A stretch of DNA of 64,000 nt from Hyphomonadaceae bacterium. Lineage in GTDB: Bacteria > Pseudomonadota > Alphaproteobacteria > Caulobacterales > Aquidulcibacteraceae. Shown piece by piece: positions 1-64,000 of the stretch; positions within the stretch are counted from its first letter, which is position 1, and each line of letters begins with the position of its first letter. The notes under the pieces were generated by a model, which was not told the origin of the DNA, ran no database searches, and worked only from the letters and a program-made list of their open reading frames with translations. The DNA lies in the NCBI GenBank assembly GCA_016791425.1, contig JAEUMQ010000014.1:1-64000 (forward strand). Direction: 5' to 3'. The position numbers and the translations under genes are program-made.

Positions 1-720
1 AACGTAGTTTCTCATCTGCGCGGCTTGGATCCCGAACTCGCATTGCTGGGCGAACGCATCGGCGTTGCCGTTGTCGCGACACTTGTGGCGTTAATCGGCG
101 GGCGCATCGTTCCCAGCTTCACGCGAAACTGGATGGCCAAGCGGCGGATGAAGCCAGAGCCCGCGTCGCCAGGCCGTTTCGATGCAGTCACGTTGGCAGT
201 GGCTACGATGGGCCTCGTCATGTGGGCGGCTTCACCCACGCTTTACGCTGCAGGGCTCGCGCTCACACTCGCTGGCGCACTCCATTTTGCACGGCTCGCT
301 CGTTGGCAGGGCTGGCAAACCACAGACGAACCTTTGGTTCTTGTGCTTCATCTTGGATATTTCTGGCTAGCGCTCGGACTGTCGCTGCAGGGCCTCGCGA
401 TCCTCGCCCCGTCTGTAGTGCCGGCCGCGTCCGGCCTTCATGCGCTTACCGCTGGCGCCTTCGGCGTTATGACGCTTGCCGTGATGACGCGGGCGAGCCT
501 CGGTCACACCGGGCAACCACTCGCGGCGACGCCGCGCATCAGCGCCATATACGTGCTGGTCAATCTTGGCGCGCTCGTCCGCATCACAGCGCCATTCTTC
601 CCCGAGCGCTACGCCGCGCTCTTGGCGCTATCAGCCGTGCTCTGGAGCGGTGCGTTTGCCTGGTTCGTCATTGTCTATGCGCCACTGCTGCTGCGATCTC
701 GCCAAACGAGTGCAGCATGA
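1..720 (+). CDS. NnrS family protein, C-terminal part (5' end outside window)
   Basis: The reading frame is open from base 1, so the gene is cut by the window edge; a TTG at 25 is probably internal. What remains is about 239 residues of a very hydrophobic protein with at least six membrane segments. The stretch HALTAGAFGVMTLAVMTRAS followed by LGHTG is the signature of NnrS, a haem- and copper-containing inner-membrane protein of nitric-oxide and nitrosative-stress tolerance. Full NnrS proteins are near 390-400 residues, so about 150 residues are missing. The family call is firm; the exact physiological role here is inferred. Confidence 0.85.
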   Translation, partial: NVVSHLRGLDPELALLGERIGVAVVATLVALIGGRIVPSFTRNWMAKRRMKPEPASPGRFDAVTLAVATMGLVMWAASPTLYAAGLALTLAGALHFARLARWQGWQTTDEPLVLVLHLGYFWLALGLSLQGLAILAPSVVPAASGLHALTAGAFGVMTLAVMTRASLGHTGQPLAATPRISAIYVLVNLGALVRITAPFFPERYAALLALSAVLWSGAFAWFVIVYAPLLLRSRQTSAA

Positions 721-959
721 GGTCGACCCGAGTCCTGAGCGCGAAGCGCATACGCATTTAGCCTGCGTCATCCTACCGCGACCTTGCTTGACCATCATCA
801 AATGCAATCAGCGGATTGCGTGCTTTGCTTCTCATACAGCGCTGAGGCGCTGTGGGCCGGCCGCCAGCACCCGTTGGGCGCGGAACGCTTGGTCGGGCAG
901 GCCGCTCCGTCACTCACGGTGCGGCCTGCTTGCGTGTTCGAACTTTGCCGAGAGCGATC

Positions 960-1307
960 ATGACCAACGATTATCGCGCGCGTATTGCGGAGATCGATGA
1001 ATATGCCGTCGAGTTGCGCGCGCTAATTCCGGATTCACTCGTCGCGTTCGGCGCGCTGTCCAAGGCAGCTCAGTCAGCTGGCGCTCTCGACAAGAAAACT
1101 AAGGAACTGCTCGCCCTTGCGATTGGCGTCGCCATCCGGTGTGACGGATGCGTCGGCTATCATGCTCGAGGCGCACAACGTACGGGGGCTAGCCGTCAAG
1201 AAGTTGCCGAAGCGCTGGCGGTGGCTATCCAAATGGGGGGCGGTCCCAGTGTGAATTACGCCGCCGACGCACTGCGAGCCTTTGACCAGTTTCAACCCCG
1301 CCTCTAG
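960..1307 (+). CDS. Carboxymuconolactone decarboxylase / AhpD-like protein
   Basis: A 115-residue all-alpha protein. The central segment KTKELLALAIGVAIRCDGC-VGYHARGA carries the CxxC plus downstream His of the AhpD/CMD fold, typical of small peroxidase or alkylhydroperoxidase-type members rather than of true gamma-carboxymuconolactone decarboxylase. The frame extends upstream to 852, but the ATG at 960 starts the conserved fold with a normal short N terminus (MTNDYRARI). It may act in peroxide defence, which fits the neighbouring NnrS gene; the substrate cannot be read from the sequence. The 239 bases between it and NnrS show no convincing gene. Confidence 0.8.
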   Translation: MTNDYRARIAEIDEYAVELRALIPDSLVAFGALSKAAQSAGALDKKTKELLALAIGVAIRCDGCVGYHARGAQRTGASRQEVAEALAVAIQMGGGPSVNYAADALRAFDQFQPRL

Positions 1308-1402
1308 ATTGCGTGAACTAGCGCACGGCCCAAGATGGTCATCGAGGCCACATTGCAAGATTCTCGCGGCCACATGCCAGACGTACCGCGGAGGCCGACG
1401 CG

Positions 1403-1834
1403 TCATTGCTCGCATCGGCGATTGTTGCGCCGATCGCCTTTCCCTAGAAGTGTGTGAACGGACTGGCCCAGCTCATTGGCGATAGCGGTTAGCTCTAAGA
1501 TCGTCAGATCATGCGCCCCCGCCTCGACTTGAGCCACGCGGAACCTCGAAAGCCGCACGCAATCGCCAAATGTCGCCATACTCAGCCGAAGCTTCGCTCT
1601 GTGGCGAGCAACACACACGCCGATGAGCGCATGAATCCGTGAGAGCGGCCGGCGATTGTCGCGCTTCCCTGGGTCGCGCGTGCCAATCTTCGCACGAGAT
1701 CGGCCCGCGGCCGCCGCTTGCTTCGCCAGCTTCTTCACCCAAGCCGCACTGCACCCGCCGTACTTTGCCACCGCTGCAGTCGACCAACCTTCATTGAAGT
1801 AGAGATCTACCAAGCGCCGATGAAGCTCGCGCAT
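1403..1834 (-). CDS. Two-part helix-turn-helix protein (XRE type)
   Basis: A 143-residue protein. Residues about 1-40 (LVDLYFNEGWSTAAVAKYGG) resemble a transposase-like helix-turn-helix; residues about 65-130 form an XRE/Cro-type domain ending in LTILELTAIANELGQSVHTLL. It begins 10 bases after the stop of the upstream excisionase-like gene, so the two probably form one transcript. It looks like a DNA-binding regulator of a mobile or accessory region. No target can be inferred. Confidence 0.7.
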   Translation of the reverse strand: MRELHRRLVDLYFNEGWSTAAVAKYGGCSAAWVKKLAKQAAAAGRSRAKIGTRDPGKRDNRRPLSRIHALIGVCVARHRAKLRLSMATFGDCVRLSRFRVAQVEAGAHDLTILELTAIANELGQSVHTLLGKGDRRNNRRCEQ

Positions 1835-1844
1835 AAGGCCTCCG

Positions 1845-2189
1845 TCAAAGCCAAGCTTGCAACGCTTCGGTCTTGATGAGCGTTCGGTTGCCTACCTTAA
1901 CTGCGGACAATTTCCCGTCCTTGATCGCGCGCCAGATTGTCGTTCGGCCAATGCCGAGAGCGATCGCAGCATCCTTGATTCCATAGGCCAGTTTCTCTGA
2001 CGGCAAAGCGATGACGGGCGGCGACGGCGCTGGCGGAGGCGCCGGTTCGGCAGGCTCTTCCTTCTTGAACGGATAAAGTTGAATCTCTTCCCAGAGGTCG
2101 ATTGCGGCGCGGAGATGCTGCGCCATCGCGCTGACGCGCGCATCGCGATGCTTCATCTGCGCCCTTTGAAAATCGCCCATGCCTCTCAT
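1845..2189 (-). CDS. Excisionase-family helix-turn-helix protein
   Basis: A 114-residue protein with a Pro/Ala-rich linker around residues 45-62. The C-terminal 50 residues (YGIKDAAIALGIGRTTIWRA, then a basic wing VKVGNRTLIKTEALQAWL) form the MerR/excisionase-like winged helix-turn-helix found in excisionase and AlpA-like proteins. It is the first gene of a two-gene minus-strand unit with the XRE-type gene, and it points away from the TonB receptor gene. Such proteins often serve mobile elements, but no integrase is in view. Confidence 0.7.
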   Translation of the reverse strand: MRGMGDFQRAQMKHRDARVSAMAQHLRAAIDLWEEIQLYPFKKEEPAEPAPPPAPSPPVIALPSEKLAYGIKDAAIALGIGRTTIWRAIKDGKLSAVKVGNRTLIKTEALQAWL

Positions 2190-2335
2190 CGCGTTCCTCC
2201 TGCGCGATCATCGGAGTGCGCGCATCTCCGGGCTAGCCCTCCATCGGCAAACATTGTTCGCGCAGACGTGGCGCAGTTTTCGAGCTGAAGTGTCTTCCTC
2301 CCGACAACGCTCGTTCAAGAGCGGAGGGGGAAACC

Positions 2336-5317
2336 ATGAAGGGCAAGACCACCAAGCGGGATGACCGCCGGCGAAAGCTGGCCACCGCTCTTATTCTCGG
2401 CGCCATGGGCGCCGCCGCTGCCGAACCGGTGTTCGCGCAAGACATCCAGCAGATCAGCGATGAGCGGATTGAATTCGATATCGCCGCTCAGCCTCTCAGC
2501 AGCGCCTTAAGCGAGTTCGCGCGGCAAGCGCGCGTCAATGCACTCTATTTCTCAGACGATCTGCGGCGACTCCCCTCTCCGCAATTGCGTGGTTCCTACA
2601 CACGCCAACAAGCGCTCGATCTTTTGCTTGCGCGCTCCGGCTACAACGGCCGCATCAGCGGCGGCAATCTTGTGCTGGCTCTGGAGCAATCCTCTCGCCC
2701 CCAGCAGGCGAGCGCCGCGAGCGGCGCTGAAACCACGCAGGCATCCAATTTAGCAGACGGCGGCACTGAAGACGAAGAAGAGATCGTCGTCACTGGCACG
2801 CGCATTCGTGGCGCTGTACCCGCAGGAGCGAACCTGCTCACCCTTGATCGCGGCAACATCGAAGAGAGCGGTCGCACGACTGTGCAGGATTTGCTGCAGA
2901 CTCTTCCCCAGGTTTTCCCCGGAAGCCAAGGCGAACTCACCCAGCTCAACTCCACCGCGCCCGGAAACAATATTGCCCTCGGCTCGACCGTTGACTTACG
3001 CGGGCTTGGATCGGACGCGACGCTTACGCTGCTCAACGGCCGGCGACTCGCGCCTGCAGGCTTAGGCAATTTCGTCGACATTTCCGCCATCCCGCTCGCG
3101 GCGATCGAGCGCGTCGAAGTCCTCGCCGATGGGGCGTCAGCGACCTACGGCAGCGACGCAGTTGGCGGCGTCGTCAACATTTTGCTCCGACGCAATCTGG
3201 AGCGTCCTGAAACCGCCGTGCGTTACGGCGCGGCCGACGGCATGGATGAAATTGGCTTCTCCCACGTCATGGGCGCCGATTGGGCGCAAGGCTCATTGAT
3301 CGCTGGGTACGAATATCGCCATCGCGACGCGCTGGCGGCCGCAGACCGCGACTTTGCCGCGAATTCGGATCTCACGGCCTTCGGCGGCTCGAACTTCTCC
3401 CGTTTCACCTCCGCGCCCGGAAACATCATCCTGGTCGGCGCAACCCCTGTGACGCTGGCGATACCCGAAGGGCAGAACGGCCTCACCCTGACCGAAGCAG
3501 ATTTGCTCGACGGCGTCGTCAATCTGCAGAACGGCAATGAAGGCACATTCCTGCTGCCCGAACAGGAAAGCCATTCGGTCTTCTTGTCCCTGAGCCAAGA
3601 CGTGACGCCAAACATCCGCGTCTTCTTGGATGTGTTGGCTTCGCAGCGGGAAGCGCATGCGGAGAAGGCGCAATTGGGCGGCGTCGTGGCGGTGCCAGAG
3701 ACAAATTACTATCGCCAGCAGAACGGTCTCTTTGCGGGCGATGGCACGCTCTTCATGGCCTATTCCTTCGGCGACGACTTCGGTCCGCTGATGACCGATA
3801 CACGCTCGGAGACTATCGCGACCGCAGGCGGAGCGCAGTTCGAGTTTGGCCGAGACTGGCAACTTGAAGCGAGTATCGGCTATGGCGGACATGCCGACAA
3901 TGTGGACAACACGAACATTGCGGACTCTGGAGCGCTGGCGGCGGCACTGGCCAGCTCTGATCCAGCAACCGCGTTCAATCCGTTCGGCGATGGCGGCGAC
4001 ACGCCGAGCGCCGCGCTTGCTGCTCTGACTATGCGCCAGCATATCGTGACCGATTCCGAGCTAGTCAGTTACGCGCTACGCGCCGACGGCGGTGTGTTCG
4101 ACTTGCCCGGTGGTCGCGCCCGCGTCGCCATCGGCGTCGAGCGGCGCCATGAAACCTTCAGCATCGACCGCCAAGAGATTTTCGGCTCAGGTCTTGTCAC
4201 CAACCCCTTCACGCAGGCGCCGGGGGAGCGCACCACAGATGCGCTTTACGCCGAGGCCTTCCTCCCGGTTTTCGACGCGGTGTCGCTTTCCTTATCGGTG
4301 CGGCGTGAAGATTCTTCGGACTTCGGCGAAGCGACAACACCGAAAATCGGGGTGCAATGGCGTCCCCTTTCCGATCTGACCTTGCGCGCGACCTGGGGCG
4401 AATCTTTCAAGGCGCCGCAATTTGCGCAGATGCTGGGCGGCACAGGCGCGTCGATCGGCTCGCTTCCTGGCTTCTTGGACCCCGACGCCACCAACGGCTC
4501 GACCGGCCTACTACAGATCCTCGGCGCCAACCGCGGGCTCGAACCCGAACAGGCTGAAACGTGGACCGCCGGCTTTGAGTTTGCGCCGTCATGGCTGGAC
4601 GGCTTCAGAGTGTCGGCAACCTATTTCGATATCGAGTTCACTAACCGGATTGCGAACCCTGGTTTCATTCTCGACGCGTTCCAGAACCCAGATCAATACC
4701 AGGGCTATTTCATCCGTAATCCTACGCCTCAGCAGATCGCAGACTATCTGGCGCTCGCCGACGACGTATCCGGAATCATTCCGCCCGACGGCATCGAAGT
4801 CATCTGGGACGAACGGCTGACCAACTTGGCTTCACTGCGCGTGCGCGGTGTTGATCTCTCCGCCTCTTATGCATTCGAAACAGATTGGGGCGAGCTTTCG
4901 CTGTTCGCGACGGCGAGCGGGCTTCTTCAGTTTTCACGACAGAACAATCCCTCGCTCGCCGATACCGACGTGCTCGACACCATACTCAATCCCGTTGACT
5001 GGCGCGCGCGGGCGGGCGTGGCGCTCGATACCGGTGCATGGCGCGGCGCGCTCTCGCTGCAATACACGGACGCTTACCGCGACAATCTGACCTCGCCCGA
5101 ACGCGAGATCAGTTCGTGGACAACCTTCGACGCGCGACTGACGCGCCGGTTCGGACAGAGCGAGGACGGCTCCGGCGCCGAAATCACGCTCGACATTCGC
5201 AATCTCGCCGATGAAGACCCGCCCTTCGCCAACAATCCGATCGGCATGGGGTTCGATACGCTGAATGTGTCGCCGGTGGGACGCGTTGTCATGGTCGAAG
5301 TGAGGCAGCGTTGGTAA
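2336..5317 (+). CDS. TonB-dependent receptor with STN domain, lasso-cluster associated
   Basis: A 993-residue outer-membrane receptor. It has a signal peptide ending near VFAQD, an STN (secretin/TonB N-terminal) domain about residues 45-115 (FDIAAQPLSSALSEFARQAR), a TonB box-like EEEIVVTGTRIR, a plug domain, and a large beta barrel ending in aromatic W. A GGAGGGGG Shine-Dalgarno lies just before the ATG at 2336. The stop overlaps the start of the lasso isopeptidase gene (TAATG), so the two are translationally coupled. In proteobacterial lasso clusters such receptors are thought to import the matured lasso peptide or its cargo for cleavage; that role here is inferred from the neighbours. The STN domain often implies signalling to a FecR/FecI pair, but none is present nearby. 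Confidence 0.9.
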   Translation: MKGKTTKRDDRRRKLATALILGAMGAAAAEPVFAQDIQQISDERIEFDIAAQPLSSALSEFARQARVNALYFSDDLRRLPSPQLRGSYTRQQALDLLLARSGYNGRISGGNLVLALEQSSRPQQASAASGAETTQASNLADGGTEDEEEIVVTGTRIRGAVPAGANLLTLDRGNIEESGRTTVQDLLQTLPQVFPGSQGELTQLNSTAPGNNIALGSTVDLRGLGSDATLTLLNGRRLAPAGLGNFVDISAIPLAAIERVEVLADGASATYGSDAVGGVVNILLRRNLERPETAVRYGAADGMDEIGFSHVMGADWAQGSLIAGYEYRHRDALAAADRDFAANSDLTAFGGSNFSRFTSAPGNIILVGATPVTLAIPEGQNGLTLTEADLLDGVVNLQNGNEGTFLLPEQESHSVFLSLSQDVTPNIRVFLDVLASQREAHAEKAQLGGVVAVPETNYYRQQNGLFAGDGTLFMAYSFGDDFGPLMTDTRSETIATAGGAQFEFGRDWQLEASIGYGGHADNVDNTNIADSGALAAALASSDPATAFNPFGDGGDTPSAALAALTMRQHIVTDSELVSYALRADGGVFDLPGGRARVAIGVERRHETFSIDRQEIFGSGLVTNPFTQAPGERTTDALYAEAFLPVFDAVSLSLSVRREDSSDFGEATTPKIGVQWRPLSDLTLRATWGESFKAPQFAQMLGGTGASIGSLPGFLDPDATNGSTGLLQILGANRGLEPEQAETWTAGFEFAPSWLDGFRVSATYFDIEFTNRIANPGFILDAFQNPDQYQGYFIRNPTPQQIADYLALADDVSGIIPPDGIEVIWDERLTNLASLRVRGVDLSASYAFETDWGELSLFATASGLLQFSRQNNPSLADTDVLDTILNPVDWRARAGVALDTGAWRGALSLQYTDAYRDNLTSPEREISSWTTFDARLTRRFGQSEDGSGAEITLDIRNLADEDPPFANNPIGMGFDTLNVSPVGRVVMVEVRQRW

Positions 5318-7341
5318 TGCGCCTCACGCGCGCCGCTGCTTTGGCGGGGATCACTCTCCTCATGTCGAACCAAGCAGCGGCGCGCCCCCCAAGCGCAGAG
5401 GATATGCTGACGCTGGTCGAACTCGGGGACTATCGCGGCGGCCTTTCACCATCCCCAGACGGCCAAAACATCGCGGTGTTTGCGCGCGAGACACGCGTCC
5501 GCGAAAATGACTATCGCTACCGGCTCCTTGTCATGCCGAGTTCCGGCGGGACGCCGCGTACGATTGCGGACGCCGGCGATATCATCCTGCGCAACACGCC
5601 ATACGGACCCACCGGCGCCGCGATGGATCGCGCGCCGGCATGGTCACCTGATGGCCGATATCTCGCCTACATGACGGCGCGCGAAGGACGCGTTGCACTC
5701 TGGCGCGTAGCGCTTAATGGGTCGCCAGCTGAATTGCTTGTCGACGGACCGGGAGACGTGCTGCGCTTTCAATGGCTCGACGACAATAATTTTGTGGTGG
5801 AGATAGACGCGCCACGACCGTCCCTCAGCGCAGCCGCCCTGCACGCCGAGCGCGTCGGGTTTCATCCGGATGAATTCTTTACGCCGTATGCGAGCCTTCG
5901 TCCGGTTGCAGCCACCCATATTGGCCGCACGCAGTTCGTGATCGACGTCCCAACGCTCACGCGACGCCCGGCAAACTCAGCCGAGAACGAGCTCTTGAAT
6001 GGGCGGCCTCGCGCTCCCGCACCAAACACCGCCATCGCGGAGGATAGAGCCGAAGGCAGCGTGACATGGATCGCGCCGCGTACTCCCGGCGACCGCGCCT
6101 CTACGCCTGCGCTTGGCCTCTACCGCGCTCAGCTAGACGGCGGCAGCGTCATCATGTGCGCGGATCATGCCTGCAGCGGACGAATGCTCGGCGCGTGGGT
6201 CTTTGGCGAGCGGATTGTATTCCGGCGCATGGAGGGACACGGCGCAGGTCTGACAGCCCTTTATGCATGGGACTGGCGGGCGAACACGGTCCACCGCATC
6301 CGACGAGAAGACGAAGAATTGTTTGGCTGCGTCCGCGCGGCAGATCGGCTGATCTGCCTGCAGGAAAGTCCGCTCCAGCCGCGCCGCATTATCTCCATCG
6401 ACGTCGATACGGGCGATCTCGTTGAACTCTACGATCCAAATCCCGATTGGCGTGCGTTCGACCAGCCGCGCATTGACACCATCGAAGTCAACGACGCTTA
6501 CGGCAACGCGTCCTTCGCTCATCTCGTCTTCCCTGCGGGCTATCGGCCGGGGCGTCGTTATCCAGTCGTTGTTGTGCAATACCGCTCGCGCGGCTTTCTG
6601 CGCGGCGGGGTCGGCGGCGAGTATCCCATTCTGCCGCTGGCCGGCCGCGGCTATTTCGTGCTGAGCGTCGATCGTCCGGAATGGCGCGGCGCCGAGGCAG
6701 CCCTTTCCCAAGCTGAACTCGATCAGCGGACCGCGTTAGACAATTCCGAAAATCTGATGAAGCAGTCAGCGCTGGAGGCGATGCTGGCTGAACTCGACAG
6801 GCGCGGCCTGAGCGATCCGCGCCGCATCGGCATTACTGGGTTCAGCGACGGCGCGGAGACCCTCTATTGGGCGATAACCAATTCCGACCTGTTCGCAGTG
6901 GCCGTCGCCAGCACCCAGCCCACGGATATGACCGCCTGGACGCTTGGCTCCCGCGCATTCCGTCAGAGCCTCTTGAGCGAAGGCATGCGCGGACCCAGTG
7001 CCGAAGATGACAATCCGTGGGCGGCCTGGTGGGCGCGCAATACGACCGTGCTGCATGCTGAGCGGATTCGCGCGCCCCTCCTCATGAACCTCGCGGAAAG
7101 CGAAGTCATTATGGCTTTTCCATTGGCGACACGGCTTGAAGAACTCAATCGTCCGTTCGACCTCTATGTCTATCCAGGCGCCTATCACGTCAAATGGCGT
7201 CCGGCTCAGCTCTTGGCCGCGCAGAGGCGGGCGATGGATTGGCTGGATTTCTGGTTACGCGGCGTCGAACGCGAGGATCCGGACGAGCCAGGCCGGCTAG
7301 AGCGGTGGCGCGCTTTGCGGGACCGCACTGGAAGCCGCTAG
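5317..7341 (+). CDS. AtxE2-like lasso peptide isopeptidase (prolyl-oligopeptidase fold)
   Basis: A 674-residue secreted protein: signal peptide (ends near NQAAARP), beta-propeller region to about residue 400, then an alpha/beta hydrolase domain. The nucleophile is Ser510 in GFSDGAE; His624 in GAYHVKW closes the triad; the acidic member is Glu594 or Glu596 in NLAESEV, as expected for lasso isopeptidases, which use a Glu-containing arrangement in this fold. The enzyme is predicted to open the isopeptide bond of the threaded lasso in the periplasm. The start ATG overlaps the receptor stop by one base. The 3' end overlaps the convergent cyclase gene by 45 bases. Without the neighbouring precursor, B and C genes it would be annotated simply as an S9 peptidase. 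Confidence 0.9.
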   Translation: MRLTRAAALAGITLLMSNQAAARPPSAEDMLTLVELGDYRGGLSPSPDGQNIAVFARETRVRENDYRYRLLVMPSSGGTPRTIADAGDIILRNTPYGPTGAAMDRAPAWSPDGRYLAYMTAREGRVALWRVALNGSPAELLVDGPGDVLRFQWLDDNNFVVEIDAPRPSLSAAALHAERVGFHPDEFFTPYASLRPVAATHIGRTQFVIDVPTLTRRPANSAENELLNGRPRAPAPNTAIAEDRAEGSVTWIAPRTPGDRASTPALGLYRAQLDGGSVIMCADHACSGRMLGAWVFGERIVFRRMEGHGAGLTALYAWDWRANTVHRIRREDEELFGCVRAADRLICLQESPLQPRRIISIDVDTGDLVELYDPNPDWRAFDQPRIDTIEVNDAYGNASFAHLVFPAGYRPGRRYPVVVVQYRSRGFLRGGVGGEYPILPLAGRGYFVLSVDRPEWRGAEAALSQAELDQRTALDNSENLMKQSALEAMLAELDRRGLSDPRRIGITGFSDGAETLYWAITNSDLFAVAVASTQPTDMTAWTLGSRAFRQSLLSEGMRGPSAEDDNPWAAWWARNTTVLHAERIRAPLLMNLAESEVIMAFPLATRLEELNRPFDLYVYPGAYHVKWRPAQLLAAQRRAMDWLDFWLRGVEREDPDEPGRLERWRALRDRTGSR

Positions 7342-9096
7342 AGCCGATATGGCGCGTTCACGCGCTGCCTCCAAGTTTCGGAGCCAACATTCGGCGGCGA
7401 TCAGGGCATAGAGACCGTCCGCCGCCATTCCGTCCTGCAACCAACCGCCCGCGAGCGCGCGTTCAAGCGCGTCGGCATCGACGACGCCGTCGTGAACGAG
7501 GCGCCCACCGCACAAAACGTCTCGAATCCACGACTCGTTGGCCGCAAGGACGGCCGCAAAGTAGCGAGTGGTTTCGCCCTTGGTGACGCGGCGCGCGACA
7601 TCGGGAGGAACAATATCAGCGAAGGCCGCGCGTGCGAGCGATCGTTCCTTGCCGCCCGCTGTCATCACATAGGGTGGAATGCGCAGACAAGTTTCGAAGA
7701 TCGGCTGCGATAGCAGCAACGGGTGCGTGCGGCCGCCGCCGGGGAGAGCGCCTTCATCAAAATAGCTGAGCGCTTGCAGCAACTGATGAATTCTAAGCAC
7801 GCGCGCCGGCGCTTCCCAACGCAGTTTGGCAAGCCACGCATGGTTGGCCAGCGCCTCAGCATCGTCCCCTGCCGGTTTGAGAGCGCCCATGACATTGGAA
7901 CGAGGCCGAACCGGCGGCTTGAGCCGCGCTGCGCCGACGACCATGGCGGCCAACACGTCCCAGACCGGCTGTCCGGTAAGCCGCGCGGTGTCGAGCGCGA
8001 TCTCCACGAGCGCACCGGGACGCACGCCATCGCAAAGCGCATCGGCCGCGATCGAAGGCGTGCGGCTTCGCTGGAAGATGTGGTCTCCGCCTTGACCGGA
8101 GGTGACAAGGCTTGCGCCAAGGTCGTCGTAGAATGGTATCAGGTCGCGATTGCCCAGAGTGAGCAGCGTAAGTGTCGGCTTGGCCGTAAGCGGCGCATTC
8201 AAGCACAGCGCATAATTTACCCGCGTCGGATCGAAGCGCAGCTCCTTGAGTTCTGCTTCATTTGCGGCTGCGACCGCGCGCGCGTGATCGCGTTCGTCAC
8301 CCTCGGGCGCGCCTTCCCAATATTCCGTGACGCAGATGACCTCCGCCTCGGTGTTGCGGCGTAGCAATCCCAGCATGACCGATGAATCGAAACCGCCTGA
8401 AAGTCGGAGCGCGATCCGCTGATGCGATCGGCCCCGCGCCTTTACGGTGGCGTCCGCCGCACTGCGCAACGCCTCTTTGCCTTCGCGCCAGTCAAGCGGC
8501 CTGTTGGCCCTCGCGAAATCCCGTGGCGTCCAAGCCGCCTCAATCCCCCATCCTTGCCGCGGATAGGTCGCGCACTCTCCGGGCGCCAGCTCTTCAACTC
8601 CCTCAAGCCCCGTTCGCCGGCCAACATGCGGAGGGTATCGCAAGAATGCGCGAATGAACCCGAGGTCGGCGCGGGTTTCGGGCGCTAGCCGAAGGAAGTC
8701 TTCGGCATCCGAGAAGAAGATCCGCACGCCATTGATCTCGGAAAAGAAGCAAGAACGCGCGCCGCTTGGATCGCGAAGCACGCGAACGATGTCAAAGCCG
8801 CGATCGATCAGGATGGCGACATAAGCGCCCCATCGCTCAGCGATCCATGTTGGCGTGGGATCGATGCACGACTCACATGGCGGCGACGGATCAGGCTCGC
8901 GCCCGAAACGTTCGCCGAGAACGAACCCCATACCATGAGGTAACATCTCGATGGGCCCAGCTCCGTGATGCAGCAGCACAAGGCCACGCCAGTCGATGAG
9001 AGACGTCGCGCCCTCAGAGAGGCGTTCAGAAAGCGCCCGCGCCGCGCGTGTCTGCTCGCGCTCTCCTGGCGTCCAGCGGAAACCAACGAACGCCAT
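7297..9096 (-). CDS. Lasso peptide cyclase (asparagine synthetase-like, C protein)
   Basis: A 599-residue asparagine-synthetase B-like protein. Residues 1-200 correspond to the glutamine-amidotransferase domain but begin MAFVGFRWT with no Cys2 nucleophile, so it cannot hydrolyse glutamine in the usual way. The PP-loop SGGFDSS lies at 233-239 in the C-terminal ATP-binding domain. In lasso systems this enzyme adenylates the ring-acceptor side chain (here probably Glu9 of the core) and forms the macrolactam with Gly1. It starts three bases after the B-protein stop, so B and C are co-expressed. The last 45 bases overlap the convergent isopeptidase gene. Confidence 0.92.
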   Translation of the reverse strand: MAFVGFRWTPGEREQTRAARALSERLSEGATSLIDWRGLVLLHHGAGPIEMLPHGMGFVLGERFGREPDPSPPCESCIDPTPTWIAERWGAYVAILIDRGFDIVRVLRDPSGARSCFFSEINGVRIFFSDAEDFLRLAPETRADLGFIRAFLRYPPHVGRRTGLEGVEELAPGECATYPRQGWGIEAAWTPRDFARANRPLDWREGKEALRSAADATVKARGRSHQRIALRLSGGFDSSVMLGLLRRNTEAEVICVTEYWEGAPEGDERDHARAVAAANEAELKELRFDPTRVNYALCLNAPLTAKPTLTLLTLGNRDLIPFYDDLGASLVTSGQGGDHIFQRSRTPSIAADALCDGVRPGALVEIALDTARLTGQPVWDVLAAMVVGAARLKPPVRPRSNVMGALKPAGDDAEALANHAWLAKLRWEAPARVLRIHQLLQALSYFDEGALPGGGRTHPLLLSQPIFETCLRIPPYVMTAGGKERSLARAAFADIVPPDVARRVTKGETTRYFAAVLAANESWIRDVLCGGRLVHDGVVDADALERALAGGWLQDGMAADGLYALIAAECWLRNLEAARERAISALAASSAVPQSAPPL

Positions 9097-9099
9097 GGG

Positions 9100-9744
9100 T
9101 CACACCCAGGCTATCGGCTTGAAAGACGCACAATGATCAGAACTGTCGCCGGCGAGCCTGCCTTCCCATTCGACCCAGCAGTGAGCGGCGAAGGGCGCCG
9201 TGCGCACGCCAAATACGAGGTCTGGTCTTAGCCCGCGCATCACCATGAAGCGAAAAAGCGCCAAGGCGTCAAAGAGACACACGCGCCGGCGCGGAAACCA
9301 GGGCCGGAATGCCTCGAACACACCAATCAAATGCTGCGCATCCGCCACTGGCATCACGGCGCGCGACTTCAGCTCCTCCAAGCGCGCCAGTGTCAGATCC
9401 AATCTGCGCCGTGCCAGCGTGCCTGCGGTCCACCAGCACGCGGACGCGCACAGGCCATACTCAAAAAGCGATGCACGAGAATGGTCAGTGGGGAGAAGCT
9501 TCTGCTCAGGCGCGGCTGTACGGGATTCGTGGGGCGCAGGACACGCCCGCGCTTGCTCAATCAAGCCCAGCTCAATGAGCCGCGCGCCGCTCCCCTGCGC
9601 ACATTCCGTCTCTGCCAATCCAGCGATGGCGGGAGCTGTCCGTAACGGCACGCTCCAATAGCGGTCGAGGCGCAAGTCGAGAAAGACGATATAGCCGCCG
9701 TCCGTGCATGCGCGAACGTGCGGGCTCAATTGGTAGGTTGTCAT
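9100..9744 (-). CDS. Lasso peptide B protein: fused leader-binding (RRE) and leader peptidase
   Basis: A 214-residue protein of the usual proteobacterial fused length. Residues about 1-85 form the PqqD-like RiPP recognition element that grips the precursor leader; residues about 90-214 form a transglutaminase-like cysteine protease with visible Cys156 (RRRVCLFDAL), His188 (FAAHCWVEW) and Asp200 (RLAGDS). It removes the leader so that Gly1 is freed for cyclisation. The gene starts 48 bases after the second precursor gene and ends three bases before the cyclase gene. Confidence 0.92.
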   Translation of the reverse strand: MTTYQLSPHVRACTDGGYIVFLDLRLDRYWSVPLRTAPAIAGLAETECAQGSGARLIELGLIEQARACPAPHESRTAAPEQKLLPTDHSRASLFEYGLCASACWWTAGTLARRRLDLTLARLEELKSRAVMPVADAQHLIGVFEAFRPWFPRRRVCLFDALALFRFMVMRGLRPDLVFGVRTAPFAAHCWVEWEGRLAGDSSDHCASFKPIAWV

Positions 9745-9792
9745 GGGCAGCGTCGCCGGGCGCGTGGTCCGCGCCCGGCGTTCCTCGCGAGT

Positions 9793-9924
9793 TCACATGT
9801 CGCGCATGTGCGGCGACACGAAGTTCTCTTTGAAAATCGGATCCCAAACACCGAGCGTGACTTCGCTCGCGGGCCCCAGGTCGGTCACGGTCTCGTCGTG
9901 ATCCAGGTCTTCGTGGGCTTCCAT
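9793..9924 (-). CDS. Lasso peptide precursor 2 (43 aa)
   Basis: A 43-codon gene, MEAHEDLDHDETVTDLG then PASEVTL, followed by the predicted core GVWDPIFKENFVSPHMRDM. The leader carries the proteobacterial lasso pattern DLGxASxxT with Thr at position -2 relative to the core. Gly1 and Glu9 of the core fit a nine-residue macrolactam, leaving a 10-residue loop and tail (NFVSPHMRDM). AGGAGC precedes the ATG by a normal spacing. Adjacent B, C and isopeptidase genes and a paralogous precursor 63 bases upstream make the call strong. Processing site, ring size and threading are inferred, not shown. Confidence 0.9.
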   Translation of the reverse strand: MEAHEDLDHDETVTDLGPASEVTLGVWDPIFKENFVSPHMRDM

Positions 9925-9987
9925 CTCAGAGCTCCTTCAGAAGTTGGTCCGCGGCGCAAACGACGACGTCCGCGCCGCAGAGGCCGA

Positions 9988-10113
9988 TCAGAAGTCGCGC
10001 GCTTGCGGCGTGACGAGGTTTTCCTTCTTCACGGGATCGTAGATCCCTTGCGTCACTTCCGTCGCAGCGCCGAGGTCCACGATGTCTTCTTGGCGTTCGA
10101 TATCTTCACGCAT
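9988..10113 (-). CDS. Lasso peptide precursor 1 (41 aa)
   Basis: A 41-codon gene: MREDIERQEDIVDLG then AATEVTQ, and the predicted core GIYDPVKKENLVTPQARDF. Leader motif DLGAATEVT places Thr at -2. The core is 19 residues, as in precursor 2, with shared positions G1, D4, P5, K8, E9, N10, V12, P14, R17 and D18, so the two are recent paralogs with variable positions 2, 3, 6, 7, 11 and the tail. A GGAGAG ribosome-binding site lies seven bases or so before the ATG. It is the first gene of the A1-A2-B-C minus-strand unit, downstream of a 108-base promoter region. Confidence 0.9.
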   Translation of the reverse strand: MREDIERQEDIVDLGAATEVTQGIYDPVKKENLVTPQARDF

Positions 10114-10221
10114 TGCACTCTCCATTCACCGCATGACCTTGCGGCGCGTAGAGTGTGCTGCGGCCCAGCAAGATTTGGGGGACAATCTGGTTAAAGATTT
10201 CGTTGGAAGTTTTAAGACGCT
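10114..10221 (-). promoter_or_regulatory. Promoter region of the lasso precursor operon
   Basis: The 108 bases between the GntR stop and the first precursor hold the only non-coding space where a lasso-operon promoter can sit. On the minus strand the 10-mer CGAAATCTTT occurs at 10193-10202 and is repeated upstream of luxR1 (13331-13340). Just downstream, AGATTGTCCCCCAAATCT has five-base inverted ends. No clear -35/-10 pair is visible. The site may bind the GntR protein encoded just upstream or an autoinducer-responsive regulator; both are inference. Confidence 0.4.
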
Positions 10222-10833
10222 TCAACCGCCATTATTGGGCATCGCCTTGGCGTGCGCCGCACTTCTTATCACGGCGCAATGACTGATGCGCCGGTCAAAA
10301 TATCTGCGCAGCTTATTAGCGAGTACAGCGCCGCCGCGATCAAGTGAGGCGACGATCTGATTCAACTCCTCATGAGCGCCCGGCAGCGCGTCAGTTTCAG
10401 CGCGCAGCGCCTGCTGAAGACGCTCATCGGCGGAGCGGCCAGCACGCCGGGCCTCGGTGTTGGCGTTGCGATCGATATGGCCCATCATCGCCAAATAGGC
10501 GGCGGCATAGTCAGTGTCCGGCGACAGCGCCGAGGGGGATTCCGGCGCATATGATTGCAACGCCCACTTCGTCAGGTGTTGACGCCACTGATAAAGCTCA
10601 CGCAGCTCTCGCTCCGACCAAAACGCCACTTGATATATCCGCGACGTATTCAGTCTGACGAGGCGCTCTGCGGCCAGTATGGCCAACGCATACCGAACCG
10701 GCGTGGCACTCACGCCAAACTGAGAAGCAAGCTTGTCAATGTCGAGACGTTGCAGGGTCACAAGCTCGCCCGACAAGATTGCTTGTTTTATCTCCTGATA
10801 GACGCGTTCGCCGGGACGCGGATCAAGCGCCAT
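10222..10833 (-). CDS. GntR-family transcriptional regulator
   Basis: About 203 residues: an N-terminal winged helix (VYQEIKQAILSG ... LDIDKLASQFGVSATPVRYALAILAAERLVRL) and an all-helical C-terminal effector domain resembling FCD. The frame opens at 10860, but ATG at 10833 is preferred: it follows GGGGTGGGG and gives a normal short tail before the helix-turn-helix. It overlaps the end of the dioxygenase gene by 11 bases, so it is translationally coupled to luxI and the dioxygenase. Position immediately upstream of the precursors suggests it controls them; the effector is unknown. Confidence 0.82.
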   Translation of the reverse strand: MALDPRPGERVYQEIKQAILSGELVTLQRLDIDKLASQFGVSATPVRYALAILAAERLVRLNTSRIYQVAFWSERELRELYQWRQHLTKWALQSYAPESPSALSPDTDYAAAYLAMMGHIDRNANTEARRAGRSADERLQQALRAETDALPGAHEELNQIVASLDRGGAVLANKLRRYFDRRISHCAVIRSAAHAKAMPNNGG

Positions 10834-11722
10834 CCCCACCCCGTGTGTCGCTCGCGGCATAGTGCGCTTTGAGCTGCGCCTCGATCTCCGGTGTCAGCGC
10901 ATCAACGTGCGGCATGAACCCACGCCGCTCCCGCAGGTAGTTGATCGGATCCTGCCCTTCCCAGCCGCCAAGATTGGGCCGGTGAATGCGATAGCCGATG
11001 AGCTGTTGGAGATCTGTCGGAAAGGAAGCTGCGACCTCGCGCGGATAAGCCAGAAATTGATTCTCATACGTCTTGAGCCATCCCAAGCAGTAACTGACGA
11101 TGATTCCGGTGCGTGGGAGCGCGGTGAGGTTCTGGCCTGCGCCGTGCGTGAGCGAGCCCAGGAAGAGGAGCGCCGAGCCTGCCTTCATGGCGCCGGGCAC
11201 ACTTTCGGCGGGATCGACACCGCGATCCAGCGCCGCGCGGTGGCTACCCTTCCAAAGCCGCGTCGCGCCATTTTCCTCGGTGAAGTCGCTCACGGCCCAC
11301 ATGACGTTCAAGAGCCAGTGTTTGCCGCCGGTGGGCCACGACCACATCTCTTCATCGCGGTGAGGCGCTTGGGGCCGCTCTTGACCATGGACCCGCACGG
11401 CTTGCGTCAAATTGAGCTGGATGCAGTCGCAGTTCGGTTTGAGCAATGCCTCCGCGATCGCCAAAATGTAGGGGTCCATGACCAAATCGCGCGCGCTTGG
11501 CGCCTTCGAGAGAAGCCCGCCGACGCGCGTCGTATTCCAACCGTAGAAATCGCCTTCGCACCTGGGCGTCGCTTCGAGCCAAGGCTCGAGCTCCTCCGCG
11601 AGCCTGCGGCAGCGGCGCTCGTCAAGCCGGTTTTCAAGTACGACAAATCCGTCGCGCTCCAGGATCGACAAATGATCCTGATCTGCCGGCGAAAACGGCA
11701 CGACGTTCGAAGCTTTCATCAT
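10823..11722 (-). CDS. Phytanoyl-CoA dioxygenase (PhyH)-like Fe(II)/2-oxoglutarate oxygenase
   Basis: A 299-residue double-stranded beta-helix oxygenase. The metal ligands are visible as His121-x-Asp123 (APHRDEEMW) and His193 (LTHGAGQN), with Arg204 a likely 2-oxoglutarate anchor. The ATG at 11722 follows AAGGAG at good spacing, and that ribosome-binding site overlaps the luxI stop, so it is coupled to luxI. It might hydroxylate the lasso core or a signal-related small molecule; the family is broad and the substrate cannot be told from sequence. Confidence 0.85.
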   Translation of the reverse strand: MMKASNVVPFSPADQDHLSILERDGFVVLENRLDERRCRRLAEELEPWLEATPRCEGDFYGWNTTRVGGLLSKAPSARDLVMDPYILAIAEALLKPNCDCIQLNLTQAVRVHGQERPQAPHRDEEMWSWPTGGKHWLLNVMWAVSDFTEENGATRLWKGSHRAALDRGVDPAESVPGAMKAGSALLFLGSLTHGAGQNLTALPRTGIIVSYCLGWLKTYENQFLAYPREVAASFPTDLQQLIGYRIHRPNLGGWEGQDPINYLRERRGFMPHVDALTPEIEAQLKAHYAASDTRGGDGA

Positions 11723-11734
11723 GGTGTTTCTCCT

Positions 11735-12364
11735 TCAGGCCGCCTGAGTGACATCGCCGCCGAGAAATCGGGTGACCGGCGCCTTGATGCCGTTGCGCTG
11801 GCGCACGCGCTTCAAGCCTTGCTGATCGATCGACGCGACAAAAGCCGTGAGACGATCTCCGCCGACACGGCGCGATCGGCCTAGCGGCGCCACATCCCAG
11901 CCCGCCCTTGCCGCGAGCGGCGTGAGCGCTGCGCTCGCAACAAAGGTGACGCGCTCGGTGCCGAAGATAAGCGCAGTCTCCATGATGCCGGCGATGATGC
12001 GGGCGAGCAGATCGTGGCGCGGCTGGCCGTGTGCCGTATCGGGTGCAGGACAAAACCGCGTCGCTTCCCACACATCGGGCCCTGCGGGCGGGTCGCCATC
12101 GCACAGGAAGCGGAAGTGATCGGCCAAAAGATGTGGTCGATCGGTCTGCAGGAGGCGCGCTGAGCCCATAACCGGGGCGCGCGGCGCCGCCGCTTCGATA
12201 AGATAGATCGCCTCCGGGCAATCGTACGAGTCGATCTCGATGCCGGCGCTTTCCTCCAGGCGCCATTTCATCTGATCGATGAATACCTCTTTGCGCTGGC
12301 GATGCATCTCCATCAGCGCGTGGTGATAATGGCGCCGGTTTTCAGCGGTGATGATGTGGATCAT
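11735..12364 (-). CDS. luxI: Acyl-homoserine-lactone synthase (LuxI family)
   Basis: A 209-residue LuxI-type enzyme that makes acyl-homoserine lactone from S-adenosylmethionine and an acyl donor. Conserved features are the N-terminal RxxVF segment (HRQRKEVFIDQMKWRL), the acidic pair in IEIDSYDCPEAIYLI, GSARLLQT and the WEATRFC block. ATG at 12364 (MIHIIT) is chosen over the upstream ATG at 12421, because the family begins here, GGAG lies just before it, and the upstream start would sit on the lux-box palindrome. It heads a minus-strand unit with the dioxygenase and GntR genes. Confidence 0.92.
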   Translation of the reverse strand: MIHIITAENRRHYHHALMEMHRQRKEVFIDQMKWRLEESAGIEIDSYDCPEAIYLIEAAAPRAPVMGSARLLQTDRPHLLADHFRFLCDGDPPAGPDVWEATRFCPAPDTAHGQPRHDLLARIIAGIMETALIFGTERVTFVASAALTPLAARAGWDVAPLGRSRRVGGDRLTAFVASIDQQGLKRVRQRNGIKAPVTRFLGGDVTQAA

Positions 12365-12420
12365 GGGGGCTCCGGTCGTCAAAGGGACGGCCAGAGCATG
12401 CGGATTTCGAGCCGGTCGCA

Positions 12421-12442
12421 AATAGGCACGGACGTGCCTATT
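12421..12442 (-). promoter_or_regulatory. Candidate lux box (perfect 10+2+10 palindrome)
   Basis: AATAGGCACG-GA-CGTGCCTATT reads as a perfect 10-base inverted repeat with a two-base spacer, 57 bases upstream of the luxI start. Length, symmetry and position match LuxR-type operators that autoinduce luxI. On the minus strand a TTGCGA just after it could act as a -35. A second shorter palindrome, GATCACGTGATC at 12453-12464, lies between it and the luxR1 stop. Confidence 0.78.
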
Positions 12443-12467
12443 GACAGGGCCGGATCACGTGATCTCA

Positions 12468-13193
12468 TCACACATCTTCGAGCCTGATCTGCCCGTCTTT
12501 GAGCGCGCGCACGAACGCCTGCACGCGGCTTGCGACGCCATATTTGTGCATCGCGCGGCGGACGATGTTGTGCACCGTGTGCTCGCTAAGCCCCAGGATC
12601 ACGGCCATGTCGCCATCGTCCTTGCCTTGGCCCAACAGCTGTACACATTCACGCTCTCGTGGGCTTAAGACGGGCTTCGCAGGTATCCCCGCAAGACGCA
12701 GTCGCCGCGCGCATTCGTGTGCATAGACGCCGTACCAAGTGGCTTTCTGCGCATTGAGCGGATCAACACCATCTGGCCCAATGACCAGCGAGCAAGAGGC
12801 CGGCAATGCGTCGGGCGCATGGATGGGAATAGTGATCCCATCGACGAGGCCTGCTTCGGCGGCTTCGTTCAATATCCGAACTTGATCGGCCGCAAGGCCG
12901 GCGCGAAAGACGCGGTCGCTCCACTGAAATGGGAGAGTCTGACGTCTGGCCCGCCAATAGACTGGATCGCGCTTCGCATAGTTCTGGTCACTGAAGCGCT
13001 GCAGCCATGGAAGCGGATAGTCCACCATCATCACCGCTTCCGCGGGCGGGCGCAGCGGATCGACATGAGAGGCGCATGCGGCATGTGTGAAGCCGAGTTC
13101 GCGGATTTCGCGCATGAACGCGGCATGAAGTTCTTCAACGCTCGTGGCGCGATCGCAGACTTCTGCGAACGCCCAATTGATCCGGGCTTGCAT
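12468..13193 (-). CDS. luxR: LuxR-family quorum-sensing regulator 1
   Basis: A 241-residue LuxR protein. The autoinducer-binding domain (about 15-165) keeps the signature Tyr, Asp-Pro and Trp residues (NYAKRDPVYWRA ... PFQWSD) and GLVDGITIPIH; the C-terminal GerE helix-turn-helix starts at LSPRERECVQLL. Both features favour a true AHL receptor. It lies just upstream of luxI on the same strand with the lux box between them, so it is the likely cognate receptor. Confidence 0.9.
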   Translation of the reverse strand: MQARINWAFAEVCDRATSVEELHAAFMREIRELGFTHAACASHVDPLRPPAEAVMMVDYPLPWLQRFSDQNYAKRDPVYWRARRQTLPFQWSDRVFRAGLAADQVRILNEAAEAGLVDGITIPIHAPDALPASCSLVIGPDGVDPLNAQKATWYGVYAHECARRLRLAGIPAKPVLSPRERECVQLLGQGKDDGDMAVILGLSEHTVHNIVRRAMHKYGVASRVQAFVRALKDGQIRLEDV

Positions 13194-13307
13194 GTGATCC
13201 TCCTCGCCCCAACAACTTTAGATGGCGAGGAGTGATCGAAGACAAGCGCGAGCGTGACGATTACGCGACAAAATCTCCGTTATGGGTGCAACGTGAATAT
13301 CGTTTGA

Positions 13308-13339
13308 GAAATCTTCACCACGATTTTGGGAAAGATTTC
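13308..13339 (-). promoter_or_regulatory. Inverted repeat upstream of luxR1
   Basis: GAAATCTT at 13308-13315 and AAGATTTC at 13332-13339 form a perfect eight-base inverted repeat separated by 16 bases, in the 163-base gap between luxR2 and luxR1. The right arm includes the 10-mer AAAGATTTCG also found upstream of the lasso precursors. It could be an operator for luxR1 or a terminator of luxR2; the lack of a clean U tract favours an operator. Confidence 0.4.
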
Positions 13340-13356
13340 GAGGGTCGGCTCAGGTC

Positions 13357-14091
13357 TCAAGCGATCGGTTTGATCTGGCCAGAACTGATTGCACGCGCCA
13401 CGGCCTGAATGCGTGTGCTCGCACCCAAGCGTACCCGCGCGCGCTCAATATGGCGCCGGACCGTGGCGACGCTAAGCCCCAGCCCTTGCGCAATCTCAGC
13501 ATCGAGGAGACCACTGGCGCAAAGCTCAAGGCATTGCCGCTCGCGCCGGTGTAGCTCTGCGAAACGGGGCGCCGATGCGATGCACATCTCTGCCGCGCGG
13601 TGATGCACGACCACATTGATCAATTTGCCGGCGGAATACACTTCTTCCGGCATGTCCGGCTCGCTCGTCACCAAGGAGGCGGATGCGCGACGCGGAAGAA
13701 TCGAGGCCAGCTTATGGGTGCGCCCATGGCGGAGCCCGAATTCGCGCGCCTCATTGAGGATACGGCGCTGACGCCAAGACAATGGCTGAAGAAACTCGGG
13801 GTCAGTCCAAACGAAGTCCCCACTCCCGGCCTCCGCCGCGCGATAGACCGGATCCACGAGGTGGTAACGCTGCGCTGAAAAGTGGGCGATCCATTCCTCG
13901 GGGTAGTTCTGGAATACATACGCCGCGTGATCGGGCCGCAACGGGTCGGCATGGACGCCGAGAGCCACGAAGGTGAATCCCATCTCAACCAAACGCTCTC
14001 GCCAAATACTTTCCAGTTCGAGCAACGTCGCCGCCGCATCGCACGCGGCGGCGAAGGCGATCATCTCGGCGCTGATGAGGTTTTCGCGCAT
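13357..14091 (-). CDS. LuxR-family quorum-sensing regulator 2
   Basis: A 244-residue LuxR protein beginning MRENLISAEM (ATG at 14091; the frame runs upstream to 14292 but the extra residues are not LuxR-like). It keeps RYHLVDPVYRA and the FVWTDP tryptophan of the ligand pocket, and a GerE domain from HRRERQCLELCASG. The segment after EFGLRHGR (THKL) departs from the usual GxTxPxH pattern, so ligand choice may differ from LuxR1. It is divergent from the traG-trb conjugation operon and may control it. Confidence 0.88.
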   Translation of the reverse strand: MRENLISAEMIAFAAACDAAATLLELESIWRERLVEMGFTFVALGVHADPLRPDHAAYVFQNYPEEWIAHFSAQRYHLVDPVYRAAEAGSGDFVWTDPEFLQPLSWRQRRILNEAREFGLRHGRTHKLASILPRRASASLVTSEPDMPEEVYSAGKLINVVVHHRAAEMCIASAPRFAELHRRERQCLELCASGLLDAEIAQGLGLSVATVRRHIERARVRLGASTRIQAVARAISSGQIKPIA

Positions 14092-14179
14092 GCAACTCGA
14101 AGTGTAGCCGATTTTGAACGCCACATCACCTGGCAAGCGCCGCCTTAATTGAGCGCTTAACACCAATGCGCGTGATGAA

Positions 14180-14193
14180 ACTCGCACGCGAGT
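14180..14193. promoter_or_regulatory. Palindrome in the luxR2-traG divergent region
   Basis: ACTCGC-AC-GCGAGT is a six-base perfect inverted repeat with a two-base centre, lying between the divergent luxR2 and traG starts. It has the geometry of a regulator site but not the sequence of the luxI lux box, and it is short for random exclusion in GC-rich DNA. Confidence 0.3.
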
Positions 14194-14271
14194 CGTCGCG
14201 GGTCGCGCGGCATGCCTCGATAGAGTTGCAACATGTGGCGCCATTAGGAATTGGGCGAGACGCTTCTGCTC

Positions 14272-16305
14272 ATGTGGGAGCGGACGTTTCATATGCGATT
14301 GGTGTGGGGCGGCATCGCCGCCGCTTCAATCAGCGTGCTTGCGTGCTTCGCCGCGACCCAGACATGCGCACGGACGTTCAACTACCAAGCAGCGCTCGGC
14401 AGGCCAGCCTTTGTATTCGGCTCGACGCCGATTTACGCACCCTTCTCGGTTCTGACCTGGTCGGAGCGCTGGAGCGCCAACTACCCGCGCGCCTTTGCGT
14501 TGCCGAAACTGTTCGTCTTCGTCGGTTTCCTATCGAGCGCGATGCTTGTGCTGCTCGCGCTGAAATCGCCCCATCCCAGCCAGCGGCCGTTCGGCGCAAA
14601 GAGCTGGGGCGGCCGCAAGGATGCACGCGAGGCCGGCCTCTTCGCTGAAGGCGGCATCATCATCGGCAAATTCGATGGCGAGATTCTCGCCTACGATGGC
14701 CCACATCACCTCTTGCTGACTGGCGGCACGCGCTCGGGCAAGACACGCGGCAGCGTCATCCCGACCTTGCTCGCCTGCCCGCATTCGATCCTCGTCTTGG
14801 ACTTGAAGGGCGAACTTCATTCCGGCGACACGCGCGTGGATTTTCCCGGCACAGCGGGTTGGCGCGCAAGGCTCGGCCCGGTGATCCGTTTTGCACCGAC
14901 CGAGGCAATCTCGGATCGCCTCAATCTCCTGGATACGATCCGGCCAGGCGCTCAAGAGGTGCGAGACGTTCAAAATCTCGTGGAGCTCATCGCCGACCCA
15001 TACGGCGACGGGCGTTTTCAGGAGTTTTGGGACCGCGCCGCCAAGCAAATCCTCGCCGGGCTGATCATTCACGTCGTGTACGCTGAGCCCCTTCCGAGCA
15101 AGACACTGGCGCGCGTATTCGAGTTGCTCGCCCGCTTCGACGACACCGTAAAGCTGATGGAGGCGACGCTCCATCGCAAGAACGAAGAAAGCGGCGAGCC
15201 TGAAACGCACCCCGAAGTAAAGCGCGCCGCCCACTCTTACGCCGCCTATCACGAGAAGTTACGCGCCGGCATCAAGGCGACAGCCGAGAGCTATCTCGGC
15301 CTCTTCGCCGATCCGCTCGTGCGCCAGAACACGGCGACATCGACCTTCCGCATTTCAGACCTCATGTGCGCCGACGAGCCGGTGACGCTTTATCTGTGCT
15401 GGCCGCCCAACGACGCCAAGCGAGTCAAACCGCTCATTCGCCTCGTCTTCGGTGCAGTCCTCCGCGTGCTGATGGAGCATCAAGAACGCGCCGCCGACGG
15501 ACGTGAAAAGAAGCGCAACCTTCTTCTTTTGCTCGACGAGTTTCCCCAACTCGGCAAGCTCGACGTGTTCGAGCAATCGATGGGCGCGATGGCCGGCTAT
15601 GGCCTCAAAGCCTATCTCGTCACCCAGTCACTGCATCAGGTCACGCAAGCCTATGGCCGCTATCACACGATTCTAGATAATTGCCAGATCGTCACGAGCT
15701 TTGCCGCAACCGATGTTGAAACAGCCGAGACGATCTCCAAGCTTGCCGGCGACATCTTTGAGATGCGTCCGCAAGAAACCTGGTCGGGCAAGCGCCAATT
15801 CTTCGGGCTTGACCACCGCGCAATCACGTATCGAGAAGAACGCCGCCCGCTGCTGCTATCGTCTGAGGTGCGCCGGCTCAGCGAAGGCGAGGAACTGATC
15901 TTCGTCACCGGCGCAAAGCCGTTACGCGCCCAGAAACTGCGTTACGACGAGGAGCCGATCTTTCGAACGCGGCTGCTGCCCGCCCCTGCGGAGGCGCGCC
16001 GGCGCACACTGCCTTCACCTTGGACCGGCATCTCGTCACTCGGCTTCGCGCAACGCCGAGCGCCCGACGCACCGCCAGGACGCGATGGCGCAATTGTTCG
16101 CGCCCTCACACAGAAAACGCCGCTGCGTTCGCGCCCAGCACCGGAACAACAACAGGGCGACCTCCTTTCTGCACTGGAAGCGAACCAACCAGATCAGAGC
16201 GGCGAGGCTGACCCCTCATCCGCCGCGCAAGCCGCGCCTCCAGCGTCCTCACGCTTTGCGTTGCGTCCGTCTTCCGCCGATTCCGCCAGCGAGGCCGGCT
16301 CATGA
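14272..16305 (+). CDS. traG: Type IV secretion coupling protein (TraG/VirD4)
   Basis: About 677 residues. Two N-terminal membrane segments (LVWGGIAAASISVLACFAAT and LFVFVGFLSSAMLVLLALKS) are followed by the Walker A LTGGTRSGKTRGSV, the VLDLKGEL block and Walker B LLLLDEFPQLGKLD. It delivers relaxase-DNA to the trb channel. The C-terminal 80 residues are Pro/Ala-rich and probably disordered. Starts at 14251 (TTG), 14272 or 14293 are all possible; 14272 is a compromise since no strong Shine-Dalgarno is seen. It overlaps the next gene by four bases and is first in the traG-trb operon. Confidence 0.93.
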   Translation: MWERTFHMRLVWGGIAAASISVLACFAATQTCARTFNYQAALGRPAFVFGSTPIYAPFSVLTWSERWSANYPRAFALPKLFVFVGFLSSAMLVLLALKSPHPSQRPFGAKSWGGRKDAREAGLFAEGGIIIGKFDGEILAYDGPHHLLLTGGTRSGKTRGSVIPTLLACPHSILVLDLKGELHSGDTRVDFPGTAGWRARLGPVIRFAPTEAISDRLNLLDTIRPGAQEVRDVQNLVELIADPYGDGRFQEFWDRAAKQILAGLIIHVVYAEPLPSKTLARVFELLARFDDTVKLMEATLHRKNEESGEPETHPEVKRAAHSYAAYHEKLRAGIKATAESYLGLFADPLVRQNTATSTFRISDLMCADEPVTLYLCWPPNDAKRVKPLIRLVFGAVLRVLMEHQERAADGREKKRNLLLLLDEFPQLGKLDVFEQSMGAMAGYGLKAYLVTQSLHQVTQAYGRYHTILDNCQIVTSFAATDVETAETISKLAGDIFEMRPQETWSGKRQFFGLDHRAITYREERRPLLLSSEVRRLSEGEELIFVTGAKPLRAQKLRYDEEPIFRTRLLPAPAEARRRTLPSPWTGISSLGFAQRRAPDAPPGRDGAIVRALTQKTPLRSRPAPEQQQGDLLSALEANQPDQSGEADPSSAAQAAPPASSRFALRPSSADSASEAGS

Positions 16306-16751
16306 CGGCCAGACCCAAAAAGAAGATCACGATCTATCTTGAGCACGATCTCGCGCGAGCGCTGGACTTGGAGGCTCGTCTCCGCGGACTGCCGACGACG
16401 CGCGCGGCGGCAGATGCGCTGCGCCGCATCTTCCTCGATGGAAAGGATGAAGCGGTCGCTGACACTGTGAAGATGCGTCTCGACCGCGTTGAAAAGCGCG
16501 AAGTAGTGCGCGAGCGCGAAATCGCCATCGTCAAGGAGACGCTGCTTCTCTTCATCCGAGTGTGGCTGGAGCACACGCCGCCGCCACGGGAGGAAACGCT
16601 CGACGCCACCAACGCTGTCGCCGAGCGGCGCTTTCAGTCCTTCCTTGAACTTCTCGCCGAGAGCATGGCGCCCGGTCAGACGCTCTTTCCCTACGCGGCC
16701 CACGGCCGCCGAGCAGACGCCGGCGCGCCCATGAATGGAGCGGCGGAATGA
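16302..16751 (+). CDS. Ribbon-helix-helix (CopG-like) protein of the conjugation operon
   Basis: A 149-residue protein with an N-terminal KKKITIYLEHDLARALDLEA strand-helix-helix typical of RHH DNA-binding proteins, then a coiled, charged segment (VEKREVVREREIAIVKE). The same gene commonly sits between traG and trbB in alphaproteobacterial conjugative modules. It overlaps both neighbours by four bases (ATGA). It could bind oriT-proximal DNA or autoregulate the operon. Confidence 0.78.
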   Translation: MTARPKKKITIYLEHDLARALDLEARLRGLPTTRAAADALRRIFLDGKDEAVADTVKMRLDRVEKREVVREREIAIVKETLLLFIRVWLEHTPPPREETLDATNAVAERRFQSFLELLAESMAPGQTLFPYAAHGRRADAGAPMNGAAE

Positions 16752-17689
16752 ATGCGATCTCCCCCTCTCAGGAGCGCATCGTAGCCGAGCGGCGCCTTGC
16801 ATCCCTGACAGGCGCTCTCGGTCCGGCGTTGCAGGCCGCTTTGGCCGATGACGCCGTCGTCGAAGTGCTGATCAATTGCGATGGCCTAATGCGCGTCGAT
16901 CGCGTCGGCCGCGGCATCGAGGTGACAGACGCACGCCTTAGCGTCGCTGAGCGCGAAACCGCGATCCGCCTCTTAGCGGCCGAAGCATTCGAAACAGTGA
17001 CTGAAGACCATCCCTTCCTCGCCGCGACCCTCCCCGGCTCCGGCGCGCGGGTGCAAGCGCTCATCGCGCCCATCGTCCGCGCGCCGGTGTTGGCGATCAG
17101 GAAACGCCCCAAGCTCATCTACACGCTCGACGACTACGTTCGTGCTGGCATCGCCTCGTCCGCACAAGCGGCAAAGTTGCGTCAAGCCATCATCTCGCGG
17201 CGCAACATCGTGGTCGCCGGCGGCACAGGCTCAGGCAAGACGACGCTCCTCAATGCGTTGCTCGCAGAGCCCGACTTCTCCGCTTCGCGCCTGCTCATCT
17301 TGGAAGACACGGCGGAACTGCAGTGCGCCGGCGCCGATGTGGTGCAACTCCTCACCAAGCGCACGCATCCCCAGGTCTCGATGCGCGATCTTGTGCAAAT
17401 GACCTTACGCCTGCGTCCCGATCGGATCGTCGTGGGCGAAGTGCGCGACGGCGCAGCACTCGAAGTCTTGAAAGCGTGGAACACCGGCCACCCCGGCGGG
17501 CTCCTAACCATCCACGCCAATTCCGCCGCTGACGCGCTGCTGCGGCTGGAAGATCTCTGCCTCGAAACCGGCGCTGCGCGTCCCGAGCGGCTGATCGCGT
17601 CCGCCGTCGACACGATCGTCTTCATGTCCCGCACGGCGGAAGGCCGCCGCATCGAGGAAATCGTCAGCTGCAAGGGAGACCAGCGATGA
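16748..17689 (+). CDS. trbB: Conjugal transfer ATPase TrbB (VirB11 family)
   Basis: A 313-residue VirB11-type hexameric ATPase. It shows Walker A VAGGTGSGKTTLLNALL, the Asp box ILEDTAELQC, Walker B RPDRIVVGEVRDGAALEVL and the His box GHPGGLLTIHANSA. Located on the cytoplasmic face, it powers pilus assembly and substrate transfer. It is coupled to genes on both sides by four-base overlaps. Confidence 0.95.
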   Translation: MNAISPSQERIVAERRLASLTGALGPALQAALADDAVVEVLINCDGLMRVDRVGRGIEVTDARLSVAERETAIRLLAAEAFETVTEDHPFLAATLPGSGARVQALIAPIVRAPVLAIRKRPKLIYTLDDYVRAGIASSAQAAKLRQAIISRRNIVVAGGTGSGKTTLLNALLAEPDFSASRLLILEDTAELQCAGADVVQLLTKRTHPQVSMRDLVQMTLRLRPDRIVVGEVRDGAALEVLKAWNTGHPGGLLTIHANSAADALLRLEDLCLETGAARPERLIASAVDTIVFMSRTAEGRRIEEIVSCKGDQR

Positions 17690-18006
17690 AAACATCACGC
17701 TTCAAAGTGGTCGTGACGGGTGCGGCGATCGTGCTTGCGCTTTCCACAGTTGAACCAGCGTTCGCCTCCGGCTCCGGCATGCCGTGGGAGGCGCCGCTGC
17801 AGCAAGTGGTGGACTCGATTACCGGGCCTGTCGCGCGCGCAGCGGCCGTCATCGCCATCATCATCTCGGGTGTCGGCATCATTTTTGGCGAAGGCGGCGG
17901 CGGCATCAGGAAGCTCGCATTCGTGGGCCTCGGCATCGCCATCATGTTCGCGGCCGTTTCATTCTTCCTCGACTTCTTCGGTTTTGCCGGCGGGGCGGTG
18001 CTCTGA
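17686..18006 (+). CDS. trbC: Conjugal transfer pilin TrbC (VirB2 family)
   Basis: A 106-residue pilin: signal peptide cut near PAFASGSG, then two hydrophobic helices (AAAVIAIIISGVGIIFGEGG and LAFVGLGIAIMFAAVSFFLD) with the glycine-rich hinge usual in VirB2/TrbC. It starts within the trbB stop and ends at the trbD start. Confidence 0.92.
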   Translation: MKTSRFKVVVTGAAIVLALSTVEPAFASGSGMPWEAPLQQVVDSITGPVARAAAVIAIIISGVGIIFGEGGGGIRKLAFVGLGIAIMFAAVSFFLDFFGFAGGAVL

Positions 18007-18269
18007 TGCTTGATGAACCCGACGGCTATCGAATCTCGCTGCGCACATCGTTGACGCGTCCGCTCCTCATTGCAGGCGTGCCGCGCACATTCGCGATCAT
18101 GAATGCAACGGTCGCTGCCGCCATTGCTTTTGGTTTGCAACAGCCGCTCATCGGCATCCCGCTTTGGGCAATCGTTCAAGGCGCCGGCGCCTACGGATCA
18201 TCGCGCGATCCCTGGTTCTTGGACACCTGGCCGCGCGCCATGGCCAAGCCTTCCTATTTTAGCGCGTGA
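18006..18269 (+). CDS. trbD: Conjugal transfer protein TrbD (VirB3 family)
   Basis: An 87-residue membrane protein starting at the ATG that overlaps the last base of the trbC stop (TGATG). The motif LTRPLLIAGVPRTFAIMNAT and the paired membrane helix then WFLDTWPRAMAKPSYFSA match the VirB3/TrbD family. It belongs to the inner-membrane complex with TrbE and is too short to be reported by length-based gene lists unless the start is chosen carefully. Confidence 0.92.
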   Translation: MLDEPDGYRISLRTSLTRPLLIAGVPRTFAIMNATVAAAIAFGLQQPLIGIPLWAIVQGAGAYGSSRDPWFLDTWPRAMAKPSYFSA

Positions 18270-18276
18270 GCCGGCG

Positions 18277-20748
18277 ATGATGGATCTTCGCCCATATCGC
18301 CAGACAGAGGCCCGCCTAGCCGATTGGTTGCCCTGGGCCGGACTCGTCGCCGATGGCGTCGTCATCAATAAGGACGGCGCCTTCCAGCGTACGCTTACAT
18401 TTCGCGGACCCGATCTCGATTCCTCGACGCCGTCTGAATTGATGGGCGCGAGCAGCAGGCTCGACAACGCACTGAAGCGCTTCGGGTCCGGATGGTGCCT
18501 GCACGTGGAAGCGCGCCGTACGGAGACCAAAGAATATCCCATCAGCGACTGGCCGGACGCTCTCTCATGGCTCATTGACCAGGAACGCGCACAAGACTTT
18601 GCCGCAGCCGGCGGACGCTTCGAGAGTGTGTATTATTTCACCCTGTCGTGGCTCCCACCCAGCGAAACCTCGGGAAGGTTGGAAGCCGCTCTGTTCGACA
18701 ATGGCGGCCATTCCTCCACGGTCGGGATCGACTACCGAGCCTGCCTCGCAAGCTTCATTGAGGAGACGCAATCGTTCAAAGCGCTGCTTGACCTCGTCAT
18801 GAACGAAGTGCGCTTTCTCGATGGCGCGGAGACACTCACTTATCTGCATTCATGTATCTCGGACCGGCCGCATCCGATTGCCGTGCCGCCGACGCCGTTT
18901 CATATCGATGAGCTCATTTCGGATTCCGCTCTTGTTGGCGGCATCGCGCCACAACTCGGCGAACTTCACCTCAAGGTGCTGTCGGTCCGCACTTATGTGA
19001 GCGAAACCGAGCCCGGCCTTCTCGATGCGCTCAACCGGTTGGGCGTGCCCTATCGCTGGGTGACGCGGGTCATGCCGCTCGACCGCGAAGAAGCACGGAG
19101 CGAGATCGAGAAAATCCGCAAGCGCTGGTTCTCCAAGCGCAAAGGCATTCTGACGTTGCTGCGCGAAGCGCTCTACCGCGAAGAAGCAACGCTCCTCGAC
19201 AACGACGCGACAGCGCAAGCCGAAGACGCCGATCTGGCCTTGCAGGAAGTGAACGGCGAAGCCGCAGGCGCGGCGTATGTAACGCTGACCATAACCGTCG
19301 CCGATGCAAACGAGGCCACAGCATTCGAGCGCATTCGCCAAATTCGCCAGGTCGCCGACGGCATGGGCTTTGTCACCGCGCTCGAAACCATCAACGCGGT
19401 AGAGGCCTGGCTCGGTTCGTTGCCCGGCCAGCCCTACGCCGATCTTAGGCGCCCGATCCTGTTGACCCCGTCGCTTGCCCATCTGTTGCCGCTCTCGGCC
19501 GTTTGGGCGGGCGAGCACCAAAACAAGCACTTGAACGGCCCGCCGCTCCTCGTTGCCGCAACGGATGGGGCGACGCCCTTCCGCCTCCATCTGCATCACG
19601 GCGATGTCGGCCACACTTTGATCGTTGGACCGACCGGCGCCGGCAAATCGGTTCTCCTCGGTCTCCTCGCTGCGCAGTGGCGCCGCTATGCGCACGCGCA
19701 AGTCTTCATGCTCGACGCTGGGCGCTCAAGCCGGGCGCTCGTGCTGGGATTGAGCGGCGCATTCGTCGACCTGATGCAAGACGAAGCGCAAGCATCGATC
19801 GCGCTTCAGCCGCTGGCGCATATCGATGACGAAACCGAACGGGCATGGGCGCGCGATTGGCTGATCGCGCTTCTAGAGCGCGCCAACATCGCCGTCGATC
19901 CGGCGCGGCGCGAAGAAATTTGGGCCGCACTCTCGGTGCTTGGTGAAAGACCGGCAAACGAGCGAACCCTCTCGGTTCTGTCGGCGCTCATCCAGGACGG
20001 CGATATCCGCACAGCGCTTCAGCCTTTTACGCATGCCGGGCCCTGGGGTCGCTTGATCGACGCGGACGTAAGCCATCTGACCGAGCACGACGTACAGGCC
20101 TTTGAGATGGGCGAACTCATGCCCCGCGCCGATGCGTTGGCGGCTGTGTTGCCGTGTCTCGTTCACGCGCTCGAAGCGCGCTTCGACGGACGCCCCACCC
20201 TGCTCATTCTCGATGAAGCGTGGGCCTATCTGCGCGATGGCGCATTCGCCAATCAGATTCAGGCTTGGCTGAAGACGTTGCGCAAAAAGAACGTCGCTGT
20301 GGTGTTCGCCACTCAAGAACTGGCCGATGTCGAGGCGAGCACAATCGCCGCCACCATCCTTGAAGCCTGCCCGACCCGCATCTTCTTGGCCAACGATCGC
20401 GCGCGCGAGCCGCGTACGCGCGCATTTTACGAAGGGCTCGGCCTCAACACACGCCAGATCGCTTTGATCGGCGAAGCCGCGCCTAAGCGGGACTACTATG
20501 TGCAGACACGTAGCGGCGCCAGACTCATAGACTTGACGCTCGGGCCCGCAGCGCTCGCCTTTCTGGGCGCCTCCACGCCTCAAGACCAGCGCGCCATCGA
20601 TGCCGTGTGCGCGGAGGCCGCCCCCTCCGGCTTCGCCGCGGCTTGGCTCGAACACAAGAACCTCGCCGATGCGGCGCTCGCTCTGCAGCGCTTCACGGCC
20701 GCGACTTCACCGCACCTGCAACGCCAGACTGAGGGAGCGCTCACATGA
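18277..20748 (+). CDS. trbE: Conjugal transfer ATPase TrbE (VirB4 family)
   Basis: An 823-residue VirB4-type ATPase. The N-terminal half has the family's RADGA-like region; Walker A is LIVGPTGAGKSVLLGLLAAQ and Walker B is PTLLILDEAWAYLRDGAF, followed by the LRKKNVAVVFATQEL segment. The ATG at 18277 (MMDLRPYRQ) is taken because the frame upstream overlaps trbD. It ends in an ATGA overlap with trbJ. Confidence 0.95.
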   Translation: MMDLRPYRQTEARLADWLPWAGLVADGVVINKDGAFQRTLTFRGPDLDSSTPSELMGASSRLDNALKRFGSGWCLHVEARRTETKEYPISDWPDALSWLIDQERAQDFAAAGGRFESVYYFTLSWLPPSETSGRLEAALFDNGGHSSTVGIDYRACLASFIEETQSFKALLDLVMNEVRFLDGAETLTYLHSCISDRPHPIAVPPTPFHIDELISDSALVGGIAPQLGELHLKVLSVRTYVSETEPGLLDALNRLGVPYRWVTRVMPLDREEARSEIEKIRKRWFSKRKGILTLLREALYREEATLLDNDATAQAEDADLALQEVNGEAAGAAYVTLTITVADANEATAFERIRQIRQVADGMGFVTALETINAVEAWLGSLPGQPYADLRRPILLTPSLAHLLPLSAVWAGEHQNKHLNGPPLLVAATDGATPFRLHLHHGDVGHTLIVGPTGAGKSVLLGLLAAQWRRYAHAQVFMLDAGRSSRALVLGLSGAFVDLMQDEAQASIALQPLAHIDDETERAWARDWLIALLERANIAVDPARREEIWAALSVLGERPANERTLSVLSALIQDGDIRTALQPFTHAGPWGRLIDADVSHLTEHDVQAFEMGELMPRADALAAVLPCLVHALEARFDGRPTLLILDEAWAYLRDGAFANQIQAWLKTLRKKNVAVVFATQELADVEASTIAATILEACPTRIFLANDRAREPRTRAFYEGLGLNTRQIALIGEAAPKRDYYVQTRSGARLIDLTLGPAALAFLGASTPQDQRAIDAVCAEAAPSGFAAAWLEHKNLADAALALQRFTAATSPHLQRQTEGALT

Positions 20749-21458
20749 CCCGCAAATCACGTCTTTTCATTGCCACTTGCGCGCTCGCGCTCGCGCTGGG
20801 CGGCGCACCCGCTCGCGCCCAATGGGTTGTGATTGATCCTGCCAATCTCGCGCAAAGCATCACGCAAGTGACGCACATGATCTCGCAGATCAACAACCAG
20901 ATCGAACAAATCCGACAACAGGCGCAGATGCTTGAGAGCCTGGGTCTCGACCTGTCGCCCGAATTGTCGGCCTCGATCGGGCAAGTCCGCAATTTGCTGC
21001 GCGAAGCGGAAGGGCTACAGCAGAACGCGGAAACCATCGCAAACGATATGCGCGAGCTCTATCCGGAAGATGTCTCCAACTTCGATCTTGATAGGTTGCT
21101 CAACCAGTCCGACCGCTGGCTGGAGGAAAGCCGCAACAGCGTCGAGGCGCTCATGACGATCAGCGCGTCGGCCAGCAGCGACGGGCTGGAAGACGCCGAC
21201 AGCGCGATGTCACGAGCGCTCCAGGCAAGCTCGCGTGCGGAGGGGCAGACATCGGCCGAACAGGCGACGGCGCAAGCGATCGGCGTTCTCTCCTCACAGG
21301 TCGCGCAGCTCCAGGCGCTGCAAGCCGCTCAAGCGCGCGCGCTTGCCTCCGAACGCATCGAGCAGATCGCGCGCGAGGAGCGTGCGCGTGAAGTGCGCCG
21401 TCGCGCTTTTCCCACTGAAGTTTCGAGCGATGCGCCGCCCGCGCAACCGCGCTTCTGA
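20745..21458 (+). CDS. trbJ: Conjugal transfer protein TrbJ (VirB5-like)
   Basis: A 237-residue periplasmic protein with signal peptide ending ARAQW. It is rich in long amphipathic helices (ITQVTHMISQINNQIEQIRQ), as in TrbJ/VirB5, which joins the pilus tip and mating-pair assembly. It lies between trbE and trbL, the usual order. No trbK entry-exclusion lipoprotein follows it. Confidence 0.9.
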   Translation: MTRKSRLFIATCALALALGGAPARAQWVVIDPANLAQSITQVTHMISQINNQIEQIRQQAQMLESLGLDLSPELSASIGQVRNLLREAEGLQQNAETIANDMRELYPEDVSNFDLDRLLNQSDRWLEESRNSVEALMTISASASSDGLEDADSAMSRALQASSRAEGQTSAEQATAQAIGVLSSQVAQLQALQAAQARALASERIEQIAREERAREVRRRAFPTEVSSDAPPAQPRF

Positions 21459-21463
21459 TCCAC

Positions 21464-22432
21464 ATGAATACCGGCAGCGTCAATTCCTTTCTGGATCGCT
21501 TTCTCGGTCTCGCTGACCGCGGATTCGGTTTGATCCAAGGCGATGTCGCGTTCGTGCTGAACGCGCTCATCGTCATCTCGGTCACGCTCGCCGGCGCTAT
21601 GTGGGCGCTCAAAGCCGAGGCGCCGATCGCGCCCTTTTTTCGCAAGGTGCTGTTCGTCGGCCTCTTCGCGTTTCTCGTAAACAATTGGAACGCGGTCGCC
21701 GGCGCGATCAACCAATCCGGCGCGGTGCTCGGATTGAAGGCCGGCGGCTCGGGCATGAGCCTCGCCCAACTTCACGACCCCGCCCGCGTCGCAGTTCAAG
21801 GCAAGGAGCTTTTCGGCCGCGTCATGGAAATGGGCGACGGCATGAACATCTTCACTGACTTCCTGACACTCGCCACCATCCTGCTCTCGGGCGTCATCAT
21901 TCTCATCGCCTTCTTCGTGCTGGCGCTGCAGATCTTCGTTCAACTCATCGCCTTCAAGCTTGGCTCGCTCGCAGCATTCGTCGCCCTGCCCTGGGGCGTG
22001 TTCTCAGGCACCGCTTGGGCGGCAGAGCGGCCGCTAGGCTGGGTCGCAAGCTCGGCGATCCGGCTCTTCCTCCTGGCTTTTGTCGCGAGCGTCGCCCTCA
22101 GCTTCGTTGCCGAATTGCCGCAAACGATGACGCTCGCCAATGGCGGCGCGCTCGACGTGCTGCTCTTCGGCCTCACTATTCTTGCGCTTTCGTTCCTTGC
22201 GCCAGCGCTTGCTAGCGAAGTGATGCAAGGCAATCCCAGCCTCTCGGCCGCGCAACCCATTCAAGGCGCCATGGCTGGCGCAGGCATGGTGGTTGGCGCC
22301 GCCGTCACGACGAAGATCATGACCTCCGGCCGCGGCGGTTCGCGTGGCCGCCACGCGCGAGGACGCGGCGCGACCGGCGGCGCGCGCCCGCGGCCCAACT
22401 ACGCGGCCATGCAACCGAAGCAGAAGTCCTGA
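21464..22432 (+). CDS. trbL: Conjugal transfer protein TrbL (VirB6 family)
   Basis: A 322-residue polytopic inner-membrane protein with about six to eight hydrophobic segments (IVISVTLAGAMWALK, FRKVLFVGLFAFLVNNW, LSGVIILIAFFVLALQIFVQ, LLFGLTILALSFLAPALASE) and a basic glycine-rich tail (RGGSRGRHARGRG). TrbL/VirB6 forms part of the inner-membrane channel. Confidence 0.92.
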   Translation: MNTGSVNSFLDRFLGLADRGFGLIQGDVAFVLNALIVISVTLAGAMWALKAEAPIAPFFRKVLFVGLFAFLVNNWNAVAGAINQSGAVLGLKAGGSGMSLAQLHDPARVAVQGKELFGRVMEMGDGMNIFTDFLTLATILLSGVIILIAFFVLALQIFVQLIAFKLGSLAAFVALPWGVFSGTAWAAERPLGWVASSAIRLFLLAFVASVALSFVAELPQTMTLANGGALDVLLFGLTILALSFLAPALASEVMQGNPSLSAAQPIQGAMAGAGMVVGAAVTTKIMTSGRGGSRGRHARGRGATGGARPRPNYAAMQPKQKS

Positions 22433-22450
22433 CATGGAGAAGGTAGCGCC

Positions 22451-23161
22451 ATGAACTTTCCTTTCCGGCGTCCTCCGCGCGCCTACGCAGCCGAGGCGGC
22501 CGACACGCCTTTCGCGCGCGCCCAACAAGCATGGGATTTGCGCATGGGCTCCGCCGTGCAAGCAGCCGTTACCTGGCGTTGGCTTGCGTTCGGCCTTGGT
22601 CTGCTCGCTATCGTGCTTGCAGCCGGTCTCACCTTCGTAGCGCTGCAGAAGCGCACCTTCGTTCATGTGGTGGAGGTAAGCCCGCAAGGCCGCGTGCTCT
22701 CGGTTGAACCGCTGTCTGGCCGCTACACACCGACCGACGCGCAAGTCAGCTACTTCCTCGGTCATTTCGTCCGGCTAGTGCGTGAGATTCCAACCGATGG
22801 CGTGGTGCTGCGCCAGAACTGGTTCGCGGCCTACCGCTTCCTGACGCCGCAGGCGTCGCAGCAACTCAACCAGATCGCGCGTGAAGACGATCCGTTCGCG
22901 CGCTTAGGCACGAGTGCGCGGACCGCCGTCATCACATCGGTGGTGCAACGCTCAGAGGCGACATGGCAGGTAAGCTGGATAGAGGCGACGCACGGCGCAG
23001 ATGCGCGCTCGGCTCAGAGTTTCACCGGGCTCTTCACCGTACGCTTCGACCGGCCGCGCAACGCCGATGCGCTGATGCACAATCCGCTGGGACTCTTCAT
23101 CACCGAATTTTCAATGTCCCCTGAAACCCCGGCCTCATCTTATTCACGGGTGCAGCCATGA
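22451..23161 (+). CDS. trbF: Conjugal transfer protein TrbF (VirB8 family)
   Basis: A 236-residue bitopic protein: short cytoplasmic N terminus, one membrane helix (WLAFGLGLLAIVLAAGLTFV), then a periplasmic VirB8 domain (VRLVREIPTDGVVLRQNWF). It scaffolds the secretion channel. GGAGAAGG precedes the ATG. It overlaps trbG by four bases. Confidence 0.93.
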   Translation: MNFPFRRPPRAYAAEAADTPFARAQQAWDLRMGSAVQAAVTWRWLAFGLGLLAIVLAAGLTFVALQKRTFVHVVEVSPQGRVLSVEPLSGRYTPTDAQVSYFLGHFVRLVREIPTDGVVLRQNWFAAYRFLTPQASQQLNQIAREDDPFARLGTSARTAVITSVVQRSEATWQVSWIEATHGADARSAQSFTGLFTVRFDRPRNADALMHNPLGLFITEFSMSPETPASSYSRVQP

Positions 23162-23988
23162 AGAGAGCCGCCCTTCTTTGCTTGGCGCTCATCAGTTTCG
23201 CCAGTGCGCCCGCGCAAGCGCAAAGCGCGAGGGCTTCGGCGCCGCTTGCTGCGCTTGCGGAAGCCAATGCTGAAGCACGCCGGCGTCCTGACCCGGCCAA
23301 CTTCACCGACGCCACACAGATCTACGACTATGCGCCAGGCGCCATTTATGAGGTCTACGGCGCGCCTGGCTTCATCTCGACGGTGTTGCTCGAACCTGGC
23401 GAGACAATCCTCACTGTCGCAGCAGGCGACACCACCCGCTGGATGGTTGAACAGGCTATTGGCGGCGCCGTCGCGAACGCGCGCGCCATGCTGCTCATTA
23501 AGCCGACGCGCGCCAATATCCGGACCAACATCGTACTGGTCACGGATCGGCGCAGCTACGCCATCGAAGCGATCGCAACGGGCGGGCAAACCTATTCCGC
23601 TCAGACTGCGTGGCGCTATCCCGCCGCCGCTGACAACGACCTCGCAGGCGGCCCTGCCGCATTGGACACGCTGAACTTCGGCTACCGCATCCGCACCGTC
23701 CGCGGATTCAATCCGCGCTGGCGGCCCGTTCGCGTTTTCGACGACGGGCGCAAGACGTACATCGAATTTCCATCGTCGATGGCTACCAGCGAAGCGCCGC
23801 CGCTCTTCATCATCGAGAATGGCGAGGCCGGACTCGTCAATTATCGGGTCTCAAGCGGCCGCTACGTGATTGACCGTCTCTTCGACATCGCCGAGCTTCG
23901 CTTGGGCGACGAGCGCCCCGTGATCGTGCGCATCAGCCGCGACGATGCGCCAGTGCCGCGTACGGCCCGCCGCGGGAGGCGCCCATGA
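23158..23988 (+). CDS. trbG: Conjugal transfer protein TrbG (VirB9 family)
   Basis: A 276-residue secreted protein, signal peptide cut near APAQAQS. It contains two VirB9 blocks (YDYAPGAIYEVYGAPGFIST and FNPRWRPVRVFDDGRKTYIEF) and ends in a basic tail. It forms the outer-membrane core ring with TrbI. A separate VirB7-like lipoprotein gene (trbH) is not seen. Confidence 0.94.
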   Translation: MKRAALLCLALISFASAPAQAQSARASAPLAALAEANAEARRRPDPANFTDATQIYDYAPGAIYEVYGAPGFISTVLLEPGETILTVAAGDTTRWMVEQAIGGAVANARAMLLIKPTRANIRTNIVLVTDRRSYAIEAIATGGQTYSAQTAWRYPAAADNDLAGGPAALDTLNFGYRIRTVRGFNPRWRPVRVFDDGRKTYIEFPSSMATSEAPPLFIIENGEAGLVNYRVSSGRYVIDRLFDIAELRLGDERPVIVRISRDDAPVPRTARRGRRP

Positions 23989-25118
23989 CCGCGCCCTCGC
24001 CTGCCGCAACAGAAGAGGCGCGGCCTACGCCAATCACCTCAATTCGCGCTGCGCCGCCAAAGCCGCGGCGGCTCTCGCGCAAGACCTTGATGGCGGGCGC
24101 CCTCGGCCTCGGCGCTCTTATCGCGTTTGCGCTCATCAACGGCTTGTCGGAACGCGATCGCACGCCGGCTCCTGGCGAAGAAGGCTCGCAAACTCTCCAA
24201 GCCTCTAATCCGCCGGAGAACATTCGCGAGGCGCCTGCAAACTACGATCTCGATACGTTGCAGCCGCCCGACGAAGGCCAAGATTATTTCTGGGGCGATC
24301 ACGCGCCTGCCGACGCGACTTTGGCTGCGCCGCACGATGCCGGCGCCGCTTCATACGAGCGAGCCCCTCCCTCGCCGCTTGAAACGGAGGCGGACGCGGC
24401 GCGCACGTCATCCATTCTGTTTTCAGAGCGCCGCGAAGGCGCAGTACCAGCAAACGCACAGAGCTTTAGTGAACACGGCCGGCGCGCCGCCTTCCTCAAT
24501 GGTCAGCGCGGACGTGACGACGGCGTGCTCGATGCAACCTATGCGCCGCCGCGCTCGCCTTACACTGTGCAAGCCGGCGCGACGATTTCCGCCGCGCTTA
24601 TCACCGCGCTTAACTCCGATCAGCCTGGGCGTGTCATTGCTCAAGTGAGCGAGAATGTCTTCGACAGCGTCACCGGCGAAACTTTGCTCATCCCCCAGGG
24701 CGCGCGTCTGATCGGCACTTATGATTCCGATACGGCCTATGGCGAGCGGCGACTGCTTGTTGTCTGGAACAGGCTCGTCATGCCGAACGGGTGGTCGATC
24801 CCGCTGCGGGCAATGCCCGGCGCCGACGCCGCGGGAAGCGCGGGGCTAACCGGCGACGTTGACGCCCACATTGGGCGCATTGCGGTCGCCTCGCTCATCT
24901 CCGCCGTGCTTGGCGTCGCCGCCAATGAAAGTGAGGACGAAGATGACGCCAGGCTTTCACAGAGCATTGGCGACGCTGCCGCGCAGCAAGCGGCGCAGAC
25001 AGGATCGCGCCTCATCGACCGTGAACTGAACGTGCGTCCGACATTGCGCATACGCGCCGGCGCGCGCGTCCGGGTGCTCGTAAGCCAAGACATTCAGCTG
25101 CGCCCATACCCACCGTGA
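23985..25118 (+). CDS. trbI: Conjugal transfer protein TrbI (VirB10 family)
   Basis: A 377-residue VirB10-type protein: cytoplasmic proline-rich start, membrane helix (LMAGALGLGALIAFALINGL), proline-rich periplasmic linker, then the beta-barrel domain (YTVQAGATISAALITALNSD, LLIPQGARLIGTYDSDTAYG, VRVLVSQDIQLRPY). It bridges inner and outer membranes. It ends in a GTGA overlap with the following HTH gene. Confidence 0.95.
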   Translation: MTAPSPAATEEARPTPITSIRAAPPKPRRLSRKTLMAGALGLGALIAFALINGLSERDRTPAPGEEGSQTLQASNPPENIREAPANYDLDTLQPPDEGQDYFWGDHAPADATLAAPHDAGAASYERAPPSPLETEADAARTSSILFSERREGAVPANAQSFSEHGRRAAFLNGQRGRDDGVLDATYAPPRSPYTVQAGATISAALITALNSDQPGRVIAQVSENVFDSVTGETLLIPQGARLIGTYDSDTAYGERRLLVVWNRLVMPNGWSIPLRAMPGADAAGSAGLTGDVDAHIGRIAVASLISAVLGVAANESEDEDDARLSQSIGDAAAQQAAQTGSRLIDRELNVRPTLRIRAGARVRVLVSQDIQLRPYPP

Positions 25119-25453
25119 AGAAACCGCGCGCCAAAAAGGAGCCCCTGCCGCAACCCGATCTCTTTGGCGAGGGCGCCCAATTCTCGCAGGCGCCCAAGCA
25201 AACATCGTCGCGCGCACCGCCTGCGCCAAGCTCGCGCCGTGGGCGCGTCGTTACCCCTCCTCCTCTTCTGCTCAACGTGCGCGAAGCCGCCGCGCGCCTC
25301 GGCCTTTCCAAATCGACCTTGGACAAGATGCGCTGCGCCGGCAAAGGGCCCCGATACGTCAAATCGACCGACAAGGCGGTTCGATACGACCCAGCCGACC
25401 TCGACGCCTGGATCGCCGCGCGACGCAGCAAGAATGCCACCGGGGTCGACTAG
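25115..25453 (+). CDS. Helix-turn-helix (excisionase-like) protein at the end of the trb operon
   Basis: A 112-residue protein starting at a GTG that overlaps the trbI stop. The first 50 residues are basic and disordered; the C-terminal half (LNVREAAARLGLSKSTLDKM ... YVKSTDKAVRYDPADLDAW) is an excisionase/MerR-type winged helix. The overlap shows it is made with the secretion genes. It could regulate the operon or be a directionality factor. The stop is followed by a perfect GCCGATCGATCGGC palindrome (25454-25467). Confidence 0.75.
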   Translation: MKKPRAKKEPLPQPDLFGEGAQFSQAPKQTSSRAPPAPSSRRGRVVTPPPLLLNVREAAARLGLSKSTLDKMRCAGKGPRYVKSTDKAVRYDPADLDAWIAARRSKNATGVD

Positions 25454-25549
25454 GCCGATCGATCGGCGACCCGTACTTCGGTCGCCTTGCCAAATCTGCT
25501 CGTCGCAAGGGAGTTGAATGTTCATTCAAAGCAGGGCTCTCTGACGGAC

Positions 25550-26098
25550 ATGAGACTGCTACATGGCTTGCTTGGGCTCTGTCTGGTCGCCTTCGCCGCG
25601 CCCGCCGCTGCGCAGGCCTCGGCCAGCGGACCTCCAGACTGGTGGCGCGCCCATGTCGAGTTCATAAGCCGCGACGGCGGGGTATGGGTGTCGCCCAATC
25701 CCCCCGGCGAAAATGATCCAGATCAGCCCGACGCCTTTGCAATGGAATGGCGCGCCGCCTATGGCGGCCATGTTCTGATTGGACGGCTTTACGGCCTCGA
25801 AGATGGCCGCGAGGTCGCGGAATATTGGACCTTCCGCGAGTTCTGGCATCCGGGCGAGCGGCGCGCCATCGTGCAGCAATGGGGCGGGCCTGGGCTCTAT
25901 GGCGTCGGCGAGTCGCGCTGGGAAAACGGCGAGGGCGTTCTCGAACAAACCTTCTGGCTGCCTGACGGGCGATCCTGGCGCGAAGGCCATCGCAACCGCG
26001 AACTTGGCGATACGTACATAACGCACGCATTCGACATCAGCGAGAGCGGCGAGTGGACTTCGAAAGATCCACGCACTTGGCGCCGCACGGCGCGCTAA
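25550..26098 (+). CDS. Secreted protein of unknown function
   Basis: A 182-residue protein with a clean signal peptide (MRLLHGLLGLCLVAFAAPAAAQASA). The ATG at 25550 is chosen for that signal; the frame opens earlier at 25487. The mature part is rich in Trp, Gly and charged residues (WWRAHVEFISRDGGVWVS, EYWTFREFWHPGERRAIV) and looks like a lipocalin- or SRPBCC-type beta fold, but the family is not recognised. It follows the trb operon by about 100 bases with its own spacing. Confidence 0.65.
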   Translation: MRLLHGLLGLCLVAFAAPAAAQASASGPPDWWRAHVEFISRDGGVWVSPNPPGENDPDQPDAFAMEWRAAYGGHVLIGRLYGLEDGREVAEYWTFREFWHPGERRAIVQQWGGPGLYGVGESRWENGEGVLEQTFWLPDGRSWREGHRNRELGDTYITHAFDISESGEWTSKDPRTWRRTAR

Positions 26099-26297
26099 TC
26101 GGAGCATCGAGCAGCTCCTCCACGTCTCACATCTGAACACGCATCCCAAGTCACGCCTAAGACAACGCGCACGAGTTCAAGACACGGCGCGAAAGCGATC
26201 GAAGCCAGAAGGGCCGAGACGCGCGATACGCGTCATCGCGCGCGGCTCGGTTCACGAGAGCGCGTCCCGCGCGCAGCGCGGGTTCGCCCGAGGGGGC

Positions 26298-26660
26298 TCA
26301 CGAGATCTTCTTCTCCGGCTGCAGCTTCCCTAATCTCAACACAAGCGCATCCAGGTCCGTCGCTGTGAGCGCTGAGACTTCCACATAAACGCGAGGCGGA
26401 CGCTTCCTGTGCTGCTTGCAGAATTTGCACGATAGTCGCTTGGCGAGATCGGCGACGCGTCCCTCAGTGTCGTAGAGCATCACCAGTTCGATCGCCGTAA
26501 AGAGCTTTCCGCGCGCGCATCCGGTGCAACCGAAATAGAGCCCGCTCAGTCGCCCGAGCCGGCCAAACTTCACCGGCACTTTCTCCTCGTAGCCCACGCG
26601 CTGCACTCGCATGCCGATCGGAATGGTCAGCGTCCTCGCAGAGACCTCTTGCACGCTCAA
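26298..26660 (-). CDS. Hypothetical protein with two cysteine pairs
   Basis: A 120-residue protein not recognised as a known family. Two pairs, CTGC (about 45-48) and CKFC (about 78-81), could bind zinc. It begins MSVQEVSARTLTIP. It lies opposite the 5' part of a frame that leads into the HNH gene. The 200 bases after its stop (26099-26297) hold no gene, only a GC-rich hairpin CCCGCGC-GCA-GCGCGGG at 26266-26282. Confidence 0.5.
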   Translation of the reverse strand: MSVQEVSARTLTIPIGMRVQRVGYEEKVPVKFGRLGRLSGLYFGCTGCARGKLFTAIELVMLYDTEGRVADLAKRLSCKFCKQHRKRPPRVYVEVSALTATDLDALVLRLGKLQPEKKIS

Positions 26661-26769
26661 CCAATTTGTGCTTGTTTTGTTCTCGCATCTGGGGACCGAT
26701 TGGCGTCAGCCAATCACGTCGAGACATCAGCGCCCTTCTCTTCAACGCTTGAAGAAGGCGCGTCTCATC

Positions 26770-27105
26770 ATGGGCCGTCTCTATCTGACCGCACGCGAGT
26801 ACGAAGCGCTGCTTAAAAAGCAGAACGGCGCCTGCTGCGTCGATGACTGCGAAGCGACCGAAGGTCTGATCGGCGAACATTCGACGCCAAATACATGGCG
26901 GCGCGCCAAGCCAGATCAGCTCATGTGCGCCAAGTGCCACAAAGTGAAAACGCTGCGAGACATCAAGGCGATCTGGAAAGTGAAGCGCCTGAACGGTGAG
27001 ACGCTCTCACAATATGAGCGCCGCAAACGCTATGGCGCGCAGCTGCGCGGCCGGCCCTTCCAGCCGATGCGCGCGTACCCTGGGGCTTCACCATGGAAGC
27101 GCTAG
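26770..27105 (+). CDS. HNH-type endonuclease-like protein
   Basis: A 111-residue protein with the zinc/HNH pattern NGACCVDDCE ... LIGEHSTPNTW ... LMCAKCHKVKT, that is, paired cysteines around a His-containing core. ATG at 26770 (MGRLYLTAREYEALL) begins the domain; the frame upstream to 26611 is not conserved-looking. Catalytic status is uncertain because the first H of HNH is replaced by the GEHSTP arrangement. Such genes are common cargo of conjugative elements. Confidence 0.7.
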   Translation: MGRLYLTAREYEALLKKQNGACCVDDCEATEGLIGEHSTPNTWRRAKPDQLMCAKCHKVKTLRDIKAIWKVKRLNGETLSQYERRKRYGAQLRGRPFQPMRAYPGASPWKR

Positions 27106-27335
27106 TGGTCGCCCTGGCCGCGTTGACCGCTGCTGTGCTGATAGATGCGGGCTACTGGGTTGCGATCAGCTTGATGCGCTGGTCACCCGCGCTCATCATC
27201 GGCGCAGCCGTAAGCTGGTTCGCACATCGCGAGGGGCTAGGTTCCACAGAGGCGCTCGCCGCCGGCGCTTTAGCGAGCATCGCGCTGCGCCAAATCCTGC
27301 GGCGCAAGTCGGAAGCGCGCGAGTGGAACGACTAG
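27093..27335 (+). CDS. Small membrane protein
   Basis: An 80-residue protein, two to three hydrophobic helices (LVVALAALTAAVLIDAGYWV and ALIIGAAVSWFAH) and a basic tail. It starts inside the end of the HNH gene (13-base overlap), so it is likely coupled to it. No family is recognised. Confidence 0.5.
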   Translation: MEALVVALAALTAAVLIDAGYWVAISLMRWSPALIIGAAVSWFAHREGLGSTEALAAGALASIALRQILRRKSEAREWND

Positions 27336-27336
27336 C

Positions 27337-27747
27337 TTAGTTGCCGCCCTCGCGCGCGCCAGCGGACCGCAAGGCGTCGCCAATGCGCCGCCCGCCAATT
27401 CTACAGGTCGCGATCACACGATCGTACGACACTACACGGCCGTTACGCCCGCGTGTCGCGACGCATCGCGCATTCTGTCCCATCGCCAGGCGTTCGAGCG
27501 CCGTTCTCGCCGCCGCCCCGCCGTCGGCATGCAATTCGGGTGCGTCGAAGTCGGCGAGCCGCACTTCAATCCAATCGGCCGGGTCGCTTGAAGTGCCGAC
27601 GCACAAGCTATCGCCATCGCCGACATAGCGCACAACACCGGAAAACTCAGCGCCCACCCTACGCGGAAGCGGCCCCTCGCACGGATCGGCGAACGCCAAC
27701 CCTGGCGCACACAAGAGCAAGAGCAAGACGACCATGAAGCGCATCAT
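27337..27747 (-). CDS. Secreted thermonuclease (SNase)-like protein
   Basis: About 136 residues: signal peptide (MMRFMVVLLLLLCAPGLAFA) and an SNase fold (FSGVVRYVGDGDSLCVG, VRLADFDAPEL, ARTALERLAMGQNARC). The key Arg of the RLxxIDAPE motif is present (VRLADFDAPEL), as is a later Arg-rich segment. ATG at 27747 is preferred over 27786 because the signal peptide starts there. It is probably a periplasmic or secreted nuclease, and it converges on the small membrane gene. Confidence 0.78.
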   Translation of the reverse strand: MMRFMVVLLLLLCAPGLAFADPCEGPLPRRVGAEFSGVVRYVGDGDSLCVGTSSDPADWIEVRLADFDAPELHADGGAAARTALERLAMGQNARCVATRGRNGRVVSYDRVIATCRIGGRRIGDALRSAGAREGGN

Positions 27748-27968
27748 TGTTGATGTTGAAATGGCCCCCGCCGGGATGCAACCCATTCCCGCAAGAGATG
27801 ACGGCGCGCCATTGGCGGCTTGGGCTATAGCCCGGTGAAGGCGCTTCTGGCGCGTTTCAGGACGCCATTATCGGTTGGCGGGCCGGGCTGACCACTGACG
27901 AGGTCGGATTTAGACATACGACCTTTGGGCGATTGCACTGGGGAAAGAATCTTCGTTGCGTGGCAATC

Positions 27969-28229
27969 ATGTTCACGCAGCCGCCCGCCGCGTCAGATCA
28001 AGACGCCATACTCGCGCGCGTAGACTTATTCGCTATGGCGCTTTCGCTTGCCGACACCGGCGCTTTTCGCAGCGCGCACATGGTCGAGGCGGCAATTCTG
28101 ATCGCCTGGCCCGAATTGGCGATTGCGTGGCATGATCTTGCCGATGCTGATCTACGCGGCTGCATTGAAGCGCGCTGCCGCCGCGCGGTTGCAGCCGCCG
28201 TGCGCTGGGAAATCGAGACGCCGAACTGA
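27969..28229 (+). CDS. Hypothetical protein
   Basis: An 86-residue helical protein, MFTQPPAASDQDAILARVDL at its N terminus, Ala-rich, with a pair of Cys near residue 65-70. No family is recognised. Codon use looks like the neighbours. The 180 bases before it show no gene. Confidence 0.45.
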   Translation: MFTQPPAASDQDAILARVDLFAMALSLADTGAFRSAHMVEAAILIAWPELAIAWHDLADADLRGCIEARCRRAVAAAVRWEIETPN

Positions 28230-28273
28230 TCGACTTCGCGCAAGCGCTATTGAACAGCCAACAAGCCAACCCG

Positions 28274-29041
28274 CTATCGCGCTTGGCCGGGACCGACCAG
28301 CGCCTCCAGTTCAGCGAGCCGGCGATCACCGGCCGGATGGGTGGACATCCACTCCAATGCGGCGGCGCCGTCGCCAGCCATACGCCGCCAGAACGACAAG
28401 GCGGCGGCCGGATCGTAGCCCGCCCCCATCATCAACATCACACCGAGGCGGTCGGCCTCGAGCTCTTGCATGCGTGAATACGGCAAGATGACGCCATAGA
28501 GTGCGCCTGCGCCGAGCGCCCCGGCAATGCTCTCGGCGTGACGCCCGTATTCCTCAGATAAGGCTGCAGCCGCCAACGAGACGCCGAGTTCAAGCGCCAC
28601 TTGCTGGCTCATGCGCTCTGCGGCATGGCGCGCCTCGACGTGACCAACCTCATGGCCCATCACCGCCGCGATTTCATCATCGGATTGAGCTTGTTCGATG
28701 AGCCCCCGAAAGAACCCCACCTTGCCGCCTGGAAGGACGAAGGCGTTGACCTCTGGACTATCAAAAACAACAAACTCCCAATCACTTGCGCGCGCACCGG
28801 AGAGTGCGGCCACCTGCTGACCTATGCGCTCGAGCCGCCGCTGCATGGCCGCGTCATCGGCGCGCGGCAAACGCTGCAGCGCATCACGCCAAGCTTCGCG
28901 CCCGAGCGCTGCTAATTCTTCATCTGAAACCAGAACGAACTGGCTGCGCCCGGTAGCGGGATTGTCGCTGCAAGCGCCGACAACAAGCCCAGCGCTGATT
29001 GTCGCGAGCAGATTACGACGCGAAAGGGACGTGAACTTCAT
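28274..29041 (-). CDS. M48-family metallopeptidase lipoprotein
   Basis: A 255-residue protein with an RRN twin-arginine-like start and lipobox (VVGAC) near residue 20-24, so it is likely an outer- or inner-membrane-anchored periplasmic lipoprotein. The zinc site is HEVGH (AAVMGHEVGHVEARHAAER), with the downstream Glu in LEADRLG, as in BepA/Loi-type M48C proteases. ATG at 29041 is chosen by the signal; upstream codons to 29149 are unlikely. It probably degrades or rescues misfolded envelope proteins. Confidence 0.9.
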   Translation of the reverse strand: MKFTSLSRRNLLATISAGLVVGACSDNPATGRSQFVLVSDEELAALGREAWRDALQRLPRADDAAMQRRLERIGQQVAALSGARASDWEFVVFDSPEVNAFVLPGGKVGFFRGLIEQAQSDDEIAAVMGHEVGHVEARHAAERMSQQVALELGVSLAAAALSEEYGRHAESIAGALGAGALYGVILPYSRMQELEADRLGVMLMMGAGYDPAAALSFWRRMAGDGAAALEWMSTHPAGDRRLAELEALVGPGQAR

Positions 29042-29203
29042 GGTTCTATTTGGCTGCCTCTTGCCAAGCATATGGCGACAGGATCGTGGCGATGAAGAGC
29101 GGCAAGCACAGCGGCGCTTCGCATCGATCACTATGATTGCTGCTGTCAATTGTCGAAAGACTTGCGGCCAAAGACACCGGCGCCCAGTTCAAATCCAGCG
29201 GAA

Positions 29204-29240
29204 CGGGCCCCTCTGGCGATCGATACCGATCGCGATGTCG
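29204..29240 (+). promoter_or_regulatory. Stress-island element, copy 1
   Basis: CGGGCCCCTCTGGCG (29204-29218) followed 12 bases later by CGCGATGTCG (29231-29240), 72 bases before the universal stress protein start. Three further copies lie at 32471, 37965 and 40734. It is the most distinctive sequence in the 270-base gap between the protease and USP genes. Confidence 0.6.
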
Positions 29241-29311
29241 AGCCGCGGCCATGTCCGCGTCAGCTCTTATTGGTTTGAGCGCGGGATGCGCCCAATCGTA
29301 GGAGCACAATA

Positions 29312-30145
29312 ATGACGGGTCGCATTCAACTGATCCTCCCCGCAGGGCAACAGCCGAAGCCGACGGCCGCTATTGAAGCGGCGATTGCCTTGGCGCGCGC
29401 CGGCAGCGCGGCGCTTACCGCCTCGGTTGCGCAGACCAGGGCAAACGTGCCGACGCACTGGCTGGCGCGCGAATATGCACATCTGCCCGTGACGGAGTTC
29501 AATGCGGACATGGCCGCGGACGCTGTCGCGCTGCGCGAGTCCGTGACCCGCGCGGCCGAGAGCGCCAGTGTGAGCGTGCGCCTCATTGAAATTCTCAACG
29601 GACTGGGCGATGGCGAGCGTGCGGTTGTGATGGCGGCGCGCACACACGATTTCTCGGTCTTGGGTCTGCCGGATTTCGACGCCTCGGCGCGGCAACTGGC
29701 TGAGCAGCTCCTCTTCGACAGCGGACGTCCGCTCTTGGTCCTGCCGCTCAGCCGTCCTTTCAGCATAAACCTTGAGACGATCGCGGTGGCTTGGGACCAT
29801 AGCGAGCCCGCGAGCCGCGTCATGTCGGGGGCGTTGCCACTGCTCAAGCGCGCTAAACGCGTTGTCGTGTTCTCTGTGCTCGGCGCTAAGAGGTTGCCGC
29901 GCGCTGAAGCCGCGCAGGACGCCGCCGAATATCTCATCAGCCACGGCATCGAAGCCACCTCTGAGATGCTCGACAGCGATGACCGGGCGCGCGGCCGCTT
30001 CATCATGGAGACGGCAATCGCGCGCGGCGCCGGGCTCCTGGTGATGGGCGCTTACGCCACGCTGCCGGCGCAAGAATATCTGTTGGGCGGCGTCACGGTG
30101 TCCGTGTTGAACGAGCCGCTCTTGCCGGTGCTGATGTCCAATTGA
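29312..30145 (+). CDS. Tandem universal stress protein (UspA)
   Basis: A 277-residue cytoplasmic protein with two UspA-like halves (residues about 1-145 and 146-277). The second half keeps the end motif LVMGAYATLPAQEYLLGGVTVSVL, close to the usual GxxGxxxxxxxGSVS nucleotide loop. GGAG lies seven bases before the ATG. Family members are induced by oxygen, nutrient and ion stress; here the gene heads a two-gene unit with a TerB-like protein, downstream of element copy 1. Confidence 0.88.
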   Translation: MTGRIQLILPAGQQPKPTAAIEAAIALARAGSAALTASVAQTRANVPTHWLAREYAHLPVTEFNADMAADAVALRESVTRAAESASVSVRLIEILNGLGDGERAVVMAARTHDFSVLGLPDFDASARQLAEQLLFDSGRPLLVLPLSRPFSINLETIAVAWDHSEPASRVMSGALPLLKRAKRVVVFSVLGAKRLPRAEAAQDAAEYLISHGIEATSEMLDSDDRARGRFIMETAIARGAGLLVMGAYATLPAQEYLLGGVTVSVLNEPLLPVLMSN

Positions 30146-30161
30146 ACGAGAGGGAGCGAAC

Positions 30162-30614
30162 ATGTCCAAAGGCAGTTTCAAGCGAACCAAGTTGCGGTTG
30201 AACGCCAGCGAGCTCCAGCGTGAACTGGAAGATTCCGACGCCGCTCTAATGGAGGCGGTCGTCGCCGGGTGCGCCCTTGTCGCCTATTCGGACGGCTGGG
30301 TGTCGCCGGAAGAAACGCTGCGCATGCGCAGTCTCATTTTGCGCTTCGAGCCGGCGAAAGCGCTCGGCCTCGCTGAGATACTGCGCTTGTTCGAAGAGAT
30401 GACGCTCAGCTTCGCCGACAATTTCGAGACTGGCGAACAGGCCGCATTGGAGCTTGTGTCCCGGCTCGCGGGCCGACGCCGAGAGTGCGACCTTCTCATC
30501 GACACCTGTTGCGGGATCGCTGACGCCGATGGCGGTTTCGACGCTGAGGAGCGCGAAACGATACTGAAGCTTTGCACCATGCTTCAGGTCGAACCGGAGA
30601 CCCATGGTCTCTGA
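30162..30614 (+). CDS. TerB-like tellurite-resistance family protein
   Basis: A 150-residue all-helical TerB/DjlA-type domain: ALVAYSDGWVSPEETLRMRS and GIADADGGFDAEERETILKL carry the paired acidic D-G-x-xx-EE signatures. It follows the USP gene by 16 bases. It is often linked to stress and metal or membrane-perturbation responses; molecular role unknown. Confidence 0.78.
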   Translation: MSKGSFKRTKLRLNASELQRELEDSDAALMEAVVAGCALVAYSDGWVSPEETLRMRSLILRFEPAKALGLAEILRLFEEMTLSFADNFETGEQAALELVSRLAGRRRECDLLIDTCCGIADADGGFDAEERETILKLCTMLQVEPETHGL

Positions 30615-30625
30615 ACGGAGACGAG

Positions 30626-31366
30626 CTACACCTCTGGTTCATACTTATCGCCGCTCCAACGCCAAGTTACGTGCGTCAGGATCGATGAGAGTGTGATCAA
30701 TCTGAAGCCCGGCGGCTCCCCCCGTTCGCGGGTCGATGTCAGCGTCGGGGCCGTCATGACGCGCAGATGAGCAAAGCCGGTCACGCTATAGTCTGCACCG
30801 TGGTGCAGATGGCCGCACAAGAAGAGATGATCGCCCTTGAGAACAGGAAGCGCAGCGGAGACGCCGCGCGTCGCAATGGGCATGCGGGCCGGCGATGGCG
30901 CGTGCGGCGGATGGTGGCAAGCGATGATGCGGCGGTTCGCGGCGGGAGTAAACGAGGCAGCCAACGCAGCAAAGTCTTCTCGCCGATACACGCCCTGCGA
31001 CCAGTCCGGCCTTCCTTGAATTGCGCAGGCGCTGTTAAGCGCGCGGACGCTGACCGTTCCACAATTCGAATCCCAAGCCGGCGCCAGGCCAAGCTGCTCA
31101 AATCGCCGAAACGGGGCCCACATGCGCGCGATGGGATCGAACACCGGCGCGTCGTGATTGCCGGGACAGCCGACAATTGGCGCGCGTAACGCTGCAAAGA
31201 AGCGCTGCGCGACAGCGTACTCACGACGTCGCCCGCTATGGGTAATGTCGCCGGTCGCGACAATAACGTCGGGGCTTATGCCGTTGATAGCGTCGCGGGC
31301 GCGATCGAGCCGGTGATGCGAGACCTCGCCGCAATGAAGGTCGCTGATATGGGCAATCCTCACCAT
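30626..31366 (-). CDS. Metallophosphoesterase
   Basis: A 246-residue calcineurin-like phosphoesterase, with the metal motifs DLHCGE (HISDLHCGE), GDITHSG (VATGDITHSG), GNHDAP (CPGNHDAP), HHPP (IIACHHPPH) and CGHLHHG. ATG at 31366 (MVRIAHISDLH) is the natural start although a few codons upstream are open. It overlaps the lipid kinase gene by seven bases, so both are made together; this pair suggests phosphate or lipid turnover. Confidence 0.9.
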   Translation of the reverse strand: MVRIAHISDLHCGEVSHHRLDRARDAINGISPDVIVATGDITHSGRRREYAVAQRFFAALRAPIVGCPGNHDAPVFDPIARMWAPFRRFEQLGLAPAWDSNCGTVSVRALNSACAIQGRPDWSQGVYRREDFAALAASFTPAANRRIIACHHPPHAPSPARMPIATRGVSAALPVLKGDHLFLCGHLHHGADYSVTGFAHLRVMTAPTLTSTRERGEPPGFRLITLSSILTHVTWRWSGDKYEPEV

Positions 31367-32310
31367 GGGCCGGGCCGCCGCGCCGGCGCCCACACCAGTC
31401 CGAGGTCTCGTTCAAATCTCACCGCGTTGACACGCCCCAGCATATGAAACTCACCGTCCAACAAAGCGGGCGTGCCTTCGTGATCGCTTTCAATGTCAAG
31501 CGAGCGGGTGCTGAGGGCGGTGACGCGCTTTAGTCGCCGCCAACGGCGCAGCACCGCCGCCCCCGTTACCCAGGCGAGATCGCCCCAATCGCGAATGTCG
31601 GCGCCGGCGGCTTCGAACAGCGCAGGCTCATGCCGTTCGAGGCCAAAGCCCAAGGCGGTATCGATGCGCCCGACACCGACGATCAGCGTGCTGTGAGAAA
31701 TCGCCGCCGCATCGCCCGCGGTCCACGAGACGCGATCGGCGAATTGACGCGGCGCCATGCGAAGGAGCGCGCGCAATCCCGCGATGCTCTTTGGCTTGCG
31801 CAACCGTTCGCGCAGCGACTGCACTTGCATCCAGCCGCCGAAACCCGCCGCGACAAAGAATGAACGGTCTGCGACTTTCCCGCCCGCGAGACTTTGCGGT
31901 TGCCCTGCTTCCAAGGACGCCACGCAGTGCTCAAGCTTGGCGCGGCCGAACACGCGCGCCGCCAGCCGGTTCATGGTGCCGCCTGGCAAAGGTATGGCGG
32001 GAACGCCCAATGGCGTCAGCGTCTCGATGGCGCCGTGCGCGGTGCCATCGCCGCCAATGATCGCAATCGCGCGCGGGCCTGAGCGCGCGGCCTCGATGAG
32101 ACATTGACGAAGGTCGTGTCGGTCCGTGGTGACGACGCGCGAGAGATCGGCAGGTCCGTCGCGGCGAACAAGCGAGCGAAGCGCTTTGGGTCCAAGCTGG
32201 CGCACGCGGCCAGCATCGGCATTGATGACGACGATGAGCCCCTCGCCTGCACCGGCGAACTCAGTGGGCGAGTTGACGCGGCCAGCGTACGTGGCCTCCA
32301 GAGCGCGCAT
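31360..32310 (-). CDS. Diacylglycerol/lipid kinase family protein
   Basis: A 316-residue DagK-like protein. The nucleotide-binding loop is IAIIGGDGTAHGAIETL and the following PLPGGTMNRLA matches the GGTxN motif of this family. It would phosphorylate diacylglycerol, sphingosine or a related lipid at the inner membrane. It is the first gene of a minus-strand pair with the metallophosphoesterase. Confidence 0.88.
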   Translation of the reverse strand: MRALEATYAGRVNSPTEFAGAGEGLIVVINADAGRVRQLGPKALRSLVRRDGPADLSRVVTTDRHDLRQCLIEAARSGPRAIAIIGGDGTAHGAIETLTPLGVPAIPLPGGTMNRLAARVFGRAKLEHCVASLEAGQPQSLAGGKVADRSFFVAAGFGGWMQVQSLRERLRKPKSIAGLRALLRMAPRQFADRVSWTAGDAAAISHSTLIVGVGRIDTALGFGLERHEPALFEAAGADIRDWGDLAWVTGAAVLRRWRRLKRVTALSTRSLDIESDHEGTPALLDGEFHMLGRVNAVRFERDLGLVWAPARRPGPW

Positions 32311-32470
32311 GTCCGGCCTCCCTTGCTCAATGCAAGATGGAAGTGGGAAGCCACACCGCGGCGTGCGCTGCGCCGATGATTGAGTTTGGCAATGATTGCG
32401 ATTGATCCGATTTCACAGGCAAAAGACCTTGATCGGCTTCCCGGAGCGCCCAATTGGAGATCGTGCGGGC

Positions 32471-32521
32471 CGGGCCCCTCTGACGACGCACCATCTTGTC
32501 GAAGATGATGTCGTGATGTCG
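32471..32521 (+). promoter_or_regulatory. Stress-island element, copy 2
   Basis: CGGGCCCCTCTGACG (32471-32485) followed by a hairpin CATCTT-GTCG-AAGATG and then TCGTGATGTCGG (ends 32522), about 110 bases before the zf-TFIIB gene. It is the longer-spaced variant of the four copies. The rest of the 319-base gap (32311-32629) shows no gene. Confidence 0.55.
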
Positions 32522-32629
32522 GACCGCATCGGGAACAACCCCGCGTCGGCTCGGCTTAATCTCTAATCGCCAAATCGCGCGCCGGCTGCTCCCGAGGCAC
32601 GAACCTTGAGAAGCAAAGGCTCCGCTCCC

Positions 32630-32902
32630 ATGCCCCTTATCAATTCCCCCATTGATGGCGCGCCGATGCGCCGGATCAACCGCTACGGCATCGAGTTCGA
32701 CGTCTGTCCGACGACCGGCGGCGTTTGGCTGGACAAAGGCGAACTCGAAAAACTGATCGCCTTGGTTAAGGAGGAAACGCTCTCCGAGGCGTCCCCGCGC
32801 CAAAGCCGTTATCGTGACGATGACGACGATTATGACGACGACCGTCGCAGAGGCCGCCACGGTGGCAAGCGATCGAGGCTCGCCGATCTCTTCGACTTCT
32901 AA
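32630..32902 (+). CDS. zf-TFIIB zinc-ribbon protein with acidic/basic tail
   Basis: A 90-residue protein beginning MPLINSPIDGAPMRRI (ATG at 32630). The zf-TFIIB fold is usually CPxC ... CP.CxG; here only DVCPTTGGVWLDKGELEKLI remains and the first pair is reduced (NSPIDG), so metal binding is doubtful. The tail has a run of Asp followed by basic residues (DDDDDYDDDRRRGRHGG). Such tails recur in the small protein at 40827. It follows element copy 2. Confidence 0.75.
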   Translation: MPLINSPIDGAPMRRINRYGIEFDVCPTTGGVWLDKGELEKLIALVKEETLSEASPRQSRYRDDDDDYDDDRRRGRHGGKRSRLADLFDF

Positions 32903-33084
32903 GGCTCGCCATGACGCGCGCGGGCGTCAAGCGCGCGCGTCACCGGCGTCTCATCTTCAACCGATACGATGAACATGACCCCCTCGTTTGTGAGCGATGA
33001 TCTGGGCGCGCAAAGCGCGGCGATTCCGCTGTCCGGAAACAACGCTTCGGCACGCCCCGACCGCGTTGGTTCGAGGCTGCACGC

Positions 33085-34272
33085 ATGAAGCCGCAGCGAC
33101 AGGCCGGGTCCGGCGCCTTACAGTTTTTGAAGACCGAGGCGGGCGGCGGCATGTTGCTTGTGGCCGCGGCCGCCGCGGCGATGATCGTCGCCAATTCCGC
33201 GTGGTCGCAGGCCTACTTCAACATCCTCGCCATGCCTCTGGTCCTGGATCTTGGGGTTTGGCGGGTCGACGCTACGCTCAAGGACTGGGTCAAGGACGGC
33301 CTCATGGCCGTTTTCTTCTATGTCATCGGCCTTGAACTGAAACGCGAACTCACTGTCGGCGAATTGTCGAATCCAAAGACGTTTGCGTTGCCTGTGGCGG
33401 CGGCGATCGGCGGCGCCGCTCTTCCCGCGCTGTTCTACTTGTTGATGGCAGGCGCCACCGAGCCACGCGCGTGGCCTGTGCCAGTGGCGACCGATATCGC
33501 CTTCGCCTTGGCGGCGCTCTCTATCCTGGCCCCGAAGGTCGATCCCCGTGTTCGGCTCTTCCTGCTGACGCTTGCAGTTGTAGACGATCTCATGGCGATC
33601 GTACTTATCGCCCTGCTCTTCACCAGCGATCTGGCAATCGTCCCGCTTGTTGGCGCCATTGCTCTGCTCCTCACGATCTGGGCGCTTGGGCGGCGGCGTT
33701 CTCTGCCGATCTGGATCTATCTCGCGACGGCGCTCGTCAGTTGGGCGCTTGCAAAAGAGTCCGGCGTCCACACCTCGGTGATGGCTGTGGCCGCCGCGAT
33801 GGCCGTCTCGCCGAAACTTGCGTCCAATGGGGCGAGCATGATCGGCAAGCTCGAGCACGCGATCCATCCCGTATCGGCCTTCATCGTTCTTCCCATCTTC
33901 GCCTTTTGCGCCGCGGGCATATCCCTTGCGGGCCTTCAGTTGCAGCAGGTCACAAGCGGCGCAAGCGCGGCCATCGCGCTCGCCCTCGCGCTCGGCAAGC
34001 CCCTCGGGGTTGCGCTCTTCGCCATGGCTGCAGTGCGCTTGCTGCAAGCGCCCTTGCCATTTTCAGTGCGTGAAGTCGTCGGCGTTGGCTGTCTCTGCGG
34101 CATTGGCTTCACGATGAGCTTGTTCATCGCCGGTCTCGCCTTCGCCGGCGATGGCGCGGGAGAAGACGCCGCGCGCCTCGGCGTGTTGATGGGCTCGGGA
34201 CTGTCGCTCGTGATGGCGGCGGCGGTGTTTCGGCTCTGGCCCAACTCAAACGTGTCAGCACGGGAGCGCTAA
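33085..34272 (+). CDS. nhaA: Na+/H+ antiporter NhaA
   Basis: A 395-residue polytopic membrane protein with the NhaA hallmarks FYVIGLELKRELTVGEL, PVPVATDIAFALAALSIL (paired Asp region), FLLTLAVVDDLMAIVLIAL (VDD pair) and CGIGFTMSLFIAGLAF. It exchanges sodium for protons across the inner membrane. It lies four bases before the Ca2+/Na+ exchanger, so they may be co-transcribed. Confidence 0.95.
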   Translation: MKPQRQAGSGALQFLKTEAGGGMLLVAAAAAAMIVANSAWSQAYFNILAMPLVLDLGVWRVDATLKDWVKDGLMAVFFYVIGLELKRELTVGELSNPKTFALPVAAAIGGAALPALFYLLMAGATEPRAWPVPVATDIAFALAALSILAPKVDPRVRLFLLTLAVVDDLMAIVLIALLFTSDLAIVPLVGAIALLLTIWALGRRRSLPIWIYLATALVSWALAKESGVHTSVMAVAAAMAVSPKLASNGASMIGKLEHAIHPVSAFIVLPIFAFCAAGISLAGLQLQQVTSGASAAIALALALGKPLGVALFAMAAVRLLQAPLPFSVREVVGVGCLCGIGFTMSLFIAGLAFAGDGAGEDAARLGVLMGSGLSLVMAAAVFRLWPNSNVSARER

Positions 34273-34275
34273 GTC

Positions 34276-35229
34276 ATGGAAGCGGGGTTACAGATTGTCG
34301 CGGGATTGGCGCTGCTCGCCATTGGCGGGGAAGGCGTCATTCGCGGTGCGGTGGGTGCGGCGCGCCGGCTGGGACTGTCGGAACTGCTGATCGGCCTGAC
34401 GCTTGTCGGTTTCGGCACATCGGCGCCGGAACTGATGACCAGCATCGACGCCGCCCTCGCCGGCTCGCCCGGCATTGCACTGGGCAATGTCGTTGGCTCC
34501 AACATCGGAAATGTTCTCCTGATATTGGCGGCAGTCGTGCTCATCCGTCCGCTTTCGGTGAACCCAGCAGCGGTTCGCCGCGATGGTTTGCTCGTCATCG
34601 CCGCGTCGGTGGCGCTCGCGGCGCTGGCGTTCGCGTTCGGCGAACTCAACCGCTGGATCGGTGCGGCTTTCGTGGCGGCCCTTGTATTCTACGTTGTCGC
34701 GGCTTGGCGCCTGGAGCGTCGCGGCGGCCCGGCCGCGGAAATGCATCAGGAGGAAAGCCACACCCACGACCCCGCCCCGAACGCGCTTTGGGTTTCACTT
34801 CTCTTTGCGCTCGCGGGGCTGGGCTTGCTCGTTTGGGGCGCGGACTTGTTGGTGCAAGGCGCCATCAGCACCGCACGAGTTGCAGGCATATCTGAAAGCG
34901 TCATCGGACTAACCATCGTGGCGATCGGCACCTCGTTGCCTGAGCTGGTAGCCACCCTCGCCGCGGCGCTCAAAGGCCGCTCCGACGTGGCGTTCGGCAA
35001 TATTGTCGGCTCCAATCTCTACAACATTCTGGGCATTTTGGGCGTCACCGCCCTCATTCAACCGCTCACAATCCCCGCTGATATCGGCGTCATCGATTGG
35101 GCGGTCTTGATCGGCAGCGCTTGTCTGCTCCTTGTCTTCGCGGCGACTGGCCGCCGTCTGACGCGCTTGGAAGGCGCGATCCTTCTTGCCGTCTATTGCT
35201 TCTATGTCGGTTACTTGTTGATGCGCTGA
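34276..35229 (+). CDS. Calcium/sodium antiporter (CaCA family, YrbG type)
   Basis: A 317-residue protein with two inverted halves, each with the alpha repeat (LTLVGFGTSAPELMTSIDAA ... LGNVVGSNIGN and LTIVAIGTSLPELVATLAAA ... FGNIVGSNLYN) of cation/calcium exchangers. A His-rich loop (HQEESHTHD) joins the halves and may sense metal. It starts four bases after nhaA. Confidence 0.93.
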   Translation: MEAGLQIVAGLALLAIGGEGVIRGAVGAARRLGLSELLIGLTLVGFGTSAPELMTSIDAALAGSPGIALGNVVGSNIGNVLLILAAVVLIRPLSVNPAAVRRDGLLVIAASVALAALAFAFGELNRWIGAAFVAALVFYVVAAWRLERRGGPAAEMHQEESHTHDPAPNALWVSLLFALAGLGLLVWGADLLVQGAISTARVAGISESVIGLTIVAIGTSLPELVATLAAALKGRSDVAFGNIVGSNLYNILGILGVTALIQPLTIPADIGVIDWAVLIGSACLLLVFAATGRRLTRLEGAILLAVYCFYVGYLLMR

Positions 35230-35285
35230 GACGCCCTGGAGCTTCAACCCATTCGATACACCCACAAACAGACGGAGATCGGCAG

Positions 35286-35675
35286 ATGCGAATAGGATTG
35301 TTGTTGACGGTCGCGGCGCTCGCCCTTGCGGCATGCGGTGAGATCAATTCTGAGATTGATCGCGCCAAGCAAGGCGCCATTGAGGCCGGCCAAGACGTGC
35401 TCAATGCAGGCGCCGGCGTCCTCGACACGCGCACGGCTTGCCTGCTCGCCGGACAATCGGAGGCTTTTTGCGGCTGCCTCTCCGAACGGCTAGGTTCCGA
35501 TATCACGCCTGAACATGTCGAGGCTCTGAGCGCTGCGGTGCGCGCAACGCTAGAGGGAGAAACCCTAGAGACCGCCTCGCAGGCGAGCGAGGGTGTTGAC
35601 GCCGCTACGCGCGAGGCGCTCGTCCAGTGCGCAACGCACGCGGCGATCGAAGGCGTAGTCGCGGAGGGCAATTGA
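35286..35675 (+). CDS. Small lipoprotein of unknown function
   Basis: A 129-residue protein with lipobox LAAC (MRIGLLLTVAALALAACGEI), so lipid-anchored. Mature part has three or four Cys (TACLLAGQSEAFCGCLSERL, QCATH) and is otherwise helical. No family is recognised. The ATG follows GGCAG/GATC-type spacing; the frame upstream to 35097 belongs to the antiporter overlap and is ignored. Confidence 0.65.
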   Translation: MRIGLLLTVAALALAACGEINSEIDRAKQGAIEAGQDVLNAGAGVLDTRTACLLAGQSEAFCGCLSERLGSDITPEHVEALSAAVRATLEGETLETASQASEGVDAATREALVQCATHAAIEGVVAEGN

Positions 35676-35762
35676 TGGCGATCACAAGATCACGAACTAA
35701 GGCGCGTGATCGCTGGCGCTTGGCCACGCCCGCGACATCAGCTTGAAGGCGATTGCTAGATC

Positions 35763-36662
35763 ATGCCGACCCACAAGCCCAAACTCGTTAATCTCGACCT
35801 CGATCTCATCCGCGCCTTCGTGGCCGTGGCGGATGCCAAAAGCTTCACCCGCGCCGGCGTCCGCTTAGGCCGCACCCAATCGACGGTCAGTCTGCAGATC
35901 AAGCGTCTGGAGGAGCAGCTCAATGCCGAGTTGTTCAGCCGCGATCCGCGCAAAGTCGTGCTCACCGCCCAAGGCGAAGCTCTGCTCACGCAGGCGCGAC
36001 GGCTGCTGCGCGTCAATGACGAGATAATCGGCGAAATGTTCGAGCATGCGCTCGAAGGCGAAGTGCGCTTCGGCGCACCGGAGGATTTCGCCACGACGCA
36101 CCTGCCCGGCATCCTGGGCGATTTCGCGCGCGCCTATCCGCATGTGAGCTTGTCGGTGACTTGTGACCTTACGCTAAGGCTCATGGACAAGATGGCCCAG
36201 GGCGAGCTCGATCTTGCGCTGATCAAGCGAGAACCGGTCGGCGCCGATGTGGGTCAACCGGTATGGCGCGAGCATCTCGTGTGGGTCGGCGCCGGCGAAG
36301 ACGTGCTCGCCAAGGATGGACCGATTCCGCTGATCGCAGCGCCCAGCCCATGCGTGTATCGCAAACGCGCAACCGCGGCCTTGGACGCTGCGGGAAAACC
36401 TTGGCGCGTTGCCTATACGAGCCACTCGCTCGCCGGCCAACACGCGGCGTTGCGCGCGGGTCTTGGCGTCATGGCGCTGCCCAGCGAAATGGCGCCCGAC
36501 GATCTTACGCTGATCGGGCCTGAACACGGCTTTCCGCCGTTGGCCGACGCCGAAATCGCGCTTGTCCGCGCCGGCAAGACCCTGTCCGTGGCGGCCGAAC
36601 GATTAGCCAGTTTCATCCTCGCTTCGCTCGACGGCGCAGGCCGGCCCACTGTGGCTGACTGA
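35763..36662 (+). CDS. LysR-family transcriptional regulator
   Basis: A 299-residue LysR regulator: helix-turn-helix DLDLIRAFVAVADAKSFTRA with GVRLGRTQSTVSLQIKRLEE, then a periplasmic-binding-like effector domain (VRFGAPEDFATTHLPGILGD). It lies on the same strand just upstream of the Kef-type antiporter (22-base gap), which it may control. The effector is unknown. Confidence 0.9.
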   Translation: MPTHKPKLVNLDLDLIRAFVAVADAKSFTRAGVRLGRTQSTVSLQIKRLEEQLNAELFSRDPRKVVLTAQGEALLTQARRLLRVNDEIIGEMFEHALEGEVRFGAPEDFATTHLPGILGDFARAYPHVSLSVTCDLTLRLMDKMAQGELDLALIKREPVGADVGQPVWREHLVWVGAGEDVLAKDGPIPLIAAPSPCVYRKRATAALDAAGKPWRVAYTSHSLAGQHAALRAGLGVMALPSEMAPDDLTLIGPEHGFPPLADAEIALVRAGKTLSVAAERLASFILASLDGAGRPTVAD

Positions 36663-36684
36663 TCGGCCACACTGCGAGGGTGAT

Positions 36685-37872
36685 ATGGAAAAGTACGCGC
36701 TGATCTCCACCATCGTGCTGGGCCTTGTGCTCGCCTTCGCGTTCGGCTATCTCGCGCACCGGCTGAAGCTATCGCCAATCGTCGGATACCTGATGGCGGG
36801 CGTTGCGACCGGCCCCTATACGCCCGGCTTTGTCGGCGACACCGGGCTTGCGCTGCAGCTCGCCGAAATCGGCGTCATTTTCCTGATGTTCGGCGTCGGG
36901 CTCAAATTCTCGCTGCAGGATCTATGGAGCGTCCGGGGGGTCGCGCTGCCCGGGGCCCTAGTGCAGATGGCGACGGCTACGGCGCTGGGCTTCGGCTTTG
37001 GGCAAGTCATCGGCCTGAGCGCCGCTGAAAGCGCAGTGCTTGGCGTCTCCTTGTCGGTCGCCTCCACCGTGGTGCTGCTGCGCGCCCTGGAAGAGCGCGC
37101 GTTGATCAAGACCGAGAACGGTCGCATCTGTGTCGGCTGGCTGGTGGTCGAGGATGTGGCCATCGTCCTGGCGATTGTGCTCTTGCCCACGCTCGTCGCG
37201 ATCGGCGACGGCGCCGGCATGAGCCGGGCCGCAGGCGTCCAATTGCTCGAGACTTTGCTCAAGATCGCGGCGTTCGTCGCCTTGATGCTCGTCGTCGGCT
37301 CGCGCGTGTTTCCTTGGCTCATCGTGCTGATCGCGCGCACCAAATCGCGCGAACTCATGGGGCTGGGAACGATTGCCCTGGCGCTTGGCGTCGCCTTCGC
37401 CGCTTACACGCTGTTCGATGCGTCTTTTGCACTCGGCGCGTTTCTGGCGGGCGTGATGCTGAACGGCACCGCTTTCACCCATAAGATTGCCGAAGACAGC
37501 CAGCCGCTGCGTGACACCTTCGCGGTCTTGTTCTTCGTTTCGGTCGGCATGCTGTTCAATCCAGCCGTGCTCGTGGAGCAACCGCTGCAGATCGCTGTGG
37601 TGGTCGCGATCATCATTCTGGGCAAGGGCCTCGCAGCGCTCGCCATCACCACGCTCTTCAAACTGCCGCTACCGGCCGGACTTATGATCGCCGTTGCGTT
37701 GGCGCAGATCGGCGAGTTCTCGTTCGTTCTCGCCGGCCTTGGACGCCAACTCGGCGTTCTGGGCGATGCGACCTACAATCTTATTCTCGCGGCGGCGATG
37801 CTTTCTATCGCCCTTAACCCGTTTCTCTTCGGGCTCGCCTCGCGCCTCACCGGCAACGCGCAAAAGGCCTGA
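36685..37872 (+). CDS. Kef-type cation:proton antiporter (CPA2)
   Basis: A 395-residue membrane protein with about 12 helices (LSPIVGYLMAGVATGPYTPG, LFGVGLKF-like IFLMFGVGLKFSLQDL, EDVAIVLAIVLLPTLV, LGAFLAGVMLNGTAF). It matches the membrane half of Kef/YbaL but ends without a TrkA-N domain, so it is the single-domain form. Probably exchanges K+ or Na+ for H+. Confidence 0.92.
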   Translation: MEKYALISTIVLGLVLAFAFGYLAHRLKLSPIVGYLMAGVATGPYTPGFVGDTGLALQLAEIGVIFLMFGVGLKFSLQDLWSVRGVALPGALVQMATATALGFGFGQVIGLSAAESAVLGVSLSVASTVVLLRALEERALIKTENGRICVGWLVVEDVAIVLAIVLLPTLVAIGDGAGMSRAAGVQLLETLLKIAAFVALMLVVGSRVFPWLIVLIARTKSRELMGLGTIALALGVAFAAYTLFDASFALGAFLAGVMLNGTAFTHKIAEDSQPLRDTFAVLFFVSVGMLFNPAVLVEQPLQIAVVVAIIILGKGLAALAITTLFKLPLPAGLMIAVALAQIGEFSFVLAGLGRQLGVLGDATYNLILAAAMLSIALNPFLFGLASRLTGNAQKA

Positions 37873-37964
37873 TGCCGGGCGCCGCGCAATCACAAGGATT
37901 GCCAAATCCAATCATTACGCCTCTTTGCACGCTCCCGGCGGCGCCCATATCCGCGTGACCAGAC

Positions 37965-38003
37965 CGGGCCCCTCTGGCGAACGCTCCCGCGATCGCGATG
38001 TCG
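37965..38003 (+). promoter_or_regulatory. Stress-island element, copy 3
   Basis: CGGGCCCCTCTGGCG (37965-37979) and CGCGATGTCG (37994-38003), 14 bases apart, 127 bases before the BI-1 gene. It is identical in the core to copies 1 and 4. The rest of the 258-base gap shows no gene. Confidence 0.6.
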
Positions 38004-38130
38004 GACTGGAGGCATAGCGGAACGGAGCGCGCGCCCGGCGTTGCGAAGCTCCCTCCCCGCGCGCGTTGCGCTCGGGCCCTCCGTTCCGCGTGTCGATTGT
38101 CGGTGACGAACGACCAAGAGGATGGATGCG

Positions 38131-38874
38131 ATGGCCTTCGACGATTTCCAGAACCAGCGCGCGCCGGGGCGGACCGGCGCGATCACGGCCGACACGCTCT
38201 ACGACGCGGGTCTGCGTCAGCACATGCTGGGCATCTACAATTACATGTTCGCCGGTTTGGGGCTGAGCGGCGCGGTCGCCTACTTGCTGATGCAAACGGG
38301 CGCCAGCACGCTCTTCTTCACCGCGCCCGGCCAATTCACACCGCTTGGATGGGTGGCGCTCTTTGCGCCGCTTGGCCTTTTGCTCTTGGCCTCATTCAAC
38401 GCTCGGCGCCTCAGCACGGGCGCAACGCACGCCATCTACTGGAGCGTAGCGGCGTTACAGGGCGTCGGTCTTGCGGTGCTGTTCCAAGCCTTCACCGGCC
38501 AATCGATCGCGCAGATTTTCTTCGTCACGGCCGCCGCGTTCGGCGCCTTGAGCCTGTTCGGCTATACCACCAAGCGCTCGCTTTCGGGCATGAGCACGTT
38601 CCTGCTCGTGGGCCTCATCGGCGTCATCATCGCCTTCATCGTCTACATGTTCGTGCAATCGAGCTTGTTGCAGTTCGTGGCTTCGGTGATCGGCGTCCTC
38701 GTCTTTGCCGGCCTGACCGCCTTCGACACCCAACGGCTAAAGACCGAATACATCGCCGGCGTCGAGGGCGAGATCGCGATGAAGGCCCAGGTCTGGGGCG
38801 CGCTCAGCCTTTATCTCAACTTCATCAACCTCTTTCAGCTGCTCTTGTCGCTCTTCGGCCAACGCGAAGAGTGA
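38131..38874 (+). CDS. Bax inhibitor-1 / YccA-family membrane protein
   Basis: About 247 residues with seven membrane helices and the family motif near the C terminus (VFAGLTAFDTQRLKTEYIAG ... GALSLYLNFINLF). BI-1 proteins are pH-sensing cation (Ca2+) leak channels. ATG at 38131 is preferred because AGAGG lies nine bases before it; the ATG at 38122 abuts AGAGG. Element copy 3 precedes it and a strong terminator follows. Confidence 0.9.
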   Translation: MAFDDFQNQRAPGRTGAITADTLYDAGLRQHMLGIYNYMFAGLGLSGAVAYLLMQTGASTLFFTAPGQFTPLGWVALFAPLGLLLLASFNARRLSTGATHAIYWSVAALQGVGLAVLFQAFTGQSIAQIFFVTAAAFGALSLFGYTTKRSLSGMSTFLLVGLIGVIIAFIVYMFVQSSLLQFVASVIGVLVFAGLTAFDTQRLKTEYIAGVEGEIAMKAQVWGALSLYLNFINLFQLLLSLFGQREE

Positions 38875-38897
38875 GCGCTGAGACAATTTGATACCTC

Positions 38898-38931
38898 CCC
38901 GCCCAGGCGCCTGGGCGGGCCCCTCTTTTTT
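38898..38931 (+). terminator. Rho-independent terminator after the BI-1 gene
   Basis: CCCGCCCAGG-CG-CCTGGGCGGG (38898-38919) is a perfect ten-base stem with a two-base centre, followed by CCCCTCTTTTTT. It ends the BI-1 transcript 20 bases after its stop and separates it from the TerC gene. Confidence 0.88.
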
Positions 38932-38962
38932 CTGTTTTCACCGACCGACGAGGCTCGCTGTC

Positions 38963-39997
38963 ATGGAATTCCTAAACGCTGAGTATGCGAGCCAGCCGGT
39001 TTGGCTCTGGATGAGCTTTCTTGCGTTCATCGGCTTCCTGCTCTGGCTCGACCTCGGGCTCTTGAACCGCAAGGACGCAATCGTCTCGCCTGCCAAGAGC
39101 GCTCTGATGTGGGCGGGCTTTGCCTCGCTTGCGCTCCTCTTTGGTCTCTATGTCGGTTTCGTATACGAACCGGATCCGCGCTACTATTCCTCGGCTGAGA
39201 ACCTCAACCAACAGGCCGTCATCCAATATTTCACCGGCTATCTGCTGGAGACGGCGCTCGCCTTTGACAACATCTTCGTCATCTCACTCATCTTTACGTA
39301 TTTCGCGGTGCCGCGCGAGTATCAGCACCGGGTGCTGTTTTGGGGCATTATCGGCGCCATCGTTTTTCGCGCCATGTTCATTTCGCTCGGCGCCACGGTC
39401 GTCAATTCCTGGACCTGGGTGCTCTACATCTTCGCCGCTTTCCTCATCTGGACCGGCTGGAAGATGCTCACCGGCCACGGCCAGGAAATGAAGCTTGAAG
39501 ACAACAAGCTCCTCGCCTTCGTGCGCCGGCGCATGCGCGTCACGGATACGATCGACAACCACAATTTCTTCGTGCGCCGCCCGGACCCTGCGACCGGCAA
39601 GCTCGTGCTCTATGCCACGCCGCTTTTCTTGGCGCTGATCATGGTGGAAACCGCCGACATCATCTTCGCCGTCGATTCCGTGCCCGCCATTTTCGCGGTC
39701 ACCCGCGATCCCTTCATCGTCTACACCTCCAACATCTTCGCGATCCTGGGCCTGCGGTCGATGTATTTCATGCTGGCCGCGGCGGTGGAGCGCTTCAAGT
39801 ATCTAAAATACGGGCTCTCCCTCGTGCTGGTGCTGATCGGCGCCAAGATCATCTGGAATTTCGGCCTCTCGAAAGAGCTCGGCTGGGCGCCTTATCTCGA
39901 ACCGCAATGGGCGCTCTTGGCGACGCTCACTTTGATCGGGGGCGCAATGGCCTACTCGCTCTACCGCACGCGATCTCCATCAGGAACGCCGGCGTAA
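38963..39997 (+). CDS. TerC-family membrane protein
   Basis: A 344-residue polytopic protein. The acidic metal-site segments LETALAFDNIFVISLIFTYF and ALIMVETADIIFAVDSVPAI (DN and DSxPA) are the TerC signatures; TerC proteins handle divalent metals such as manganese or respond to tellurite. ATG at 38963 (MEFLNAEYASQPVWLW) is taken as start; the frame upstream to 38888 crosses the terminator and is not coding. Confidence 0.93.
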   Translation: MEFLNAEYASQPVWLWMSFLAFIGFLLWLDLGLLNRKDAIVSPAKSALMWAGFASLALLFGLYVGFVYEPDPRYYSSAENLNQQAVIQYFTGYLLETALAFDNIFVISLIFTYFAVPREYQHRVLFWGIIGAIVFRAMFISLGATVVNSWTWVLYIFAAFLIWTGWKMLTGHGQEMKLEDNKLLAFVRRRMRVTDTIDNHNFFVRRPDPATGKLVLYATPLFLALIMVETADIIFAVDSVPAIFAVTRDPFIVYTSNIFAILGLRSMYFMLAAAVERFKYLKYGLSLVLVLIGAKIIWNFGLSKELGWAPYLEPQWALLATLTLIGGAMAYSLYRTRSPSGTPA

Positions 39998-40010
39998 GAG
40001 CGCAAGCCGC

Positions 40011-40634
40011 ATGACGCAGTGGATTATCGATCTCATCGCCGAAGCCGGCTATTGGGGCGTGTTCGCGCTGATGGTGCTGGAGAACCTCGTTCCGCCGATT
40101 CCGTCAGAGCTGATCATGCCGCTCGCGGGTTATGCGGTTGCCGAGGGGCGGCTTGCACTTGCGCCGACTTTAGCGGCAGGCGTCGCCGGCTCACTCGTCG
40201 GTGCGCTGCCGTGGTACTATCTTGCACGCTGGTTGGGGCGCGCACGCTTCGCCCGCCTCATCGCCAAAGCTGGCCCTTGGCTGGCGCTGGAGGACAAGGA
40301 TTTGCAGCGCGCCGGTCGTTGGTTCGCCCGGCGCGGCTGGGCGGCGGTGTTGTTCGCGCGCCTTGTTCCGGGACTTCGAACGCTCATCTCGGCGCCGGCG
40401 GGTTTGTTCGCGATGCCGATGACGCTTTTCCTGGCGCTGACCGCGCTCGGATCGCTGGCCTGGGTTTCAGTTCTGACCGGCGCAGGTTTTCTACTCGAAG
40501 CCCACTATCATCGCATCGGCGTTTGGCTCGACCCCATTGCGGCGGCCGTCTTTATGTGTCTCAGCGCGGCCTACGTCATACGGGTGTTGAGCTTGCTGCG
40601 GCGCGCCCGAAGCGCGCCGCAGCCGATCGAATGA
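40011..40634 (+). CDS. DedA-family membrane protein
   Basis: A 207-residue protein with the DedA core: VLENLVPPIPSELIMPLAGY, PWYYLARWLGRAR, and GWAAVLFARLVPGLRTLISA (the FxxRxxPxxR motif). Family members move phospholipids across the inner membrane and affect proton-motive force. It follows the TerC gene by 13 bases and is likely co-transcribed. Confidence 0.9.
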   Translation: MTQWIIDLIAEAGYWGVFALMVLENLVPPIPSELIMPLAGYAVAEGRLALAPTLAAGVAGSLVGALPWYYLARWLGRARFARLIAKAGPWLALEDKDLQRAGRWFARRGWAAVLFARLVPGLRTLISAPAGLFAMPMTLFLALTALGSLAWVSVLTGAGFLLEAHYHRIGVWLDPIAAAVFMCLSAAYVIRVLSLLRRARSAPQPIE

Positions 40635-40733
40635 AAGGGACGCGCCACGGATGTCAATCGCTATCATGCGCACTCTTCATCGGCTCGATACTTGAGCGCC
40701 AACCGATCACTGCCCATGTGAACATCGCGGGTC

Positions 40734-40766
40734 CGGGCCCCTCTGGCGGCATGTGTCGCGATGTCG
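40734..40766 (+). promoter_or_regulatory. Stress-island element, copy 4
   Basis: CGGGCCCCTCTGGCG (40734-40748) and CGCGATGTCG (40757-40766), eight bases apart, 61 bases before the small charged gene at 40827. Fourth copy in the region 29-41 kb. Confidence 0.6.
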
Positions 40767-40826
40767 GCCCGCATCGCTTTCCGAATGCGGACAATGAAGC
40801 CGCCGGAGCGGATGATGAGGAGCACC

Positions 40827-41012
40827 ATGATCAACGCTATTGGCGCAATGCATGCGGCGCTGCGTGCGAAGAAAAAGTCGCCGGAAGACAAGATTAACTT
40901 CCGTGTCGAAGTGAAAAAGCGCCGTCGCCCGCGCGATGACGACGATGATGATCACGACAAGCGCGATCGGCGCCTGCGCGAGCGCTCAGACAAACGCGGC
41001 GTCGTCGCATGA
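40827..41012 (+). CDS. Small highly charged protein
   Basis: A 61-residue protein, MINAIGAMHAALRAKKKSPE then an Asp run flanked by basic residues (RRRPRDDDDDDHDKRDRR). GAGGAG lies just before the ATG at 40827. It overlaps the DUF465 gene by four bases and follows element copy 4. The charged tail resembles that of the zf-TFIIB protein at 32630. Function unknown. Confidence 0.6.
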   Translation: MINAIGAMHAALRAKKKSPEDKINFRVEVKKRRRPRDDDDDDHDKRDRRLRERSDKRGVVA

Positions 41013-41191
41013 CCAGCGCAAGTCCCGCCACCCTCGAGAGCCGGCGCCGGCGCCTTGAGGCGGATTTGGCCACGGAGCTGAAACGCCCGCTGCCCGATTT
41101 CACGCACGTGAAGCAGCTGAAGCAAATGAAGCTCCGCCTCAAGGACGCGTTGGCCGCCCAACAGCGTCCGGCGCCGAACGTCCGGCGTTAA
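41009..41191 (+). CDS. DUF465 (YdcH-like) small helical protein
   Basis: A 60-residue helical hairpin (LESRRRRLEADLATELKRPL, HVKQLKQMKLRLKDAL) of the DUF465/YdcH type, starting in an ATGA overlap with the preceding charged protein. Function unknown. Confidence 0.7.
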   Translation: MTSASPATLESRRRRLEADLATELKRPLPDFTHVKQLKQMKLRLKDALAAQQRPAPNVRR

Positions 41192-41265
41192 GGCGCGGGC
41201 CGCGCCCTTCGCGTCTCGCCAAGGGCGCGGCCGTTCGCGCCGTAAACCGGGTTCCGGAGGTCCAT

Positions 41266-41364
41266 TTGAACGAAGCGCTGCTCGCGCAAGCCTTGCTCAT
41301 GACGGGATACGCGATTGCGTGCTTGAACCTGCTGCTGATCGGCGCACTTGCCCTGACCAGATGA
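41266..41364 (+). CDS. Predicted 32-residue membrane peptide (TTG start)
   Basis: GGAGG at 41256-41260 sits five bases before a TTG that opens a 32-codon frame, NEALLAQALLMTGYAIACLN then LLLIGALALTR: one hydrophobic helix with a basic end. It is too short for standard gene calls and has no recognised family. The perfect Shine-Dalgarno supports translation. Confidence 0.45.
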   Translation: MNEALLAQALLMTGYAIACLNLLLIGALALTR

Positions 41365-41403
41365 GGCGCACGTTCGAATCGACCAGCGGCGTGCTGCCAT
41401 CCG

Positions 41404-41709
41404 TCAGAAGCGATCTGCGCGCAACACCCTGACGTCGCTCGCGGCCGCAACGCCTGGGTAGGATTGGAAGTAATCGCTCAACCAGGCGAGCGCGCGCTCA
41501 GCCGAAACTTCTGAGCCAATTGCGATGATGAGCCGCATGCCGGCTTCGTCGACGCCGGTTTGGCGCCAGGCGCCGTGGCTGCCTGCTCCTTCCAAGCTCG
41601 CAAATACGCTTAGACCCTTAAAGCCTGCGTCTTCCAGCATGCGTTCGATCTCGCCGACCGCGTGCGCTTCCACGAAGATTTCGAGCTTCACGCGCGCGGT
41701 CAGGTCCAT
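41404..41709 (-). CDS. sbtB: PII-like protein SbtB-type, partner of the bicarbonate transporter
   Basis: A 101-residue ferredoxin-like alpha/beta protein (VKLEIFVEAHAVGEIERMLE, KGLSVFASLEGAGSHGAWRQ, RLIIAIGSEVSAERALAWLS) of the PII superfamily. The pairing, two bases after the SbtA-type gene, supports the SbtB role of gating bicarbonate uptake through adenine nucleotides. ATG at 41709 is used; the frame upstream lies over the transporter. A classic T-loop is shortened. Confidence 0.78.
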   Translation of the reverse strand: MDLTARVKLEIFVEAHAVGEIERMLEDAGFKGLSVFASLEGAGSHGAWRQTGVDEAGMRLIIAIGSEVSAERALAWLSDYFQSYPGVAAASDVRVLRADRF

Positions 41710-41711
41710 CG

Positions 41712-42701
41712 CTAGCCTCCAAACACAAGCCGGCCAGCCGCATGATAAAGCGGAATGCCGATGAGCAGATTGAAAGGAAAGGTGACGCCAAGCGAGAGGG
41801 AGAGATAGATCCCGGCGTCGGCCTTTGGCAGTGCAATGCGCATCGCCGCGGGCGCCGCGATATAGGAGGCCGAGGCCGCCAGCACAGCCATCAGCGTGGC
41901 GTCGCCAAGGGACAAACCAAGAGCGGCGCTCGCTCCAAGCGCGGCTGCCGCGCTCAAGAGCGGCCAAGCGATGGCAAAGGCGATCAGGCGCCAGTCGAGG
42001 CGCGGCGCCTCAGCCAAACGCCGCGAGGCGACCAAACCCATGTCCAGCAGGAAGAGGCAGAGCGCGCCCTGAAAGAGCGGGCCGACGAAGACGTCAAGCC
42101 GCGCCATGCCGCGTTCGCCAGTAATGGCGCCGATGACGAAACTGCCGATCAAGACCACCGCCGCGCCGTTCAAAAACACTTCGCGCCAGAGCGTCGGTCG
42201 AAGCCTGGTTTCAGCCTTTTGCGAGCGGGCGCCAGCGATTATGAGCGCCGCGAGAATGGCCGGCGTCTCCATCAGCGCTAAGACCGCGGCCATGTAGCCG
42301 CCGAACTCGACTTCGACGGCGCGGAGATATTCCGTGCCGGCCGCAAAGGTGACCACCGAGACGCTGCCATAATGCGCCGCGGTCGCGGCTGCGGTCAGAC
42401 GATCGAGCACGCCGAAAGCTTTGAGCACAATATAAGCTGCGAAGGGCGTGGCGAAACTTAAGCCAAGCCCAAGCCCGCCGGCCGCGATCAGGTCTTGCGA
42501 GAGACCGCTTGCAGCGGCCTCGGCGCCGCCCTTGAAGCCGATGCACAGCATCAGATAGAGCGCGAGCGTCTTGGCGACCTGATCGGGAATGGTGAGATCG
42601 GATTTAAGCCAGCCAGCGAGCGCGCCGAGCGCAAAGAAGAGTACAGCGGGCGCGAGCAGGTTTGCGGCGCCGGCGCCGGCCAAAGCTTGCAAACTTTCCA
42701 A
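41712..42701 (-). CDS. sbtA: Sodium-dependent bicarbonate transporter (SbtA family)
   Basis: A 329-residue polytopic protein with about ten helices (NLLAPAVLFFALGALAGWLK, ALYLMLCIGFKGGAEAAASG, AHYGSVSVVTFAAGTEYLRA, LMAVLAASASYIAAPAAMRI) of the SbtA/DUF897 type. The GFKGG and GSVSVVTF patterns match SbtA. It starts at TTG 42701; no ATG lies near. Followed by the PII-like gene, it forms a bicarbonate-uptake pair. Outside cyanobacteria the precise ion is less certain. Confidence 0.85.
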   Translation of the reverse strand: MESLQALAGAGAANLLAPAVLFFALGALAGWLKSDLTIPDQVAKTLALYLMLCIGFKGGAEAAASGLSQDLIAAGGLGLGLSFATPFAAYIVLKAFGVLDRLTAAATAAHYGSVSVVTFAAGTEYLRAVEVEFGGYMAAVLALMETPAILAALIIAGARSQKAETRLRPTLWREVFLNGAAVVLIGSFVIGAITGERGMARLDVFVGPLFQGALCLFLLDMGLVASRRLAEAPRLDWRLIAFAIAWPLLSAAAALGASAALGLSLGDATLMAVLAASASYIAAPAAMRIALPKADAGIYLSLSLGVTFPFNLLIGIPLYHAAGRLVFGG

Positions 42702-42949
42702 TTGGTCGCGCCCCGCGTTGCGGGCATGGGGTTTGCCCCACCGCGCATCAGGTTTGCATCAAGTTCTCGCAATGATGGCGATGAGAGGTTTCAATGCATC
42801 TTGCACCCGTGGTGGGGGTCGTTGCGACCCAACCCGATAGCAAACCCGATAGCAAAGATGAGCGCTTGCAATGGACGCGGCGCTGGCGCTGCCGCGTCAC
42901 GCTCGCCATTTCCTCGACAGGTCCAAAGCACGGAAGGGATGCGAGCGAA

Positions 42950-43147
42950 ATGCAATCAGCGATGACGTTTATCGACCGGCTTCTGATCCGGGAAGAAATC
43001 GATGCGCTTGAACTTGATCTCGCAGCTGCGCGCGGCGCCGACCCCGGACGCGCGCCAGCGATCGAGGCCCAGATAATCCGGCTGGAGACAAAATTACGGC
43101 GCGCGACCGGTGCAGCCGTTAAATCGGAGACCTGCCAAACGGCATAA
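42950..43147 (+). CDS. Small helical hypothetical protein
   Basis: A 65-residue protein MQSAMTFIDRLLIREEIDAL ... EAQIIRLETKLRRATG, two helices. The ATG at 42950 follows GGGATGCGAG; longer starts to 42794 lie over promoter-like DNA. No family. The 248 bases before it and the 182 after it hold no other gene I can support. Confidence 0.45.
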   Translation: MQSAMTFIDRLLIREEIDALELDLAAARGADPGRAPAIEAQIIRLETKLRRATGAAVKSETCQTA

Positions 43148-43329
43148 AGCGGCCCTAGCCGCGCGTGACCGCCAACCGCGCTCCAGCCCGCTGGTGGTCG
43201 ATGCTCTGCCCTGGTCCGATGATCGAAGAAAGCTGGCGCCTTTCGCGCAAACGAGTGGGCGCGGCCCTACCGCGAGCGGAGTGCGCCATAAGGCAACAAC
43301 CTAGACAAGCAAACTAAGCGCCGAGCACT

Positions 43330-44961
43330 TCAAAAGACTTCGTCTGGATTTACTGTCTCGATCGTGTCCGACGTACTAGGCGCCGCAAGGTCCTTATTGG
43401 GAAAAATCGCGGAGATGCGCGTCTCGACGAATGGTGCGCTCGTCGCTGCGACACTGCCGCCATGCGCTTCGACGATCTGCCTCACAATAGAGAGCCCAAC
43501 GCCCACGCTATCGCTGCCGGGATGACGCTGAGCGAACGGCTCGAATATCTCGTCACGCTCCATGGAAAAACCCGGGCCGCGGTCGATGACCTCAAGCGCG
43601 GCAGCGGCGTCGGACACGCGCACGCGAACAACAATTGGTCCATAGGCCGCCGCGTACTTGACCGCGTTCGAAACCAAGTTCGTCACGACTTGCTGGAAGC
43701 GCAGTGGGTCGACGTAAACAACCCCCTGCGCCTCAACAACAATCTTGGCCGCTTGTGCGCAAGGCGATGCAGCACGCAGCGTCTTCAGCGCTTCGTTCAC
43801 GGCGGCGCCTGCCTCAACGCAAGTGGGGGCGATGCTGACGTCGCGGTCGAACCTGGCGCTGTCGAGCAGTTCAGCAGCAAGCTGCTGCAGTTGCCCCGTC
43901 GCCTCCGACACCGCCGCCGCAAGATCGCGCTGGCGGGTGGTCATCGGCCCCGCAGAGGCCAGCAAATCAGCGCAACCTCGGATCGCGTTGAGCGGCGTGC
44001 GAATCTCGTGACTGACATTCGTCAGCAAGCGCATTCTCTGCTCTGCCGTATCGGCCGCGCGCTGCTTTTCGGCATTGAGCCGGCGGGTCAGCGCGTCCCG
44101 CTCATCCAGAAGCACAGCCATCGCCAAACCCGCTAGGCCATCGGCGACCAGGAACATCTGCACCAGGATCATGCGCAACGCCGGCTCATCAATGGATGAA
44201 AAGCTTGGATGAGCGATGAAGGGCGCAATGGCGACCGACAGTGCGCCGAGCACGAGTGCAACGCCCACGACGCGGAAGCGCGCCGCCGCGAACACGGTAA
44301 CGGGTATGACCAACGACAGCAGGGCCAAGCGATGCGCGAGCGCAATGGCTGAGACGGCAATGCACACGCCAACAAGCGTCAACACCACCGCGAGCCAGCT
44401 GCGTCGCCGTTGAAACAACTCCGCCAGACGACGTCGCGAAACGAAAAGACCAAAGGGCGTGATGATGAGCAGACCGAGGACGCCGGGCAACCACCAGCTC
44501 AACCACAGAGTTGCTGCACCCGCCAAACTCGACGGCGCCAGACCAAGGATGCCGGCGAGCCCGCCCGCTGCGGGGGCCAATAACGCTGCCGGCAACAAGC
44601 GTTGAAAGATCAAGGGAACTGTCGCACCGCTTCCTTCGCTGCGCCAGCGCAGCACGGTGTGGGCGACCATGACTTCGATCGCGTTGCCCGTGCTGAACCA
44701 AGCCGATGCCACAAGAGGCGTGCCGCAGGCCAAGTTCGCCAGAAAACAACCACCCCAAATCGCCGCGCACGCCTGAGCGCGGCCGTCGTGTAGGCGTAGG
44801 CGTAGCGCAGCGACCAAGGCCAGCGCGTTCGTCGGCCAGAATGGCGCAATCTGAAGAGGACCGCGCGTCGCCTCGATCGAGATCGCCGCTGCACAGAAGA
44901 CGGTCACGAACAGAAGGGCCGCGCGCGCTACGAGAGGCCAGCGCGCGGATACGGACGTCAT
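43330..44961 (-). CDS. MASE1-type membrane histidine kinase
   Basis: A 543-residue sensor kinase. Residues 1-290 are an integral-membrane MASE1 domain (IAPFWPTNALALVAALRLRL, GNAIEVMVAHTVLRWRS, ITPFGLFVSRRRLAEL). The HisKA box has phospho-acceptor His318 (LLTNVSHEIRTPLNAIRG); HATPase motifs N (QVVTNLVSNAVKYAA), G1 (EVIDRGPGFSMERD) and G2 (DSVGVGLSIVRQIVEAHGG) are intact. It is 9 bases after a response-regulator gene. The ligand sensed is unknown. Confidence 0.92.
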   Translation of the reverse strand: MTSVSARWPLVARAALLFVTVFCAAAISIEATRGPLQIAPFWPTNALALVAALRLRLHDGRAQACAAIWGGCFLANLACGTPLVASAWFSTGNAIEVMVAHTVLRWRSEGSGATVPLIFQRLLPAALLAPAAGGLAGILGLAPSSLAGAATLWLSWWLPGVLGLLIITPFGLFVSRRRLAELFQRRRSWLAVVLTLVGVCIAVSAIALAHRLALLSLVIPVTVFAAARFRVVGVALVLGALSVAIAPFIAHPSFSSIDEPALRMILVQMFLVADGLAGLAMAVLLDERDALTRRLNAEKQRAADTAEQRMRLLTNVSHEIRTPLNAIRGCADLLASAGPMTTRQRDLAAAVSEATGQLQQLAAELLDSARFDRDVSIAPTCVEAGAAVNEALKTLRAASPCAQAAKIVVEAQGVVYVDPLRFQQVVTNLVSNAVKYAAAYGPIVVRVRVSDAAAALEVIDRGPGFSMERDEIFEPFAQRHPGSDSVGVGLSIVRQIVEAHGGSVAATSAPFVETRISAIFPNKDLAAPSTSDTIETVNPDEVF

Positions 44962-44970
44962 TGCCCGAAC

Positions 44971-45471
44971 CTAGATGTAAAGGGCGTCGTCCGCGTTGCC
45001 CTGGCGCCGTTCGGGACCGCGATAGGTTGGGTCAATTCTTCGCCGACGATCTGGACCAAAGTAGGTCTCCGATTCCACGAACTGCGGCTGCGCCTCCAGA
45101 GCGGCGCGAACCCGTTGGCAAAGCGCACCAGCCGAGACGGGCTTTGCCACAAAGGCGTTCGCGCCGGCGTCGCGGGCCGCAGCCACAATCCCGCGCAGGT
45201 TCTGACCGGAGACCACAATGAATGGCATGGATCGCGCAGGATGGGTCCTATCGCGCCTGATTGAGCGAACGAGGTCGAGACCATTTTCCTCGCCCAGTCC
45301 GACATCAATCAAAGCCACGTCGTAAGTCAGATAATCCAAGTGCGCCTTTGCTTCGCCGAGGGAGGCCACAGCCTCGACGTCCTCGATCTTCAACGTCCGC
45401 AGCAATTCGCACAGCATCGTGCGCATCGGAGCGCTATCTTCCAGAACAAGCGCGCTGCCGTGAGATCGCAT
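44971..45471 (-). CDS. Response regulator (single receiver domain)
   Basis: A 166-residue protein: receiver domain (ALVLEDSAPMRTMLCELL) with phospho-acceptor Asp56 (VALIDVGLGEENG) and a conserved Lys near 107 (FVAKPVSAGAL). The C-terminal tail (SETYFGPDRRRRIDP, YRGPERRQ) is short with no output domain. ATG at 45471 is chosen; upstream codons to 45579 are not receiver-like. It pairs with the MASE1 kinase downstream. Confidence 0.88.
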   Translation of the reverse strand: MRSHGSALVLEDSAPMRTMLCELLRTLKIEDVEAVASLGEAKAHLDYLTYDVALIDVGLGEENGLDLVRSIRRDRTHPARSMPFIVVSGQNLRGIVAAARDAGANAFVAKPVSAGALCQRVRAALEAQPQFVESETYFGPDRRRRIDPTYRGPERRQGNADDALYI

Positions 45472-45730
45472 TCCACACTCCAAGCCTGGCACCCAGCACC
45501 TTATGAATCGGGTTAAAGTTCTATTAACATACCAGCCTTGAACTGCCCGGCGCCGGCACGCGGTCAAGAGCGCCTTCATTGCGAGTCTTTACAAGCCTCC
45601 GACCGCTCGCATGTTCTGACCCGCACTGGCGCGCGCTTTGATCTCGATCAACCACCTCGTTGATCCAGGACGTTTGGATATGCGAGGCGCCGGCCGGGCG
45701 CCTTAAGGCGACGTCGCTATCGAGGCTCCT

Positions 45731-46498
45731 TTGGTTGACGTGAACACGATCGGTCTGGGCGCGCCGCTGCGCTGGTTGGCGCAGGGCTGGCGGGACATGA
45801 TGAATGCGCTCGTCCCCTCCCTGCTCTACGGAGCCGCGATTGCGCTGGCGAGCTTTGCGATCTGGCGCGCTCTTATCGCGTCGGACTTGGCGTTCTGGGC
45901 GCTCAGTTTGAGCTGCGGCTTTGTGTTCGTTGCACCCATGCTCGCCATGGGCCTCTATGAGGCCGGTCGGCGCATCAGCAATCACGAACAGCTTAGGCTC
46001 GCGCAGATGGTGCTGGTGCGCAGCGCCGTGCGGGCTGATGTGTTTTATCTCGGTCTCGCACTCCTCTTGATCTATCTGCTTTGGGGACGCATCGCTCAGG
46101 TCGTCTATGGCTTGTCCACCTATCGGCTGCATACGAATGTGCAGGACTTCGTCGACTTCAGCACGCAGACATCCGAGGGCCTGACAATGCTCGTGACCGG
46201 CACGATCGTCGGCGGCGGGATGGCGTTTTTCACGTTCTCGATCACCGTGGTTTCCGCACCGATGCTGCTCGATCAAAAAGCCAATGTGTTCGAAGCCATG
46301 TTCACCAGCATTCGAGCCGTCGCCAAGAACTTCGCACCCATGTTGTTATGGGCGGTGTTGATTACGCTGCTGCTGGTCGCCAGCGCCGCGACCTCCTGGC
46401 TTGGTCTTATCGTAGTCTTTCCCTGGTTGGGGCTCGCCAGTTGGCGCGCTTATTGCGACGTCGTTCCTGATCGCACCGCAGCTGAGCCTGCTCGCTAG
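45731..46498 (+). CDS. DUF2189 membrane protein
   Basis: A 255-residue protein with about six membrane helices (LVPSLLYGAAIALASFAIWR, LSCGFVFVAPMLAMGLYEAG, LLWAVLITLLLVASAATSWL), matching DUF2189. It starts with TTG at 45731 after GAGG; a GTG at 45740 is an alternative. Function unknown. The 258-base gap before it has no gene. Confidence 0.78.
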   Translation: MVDVNTIGLGAPLRWLAQGWRDMMNALVPSLLYGAAIALASFAIWRALIASDLAFWALSLSCGFVFVAPMLAMGLYEAGRRISNHEQLRLAQMVLVRSAVRADVFYLGLALLLIYLLWGRIAQVVYGLSTYRLHTNVQDFVDFSTQTSEGLTMLVTGTIVGGGMAFFTFSITVVSAPMLLDQKANVFEAMFTSIRAVAKNFAPMLLWAVLITLLLVASAATSWLGLIVVFPWLGLASWRAYCDVVPDRTAAEPAR

Positions 46499-46552
46499 CC
46501 GCTCCAGCTCACGGGGGGGCGATTCCGATACGGGCCGCTCGGAGAATGAGCC

Positions 46553-46777
46553 TTAAAGGAAGCGCCAGACGCCATCCTGATTGATCGCGACGCCCGAGAG
46601 CATGCCCACGGATACGTAGCTAAACCCCTCCGAGGACACATCGAGCACATTGCGCGCGCGGAACGCCGCGACATCATTGGCCAGCGAGGTTACGACGAAA
46701 TCGGAAACATCATTGCGGATCCCGACAGGCACTGTTTTAGCGGCCTTGCCGATCCTCGGAAATGGGGCTGACGGCAA
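46553..46777 (-). CDS. Possible small hypothetical protein (TTG start)
   Basis: A 74-residue frame (VPVGIRNDVSDFVVTSLAND ... GFSYVSVGMLSGVAINQDG) that looks protein-like and lacks internal stops, between the DUF2189 gene and the tRNA. It lacks a clear ribosome-binding site and a known family. It is the only possible gene in 46499-46852. Confidence 0.35.
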   Translation of the reverse strand: MPSAPFPRIGKAAKTVPVGIRNDVSDFVVTSLANDVAAFRARNVLDVSSEGFSYVSVGMLSGVAINQDGVWRFL

Positions 46778-46852
46778 CTAACGGGCGCCTACCCGTGGCG
46801 CAAGACTTCTCGCCTGTTTACTCTATCACCGACGGGCACGGACGGTCAGATG

Positions 46853-46928
46853 TGGTGGGCCCGCCTGGACTCGAACCAGGAACCAGACCGTTATGAGCGG
46901 CCGGCTCTAACCATTGAGCTACGGGCCC
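46853..46928 (-). tRNA. tRNA with CAU anticodon (probably tRNA-Ile2; Met possible)
   Basis: Reading on -: acceptor GGGCCCG pairs with CGGGCCC, D arm GCTC..GAGC, anticodon stem GGCCG/CGGTC with loop CTCATAA (anticodon CAT), variable TGGTT, T arm CCTGG-TTCGAGT-CCAGG, then A73 and encoded CCA; total 76 bases. The cloverleaf closes with only one G-T pair. A CAU anticodon with the GGCCG stem and TGGTT variable loop is typical of the lysidine-modified Ile tRNA rather than elongator Met. Confidence 0.93.
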
Positions 46929-47088
46929 CCGATAGCCGTCAGGCGCGCATCTGCGTCGACCCGCTCGTCCCCGTCAAGGGAGGGAGTCCTGGATCAGGTG
47001 TCGCCTCAACGCGCCTCAGCGCCCTGTTGCCTCACGACGCCTCAACTCGCCTCACCAGGCAGGCGCGGCTTAGCCGCGTGGGATCGCC

Positions 47089-47226
47089 TCACTTCTTCTT
47101 GCGCCAGCGCACTTCAGGCTGAGGATGGCGTAAGCCCCGCGCAACGAACAACTTTTCGAATTCAGGATTCCGTTCGATAAGTCGCCTCATCTCATCGTAG
47201 GCGAACGTGCGGGTCTCCGGGCCCAC
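47089..47226 (-). CDS. Possible 45-residue basic protein (GTG start)
   Basis: GTG at 47226 opens VGPETRTFAYDEMRRLIERN ... LRHPQPEVRWRKKK. Composition is protein-like, with a basic C terminus, and AAGG lies just upstream. The region upstream is a repeat-rich stretch, so it could instead be the remnant end of a larger gene. No family. Confidence 0.33.
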   Translation of the reverse strand: MGPETRTFAYDEMRRLIERNPEFEKLFVARGLRHPQPEVRWRKKK

Positions 47227-47252
47227 CAGCCTTCGCTCGCTTCGCGAGCTCC

Positions 47253-47349
47253 GGCCAGGCAAGCCAACCTCAACTTCGATGCGAAGCGAACGAAGGCTGT
47301 CTCGCCGAAGTTCCGCAGGAACGAAGGCGGGCCAGGCAAGCCAGCCTCA
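47253..47349. repeat. Direct repeat with GGCCAGGCAAGCC core
   Basis: GGCCAGGCAAGCCAACCTCA at 47253-47272 recurs as GGCCAGGCAAGCCAGCCTCA at 47330-47349 (77-base period), with GAACGAAGGC between each. A GCTTCGCGAGC hairpin is next to the first copy. The rest of the 454-base gap between the tRNA and dusB (46929-47382) shows no strong gene. Confidence 0.55.
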
Positions 47350-47382
47350 GATTCACAGGCAAACGGCGACTTCCGCGCGAGC

Positions 47383-48375
47383 TCAAGCGGCGGAGCGCTG
47401 CGGTTCGTCGGCAAAGAGCGCGTGCAACGCCTCGCGGACGCGATGGGGGTCTTCCAACATGCAAATGGCTTTGCGCGTCTGGCGCGCGCCTGCGCCGAAG
47501 ACGGCGTCGATGGTCCAGGCGACGTGCTTGCGCGCAACGCGCACGCCAAGGCCCTGGTCGTAGAAGTGGAGCGTATCGTCGTAGAGCGCGAGCAGGGATG
47601 CGAGCGAGCGCGCACGCGGCGGCGGGGCGGCATCGCCTCCGTGCAAAAGCGCGCGTTCAAGGGCGGCGGGAAGCCATGGCCGACCTTGCGCAGCGCGACC
47701 TATCATCACGCCTGCGGCGCCCGACAGTGAGAGCGCGCGGCGGGCGCCGTCGGCGTCGGCGATGTCGCCATTGGCGATCACCGGGATCGTCACCGCGTCA
47801 ACCACGGGCCTAATCGCGGCCCAATCGGCGAGCCCCGTGAAGAACTGGTTTCGCGTGCGGCCGTGCACCGTGATCATGCGCACGCCGGCGGCCTGCGCGC
47901 TTCTGGCGATGTCAGGGGCATTGAGGTTCGTCGCGTCCCAGCCGAGCCGCATCTTCAATGTCACCGGCAAAGCCGTTGCGGCGACGACCGCTTCGATCAG
48001 GCGCAGCGCCGCAGCGGGATCGCGCATCAGCGCCGAGCCGCAGAGACCGGTCGTAACGCTCTTGGCCGGGCACCCCATGTTGATGTCGATCGCATCGGCG
48101 CCGGCGGCCTCGGCGAGGCGCGCGCCCTCGGCCATCCAGCGCGGCTCGCGGCCGGCGAGCTGGATCACGAGCGGCGAGATGGCGCCGGCGCCGGCCGCGC
48201 GCCGCACCATGTCGAGCCGTTCGCGCGCCAATTGCTCGGACGCGACCATCTCGGAAACGCAATAGCTGCCGCCGAAAGCCTTGACCTGACGGCGAAACGG
48301 GATGTCGGTCACGCCCGCCATCGGCGCAAGCGAAACCAGGGGCGCAAGCGAAACCAGGGGCGCGCGCATGCCCAT
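47383..48375 (-). CDS. dusB: tRNA-dihydrouridine synthase (DusB/NifR3 type)
   Basis: A 330-residue TIM-barrel flavoenzyme reducing uridine in tRNA. Motifs: LAPMAGVTDIPFRRQ, EMVASEQL, DINMGCPAKSV with the catalytic Cys, KMRLGWD, TVHGRTRNQFF, VIANGDIADADGARR. ATG at 48375 (MGMRAPL) or 48369 fit. An 18-base duplication near the start adds LVSLAP. It converges toward the repeat region and tRNA. Confidence 0.92.
   Translation of the reverse strand: MGMRAPLVSLAPLVSLAPMAGVTDIPFRRQVKAFGGSYCVSEMVASEQLARERLDMVRRAAGAGAISPLVIQLAGREPRWMAEGARLAEAAGADAIDINMGCPAKSVTTGLCGSALMRDPAAALRLIEAVVAATALPVTLKMRLGWDATNLNAPDIARSAQAAGVRMITVHGRTRNQFFTGLADWAAIRPVVDAVTIPVIANGDIADADGARRALSLSGAAGVMIGRAAQGRPWLPAALERALLHGGDAAPPPRARSLASLLALYDDTLHFYDQGLGVRVARKHVAWTIDAVFGAGARQTRKAICMLEDPHRVREALHALFADEPQRSAA
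48323..48358. repeat. 18-base tandem duplication inside dusB
   Basis: GGCGCAAGCGAAACCAGG occurs twice head to tail at 48323-48340 and 48341-48358, inserting an extra LVSLAP in frame before the APMAGVTD motif. Confidence 0.9.
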
Positions 48376-48493
48376 ACGCGCTGCTTGCTCAGGATCCGCG
48401 GCCAATCCCCTGTTCTCCTGGCTCGGCGGGGATTGCCGGATGTTCGCCGCCACTGCCCCCCTCCCGACGCCTTTGCGGCGTCGCGGGAGCGTA

Positions 48494-48910
48494 TCACATG
48501 CCGGGCGGCATCTTGTCGAACGCCGGCAAGCCGGCGGAAGGCTTGTCCCAGCTCGGCGCGCGCACGGCATAGACATGCATCTGGGGCTTGAAGACCTCCA
48601 TGTCATCCAGACTCGATGCGCGAAGGAAGATCAGGCCCGGCATGCCCGCGTTGGTGGAGAACACCGCCGCGCCGCAGGTCGGGCAGAAATGACGGGTGAC
48701 GAGATTGCCGCTGTCGGCGGCGCGGGCGTAGCCGGTCGTTTCCCCATTCATCGAAACCGCATCAGCCGGCGCGGCGAGGTGGGAGCTATGTGCCGTGGCG
48801 CTCGAGCGGCGGCAGTCCTCGCAATGGCAGTGGCCGGCCATCACCGGATCGGCGGTGCAGACATAGCGGACCGCGCCGCACAGGCAGCCGCCCTCGAACC
48901 GCGTTGTCAT
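48494..48910 (-). CDS. GFA / Mss4-like zinc protein
   Basis: A 138-residue protein: FEGGCLCGAVRYVC, GHCHCEDCRRSSA and RHFCPTCGAAVF are the zinc-binding blocks of the glutathione-dependent formaldehyde-activating (GFA) family. True GFA activity is not assured for such homologs. ATG at 48910 is chosen (MTTRFEGG). Divergent from the HxlR gene, which probably controls it. Confidence 0.88.
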   Translation of the reverse strand: MTTRFEGGCLCGAVRYVCTADPVMAGHCHCEDCRRSSATAHSSHLAAPADAVSMNGETTGYARAADSGNLVTRHFCPTCGAAVFSTNAGMPGLIFLRASSLDDMEVFKPQMHVYAVRAPSWDKPSAGLPAFDKMPPGM

Positions 48911-48937
48911 CTGCGCTCCTCCCGCCCGACGAAGGCT

Positions 48938-48966
48938 TTGTAAACCTAGCACCTATATTGTATATT
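48938..48966 (+). promoter_or_regulatory. Promoter of the HxlR gene, with operator-like repeats
   Basis: TTGTAA (48938-48943), 17 bases, then TATATT (48961-48966) form a good sigma-70 promoter. Start of transcription would fall near 48973, just ahead of AAGGAG at 48981-48986. Repeats TATATTGTATATTG and TTGCAAGTTGCTTG overlie it and may be the HxlR operator for both divergent genes. Confidence 0.65.
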
Positions 48967-48994
48967 GCAAGTTGCTTGTTAAGGAGACGGCGCG

Positions 48995-49402
48995 CTGGCC
49001 GGACCCCGGAAATTCGCCCAGGGCGGCGCCGAGGAGGCGCAGACATTCCGATCGGGCTGCCCGATCGCATCGACGATGGAGATCGTCGGGGATCGCTGGA
49101 CGCTGGTCATCCTGCGCGACCTTGCGAACGGCAAGCGGCGCTACAAGGACTTCCTCGACAGCCCGGAGCGCATCGCGAGCAACATCCTCATCGCGCGGCT
49201 CGCCGCGATGGAGCGCGACGGCCTCATCGGCGCAAAGCCCTATCAGCTACGGCCGAAGCGGTTCGAATACCGCCTGACGAAGAAGGGGGCTGCGCTGCTG
49301 CCCGTGCTGCAAGCGATCTGCCGATGGGGCGAAGCCAACCTGGCGAAACGCTGGAAGGCGCCCGCTGCGTTCATGGACAAGCGGCCAGAGGACCTGGCCT
49401 GA
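48995..49402 (+). CDS. HxlR-family transcriptional regulator (probable CTG start)
   Basis: Winged helix of the HxlR type: CPIASTMEIVGDRWTLVILR, then RYKDFLDSPERIASNILIAR and YRLTKKGAALLPVLQAICRW. The only ATG (49076) would remove the conserved CPIAST helix. The frame is open back to 48983, with no ATG, GTG or TTG, but CTG at 48995 lies eight bases after a perfect AAGGAG, downstream of a good promoter. I therefore give a CTG start; 49076 is the fallback. Thiol- or aldehyde-responsive control of the divergent GFA-like gene is plausible because of the conserved Cys. Confidence 0.82.
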   Translation: MAGPRKFAQGGAEEAQTFRSGCPIASTMEIVGDRWTLVILRDLANGKRRYKDFLDSPERIASNILIARLAAMERDGLIGAKPYQLRPKRFEYRLTKKGAALLPVLQAICRWGEANLAKRWKAPAAFMDKRPEDLA

Positions 49403-49559
49403 CGCGCTCACATAGGCGCGCCGGGATCATGCGACATGGCAATCGCCGGTGCGGCGATGATTGGGGGCCTTCAAACAATCGCGCGCGTGGATGGAAGTCC
49501 GGCGTTCCTTCGTTGTGAGCATATGCCGCCTGCGAGCGGCCACGAGAAGGAGCGGGAAC

Positions 49560-50291
49560 ATGAGACGTCTTGCAGCCCTGATGATGTGCGCCGCGGCCGC
49601 GGCCTTGATCGTTGCGCCGCTGGATGCGGATGCGCGCGGGCGCCGCGCCCAGGGGACGATCACCGGCGCGCGCGGCCATCAGGCAAGCGTGACGCGCGAT
49701 ATCCGTGCGCACGGCCGCGACCGCTCCGCGCACACCACGATCACCGGCGAGAACGGACGCACGCGCGATGTGCTGCGCACCCGCGACGTCGAGTCGGGCG
49801 TGCGCAGCCGCTCCAGCGACGTCACCTTTTCCGACGGCGCGACACGCTCGGTCGATCGCACCGCGACGCGCACCGGCGATGGGCAATGGGCGGTCGAGCG
49901 CGAAGTCACCGGCCGCAACGGCGAAACGCGCACGCAGACCGGATCGGCGACGGTAACGCACACGGAGAACGGCCGCACGGTCAGCGGCGCGCTCGCAGGC
50001 CCCAACGGCGAAACGACCTTCGACCGCTCCGTCACGCATGAGGACGGCGTGCGCACCGTTGCAGGCTCCGCATCCGGCCCGATGGGCGGCACGCACACGC
50101 TGGCGCGTACCGTGGATCACAATACCGGCGAGGCCTCGACCTCGCGGACCTTCACCAACGCCGCGGGCGAGACGCGCAGCGTGGAGAGCGAGCGCAGCCG
50201 CGACGGCGCCAACGTGCACATCGACCGCACGGTGACGCCGGCCAACGGAGATCCGCGCACCAGCAGCGGCGACCTGGTGATCCAGCGCTGA
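49560..50291 (+). CDS. Secreted Thr/Gly/Arg-rich repetitive protein
   Basis: A 243-residue protein with signal peptide (MRRLAALMMCAAAAALIVAP). The mature chain is a series of imperfect short repeats built on T-x-x-G-x-x-G-R/E-T-R (ITGENGRTRDV, VTGRNGETRTQTGSATV, TNAAGETRSVES), which suggests a repetitive beta structure. GGAGCGGGAAC precedes the ATG. No family recognised. Confidence 0.65.
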   Translation: MRRLAALMMCAAAAALIVAPLDADARGRRAQGTITGARGHQASVTRDIRAHGRDRSAHTTITGENGRTRDVLRTRDVESGVRSRSSDVTFSDGATRSVDRTATRTGDGQWAVEREVTGRNGETRTQTGSATVTHTENGRTVSGALAGPNGETTFDRSVTHEDGVRTVAGSASGPMGGTHTLARTVDHNTGEASTSRTFTNAAGETRSVESERSRDGANVHIDRTVTPANGDPRTSSGDLVIQR

Positions 50292-50314
50292 CACGTTCGC
50301 AGGAGGTCTCTCCG

Positions 50315-50340
50315 ACGGAGCGCTCGAAAGGGCGCTCCGT
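50315..50340. terminator. Hairpin between convergent genes
   Basis: ACGGAGCGC-TCGAAAGG-GCGCTCCGT (50315-50340) is a nine-base stem in the gap between the secreted repeat protein (+) and the anti-sigma gene (-). It is followed by a short weak T tract (ATTTTC), so it is a probable bidirectional terminator. Confidence 0.6.
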
Positions 50341-50370
50341 TCGCATTTTCGGGCGTCTGCAGAAGATGGC

Positions 50371-51069
50371 TCAGGGGCCCTTGCGCCAGCGCGCTGCAAT
50401 GGCGGCGCGCTCGCCGGCGGCGTCGAGCGGATCGCCGGCGCGGCGCTCGTCGGCGGCGTGGAGGATCGCATCCGGGATCGCGCCGGCCGCCTGAACGACC
50501 TCGCCTGCTCGCGACGGCGCAGCCTCGGTCAAAGCGACGATGCGCCAGTCCCCGCGCTCGCCGCAGGCGAGGCCAGCGTTCGCCTCGAGCTCGAAGACGC
50601 GGCAATGGCCGCCGGCCTGGTCGGCAAAGCTGAGCGCGATCGCAACGCCGCCGCTGGCGCCGCCGCCGGAGGGCCGGGCGTCGAGCGCCTGTTGCAGCGC
50701 GCCTCGGGCAATGAGTCCGCGTGTCGGATCTGTGCGCATCAATTCCGGCGAGGTCGCACGGCCGGCGACGAAGGCGAGCCCCAGACACGCGGCCGCCGCC
50801 AGGCCGAGCCACGCCTGGCGCCGCATGCGCGCGGGAAAGCGCACGACGTTGCCTGCCGGCTTTGGCGCGACCAACGCCTGCAGGCGCGGGGGAACCTCCA
50901 AGTCGAGCTGGCCGGCGAACGCGCCGCGCAGATCGGCGGCGACGCGCTTCATGCGCGCGACTTTCGCCGCGAGAACAGGATCGGCCGCGAGGGCGACCTC
51001 GATGCGACGATGCTCGTCAGCATCGAGCATGCCATCGGCGAAGGCCATCAGGCGCTCATCATCGATCAT
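50371..51069 (-). CDS. Anti-sigma factor (membrane-anchored)
   Basis: A 232-residue protein: N-terminal zinc-less anti-sigma-like helix (ERLMAFADGMLDADEHRRIE), a membrane helix about 85-105 (WLGLAAAACLGLAFVAG), and a periplasmic C-terminal domain (GGHCRVFELEANAGLACGE). It overlaps the ECF sigma gene by four bases, the usual pairing, so it sequesters that sigma until an envelope signal arrives. Confidence 0.85.
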   Translation of the reverse strand: MIDDERLMAFADGMLDADEHRRIEVALAADPVLAAKVARMKRVAADLRGAFAGQLDLEVPPRLQALVAPKPAGNVVRFPARMRRQAWLGLAAAACLGLAFVAGRATSPELMRTDPTRGLIARGALQQALDARPSGGGASGGVAIALSFADQAGGHCRVFELEANAGLACGERGDWRIVALTEAAPSRAGEVVQAAGAIPDAILHAADERRAGDPLDAAGERAAIAARWRKGP

Positions 51070-51569
51070 GGCGCATCCTCGCCGAGCACCTGCGCCATGA
51101 GCGCGGCGCGCGCCCGGCTCAAGCGGCTGGTGACGGTGCCTTCCGGCACGCCGAGTATTTCGCTGGCTTCGCGATAGGAATACCCATCGATCTGCACCAA
51201 CGCGACGACGACGCGCTGCTCCTCCGGCAAGGAGGCGAGCACGCGAAGCGCCTTCGACAGCGTCAGCGACGCGGTCATGGCAGCGGCTCCATCGATGCCG
51301 GGCGCGTCCGCATCGGGATCCTCGGTGACGATGCGGCCTCGGGAACGGCGGGATCGCACCTGGTCGATCCAGGCATTCTGGGCGATGCGGAAGAGCCAGG
51401 AATCAAGCCGCGTGCCCACGCGCCACTGATCGAGCCGCTTGAGCGCGCGCTCCAGGGCGTCCTGCACCAGATCGTCGCCATCGGCCCGGCTCCCGGTCAA
51501 GGCGAGGGCGAATTGGCGCAGGCGCGGAAGGAGCTTCACCAGCTCGGCCCGGATCTCCGCTTCGTCCAT
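51066..51569 (-). CDS. ECF-type sigma factor
   Basis: A 167-residue ECF sigma: region 2 (FALALTGSRADGDDLVQDALERA and WLFRIAQNAWIDQVRSRRSR) and region 4 (LASLPEEQRVVVALVQIDGYSYREASEILGVPEGTVTSRLSRARAALM). It is first in the sigma/anti-sigma pair and divergent from the subtilase gene, which it may transcribe. Confidence 0.92.
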   Translation of the reverse strand: MDEAEIRAELVKLLPRLRQFALALTGSRADGDDLVQDALERALKRLDQWRVGTRLDSWLFRIAQNAWIDQVRSRRSRGRIVTEDPDADAPGIDGAAAMTASLTLSKALRVLASLPEEQRVVVALVQIDGYSYREASEILGVPEGTVTSRLSRARAALMAQVLGEDAP

Positions 51570-51694
51570 CGCTCATATCCACAACGGGCGGGCGGAGAAT
51601 TCCATCCCGGCAGCCGACCCGTCTTGGCGTCTTGCCCGCGACGGCCGGGATGAGTCCATCGGCGTAATGCGTTATGAAGGCGATGGGAGGGAAC

Positions 51695-52936
51695 ATGATC
51701 CGGACCCGGCGCATGGCGCTGCTCGCCTGTGCGGCGCTGCTCTTACCCAGTTTGGGCTCGGAGGCCGAGGCGCAGAACAGGCGCCGCCAGGCGCGCCGCG
51801 ATCGGCCGGACGAGCCGCCGCCGCGCGTGCGGCGCCGACGGCGCCTGCTGCGGCGCGGACGCGTGCTGGCCTGGCGCGAGCGGCTTATCGCGCGGCGGCT
51901 CGCCAACCGCGCGCGGTTCGATGTCGGGCGCAACGGCGAGCAGGTGCTGCGCTCGGAAATCCTTGCGATAAATCCAAGCGAGCCCGCGCTCGCGCAGGCG
52001 ATCGCGCAGGGCTTCACGCAGCTGCGCGCGAGCGGCGGCGACGCGCTCGGCGTTCGCATCGTCGTGCTGCGCAGCCCGGAGGGCATGGGCACGCTCGCGG
52101 CCCTGGATATGCTCTCCCAAGCGGACCCGCACGGGGTCTACGAGCTCAATCACGTGTTCGATCCCTCGCAAGGCGAGAGCAGCGGAGATGCAATCGCGTC
52201 GCAACCGCCCGCGCATGACGGCGCGGGCCTCAAGATCGGCATGATCGATGCGGGCCTCGATCGCACGCATCCGGCGCTGGCGAGCGCGCGGATCGAGGCG
52301 CGCGGCTTCGTCGGCGCGGCGGCGCCAAGCCCGCACGGGACGGCGGTGGCGTCGCTGCTGGTGGGCGAAGACGACGATTTCAGCGGCTGCGCGCCGGGGG
52401 CTGCTCTCTTCGCCGCCGACGTGTTCGGCGACAGCGCTGAGGGCGGGTCGGCCGAGGCGATCGCCAATGCGCTCGCATGGATGGCCGAGCAGGGCGTCGG
52501 CGTGGTGAACATCAGCCTGGTGGGACCGCCGAACCGCGCGCTCGATGCGGTGTGCCGCGCAATGGTCGCGCGCGGGCTGATCATCGTCGCGGCGGTCGGC
52601 AACGAAGGGCCGACAAGCCCGGTGGGTTTTCCGGCCGCCTGCCCGGGCGTGGTGGCGGTGACGGCGGTCGATGCCGACAACCGAATCTATCTGAGCGCCA
52701 ATCGCGGGCCGCAGGTGGCGTTCGCTGCGCTTGGCGTCAATGTCGAAGCTGCGGTCGATGAAGGCGCCTACGAGGAGCTGTCCGGCACCTCGTTCGCGGC
52801 GCCGATCGTGGCTGCGCTGCTCGCGCGCCGCGCGCCTGCGAATGCGACGCAGGCTGTGGCGCAGCTTTCGCGCGCCGCGCTCGACCTCGGCGCGCCGGGG
52901 CGCGACGTCGTCTACGGCTACGGGCTCGTGCGCTGA
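51695..52936 (+). CDS. Secreted subtilisin-like (S8) serine protease
   Basis: A 413-residue protein with a signal peptide (MALLACAALLLPSLGSEAEAQ), a basic Arg-rich pro-region (residues about 35-80) and an S8 domain with Asp185 (MIDAGLD), His214 (SPHGTAVASLL) and Ser366 (SGTSFAAP). It starts at ATG 51695 after GGGAGGGAAC. It is divergent from the ECF sigma gene and next to two secreted proteins. Confidence 0.9.
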   Translation: MIRTRRMALLACAALLLPSLGSEAEAQNRRRQARRDRPDEPPPRVRRRRRLLRRGRVLAWRERLIARRLANRARFDVGRNGEQVLRSEILAINPSEPALAQAIAQGFTQLRASGGDALGVRIVVLRSPEGMGTLAALDMLSQADPHGVYELNHVFDPSQGESSGDAIASQPPAHDGAGLKIGMIDAGLDRTHPALASARIEARGFVGAAAPSPHGTAVASLLVGEDDDFSGCAPGAALFAADVFGDSAEGGSAEAIANALAWMAEQGVGVVNISLVGPPNRALDAVCRAMVARGLIIVAAVGNEGPTSPVGFPAACPGVVAVTAVDADNRIYLSANRGPQVAFAALGVNVEAAVDEGAYEELSGTSFAAPIVAALLARRAPANATQAVAQLSRAALDLGAPGRDVVYGYGLVR

Positions 52937-52995
52937 CGCTTTCGTGCGGATGGATCGGAGGCGCATATCCGTTGTGTGGGCAAGGAGGACCGCCG

Positions 52996-53352
52996 ATGAA
53001 AGTCTCCAGATTGCTCTCAGTCGCCGCGCTGACGGTGATGCTCGCGATATCGAGCGCGGAAGCGCGCCCGCACAACAATCCGCCCGGGCCGCGCGGCGGT
53101 CCAGGCACGAACTGGCACAATCCGCCAGGCCCGCGCGGCGGCCCAGGCGCATCGCCATTCTATCGCGGTTGGCACTATCGCGCCTGGCACGGACGCAATT
53201 GGTATTGGAACCCGCACGCGCGCTGCTGGCTCCTGCCCGATCACGACGACAATCCGCCAGGACCGGCGGGCGGCCCCGGCACGAACTGGGAAAATCCGCC
53301 GGGCCCGGCCGGCGGCGCCGGCGCATCGCCCGACCGCAACCGCTGCCGCTGA
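52996..53352 (+). CDS. Secreted protein with NPPGPxGGPG repeats
   Basis: A 118-residue protein: signal peptide (MKVSRLLSVAALTVMLAISS), then four copies of NPPGP(R/A)GG(P/A)G: two before and two after a central aromatic/His block (FYRGWHYRAWHGRNWYWNPH). The outer copies alternate TNW(H/E) and ASP. AAGGAGG precedes the ATG. The composition is collagen-like in Pro/Gly but the repeat is ten residues, so no triple helix is implied. Unknown family. Confidence 0.7.
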   Translation: MKVSRLLSVAALTVMLAISSAEARPHNNPPGPRGGPGTNWHNPPGPRGGPGASPFYRGWHYRAWHGRNWYWNPHARCWLLPDHDDNPPGPAGGPGTNWENPPGPAGGAGASPDRNRCR

Positions 53353-53377
53353 GTTCGTTCCAGCAAGGGAGGCTTAG

Positions 53378-53764
53378 ATGAACCTGAAAATGCTCTGCGC
53401 CGCGACGTCGCTCATCGCGCTCACCCTGACGGCGACGCCCGCGGTCGCGTGGGATCTTCTCGCCACGCGCAACGTGGCGGACCGGGTCGATCGCGACAGC
53501 ATCGCGCTTGAAGGCAATCGCCGGTTCGAACGCATCCGCTTATGCGTCTACGAGCGGCCGGTGCATTTCATCGACGTCAAGGTGCGCTTCGCAAACGGCT
53601 CGGTGCAGGACGCGCCGGTGCGGGCGCGGATCCGGCCGGGCCAGTGCACGCGCGCTCTCGATCTCGTCGGCGATGACCGCAACATCGCATCGGTCGATCT
53701 GGTGTATGAAGCGAACACGCCGCGCCGCGGCGTCGGCGCCACGGTGCGCCTGTTCGGCGAGTGA
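53378..53764 (+). CDS. Secreted protein of unknown function
   Basis: A 128-residue protein, signal peptide cut near TPAVAWD, then beta-rich sequence (RIRLCVYERPVHFIDVKVRF, RSVDLVYE-like SVDLVYEAN). AAGGGAGG lies before the ATG. Follows the repeat protein by 25 bases, probably co-transcribed. No family recognised. Confidence 0.65.
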   Translation: MNLKMLCAATSLIALTLTATPAVAWDLLATRNVADRVDRDSIALEGNRRFERIRLCVYERPVHFIDVKVRFANGSVQDAPVRARIRPGQCTRALDLVGDDRNIASVDLVYEANTPRRGVGATVRLFGE

Positions 53765-53801
53765 CCGGCGTGGGCGGCGGAGCAGCGCCGCCGCACGCGA
53801 C

Positions 53802-53854
53802 TAGACCCGATCCCATTTTGATCAACTCAAATCAAAACGGGTGAATCGGGTCTA
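53802..53854. repeat. Palindromic repeat 1 (nested hairpin)
   Basis: TAGACCCGAT ... ATCGGGTCTA forms a ten-base outer stem; inside, TTTTGAT/ATCAAAA pairs again. Such nested palindromes built on these words are widespread intergenic repeats in alphaproteobacteria. Confidence 0.75.
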
Positions 53855-53865
53855 CACTCTAAATT

Positions 53866-53915
53866 TAGACCGCTCTTGTCCGAAAACCGCGTAACACTTT
53901 TCGGGAAACGGTCTA
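53866..53915. repeat. Palindromic repeat 2, supplying the DUF445 stop
   Basis: TAGACCG ... CGGTCTA brackets an inner CCGAAAA/TTTTCGG stem. It is a second, unlike palindrome 11 bases after the first; its last bases form the stop codon of the DUF445 gene on -. It looks like the alphaproteobacterial palindrome with GAAAAGTGTTACGCGGTTTTCGG. Confidence 0.7.
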
Positions 53916-55166
53916 GGTCAACATCACCGTGACCTGGTGGATCGAGAGCCCGATCAGGCCGCCGATCAGCGTGCCGTTGATGCGGATGTATTGCAGGTCC
54001 GGGCCAACATTCTGCTCCAGCTTTTCCACCACCGTCTTGGCGTCCCAGGACTTGATGGTTTCGGAAATGAGCGAAGCGACGTCGCGGCCGTGGCGGCCGG
54101 CGACATCGGCCAGAAGCGCGCGCAGGCGCCGATTGATCGAGGTCTGCACTTCGGCGTCCGCCTTCAACGCTTCGCCGAAGCGCGCGATGGCGTCGGCGAG
54201 CGCCACGCGCGCGGCGGAGTCCGGCGCGGCCGCCCCAGCGCGGACGGCGCCCTTCACGCCATGCCACATGTCTGTGAAATATGCCCCCACCGCGGGGTGC
54301 GCGAGAATGTCGGCGACGATGCGCTCGATCTGCGCGCGCAGGCGCGGAGAATGCTCCAACTCATCGGCGAAGCGCTGCAGCAGCTCGGTGACGCGATGGC
54401 GCGCGGGATGCTCCGGATCGCGGGCGATCTCCTTCAGCGTACTCTCGATCGCGGCGATGAGGGCGTCGGAAGCGCGCGCGTCGAGCGAGATCAAGCGCCA
54501 CACCCAGCCGGTCTTGGCGCGCACCTGCTTGCGGATGGCGGGCTCGTGCTCCTCCAAAGCGCGGAAACCTTCGACCAGCGCCGCGTCGAGCACCGGCTGA
54601 TGGCGGCCGTGGTCGGTTAGGAGACGCAGGCCCCTGCCAACGCTCGCGGAAAGGCGCTCGTCGCGGCTGAACTCGGCGATCTGCCGGCGCATGAAATCGG
54701 CGACGGCCGCGTCGTCCAAGAGATCGGCGATCGATGGGAGCGCGTCCATGATCCCGTCGGCGATCTTGCGCGCCGCGGCGGGATCGGCGATCTGGCGCGC
54801 GAGCCCGCCGGCGAGATCCTGATCCTTCAGGCGATCGCGCACGATGTCGGGGGCGAGAAAGTTCACGGTGACGAACTCGCCGAGCGCATCGGCGATGCGG
54901 CCCTTGCTGCGCGGGATGACCGCCGTGTGCGGAATGGGCAGCCCGACCGGGCGGCGGAAGATCGCGGTGACGGCGAACCAATCGGCGAGGCCGCCGACCA
55001 TCGCGGCCTCGGCGAAGGCGCGCACATAGCCCCAAACCGGGCCGCGATCATGATTGAGCACGGCGACCAGATAGACGACCACCATCGCCACGAGCAGCGC
55101 GCCGGCCATCGCGCGCATCGCCGGCAGAGAGGCGGCGCGATTTTGCGCCGCGTTGGGGGACGGCAT
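53913..55166 (-). CDS. DUF445 membrane protein
   Basis: A 417-residue DUF445 protein: a membrane start (AGALLVAMVVVYLVAVLNHD), the conserved ADWFAVTAIFRRPVGLPIPH-TAVIPRSKGRIADALGEFV block, and long helices after. Function unknown. Its stop overlaps the second palindromic repeat. It starts on the stop of the upstream helical gene (TGATG). Confidence 0.87.
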   Translation of the reverse strand: MPSPNAAQNRAASLPAMRAMAGALLVAMVVVYLVAVLNHDRGPVWGYVRAFAEAAMVGGLADWFAVTAIFRRPVGLPIPHTAVIPRSKGRIADALGEFVTVNFLAPDIVRDRLKDQDLAGGLARQIADPAAARKIADGIMDALPSIADLLDDAAVADFMRRQIAEFSRDERLSASVGRGLRLLTDHGRHQPVLDAALVEGFRALEEHEPAIRKQVRAKTGWVWRLISLDARASDALIAAIESTLKEIARDPEHPARHRVTELLQRFADELEHSPRLRAQIERIVADILAHPAVGAYFTDMWHGVKGAVRAGAAAPDSAARVALADAIARFGEALKADAEVQTSINRRLRALLADVAGRHGRDVASLISETIKSWDAKTVVEKLEQNVGPDLQYIRINGTLIGGLIGLSIHQVTVMLT

Positions 55167-55579
55167 CAGCTTGAAGGCGGCGCCTCGGTGCGGTTCGCCA
55201 CGGCCGTCTCGCGACGCAGATTCTCCGCGCCCTTCTTCAAGGCGGCGGCGGCCGTCTCGGCGCCCTTGGCGGCATTCTCGGCCAGGAACACGGCGGCATG
55301 ACGCAGCGCGACCTGCGCCTCCAGGCCGAATTCCTTCAGCTTCTCCTGCGCAGCGCCGGCGCCTTCGGGCAGCTCGGCACGGACCTTCTCGGCCATGCGC
55401 GCGGCCTCGGCCTTGAAGGCGCGCAATTGCTCGGAGGCCTCGTCGATATGCTTCTTGGCCTCGTCCTCGACCCGGCCGGCGCCGGAGGCCAAACTATCCT
55501 TGGCCTTGGCGAGGCGATCCTCTACGCCCAGAAGCGTGGTCTTCAGCCCTTCGCAGAAATCGATGATCGCCTGGCTCAT
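55166..55579 (-). CDS. Phasin-like amphipathic helical protein
   Basis: A 137-residue, almost wholly helical Ala/Glu/Lys-rich protein (LGVEDRLAKAKDSLASGAGR, AEKVRAELPEGAGAAQEKLK, AENAAKGAETAAAALKKGAE). Composition is like phasin or apolipoprotein-like proteins; no family can be assigned. ATG at 55579 is chosen (MSQAIIDFCEGL). Coupled to the DUF445 gene by a one-base overlap. Confidence 0.6.
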   Translation of the reverse strand: MSQAIIDFCEGLKTTLLGVEDRLAKAKDSLASGAGRVEDEAKKHIDEASEQLRAFKAEAARMAEKVRAELPEGAGAAQEKLKEFGLEAQVALRHAAVFLAENAAKGAETAAAALKKGAENLRRETAVANRTEAPPSS

Positions 55580-55687
55580 GGCGGCGCTCCTTCCCATCAC
55601 GGTAACCCTCGATAAGGGAGCGCGGTTGCGTCGGATCAAGGTTTCGGCCCGCGCCAATCCAAGGCAGAATGCAGGAAGAGGAATTCC

Positions 55688-56182
55688 ATGGAAGCGCCGC
55701 TCGATCTGCCTGCGGACAAGAAGGAGCGCTATGGCGCGCTGAGGAAGGAGATCGCCGCGGTGATCGCAGGCGAGCCCTCGCGCACGGCGCGGTATGCGAC
55801 GGCCGCGTCGCTGCTCGCGCACGCGTTTCCGGAAACGTATTTCTGGACCGGCTTCTATCTGGTCGATCCCGACAAACCCGAAGAGCTCGTCGTGGGGCCC
55901 TACCAAGGCACGCTCGGGTGCCTGCGGATCGCGTTCGGGCGCGGCGTGTGCGGCGCCGCCGCTGCGGGGAAACGCACGATCCTGGTGGAGGACGTGCACG
56001 CGTTTCCCGATCACATCGCGTGCGATTCACGCTCCAATTCGGAGATCGTGGTTCCCGTGTTCGATACATCCGGCGCGCTGGCGGCCGTGCTCGATGTGGA
56101 TTCCACGCACTTCGCCGCCTTCGACGCCATCGACCAGGCCGGCCTTGAGGCCATCTGCGCGGACCTGCTCACGCTCGACTAG
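55688..56182 (+). CDS. Free methionine-(R)-sulfoxide reductase (GAF-domain)
   Basis: A 164-residue GAF-domain enzyme. The family Cys set is visible: GTLGCLRIAFGRGVCGAAA and HIACDSRSNSEIVVPVF. It reduces free methionine-R-sulfoxide and guards against oxidation. GAGG lies just ahead of the ATG at 55688. Confidence 0.9.
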   Translation: MEAPLDLPADKKERYGALRKEIAAVIAGEPSRTARYATAASLLAHAFPETYFWTGFYLVDPDKPEELVVGPYQGTLGCLRIAFGRGVCGAAAAGKRTILVEDVHAFPDHIACDSRSNSEIVVPVFDTSGALAAVLDVDSTHFAAFDAIDQAGLEAICADLLTLD

Positions 56183-56399
56183 CGAGCCGCCGGCGCCAGC
56201 GCCACAGCGCAACGCCGGCCCAGATCAGCTCCACCAAGCCGAACGGCCATGCGCCCTGCAGAAAGCCGTATGCGGAAGCGAGCACGCACGCTGCGGCGAA
56301 CGCGAGCACGAACCAGTGCGAGCGCGCTTCGAGCGCGTACGTCACGAGCATGAGCGACACCGAGGCCAGCCCGAACAATGTCAGCGCATCGATGCTCAT
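56169..56399 (-). CDS. Small membrane protein
   Basis: A 76-residue protein with two or three membrane helices (LFGLASVSLMLVTYALEARS, LAFAAACVLASAYGFLQ) and basic tail WRWRRRLASRA. Converges on the fRMsr gene with a 14-base overlap. ATG at 56399 (MSIDALTLFG). No family recognised. Confidence 0.6.
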   Translation of the reverse strand: MSIDALTLFGLASVSLMLVTYALEARSHWFVLAFAAACVLASAYGFLQGAWPFGLVELIWAGVALWRWRRRLASRA

Positions 56400-56420
56400 C
56401 AAGCGGGCGTCACTGGGCGT

Positions 56421-56462
56421 CACTCACTGGGCGCCACTCATTGGGCGCCACTCATTGGGCGC
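56421..56462. repeat. Three 14-base tandem repeats
   Basis: CACTCACTGGGCGC, CACTCATTGGGCGC, CACTCATTGGGCGC run head to tail at 56421-56462, preceded by a partial CACTGGGCGT. They straddle the stop codon of the S9 peptidase gene, with the last copy coding its final residues. Confidence 0.85.
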
Positions 56463-58647
56463 CAGGGTCCTGCTCGGGACGCTCCTCCGCGGCGGGCGGC
56501 GGCGCGGTGGGGATCGGCAGGTCGGGATTGTTGAGGAATTCCTCAAGCAATTGCGCCGGCGCGGGCGCCGCCTTCTGCTCGGCGGCCGCGGGCTGGCGCG
56601 GCGCGGCCGGCGGGGGCGCGACCTGCGTCAGCCCGACGATGCGATCGCCGCCGGCCATCGTGCGCACGCCGGCGCCGACGAAGTCGCGGCCGAAGGGCTG
56701 CGCGAAACCGCCGAGGCATTGGCCGAGGAAGGCTTCAGCGGCCGCGAAGAACGCCACGCGATTGGCGGCCTTCGCAAAGACGGCGTCCTCGCTGGGATAG
56801 ACCAGGTAGATCACCGGCACGCGGCGCGCGCGCAGCGAAGCGACGACGGCGTCAAGCTCGGCGCGCGGGGCGCGCGCGTCGCGGCCGCCCTGCGCGATGA
56901 GCAGCGGCGCGCGGATCGCGCCCGCACGGAAGATCGGCGAGCGCTCGCGCATCATCGCCTGGTCCTGCGCGTCGCGCGGGTCGCCGATGCGCTTGTAGAG
57001 CTCGGCGCGGCGGCTGGCGGGATCGATCGGCATCGCCTGCACGGCCGTCTGCAGATTGGCGAAGCCCGACACGCTCACGCCGCATGCGAACACGTCCGGC
57101 GCCGAGGCCAGGCCCGCGATGGCGCCGAAGCCGCCGAGCGATCGGCCGAAGATCGCGACACGCTCGGCCTGCGCAATGCGCTGCGACACCGCCCAGCGCA
57201 CGGCGTCGATCAGGTCGTCCTGCATGCGGCCGCCCCATTCGCGATTGCCGGCGTTGAGGAAGGCCTTGCCGAAGCCGGTGGAGCCGCGAAAGTTCACCGA
57301 AAGCGCCGCGTAGCCGCGATCGGCGAGCCATTGATGCTCGGCGCTGAAGGTGTAGGCGTCGCGCGTCCAGGGCCCGTCATGGACGACGAGCGCCAGCGGC
57401 AGCGGCGCATCGGGACGTCCGTCGCGATCCTGGTCGGCGCCGGGCGGCAGCGTGAGGTAGGAGACGAGCGTAAGCCCGTCGCGCGCCTCGATCTCCACCG
57501 GCGTCATCTGCGCGAGCCGGCGGCCTTCAAGCGCGGGACGATTGCGGAAGAGCATCGTCATCTTCGGCGCCTGGGGATTGGAGCGATCATAGAGCCAGGT
57601 GCGCGCCGGCGTTACCGGGCCCTCCTCCTCCACGATCCAGCGCTTGTCGTCGCGGGTGCGGGAGAGCACGCGCGGTTCGCCCTCGAGCTGGGCGTCGAGA
57701 TAGGCAAGATCGGCCTGCGCGGCGGGGGCGAGGCCGCGCCATTCGCGGCGCAGATACTCGGCGGCGTAGGCCTGCGGGGCGCGCGTCGCGGGATCAAGCC
57801 ATACATCGACGACGTCGGCGCGCTGGCTTTCGCCGAGGACGGTCTTGTCGCCGCTCGCGGCGTCGACGCGCACCAGCGCCGCGCGATCGCGGTCGGTGGA
57901 ATCGAGCATCAGGAACGTGCGTCCGCCCTGCTCGAAGGAGATGAAGCGGCTGGAGGCGACGCCCTCGAACGGGATCGGGAAAAGGAGCGACCAGCGGCCG
58001 TTCGGCGCCCGCGACCACATCTCGGCGCCGCCGTCGTCGGTGGGCTTGAGCGCAAGACGCGGGGCATTGGCGAGGTCAACGTAATAGGAGGAGAAGCGCT
58101 GCTCGTTGCGTTCGAGCTGGGTGCGCTCGCCGGAGACGACGTCGATGCGGAAGAGCTCGGGGCGGTCGCGCTCGACGAGCGCGGCGATGACGATCGAGGG
58201 CTCGGCCTCGTTGACCGCGACGATGCGCGCGCGCACGCCCGGGACGGGCGTAAGGTCGCGCACGTCGCCGGTCGCGACATCGACAGCGAACAAATGCTCT
58301 CCGCCCTGGGCTTCGGGCTCGGTGAAGAGGATGTGGCGGCCAGTCTCGGCCCAGGTGAACGAGCTCACGCCGAGGCCGGTCTGCAGCGTCACCGGGCGCG
58401 CCTGGTTGAGGGCGCGGGTCGGCGTCACCCAGACGTTCGTCACGCCGTTGGCGGGGGCCAGAAAGGCGATGAGATCGCCCTGGGGGTTGATGCGCCCGTT
58501 GGCGCGCGCTGGATCGCCGAACAGGTCCGCGCGGGGGATGAGCCGGGCGACCTCGGGCGGGGGCGCGTCGGTGCGAGCGCGCTCCTGGCACGCCGCAGCG
58601 GCCAGCAAAAGCGCGAGCGCACATATCGCGCCGGCCGTTCGCCTCAT
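56452..58647 (-). CDS. S9 prolyl-oligopeptidase-family lipoprotein lacking the catalytic His
   Basis: A 731-residue protein: lipobox AAAC near residue 20, beta-propeller domain, then alpha/beta-hydrolase domain with nucleophile Ser503 (FGRSLGGFGA) and an Asp in QGGRDARAP. Where S9 enzymes have a DEGHGF His, this protein reads YPSEDAVFAKAANR, with no histidine. ATG at 58647 (MRRTAGAIC) is chosen. It may be inactive or use an altered site. The C terminus is Pro/Ala-rich. Confidence 0.88.
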   Translation of the reverse strand: MRRTAGAICALALLLAAAACQERARTDAPPPEVARLIPRADLFGDPARANGRINPQGDLIAFLAPANGVTNVWVTPTRALNQARPVTLQTGLGVSSFTWAETGRHILFTEPEAQGGEHLFAVDVATGDVRDLTPVPGVRARIVAVNEAEPSIVIAALVERDRPELFRIDVVSGERTQLERNEQRFSSYYVDLANAPRLALKPTDDGGAEMWSRAPNGRWSLLFPIPFEGVASSRFISFEQGGRTFLMLDSTDRDRAALVRVDAASGDKTVLGESQRADVVDVWLDPATRAPQAYAAEYLRREWRGLAPAAQADLAYLDAQLEGEPRVLSRTRDDKRWIVEEEGPVTPARTWLYDRSNPQAPKMTMLFRNRPALEGRRLAQMTPVEIEARDGLTLVSYLTLPPGADQDRDGRPDAPLPLALVVHDGPWTRDAYTFSAEHQWLADRGYAALSVNFRGSTGFGKAFLNAGNREWGGRMQDDLIDAVRWAVSQRIAQAERVAIFGRSLGGFGAIAGLASAPDVFACGVSVSGFANLQTAVQAMPIDPASRRAELYKRIGDPRDAQDQAMMRERSPIFRAGAIRAPLLIAQGGRDARAPRAELDAVVASLRARRVPVIYLVYPSEDAVFAKAANRVAFFAAAEAFLGQCLGGFAQPFGRDFVGAGVRTMAGGDRIVGLTQVAPPPAAPRQPAAAEQKAAPAPAQLLEEFLNNPDLPIPTAPPPAAEERPEQDPGAQ

Positions 58648-58738
58648 CGCCTCAACGCTCCCCAAGCCTCACACGTTACTAAAATGTCAGCCGCCGGCAA
58701 ATGTGTGGCTCAGGGAACGCCCATTTGGGGCGTCGGCA

Positions 58739-58757
58739 AGGCAGGGCTGCCTGTTTT
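58739..58757 (+). terminator. Hairpin with T tract upstream of carA
   Basis: AGGCAG-GG-CTGCCT followed by GTTTT in the leader region between the divergent S9 and carA genes; a second stem (ACGCCC ... GGGCGT) lies just upstream. It could attenuate carA, but the stem is short and the evidence is modest. Confidence 0.35.
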
Positions 58758-58907
58758 GGGGTAAGCGCTGCTGTAACCATGGCGCGCGGCGCCGGCCGGA
58801 AAACGGGCCGCCCGATGGGCCTGCCCCCGCCCAGGCGAGGCATGCGCCATGCGCGAGCGCAGCAGGCATTTTTGACAGAGCCCCCGACGCTGCCTAAGTC
58901 CGGGCGC

Positions 58908-60074
58908 ATGGCCGCAAGTTCAAAGCAAGCAACCGGGGCGCTCGTTCTCGCCGACGGCAGCGTCTTCCTGGGCGAAGGTCTGGGCGCGGTCGGCAAGGCG
59001 GTCGGCGAAGTGTGCTTCAACACCGCGATGACCGGCTACCAGGAGATCCTCACCGATCCCTCCTACGCCGCGCAGATCGTCGCCTTCACCTTCCCGCATG
59101 TCGGCAATGTGGGCGCCAATGTCGAGGACGTGGAGGCCAGCTCGCCGGCCGCCGCCTCGGCCGCGCGCGGCGCGGTGTTCCGCACGCGCCCGACGCTCCC
59201 ATCGAACTGGCGCTCGCAAGACGCGTTCGAGAGCTGGCTCGCCAAGCGCGGTCTCGTGGCGCTTTGCGGGATCGACACGCGCGCGCTCACCAAGCGCATC
59301 CGCGAGCGCGGGCTCGCCAACGCGGTCATCGCGCATGATCCCGGCGGCAAGCTCGACATCGCGGCGCTGCACAAGGAGGCGGCCGCGTGGAGCGGCCTTG
59401 AAGGCCTCGACCTCGCGAAGGACGTCAGCTGCACGCAATCCTATGTCGTGAGCGAGAGCCGCTGGAACTGGCCGGGCGGCGTGGAGCAGATCACGCATCC
59501 GCGCTTTCATGTCGTCGTCATGGATTATGGGGTGAAGCGGAACATCCTGCGCGCGCTCGGCGATGTCGGCGCGAAAGTCACCGTGCTGCCGGCGAACGCG
59601 ACCGCCGAAGACGCGATGAAGCACAAGCCGGACGGCGTGCTCTTGTCCAACGGCCCCGGCGATCCGGCGGCGACGGGCGAATACGCGGCGCCCGAAATCC
59701 GCAAGCTGGTGGAGAGCGGCGTGCCGGTGATGGGCGTGTGCCTGGGGCACCAGATGCTCGGCCTCGCGCTCGGCGGCAAGACCAAGAAGATGGCGCAGGG
59801 CCATCACGGCGCGAACCATCCGGTGAAGGACCTCGCGACCGGCAAGGTCGAGATCGTGTCGATGAATCACGGGTTCGCGGTCGATCGCGATACGTTGCCG
59901 AAGGGCGTGAAGGAGACGCACGTGTCGCTGTTCGACGGCTCCAATTGCGGCATCGAGCTGGACGGCAAGCCGGTGTTCTCGGTGCAGTACCACCCGGAGG
60001 CTTCGCCCGGGCCGCAGGACAGCCACTACCTCTTCGAGCGCTTCGCCGCCGAAATGGAGAAGCGGCGCGCCTAG
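58908..60074 (+). CDS. carA: Carbamoyl-phosphate synthase small subunit
   Basis: A 388-residue glutamine amidotransferase subunit. It has the CarA N domain ([32 protein letters not shown]) and the class-I amidotransferase domain with Cys278 (GVCLGHQML), the His-Glu pair in [11 protein letters not shown], and LLSNGPGDP. It supplies ammonia to carbamoyl phosphate for arginine and pyrimidines. ATG at 58908 ([10 protein letters not shown]) fits; the longer frame upstream is not CarA-like. carB is not in the window. Confidence 0.95.
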
Positions 60075-60115
60075 AAGTGCGCTAGCGTACGCTCCGCCAG
60101 ACTGGGGAGGCGGAC

Positions 60116-60505
60116 GTGGAGATCATCACAGCAAACATCCAGTGGATCATGCTCGCATCGGGCGTGCTGACGCTGACGATGCTGCAGCCCGTGTTCGCGC
60201 CGCGCAGCGCGATCAAGGCCTTCTTCGGAGAAGAGATTTCCGGGCCGGCGGCCGCGCTCGTGGTGCGGAATTGGGGCTTTCTCATCGTCGTCAGCGCCGC
60301 GTTCCTCATCTATGCGGCCTTCCATGCCGATCTGCGCGTTCCCGCGCTCATCGTGTCCGGGGCGGGGAAGCTCTGCTTCGTGGGGCTCGTGTTCGCCAAT
60401 GGCGGGCGCTATGCAAAGAACCAGGTCTTCATCGCCGCGATCATCGATGCGGTCTGGATCCTCCTCTTCGCGCTCTATCTGGTCGCGGAACTCGGCGCCG
60501 CCTGA
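60116..60505 (+). CDS. Small membrane protein
   Basis: A 129-residue protein with about four helices (MLASGVLTLTMLQPVFAPRS, GFLIVVSAAFLIYAAFHADL, AAIIDAVWILLFALYLVAEL). GTG start after GGGGAGGCGGAC. Function unknown. Confidence 0.65.
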   Translation: MEIITANIQWIMLASGVLTLTMLQPVFAPRSAIKAFFGEEISGPAAALVVRNWGFLIVVSAAFLIYAAFHADLRVPALIVSGAGKLCFVGLVFANGGRYAKNQVFIAAIIDAVWILLFALYLVAELGAA

Positions 60506-60529
60506 GCCGTTCTCCGGGCGGAGGCGATC

Positions 60530-60748
60530 ATGTCTGACTCAAGCGCAAATCCGTGGCTGGCGTTTCTCGTCGGCGCCCTCTTCGTGGTCGGCGTGATGGC
60601 GCTCGGCCTCTTCGGGATGAACGCGCGCGATCAGCAGACGGCGTCGCTCGACCGGCCGCAGATCGAAGCGCCGCGGCTGCCGATCGCGCCGCCCGACATA
60701 AAGCCGCCGTCGCTGGCGCCGCCGAGCGATCTTCCGACGCCGGGCTAA
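60530..60748 (+). CDS. Small membrane protein with proline-rich tail
   Basis: A 72-residue protein: a helix (AFLVGALFVVGVMALGLFGM) and a Pro-rich tail (PRLPIAPPDIKPPSLAPPSD). GGAGGCGATC precedes the ATG. It is 24 bases after the preceding gene, probably in one transcript. Confidence 0.6.
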   Translation: MSDSSANPWLAFLVGALFVVGVMALGLFGMNARDQQTASLDRPQIEAPRLPIAPPDIKPPSLAPPSDLPTPG

Positions 60749-60853
60749 GGGCAACTAGAACCCATACTTGACGCGGATTTCGGCCATGACTTCATCGTGG
60801 TCGATGAATTCGCCGGGTGTCGCCGCTGCCGAAAATCTACACCCGCGCGCGAT

Positions 60854-61597
60854 TCACCGCAATTCGAACACCACGGTGACGTTGGCCGTCGATTTCACCT
60901 CGCCCGGCATGGTTGGGGTGGCGACCTGCGCGGCGACCGAGCGCTCGGCCATCATCATCGGCACGGGATACGGCATCGGCGGCGCGGCGCCGGCTTCGCT
61001 GATCGAGATGATGCGGTTGACGCGCATGCCGGCGGCTTCGGCATAGAGGTTGGCGCGGGCGCGGGCGCGCTGCACCGCCTGTCTGCGCGCACGATCGAGA
61101 ACCGGCTCGGGATCGTCGATGGAGAAGGAGACGCCGTTGATCGTATTGCCGCCGGCGGCGACCGCAGCGTCCACCGTGCGGCCGAGATTGGCCAGGTTCC
61201 GTACACGGACATTCACGGTGTTCGAGGCCTGATAGCCGGTGATGCGCGGGGGGACGCCGTCGCCATAGACGTATTGCGGATTGACCGAGACGTTGGCGGT
61301 CTGCACGTCGCGTTCGGCCACGCCCGCGCGGCGGAGGGACTGGACGAGCGCGGCCATGCGCTGGGCGTTGGCCTGCATGGCGGCGGCGGCGGTCTGGCCC
61401 TCGGTGACCACGCCGAGGCTTATATTGGCGAGATCGGGGGCCACTTCGGCCTCGCCCTCGGCCGACACGGTCAGCAGCGCGCCCTCGGGCATCATCATGC
61501 GATGGCCCGGCATGGGCGCCTCAGGGGCTTGCGCAAGCGCAGGCGCAGCGGAGAGCGACAGGGCCGCCGCAACGGCGGCGAAAGCGATCGGACGCAT
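60854..61597 (-). CDS. SIMPL domain (DUF541) secreted protein
   Basis: A 247-residue protein with signal peptide (ALSLSAAPALAQAPE), then the SIMPL pattern (LLTVSAEGEAEVAPDLANIS, AERDVQTANVSVNPQYVYGD, GYQASNTVNVRVRNLANLGR, RRQAVQRARARANLYAEAAG). Role in the periplasm not defined; members associate with oxidative stress tolerance. Confidence 0.88.
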   Translation of the reverse strand: MRPIAFAAVAAALSLSAAPALAQAPEAPMPGHRMMMPEGALLTVSAEGEAEVAPDLANISLGVVTEGQTAAAAMQANAQRMAALVQSLRRAGVAERDVQTANVSVNPQYVYGDGVPPRITGYQASNTVNVRVRNLANLGRTVDAAVAAGGNTINGVSFSIDDPEPVLDRARRQAVQRARARANLYAEAAGMRVNRIISISEAGAAPPMPYPVPMMMAERSVAAQVATPTMPGEVKSTANVTVVFELR

Positions 61598-61735
61598 GGA
61601 TATTTCCTTCCCCAGATAAGTGTCCCGCCAGCCTCAGAAGACCGAGAAGCATGCCGAAATTGCGGCGGTTGCGCCGGGGAGCGAATCGAATCACGGTATA
61701 ATAGGCGCATCCTCCAAAAGCCTCCCGGCAGGTGA

Positions 61736-63817
61736 ATGCGCTTCTCGGACGCCTTTCTGCGAACCCTGCGCGAACGCGTCTCCATCGCGGACTATGCCGG
61801 CAAGCGGCTCGTCTGGGACAAACGCAAGAGCCAACCGGCGCGCGGCGATTACTGGGCCTGCTGCCCGTTCCATACCGAAAAGAGCGCCTCCTTCCACGTC
61901 CTCGACACCAAGGGCGTCTATAAGTGCTTCGGCTGCGGGGAAGCCGGCGACATCTTCACGCTGGCGCAGAAGCTCGAAGGCGGCAATTTCCCTGAGACGG
62001 TGGAGCGCGTCGCCGAGTTCGCCGGAATTCCCCTCCCCGCCGACGACCGCGAGGATCGCGAAACCGCCGATCGCCGCAAGCGGCTCGCCAACGCGGCAGC
62101 GCGCGCGGGGCTTTTCTATGCGGAAGCGCTGCGCGGGAGCGAAGGCGCCAAGGCGCGAGCCTATCTGGAAGGGCGCGAGATCGGGCCCGACCTCTGGCCG
62201 CGCTTCGGGATCGGCTACGCGCCGGCCGGCTGGACCGGCCTCATCGACCGACTGACCGACAAGAAAAAGGGGGGCGAGTTCTCGCTCGAGGAGCTTGTCG
62301 AAGCGGGCCTCGCGCGCCCGGGCGAGGACGGCAAGCGCGCCATCGACATCTTCCGCGAGCGGATCATTTTCGAGATCGCCGACGCGGCGGGACGGCCGAT
62401 GGCGTTCGGGGGGCGCTCGCTCGATCCGAACCAGCCGGCGAAATACATCAACTCCCCGGAGAGCGCGCTCTTCCACAAGGGCAAGACGCTCTATCGCCTG
62501 AAGCAGGCGCGGGAACTCGCGTCGCGGTCGCGGGCGGGGGGGCTCGTGGTGGCGGAAGGCTATCTCGACGTGATCGCGTTCGAGCGCGCCGGGATCGGCG
62601 CGGTCGCGCCGATGGGCACCGCCCTCACCGAGGACCAGCTCGCGCTCGTCTGGCGCGCGGGGGGCGAGCCGATCCTCTGTTTCGACGGCGACGCGGCGGG
62701 CCTGCGCGCCGCGGACCGGGCGCTGGAGCTGGCGCTGCCGCACCTGGGGCCGGAGAAGACGCTGCGCGTCGCCGTGCTCCCGGCGGGCGAGGACCCCGAC
62801 GACATGTTCCGGCGCGCGGGGCCCGAGGCGCTCAAGGAGCTGCTCGCCGCCGCGCAGCCGGCATCGGCGGCGCTCTTCGAGCGCGAGCGTACGCGTCGGC
62901 CGCTCGACACGCCCGAGGCGAAGGCGGACTTCAAGCGCCGGCTCAAAGAGGCGGCCAACAAGATCGCCGATCCGGAGACCAAGCGGCTCTATCTGCGGGA
63001 ACTGCTGGCCAAGGCCGACGCGGCGATCGGTTTCCAGCCGCGATCGGAGGCGCCGCAAGCTCCCTTCCCGGGCGGCTTCCAAGGCGGCGGACAAGGCGGC
63101 GGACAAGGCGGACGGGGGCCGTTCCGCGGCAAGTTCGGGCCCCCGCCAGGGGCGACCGCGGAGCTGAAGGCCCTCGCCGCGGGCCGGCGCACGCTGGGAC
63201 CCGAAGAATTGATCCGCACCGCGGTCGATCATCCCCATCTCCTGGAGACGGGCGCCGAGGCGCTCTCGGTGCTCGATTGCGACGATCCCGAGCTCATGGA
63301 GATCAAAACCACACTTCTGGACGTCTGGTTCGGCGGCGAAACGGTTGACCGGGCCGCCATGAGCCTCCATTTGCGGCGATCGGGGCTGGCTCGCGCCGCA
63401 TCTCGCCTTGACGCCTGGCCGCGCCCCAGAGTGCTAAAGGAAGAATTGGAGCGAGACTGGACGGATCAGGCCCTGGCCGGGACGCCGGTCGGCGCAGAAC
63501 CCGGGCAGACCCAATCGGGACAAACCTGGGCCCGGGTCGCGGTCCGCGCCGGGATCAAGGCCAAAGCGGCTCGACCAAGGGCCCTGAATCGGGGGAACGA
63601 AGCGGAATGGGCGGCCCAGATGGGCGCGGATCTGGCCGCGCCCGCGATCCGGGAAGAAGCCAGAGCATTGCGCGCACGCGTGGATGAAGATCCCGACGCC
63701 ATGGCGCGCGCACAGGAATTGTTGCGCGACAGGCTGCGCGCCCAGGGCGAGGCCCTTCGCATCAGCCAGAACGTAGGAGCGGAAGCACCCCGTGACGCAG
63801 AGACGAACGAAAGCTGA
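61736..63817 (+). CDS. dnaG: DNA primase
   Basis: A 693-residue bacterial primase. Zinc domain: C43, H46, C64, C67 (CCPFHTEKSASF ... YKCFGCGEAGD); TOPRIM motif VVAEGYLDVIAFERAGIGAV and DGDAAGLRAADRALEL; a C-terminal part that binds the DnaB helicase. A Gly/Gln-rich insert (FQGGGQGGGQGG) lies near residues 445-456. ATG at 61736 follows AGG; a TATAAT at 61697-61702 may be its -10. Confidence 0.95.
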   Translation: MRFSDAFLRTLRERVSIADYAGKRLVWDKRKSQPARGDYWACCPFHTEKSASFHVLDTKGVYKCFGCGEAGDIFTLAQKLEGGNFPETVERVAEFAGIPLPADDREDRETADRRKRLANAAARAGLFYAEALRGSEGAKARAYLEGREIGPDLWPRFGIGYAPAGWTGLIDRLTDKKKGGEFSLEELVEAGLARPGEDGKRAIDIFRERIIFEIADAAGRPMAFGGRSLDPNQPAKYINSPESALFHKGKTLYRLKQARELASRSRAGGLVVAEGYLDVIAFERAGIGAVAPMGTALTEDQLALVWRAGGEPILCFDGDAAGLRAADRALELALPHLGPEKTLRVAVLPAGEDPDDMFRRAGPEALKELLAAAQPASAALFERERTRRPLDTPEAKADFKRRLKEAANKIADPETKRLYLRELLAKADAAIGFQPRSEAPQAPFPGGFQGGGQGGGQGGRGPFRGKFGPPPGATAELKALAAGRRTLGPEELIRTAVDHPHLLETGAEALSVLDCDDPELMEIKTTLLDVWFGGETVDRAAMSLHLRRSGLARAASRLDAWPRPRVLKEELERDWTDQALAGTPVGAEPGQTQSGQTWARVAVRAGIKAKAARPRALNRGNEAEWAAQMGADLAAPAIREEARALRARVDEDPDAMARAQELLRDRLRAQGEALRISQNVGAEAPRDAETNES

Positions 63818-63848
63818 AGCGGTGAAGACCGAAGTCCGAAGGACCAAA

Positions 63849-64000
63849 ATGGCCACGAAGACCGACGAGCCGAGCGCCGAGAAAGAGGACACGCCGGACG
63901 GGCCGATCCTCGACCTCAACGACGCCGCGGTGAAGCGGATGATCAAGGCCGCCAAGGCGCGCGGCTACGTCACGCACGAGGAGCTCAACAAGGTCCTGCC
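63849..64000 (+). CDS. rpoD: RNA polymerase sigma factor RpoD, N-terminal part (3' end outside window)
   Basis: Fifty residues to the window edge: the start and sigma-70 region 1.1 (AAVKRMIKAAKARGYVTHEE). It follows dnaG in the common dnaG-rpoD order. ATG at 63849 is 31 bases after the dnaG stop; an in-frame GTG at 63792 inside dnaG would add 19 residues and cannot be excluded. Confidence 0.88.
   Translation, partial: MATKTDEPSAEKEDTPDGPILDLNDAAVKRMIKAAKARGYVTHEELNKVL

Follow-up and report, generated by a model that had tools for sequence, protein, structure and literature searches.

Lasso peptide gene clusters that contain an isopeptidase share an 'almost constant' architecture, and the biological role of their products has been called enigmatic (PMC9266682). 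Separately described luxR-luxI-phyH(-gntR) loci of sphingomonads (novR-novI-phyH) place quorum-sensing genes beside a phyH gene encoding an enzyme whose reaction is yet to be described; at novI3 of Novosphingobium subterraneum, a gntR gene adjoins phyH (PMC5012321). A further sphingomonad arrangement, 'topology T', has the order luxR-luxR-luxI-phyH-X-virB (PMC4288048). The papers that describe these sphingomonad luxI-phyH loci make no mention of lasso peptides.

Here we analysed a 64-kb stretch of DNA (hereafter the window) in which these two kinds of locus meet. Like benenodin/astexin-type alphaproteobacterial clusters, it has A-B-C lasso genes, a convergent AtxE2-type isopeptidase gene, a TonB-dependent receptor gene and a gntR gene before the precursor, with no ABC transporter seen among the cluster genes. 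Unlike them, it carries luxR-luxI-phyH directly upstream together with a lux-box-like site. It shares the luxR-luxI-phyH order with the novR-novI-phyH loci, but continues from this module into lasso A, B and C genes. As in 'topology T', two luxR genes, luxI, phyH and type IV secretion system (T4SS) genes occupy one neighbourhood, whereas in the window lasso genes after phyH replace X and the T4SS is placed at the opposite end, past luxR. Judged from its genes, the locus belongs to a known cluster type, of which it represents a quorum-sensing-linked form with new peptide members. In the open-access literature we found neither a coupling of luxI to an isopeptidase-type lasso cluster (the single paper found to name isopeptidase, lasso and homoserine lactone together touches on acyl-homoserine lactones, AHLs, only in passing) nor a lasso paper for the window's bacterial family (Terricaulis/Hyphomonadaceae), and no paper there connected lasso peptides with phytanoyl-CoA dioxygenase. 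The union of luxI-phyH and isopeptidase-type lasso genes in a single locus, seen in many Caulobacterales and in some sphingomonads, joins two open questions, and the luxI linkage offers a testable clue to the purpose of a poorly understood lasso peptide class.

The original prediction placed two precursor genes, of 41 and 43 codons, ahead of lasso B and C genes, and both reading frames were found where it had put them, on the minus strand. A1 (9988-10113, minus strand, 41 aa) encodes the leader MREDIERQEDIVDLGAATEVTQ followed by the core GIYDPVKKENLVTPQARDF, and A2 (9793-9924, minus strand, 43 aa), arranged head to tail with A1 and preceded by the ribosome-binding-like sequence AAGGAG, encodes the leader MEAHEDLDHDETVTDLGPASEVTL followed by the core GVWDPIFKENFVSPHMRDM. 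The mechanically called A1 reading frame spans 45 codons (9988-10125), and the 41-codon form starts at its second ATG. The longer form is possible, but we consider the shorter one likelier because a ribosome-binding-like GGAGAG stands just 5′ of the second ATG with better spacing, and because many related precursors have an MRED-like start at the same point. Both cores comprise 19 residues with Gly1 and Glu9, and both leaders have Thr at -2, again as foreseen; the lasso precursor signature, Thr at -2 followed by a small residue at position 1 and Asp/Glu at positions 7-9, is present in A1, A2 and all of their orthologues. When 30-75-aa reading frames across the whole window were scanned with the pattern D[LW]Gx[AV]xxxTx[GSA]..[DE], A1 and A2 were the sole matches. 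No other reading of these sequences comes close to that of lasso precursors. Computed masses of the lasso forms are 2171.1375 Da for core 1 and 2286.0714 Da for core 2.

Several features set the precursors apart from the benenodin/astexin type: there are two of them, their ring sequence, G-[VI]-[WY]-D-P-x-x-K-E, is new, and they match the NCBIfam benenodin family lasso peptide model NF033522 only weakly, below its cut-off of 33 bits (A1, 29.1 bits; A2, 18.4 bits), so we left them outside that model. The suggestion that the cores were novel stands as far as the open literature and PLSDB reach, with neither core string in any open-access paper and A1 on no PLSDB plasmid.

The C protein, used as a query against genomes, recovered three public metagenome-assembled genomes (MAGs), titled Terricaulis sp., Hyphomonadaceae and Hydrogenophilaceae, each of which keeps both precursors at the same position. 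All four genomes have the same core 1, and A1 codons differ between genome pairs by 2-7 synonymous and 0-1 non-synonymous changes, which argues for a selected protein rather than a chance reading frame; the pattern indicates strong purifying selection on A1. Short length, and nothing else, would favor the view that A1 and A2 are chance small open reading frames; four-genome conservation, the mostly synonymous changes in A1 and the homologous pairs at the same position in many clusters rule it out for practical purposes, and we give it virtually no chance. A2 is conserved but drifting: core 2 differs at a few positions, and genome pairs show 4-12 non-synonymous codon differences in A2. This drift, set beside an invariant core 1, could mean that A1 alone is functional and A2 is a drifting duplicate, but none of the four genomes has lost Thr(-2), Gly1, Glu9, D-P or the R-D tail from A2, and paired precursors are the rule in the family, making this reading very unlikely. 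Two observations concern the MAGs themselves. The contig from the MAG titled Hydrogenophilaceae clearly groups by sequence with Terricaulis-like genomes, so that title is probably wrong, and in the Terricaulis MAG (L011:8001-9797 / L062) the C gene is in three pieces, through a frameshift or an assembly error, with the precursors intact.

The remaining lasso genes bear out the claim that the precursors lead into B and C. B (9100-9744, minus strand), a transglutaminase-like leader peptidase, passed the NCBIfam lasso B2 cut-off (NF033537, 69 bits against 33) and matched PF13471 at 66.5 bits. Its N-terminus had no Pfam match even at E 10, and an RRE/PqqD domain there was accordingly dropped. C (7297-9096, minus strand) is an asparagine-synthase-type macrolactam synthetase (PF00733, 81 bits against a cut-off of 21); all lasso-specific NCBIfam C models stayed below their cut-offs, the best being NF033561 at 112 bits against 300, and a comparison of C with solved structures gave no match. 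Convergent to these genes, an AtxE2-type lasso peptide isopeptidase (5311-7341, plus strand) scored 577 bits against NF033523 (cut-off 400) and aligned with AtxE2 structures 5txc and 5txe over nearly its whole length (E 1e-103). The alignment with 5txc places a Ser, a Glu and a His at what we take to be the AtxE2 triad positions; Ser occupies the position that reads Ala in 5txe, and the Glu and the His are conserved. The adjoining TonB-dependent receptor (2336-5317, plus strand; PF00593, PF07715) has an N-terminal STN-like segment that fell below the STN cut-off, and a GntR-family regulator (10222-10860, minus strand; PF00392) is encoded directly 5′ of A1. As expected of isopeptidase-type clusters, gntR comes before the precursor and the receptor lies beside the isopeptidase. 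Because B, C, a triad-bearing AtxE2-type isopeptidase, a TonB-dependent receptor and GntR all occur together, the locus is assigned, from its sequence, to the isopeptidase type, a known kind, and its cores are new members. Unlike benenodin/astexin-type clusters, the window has no FecI/FecR pair beside the receptor, the sole FecR of the genome being encoded at C16:186835, whereas several relatives have the pair; since the published architecture is only 'almost constant', we treat this absence as variation.

Upstream of gntR, on the same strand, the parts of a LuxI/LuxR circuit score above their Pfam cut-offs: a LuxI-type AHL synthase (11735-12364, minus strand; PF00765, 78.9 bits) and two LuxR-type autoinducer-binding regulators, LuxR1 (12468-13193, minus strand; PF03472, PF00196) and LuxR2 (13357-14094, minus strand; PF03472, PF00196), the latter found only in the closest clusters. 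The minus strand therefore reads luxR-luxI-phyH-gntR-A1-A2-B-C, head to tail. The window's family repeats this order, luxR-luxI-phyH-gntR-A-(A)-B-C facing isopeptidase-receptor, in nearly every cluster that is uncut by a contig end; one intact family cluster without luxI (L059) is an exception. In a survey of 249 genomes of the order, which contain 39 isopeptidase loci and 97 luxI genes, luxI lay within 12 kb of 27 isopeptidase loci, against about 0.4 expected from the number of luxI genes; one of the 27 (G033:C3:1088713) is counted through the luxI of a neighbouring cluster, leaving 26 distinct luxI genes, and several of the 12 loci without luxI are cut by contig ends. Viewed from the other side, 18 of the 21 luxI genes in 11 isopeptidase-bearing genomes are at a lasso cluster.

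Across Caulobacterales and sphingomonads, luxI and lasso genes stay linked in three different gene orders. In f5, a second family of the Caulobacterales, the luxR-luxI-phyH block is divergent, pointing away from gntR-A-B-C. A plasmid of Sphingomonas paeninsulae carries the same order as the window, and the Novosphingobium PP1Y and ES2-1 plasmids (L131, L136) show the third arrangement, in which gntR and luxR-luxI-phyH are on the receptor side of the lasso cluster: luxR-luxI-phyH-gntR continues as sigma-fecR-receptor-isopeptidase, and C-B-A faces this run. On sphingomonad plasmids, too, lasso clusters adjoin tra/trb genes. Isopeptidase clusters of Sphingomonas panacis, Novosphingobium resinovorum, Sphingobium RAC03 and Asticcacaulis DW145 have no luxI, so the class at large can do without quorum sensing; the module is common, not universal, at isopeptidase-type clusters.

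Directly past luxR2, the window contains T4SS/conjugation genes (14251-25118) encoding TraG, a VirB11-like ATPase, VirB4, TrbL, VirB8, CagX and TrbI. This neighborhood raises the alternative that the lasso cluster is an ordinary isopeptidase-type one and that luxR-luxI-phyH is merely a neighbor, regulating the adjacent T4SS and co-travelling with the lasso genes on a mobile element. The luxR-luxR-luxI-phyH-X-virB arrangement is indeed described in sphingomonads (PMC4288048), and luxI-phyH also occurs on conjugative plasmids; as some of these are free of lasso genes, part of the luxI-lasso link could reflect shared mobility. Yet luxR-luxI-phyH is present in most of the family's lasso clusters where the stretch examined contains no homologue of the window's T4SS genes, the f5 family maintains the link in another orientation, and in the window luxI and the lasso genes share a strand, with no sigma-70-like site detected in the interval. 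We consider this alternative unlikely, though it carries more weight than the others weighed here, and favor a quorum-sensing module that belongs to the lasso cluster.

The phyH gene (10823-11722, minus strand) encodes a PhyH-type Fe(II)/2-oxoglutarate oxygenase (PF05721, 96.6 bits) whose PDB relatives include 2-oxoglutarate oxygenases from natural product pathways, and its H-x-D...H candidate iron ligands, H121, D123 and H193, are invariant in our alignment. These conserved ligands, together with the overlap of phyH with gntR in the same gene run, would suit a tailoring enzyme that hydroxylates the peptides, so that the cluster would make modified lasso peptides. We regard this as improbable: PhyH is ~59-71% identical among family clusters that share almost no core sequence, and phyH stands beside luxI even at loci without lasso genes, including conjugative plasmids. 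Because phyH follows luxI in this way, the most likely target of PhyH is the AHL branch, not the peptide.

A perfect lux-box-like palindrome, AATAGGCACG-NN-CGTGCCTATT (10+10; 12421-12442), lies in the luxR1-luxI gap, 56 nt before luxI. At about -70 to -83, most lasso-linked luxI genes are preceded by a similarly designed palindrome built from other, mutually matching half-sites, such as AATAGGTCCC/GGGACCAATT, CAATGGGCCG/CGGCCCATAG and AATAGGCCTG/CAGGTCTATT, which 0-3% of shuffles equal; a clear palindrome before luxI is wanting in L049, L051, L053, L130 and L131. Half-sites that change jointly would be the pattern expected of a regulator site changing with its regulator. The gntR-A1 gap holds a conserved motif, GAAATCTTTAACCAGATTGT (10182-10201, minus strand), with a second copy upstream of luxR1 (13308-13327). 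The shared pattern GAAATCTTYAMCMMGATT, located 5′ of A1 (10182-10201) and luxR1 (13308-13339), had three matches in the window against 0.02 expected, although it was drawn from two of them; it is possibly an operator of GntR or LuxR2. A promoter scan from 9700 to 12500 found no sigma-70-like site. As a different kind of promoter could sit in the 108 nt between gntR and A1, luxI to C may or may not be a single transcript.

Taken together, these features make it probable that the cluster produces two paralogous 19-residue Gly1-Glu9 lasso peptides and couples their synthesis to an AHL quorum-sensing circuit of its own. At quorum, LuxR-AHL would bind the palindrome and raise luxI-phyH-gntR, and A1-A2-B-C would be raised either directly or through GntR, which would tune the precursor genes. 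B would then cut behind the Thr(-2)-X dipeptide to remove the leader, C would join Gly1 to Glu9, and an exporter would release the two peptides; the TonB-dependent receptor may subsequently re-import them for linearization by the isopeptidase. More speculatively, the lasso pair might form a second tier of cell-to-cell signalling, in which kin import the AHL-switched peptides by way of the cognate TonB-dependent receptor and the isopeptidase reads out or ends the signal. On this view, which we hold tentatively, as a minority possibility, isopeptidase-type lasso peptides would serve these lineages in quorum communication, or as a shared good under quorum control, and not in antibiosis.

Finally, we compared precursors across the family, where pairing, like the quorum-sensing module and the isopeptidase, went unremarked in the original prediction and is more informative than the core strings. 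A profile built from eight precursors found homologues in 14 of 60 family genomes, and reading the stretch 5′ of B in about 40 clusters showed that the window's family mostly has two precursors per cluster. Cores of family clusters are diverse, with 14-20 residues, and the analysis yields about 25 related clusters in which they are mostly paired. The ring type of the window recurs in the second cluster of a relative (G046), with the cores GIYDPIRKENFVDPEARDLQ and GVWDPLLKETHETPESFPM. Across 15 clusters, cores were more alike within than between clusters (mean score 44 against 3.9 when shuffled, with none of 20,000 shuffles as high, related clusters being weighted equally), so precursor pairs arise or evolve together. 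The window's own genome has a second lasso cluster (L012:2316-5000, G000 contig C16), which has a luxR-luxI-phyH-gntR set to itself and only one precursor, whose core is GEVIKADSEFPLQGYREE. Cores of 14 residues, mostly paired, occur in L109, L110 and L112, all three of which are luxI-linked, and also in L108 and L113; GGVDTEIEDREPLF and GGVDHLMEDRDPLM are examples. The L114 precursor has a predicted core with Ala at position 1, AIGNTGVEPNGQPLYFK.

Follow-up and report, generated by a model that had tools for sequence, protein, structure and literature searches.

In this study, we describe a conserved composite segment of roughly 23-26 kb, in which two quorum sensing (QS) receptors and one AHL synthase stand beside both a lasso peptide cluster and the transfer genes traG and trb. 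The arrangement of luxR2, traG and lasso genes is real and recurs across related genomes. Our preferred reading, to which we give a probability of about one half, is that density couples lasso production and transfer via two receptors and two operators; that is, one chemical signal may steer both the conjugation genes and the lasso cluster, each half through a receptor of its own. A quorum-controlled peptide linked to conjugation would join bacterial competition with gene transfer.

Gene arrangement

The stretch analysed (the window) comprises positions 1-64,000 of the 172-kb contig C4 of genome G000 (Table 1). The named relatives are a Terricaulis MAG and Hyphomonadaceae MAGs. Outward from traG, the minus strand carries luxR2, luxR1, luxI, phyH, gntR, two lasso precursor genes and the lasso B and C genes, and the TonB receptor and Atxe2-type isopeptidase genes are convergent to this row. 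The original prediction placed a LuxR gene divergent from traG-trb and a lasso cluster beyond it, and this is borne out: luxR2 and traG point away from each other, traG is followed by trbBCDEJLFGI, and the Atxe2 isopeptidase, B2 protein, cyclase and precursor with Thr(-2) make up an isopeptidase-type lasso cluster. LuxR2 carries both domains of a LuxR-type AHL receptor, each scoring above its cut-off. A strong hairpin between lasso A2 and B (9754-9780, minus strand; -30.4 kcal/mol, z -3.95) perhaps sets precursor-to-enzyme ratios.

Table 1. Features of the QS-lasso and transfer genes in the window.
Feature	Position	Strand	Basis or remark
TonB-dependent receptor	2336..5317	+	TonB models, none above own cut-off; conserved place
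Atxe2-type lasso isopeptidase	5311..7341	+	NF033523 577 bits (cut-off 400)
Lasso C cyclase, Asn-synthase-like	7297..9096	-	PF00733
Lasso B protein (B2)	9100..9744	-	NF033537 69 bits (cut-off 33)
Lasso precursor A2, predicted core GVWDPIFKENFVSPHMRDM	9793..9924	-	
Lasso precursor A1, predicted core GIYDPVKKENLVTPQARDF	9988..10125	-	Leader Thr at -2, Gly1/Glu9
gntR regulator	10222..10860	-	PF00392
phyH, phytanoyl-CoA dioxygenase family	10823..11722	-	PF05721
luxI	11735..12364	-	PF00765 78 bits; start ATG
Lux box AATAGGCACG-GA-CGTGCCTATT	12421..12442		At luxI promoter
luxR1, luxI-linked LuxR	12468..13193	-	Pfam domains; clade in LuxR tree
luxR2, traG-linked LuxR regulator, 244 aa	13357..14091	-	Pfam Autoind_bind 83.5 bits, GerE 42.5 bits
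Divergent luxR2-traG gap, 180 bases	14092..14271		Alignment of nine loci
Gap element CCAA-N5-GTGA-N-GA-N3-TCGC	14163..14185	+	Candidate LuxR2 operator
Palindrome ACTCGC-AC-GCGAGT	14180..14193		Arms of 6, centre of 2
Second conserved gap motif GTTGCAA	14225..14231	+	9/9 loci
traG, VirD4-type coupling protein	14272..16305	+	PF02534 (T4SS-DNA_transf) 274.9 bits
149-aa ORF at copG place	16302..16751	+	Position; no Pfam match
trbB	16748..17689	+	PF00437
trbC	17686..18006	+	PF04956
ORF with trbD (VirB3-like)	17784..18269	+	PF05101 28.7 bits, residues 86-149; true start probably within ORF
trbE ORF	18103..20748	+	PF03135, PF19044; true start probably further in
trbJ	20745..21458	+	PF13605, weak PF07996
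trbL	21464..22432	+	PF04610
trbF	22451..23161	+	PF04335
trbG	23158..23988	+	PF03524
trbI	23985..25118	+	PF03743
HTH_17 protein, end of block	25115..25453	+	Conserved in G077, G001, G065, G034, G023

Conservation of the QS-traG adjacency

A TraG search of 60 genomes of the family returned 64 places at E<=1e-100, and 56 loci were mapped, namely the window and 55 of the 63 places outside it; the eight left out were partial or weak, and one of them (G076:C1, locus L244 below) adjoins LuxR2. A LuxR gene is divergent from traG at 16 of the 56 loci and runs in the same direction at two. At eight of the loci with such a LuxR gene (the window, L066, L067, L068, L070, L071, L072 and L073), a luxI is also present, no more than about 3 kb from traG; lasso genes are present at seven of these, and the eighth, L070, ends in phyH at a contig end. 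In the traG tree all eight fall into one clade with L069 and L074 (100/100), and the luxI tree requires two origins for them. A third arrangement occurs on the Novosphingobium plasmid PP1Y Lpl (L231, NC_015579.1, 14000-40000), where a luxR-luxI-phyH-gntR unit with a benenodin-family lasso cluster is situated between traG and trb.

A LuxI search of the same 60 genomes found the luxR1-luxI-phyH-gntR-lasso unit at 25 of the 30 luxI loci of >=56% identity; four of the remaining five are broken by contig ends (L070, L187, L192, L200), and L197 has no detected lasso genes. None of the luxI loci with less than 56% identity, 16 out of 46, showed lasso genes. The unit is thus far wider than its traG link. 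Among 398 genomes of the order, LuxI matches at E<=1e-40 come from just 24, all in this family, and a distant luxI-phyH pair occurs together with lasso genes on the Sphingomonadaceae plasmids PP1Y Lpl, ES2-1 p2 and UT26S pCHQ1. The predicted lasso precursors vary among QS-lasso loci, and near-identical core pairs are found in L068 and L193, whose LuxI proteins are 91% and 64% identical to that of the window; alike in their cores and unlike in their LuxI heads, these two loci indicate that different QS heads exchange their lasso payload in the manner of a cassette. Nearly identical precursor pairs under different QS heads are also seen in L072, L191 and L196.

Since QS-lasso units are common cargo in the family, the adjacency could be that of cargo at a hot spot: LuxR2 would regulate traG, and the adjacent QS-lasso unit would be independent cargo with no functional coupling. 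We consider this unlikely. The exchange of lasso payloads between QS heads agrees with it, as does the absence of traG within 60 kb on the same contig for 13 of the 19 non-adjacent QS-lasso units; however, six of the 19 are within 60 kb of traG where about 1.6 would be expected, an expectation that does not allow for contig ends or shared ancestry. (L197, without lasso genes, is one of the six; three luxI units on short contigs were omitted from the count; and a G068 unit, labelled lasso though its contig ends in phyH, belongs to the adjacent group and thus falls outside this test.) Independent cargo is also harder to reconcile with two luxI lineages lying beside one traG clade in the same orientation, and with the third, differently arranged case on the PP1Y plasmid. 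The own genome holds a second QS-lasso unit (L121, G000:C16:155000-174000), which has a separate lux box and lies about 26 kb from a traG; this traG shares the surrounding C16 stretch with an integrase and a relaxase homologue.

LuxR2 and its linkage to traG

All ten matches to a LuxR2 profile at E<=1e-97 among 398 genomes adjoin a traG. In the LuxR tree, from which 9 of 59 LuxR rows were omitted, LuxR2 clusters with five other LuxRs divergent from traG (98/92) and is separate from the luxI-linked LuxR1, a grouping that is not certain because long branches meet at this join. On linkage and phylogeny, LuxR2 is best placed with the transfer genes and not with the lasso cluster. The association is not uniform: L072 and L073 are without LuxR2 and have a LuxR1-type gene as the traG neighbour, L069, from the traG clade of the eight loci, lacks a LuxR within 9 kb, and L100 carries a stop inside luxR2. 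A search of the plasmid collection for a close relative of LuxR2 gave 19 records, all under 60% identity (best ~33%), and hence no close plasmid relative.

It is possible, though in our estimate rather improbable, that LuxR2 acts as a solo regulator. It might control traG in response to a foreign AHL or some other ligand, or it might be a repressor that AHL blocks or that needs no ligand. No luxI accompanies four of the ten LuxR2-traG loci, namely L074, L100 and L104 (~9 kb covered) and L244 (~1.5 kb covered), a pattern that would also suit independent cargo; genome G032 has LuxR2 and no LuxI match at all. On the other hand, luxI lies within about 2 kb of traG at the other six. The AHL pocket points both ways: compared with the pocket of RhlR, the Tyr is replaced by Phe in LuxR2, but the Trp, Asp-Pro, Trp and Gly positions are retained, and the luxI-paired LuxR1 shows the same retained residues and the same Phe.

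Separate candidate operators

The lux box before luxI is strong and conserved. Its GTCAA anchor is present at all 30 luxI loci of >=56% identity and at least 7 of its 11 palindromic pairs at 22 of them, and its arms co-vary between loci; in the own genome it occurs at two sites only, both at close luxI genes. Of the Sphingomonadaceae plasmids, ES2-1 has a strong palindrome before luxI, and PP1Y and UT26 have none. A lux-box matrix built from 13 training boxes scores 21.1-29.6 bits at luxI in all eight QS-traG loci, where the values for L072 and L073 are not independent because their boxes are in the training set and the other six loci lie outside it. The best site in the traG gap reaches at most 4.2 bits in all eight, and a shared operator is therefore unsupported. 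A lux box at lasA1 was likewise sought, and the best matrix scores there are negative.

These scores bear directly on a scheme in which a single operator, possibly the 14-base palindrome, would let LuxR1 control both lasso genes and traG. Adjacency, together with the LuxR1-type gene beside traG in L072 and L073, speaks for it, but against the gulf between luxI and gap scores we regard it as very improbable. The palindrome itself, noted in the original prediction, is present in the divergent region, but its role as an operator is rejected: shuffling the 180-base gap yields an equally good one in 11% of cases, and matches to its arms with up to two mismatches are fewer across the window than expected (4 observed, 8.6 expected). 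The seven nearest loci retain 4 to 6 of its 6 arm pairs, but it is not kept in the distant loci L100 and L104 and is missing in L244.

Rather, the best candidate for a LuxR2 operator is the element CCAA-N5-GTGA-N-GA-N3-TCGC, present in nine of nine LuxR2 loci and, within 336,510 bases searched on both strands, only in the gap. L244, held out from motif definition, carries both this element and GTTGCAA, bringing the total to 10/10. The difference between this element and the lux box at luxI would suit independent cargo as well. The conserved element gives a defined candidate operator, and the lux box conserved before lasso operons names a candidate inducer for a class of clusters of which many are silent in the laboratory.

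The five sister LuxR-traG loci (L077, L078, L079, L090, L118) have TTGGTGA-N4-TCACCAA in the same divergent gap and no luxI in the stretch; this motif occurs at six places in the 60 genomes, five of them these gaps (control 0). The LuxRs of these loci are probably solo regulators of conjugation, as judged from gap motif and gene content.

A proposed single signal through two receptors

The original prediction that one signal might control lasso production and conjugation survives in part. Given the conserved adjacency, the traG-linked LuxR2 and a lasso operon behind a lux-boxed luxI promoter, QS could plausibly control both halves, whereas a common operator is not supported; if one signal governs lasso genes and traG, it would act through two receptors. 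In our preferred reading, LuxR1 with AHL would bind the lux box and turn on luxI-phyH-gntR, and the lasso genes would be switched on by read-through or via GntR, as we infer from gene order, the conserved box and operon-like spacing. LuxR2 would be a TraR-like regulator that belongs to the transfer module, is passed on together with traG and acts on the divergent gap to set traG-trb and its own expression, a role suggested by its traG adjacency in 10/10 cases and the conserved gap elements. The AHL of the neighbouring LuxI would most likely feed LuxR2 too.

A more speculative extension, which we hold to be doubtful, is a self-promoting package in which one AHL, two receptors and separate operators bring the T4SS into step with the release of an interchangeable lasso peptide; the lasso payload would be swapped, and the QS head would remain in place along with the transfer genes. 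If true, donors would affect neighbouring cells and pass the element on at one and the same density, and the isopeptidase would serve immunity or recycling. Isopeptidase-type lasso peptides have no known role.

Transfer genes and mobility

The conjugation operon had been called complete, and it is so for the mating-pair genes and coupling protein: traG and trbBCDEJLFGI, which constitute a Trb-type T4SS, are all present, the trbE ORF beginning within the trbD-holding one. Searches of contig C4 and of related stretches found neither an integrase nor a relaxase, a divergent relaxase having possibly been overlooked, and the block is hence not classed as an ICE. Relaxase homologues are found on C8, C15 and C16 of the own genome and in G065, and are absent from the window and from the G077, G023, G001, G034 and G073 stretches. 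These absences fit a T4SS that no longer moves its own DNA (an immobile remnant, a helper in trans or a system with another export job), which would be compatible with the other readings and which we think improbable: the trb genes all look intact, a divergent relaxase could have escaped the search, and other genomes carry the same block in different contexts. G001 matches the window over 23.3 kb at 83% and G077 over 23.7 kb at 80%, and in both the flanks beside the block differ. DNA transfer by this T4SS is a prediction.

To the right of the block is a tRNA gene, tRNA-Met in the window and G023 and tRNA-Gly in G077. Repeats at tRNA-Met were considered as att sites and rejected, the tRNA ends having no second copy in the window. 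Between the T4SS and tRNA-Met, positions 28274-45579 hold genes for ion transport and stress (TerB, TerC, Na+/H+ antiporters, bicarbonate transporter). At L074 (G032), a deletion remnant, traG continues directly into sequence of trbI; identity to the window is 95% for its traG and only 70% for its LuxR2.

Relation to known systems

In Ti plasmids, TraR and TraI control tra-trb, and a luxI-type gene heads trb. The original prediction of the same gene families in another order is right as to order, since luxI here heads phyH-gntR-lasso, but a Ti-type identity fails: the window proteins are far below the TraR, TraI and TraG-Ti cut-offs (42.1 bits against 250 for the TraR model NF010444; TraG 86.7 bits against 686.2 for TraG-Ti TIGR02767). 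The nearest model for the window traG is the IncP-type NF010450 (471.1 bits, also under its cut-off of 674). ICEMlSymR7A and ICEMcSym1271 are reported to be under TraR/TraI control, and the two TraRs of ICEMcSym1271 share one AHL, a precedent for two receptors on one signal (PMC5882170). Like the window, these elements and the Ti plasmid encode an AHL synthase together with LuxR-type receptors, but in the window the receptor is divergent from traG and luxI does not head trb.

The luxR-luxI-phyH loci of Sphingomonadaceae have the same gene order as the window (PMC3704786 and PMC4288048), and phyH was there proposed as possibly part of a QS-regulated operon (PMC3704786); word searches of both articles found neither "lasso" nor "asparagine synthase". 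Atxe2/benenodin-type clusters on alphaproteobacterial plasmids share with the window A-B-C plus isopeptidase, TonB receptor, FecR, sigma factor and GntR, but in the window and at 25 of the 30 close luxI loci luxR1-luxI-phyH stands at the head; no annotated luxI is present in the stretches around the pSfKp5.2, pDB-1 and pASDW145_2 lasso clusters. A literature search on lasso peptides with QS or conjugative elements, in which subscription literature was thinly covered, found no report of such linkage, and the association of luxR-luxI-phyH with gntR, lasso genes and traG is, relative to the literature searched, new. LuxR genes also occur near virB-type T4SS genes on Sphingobium pTomMM15c and a Methylocystis plasmid (L129, L130).
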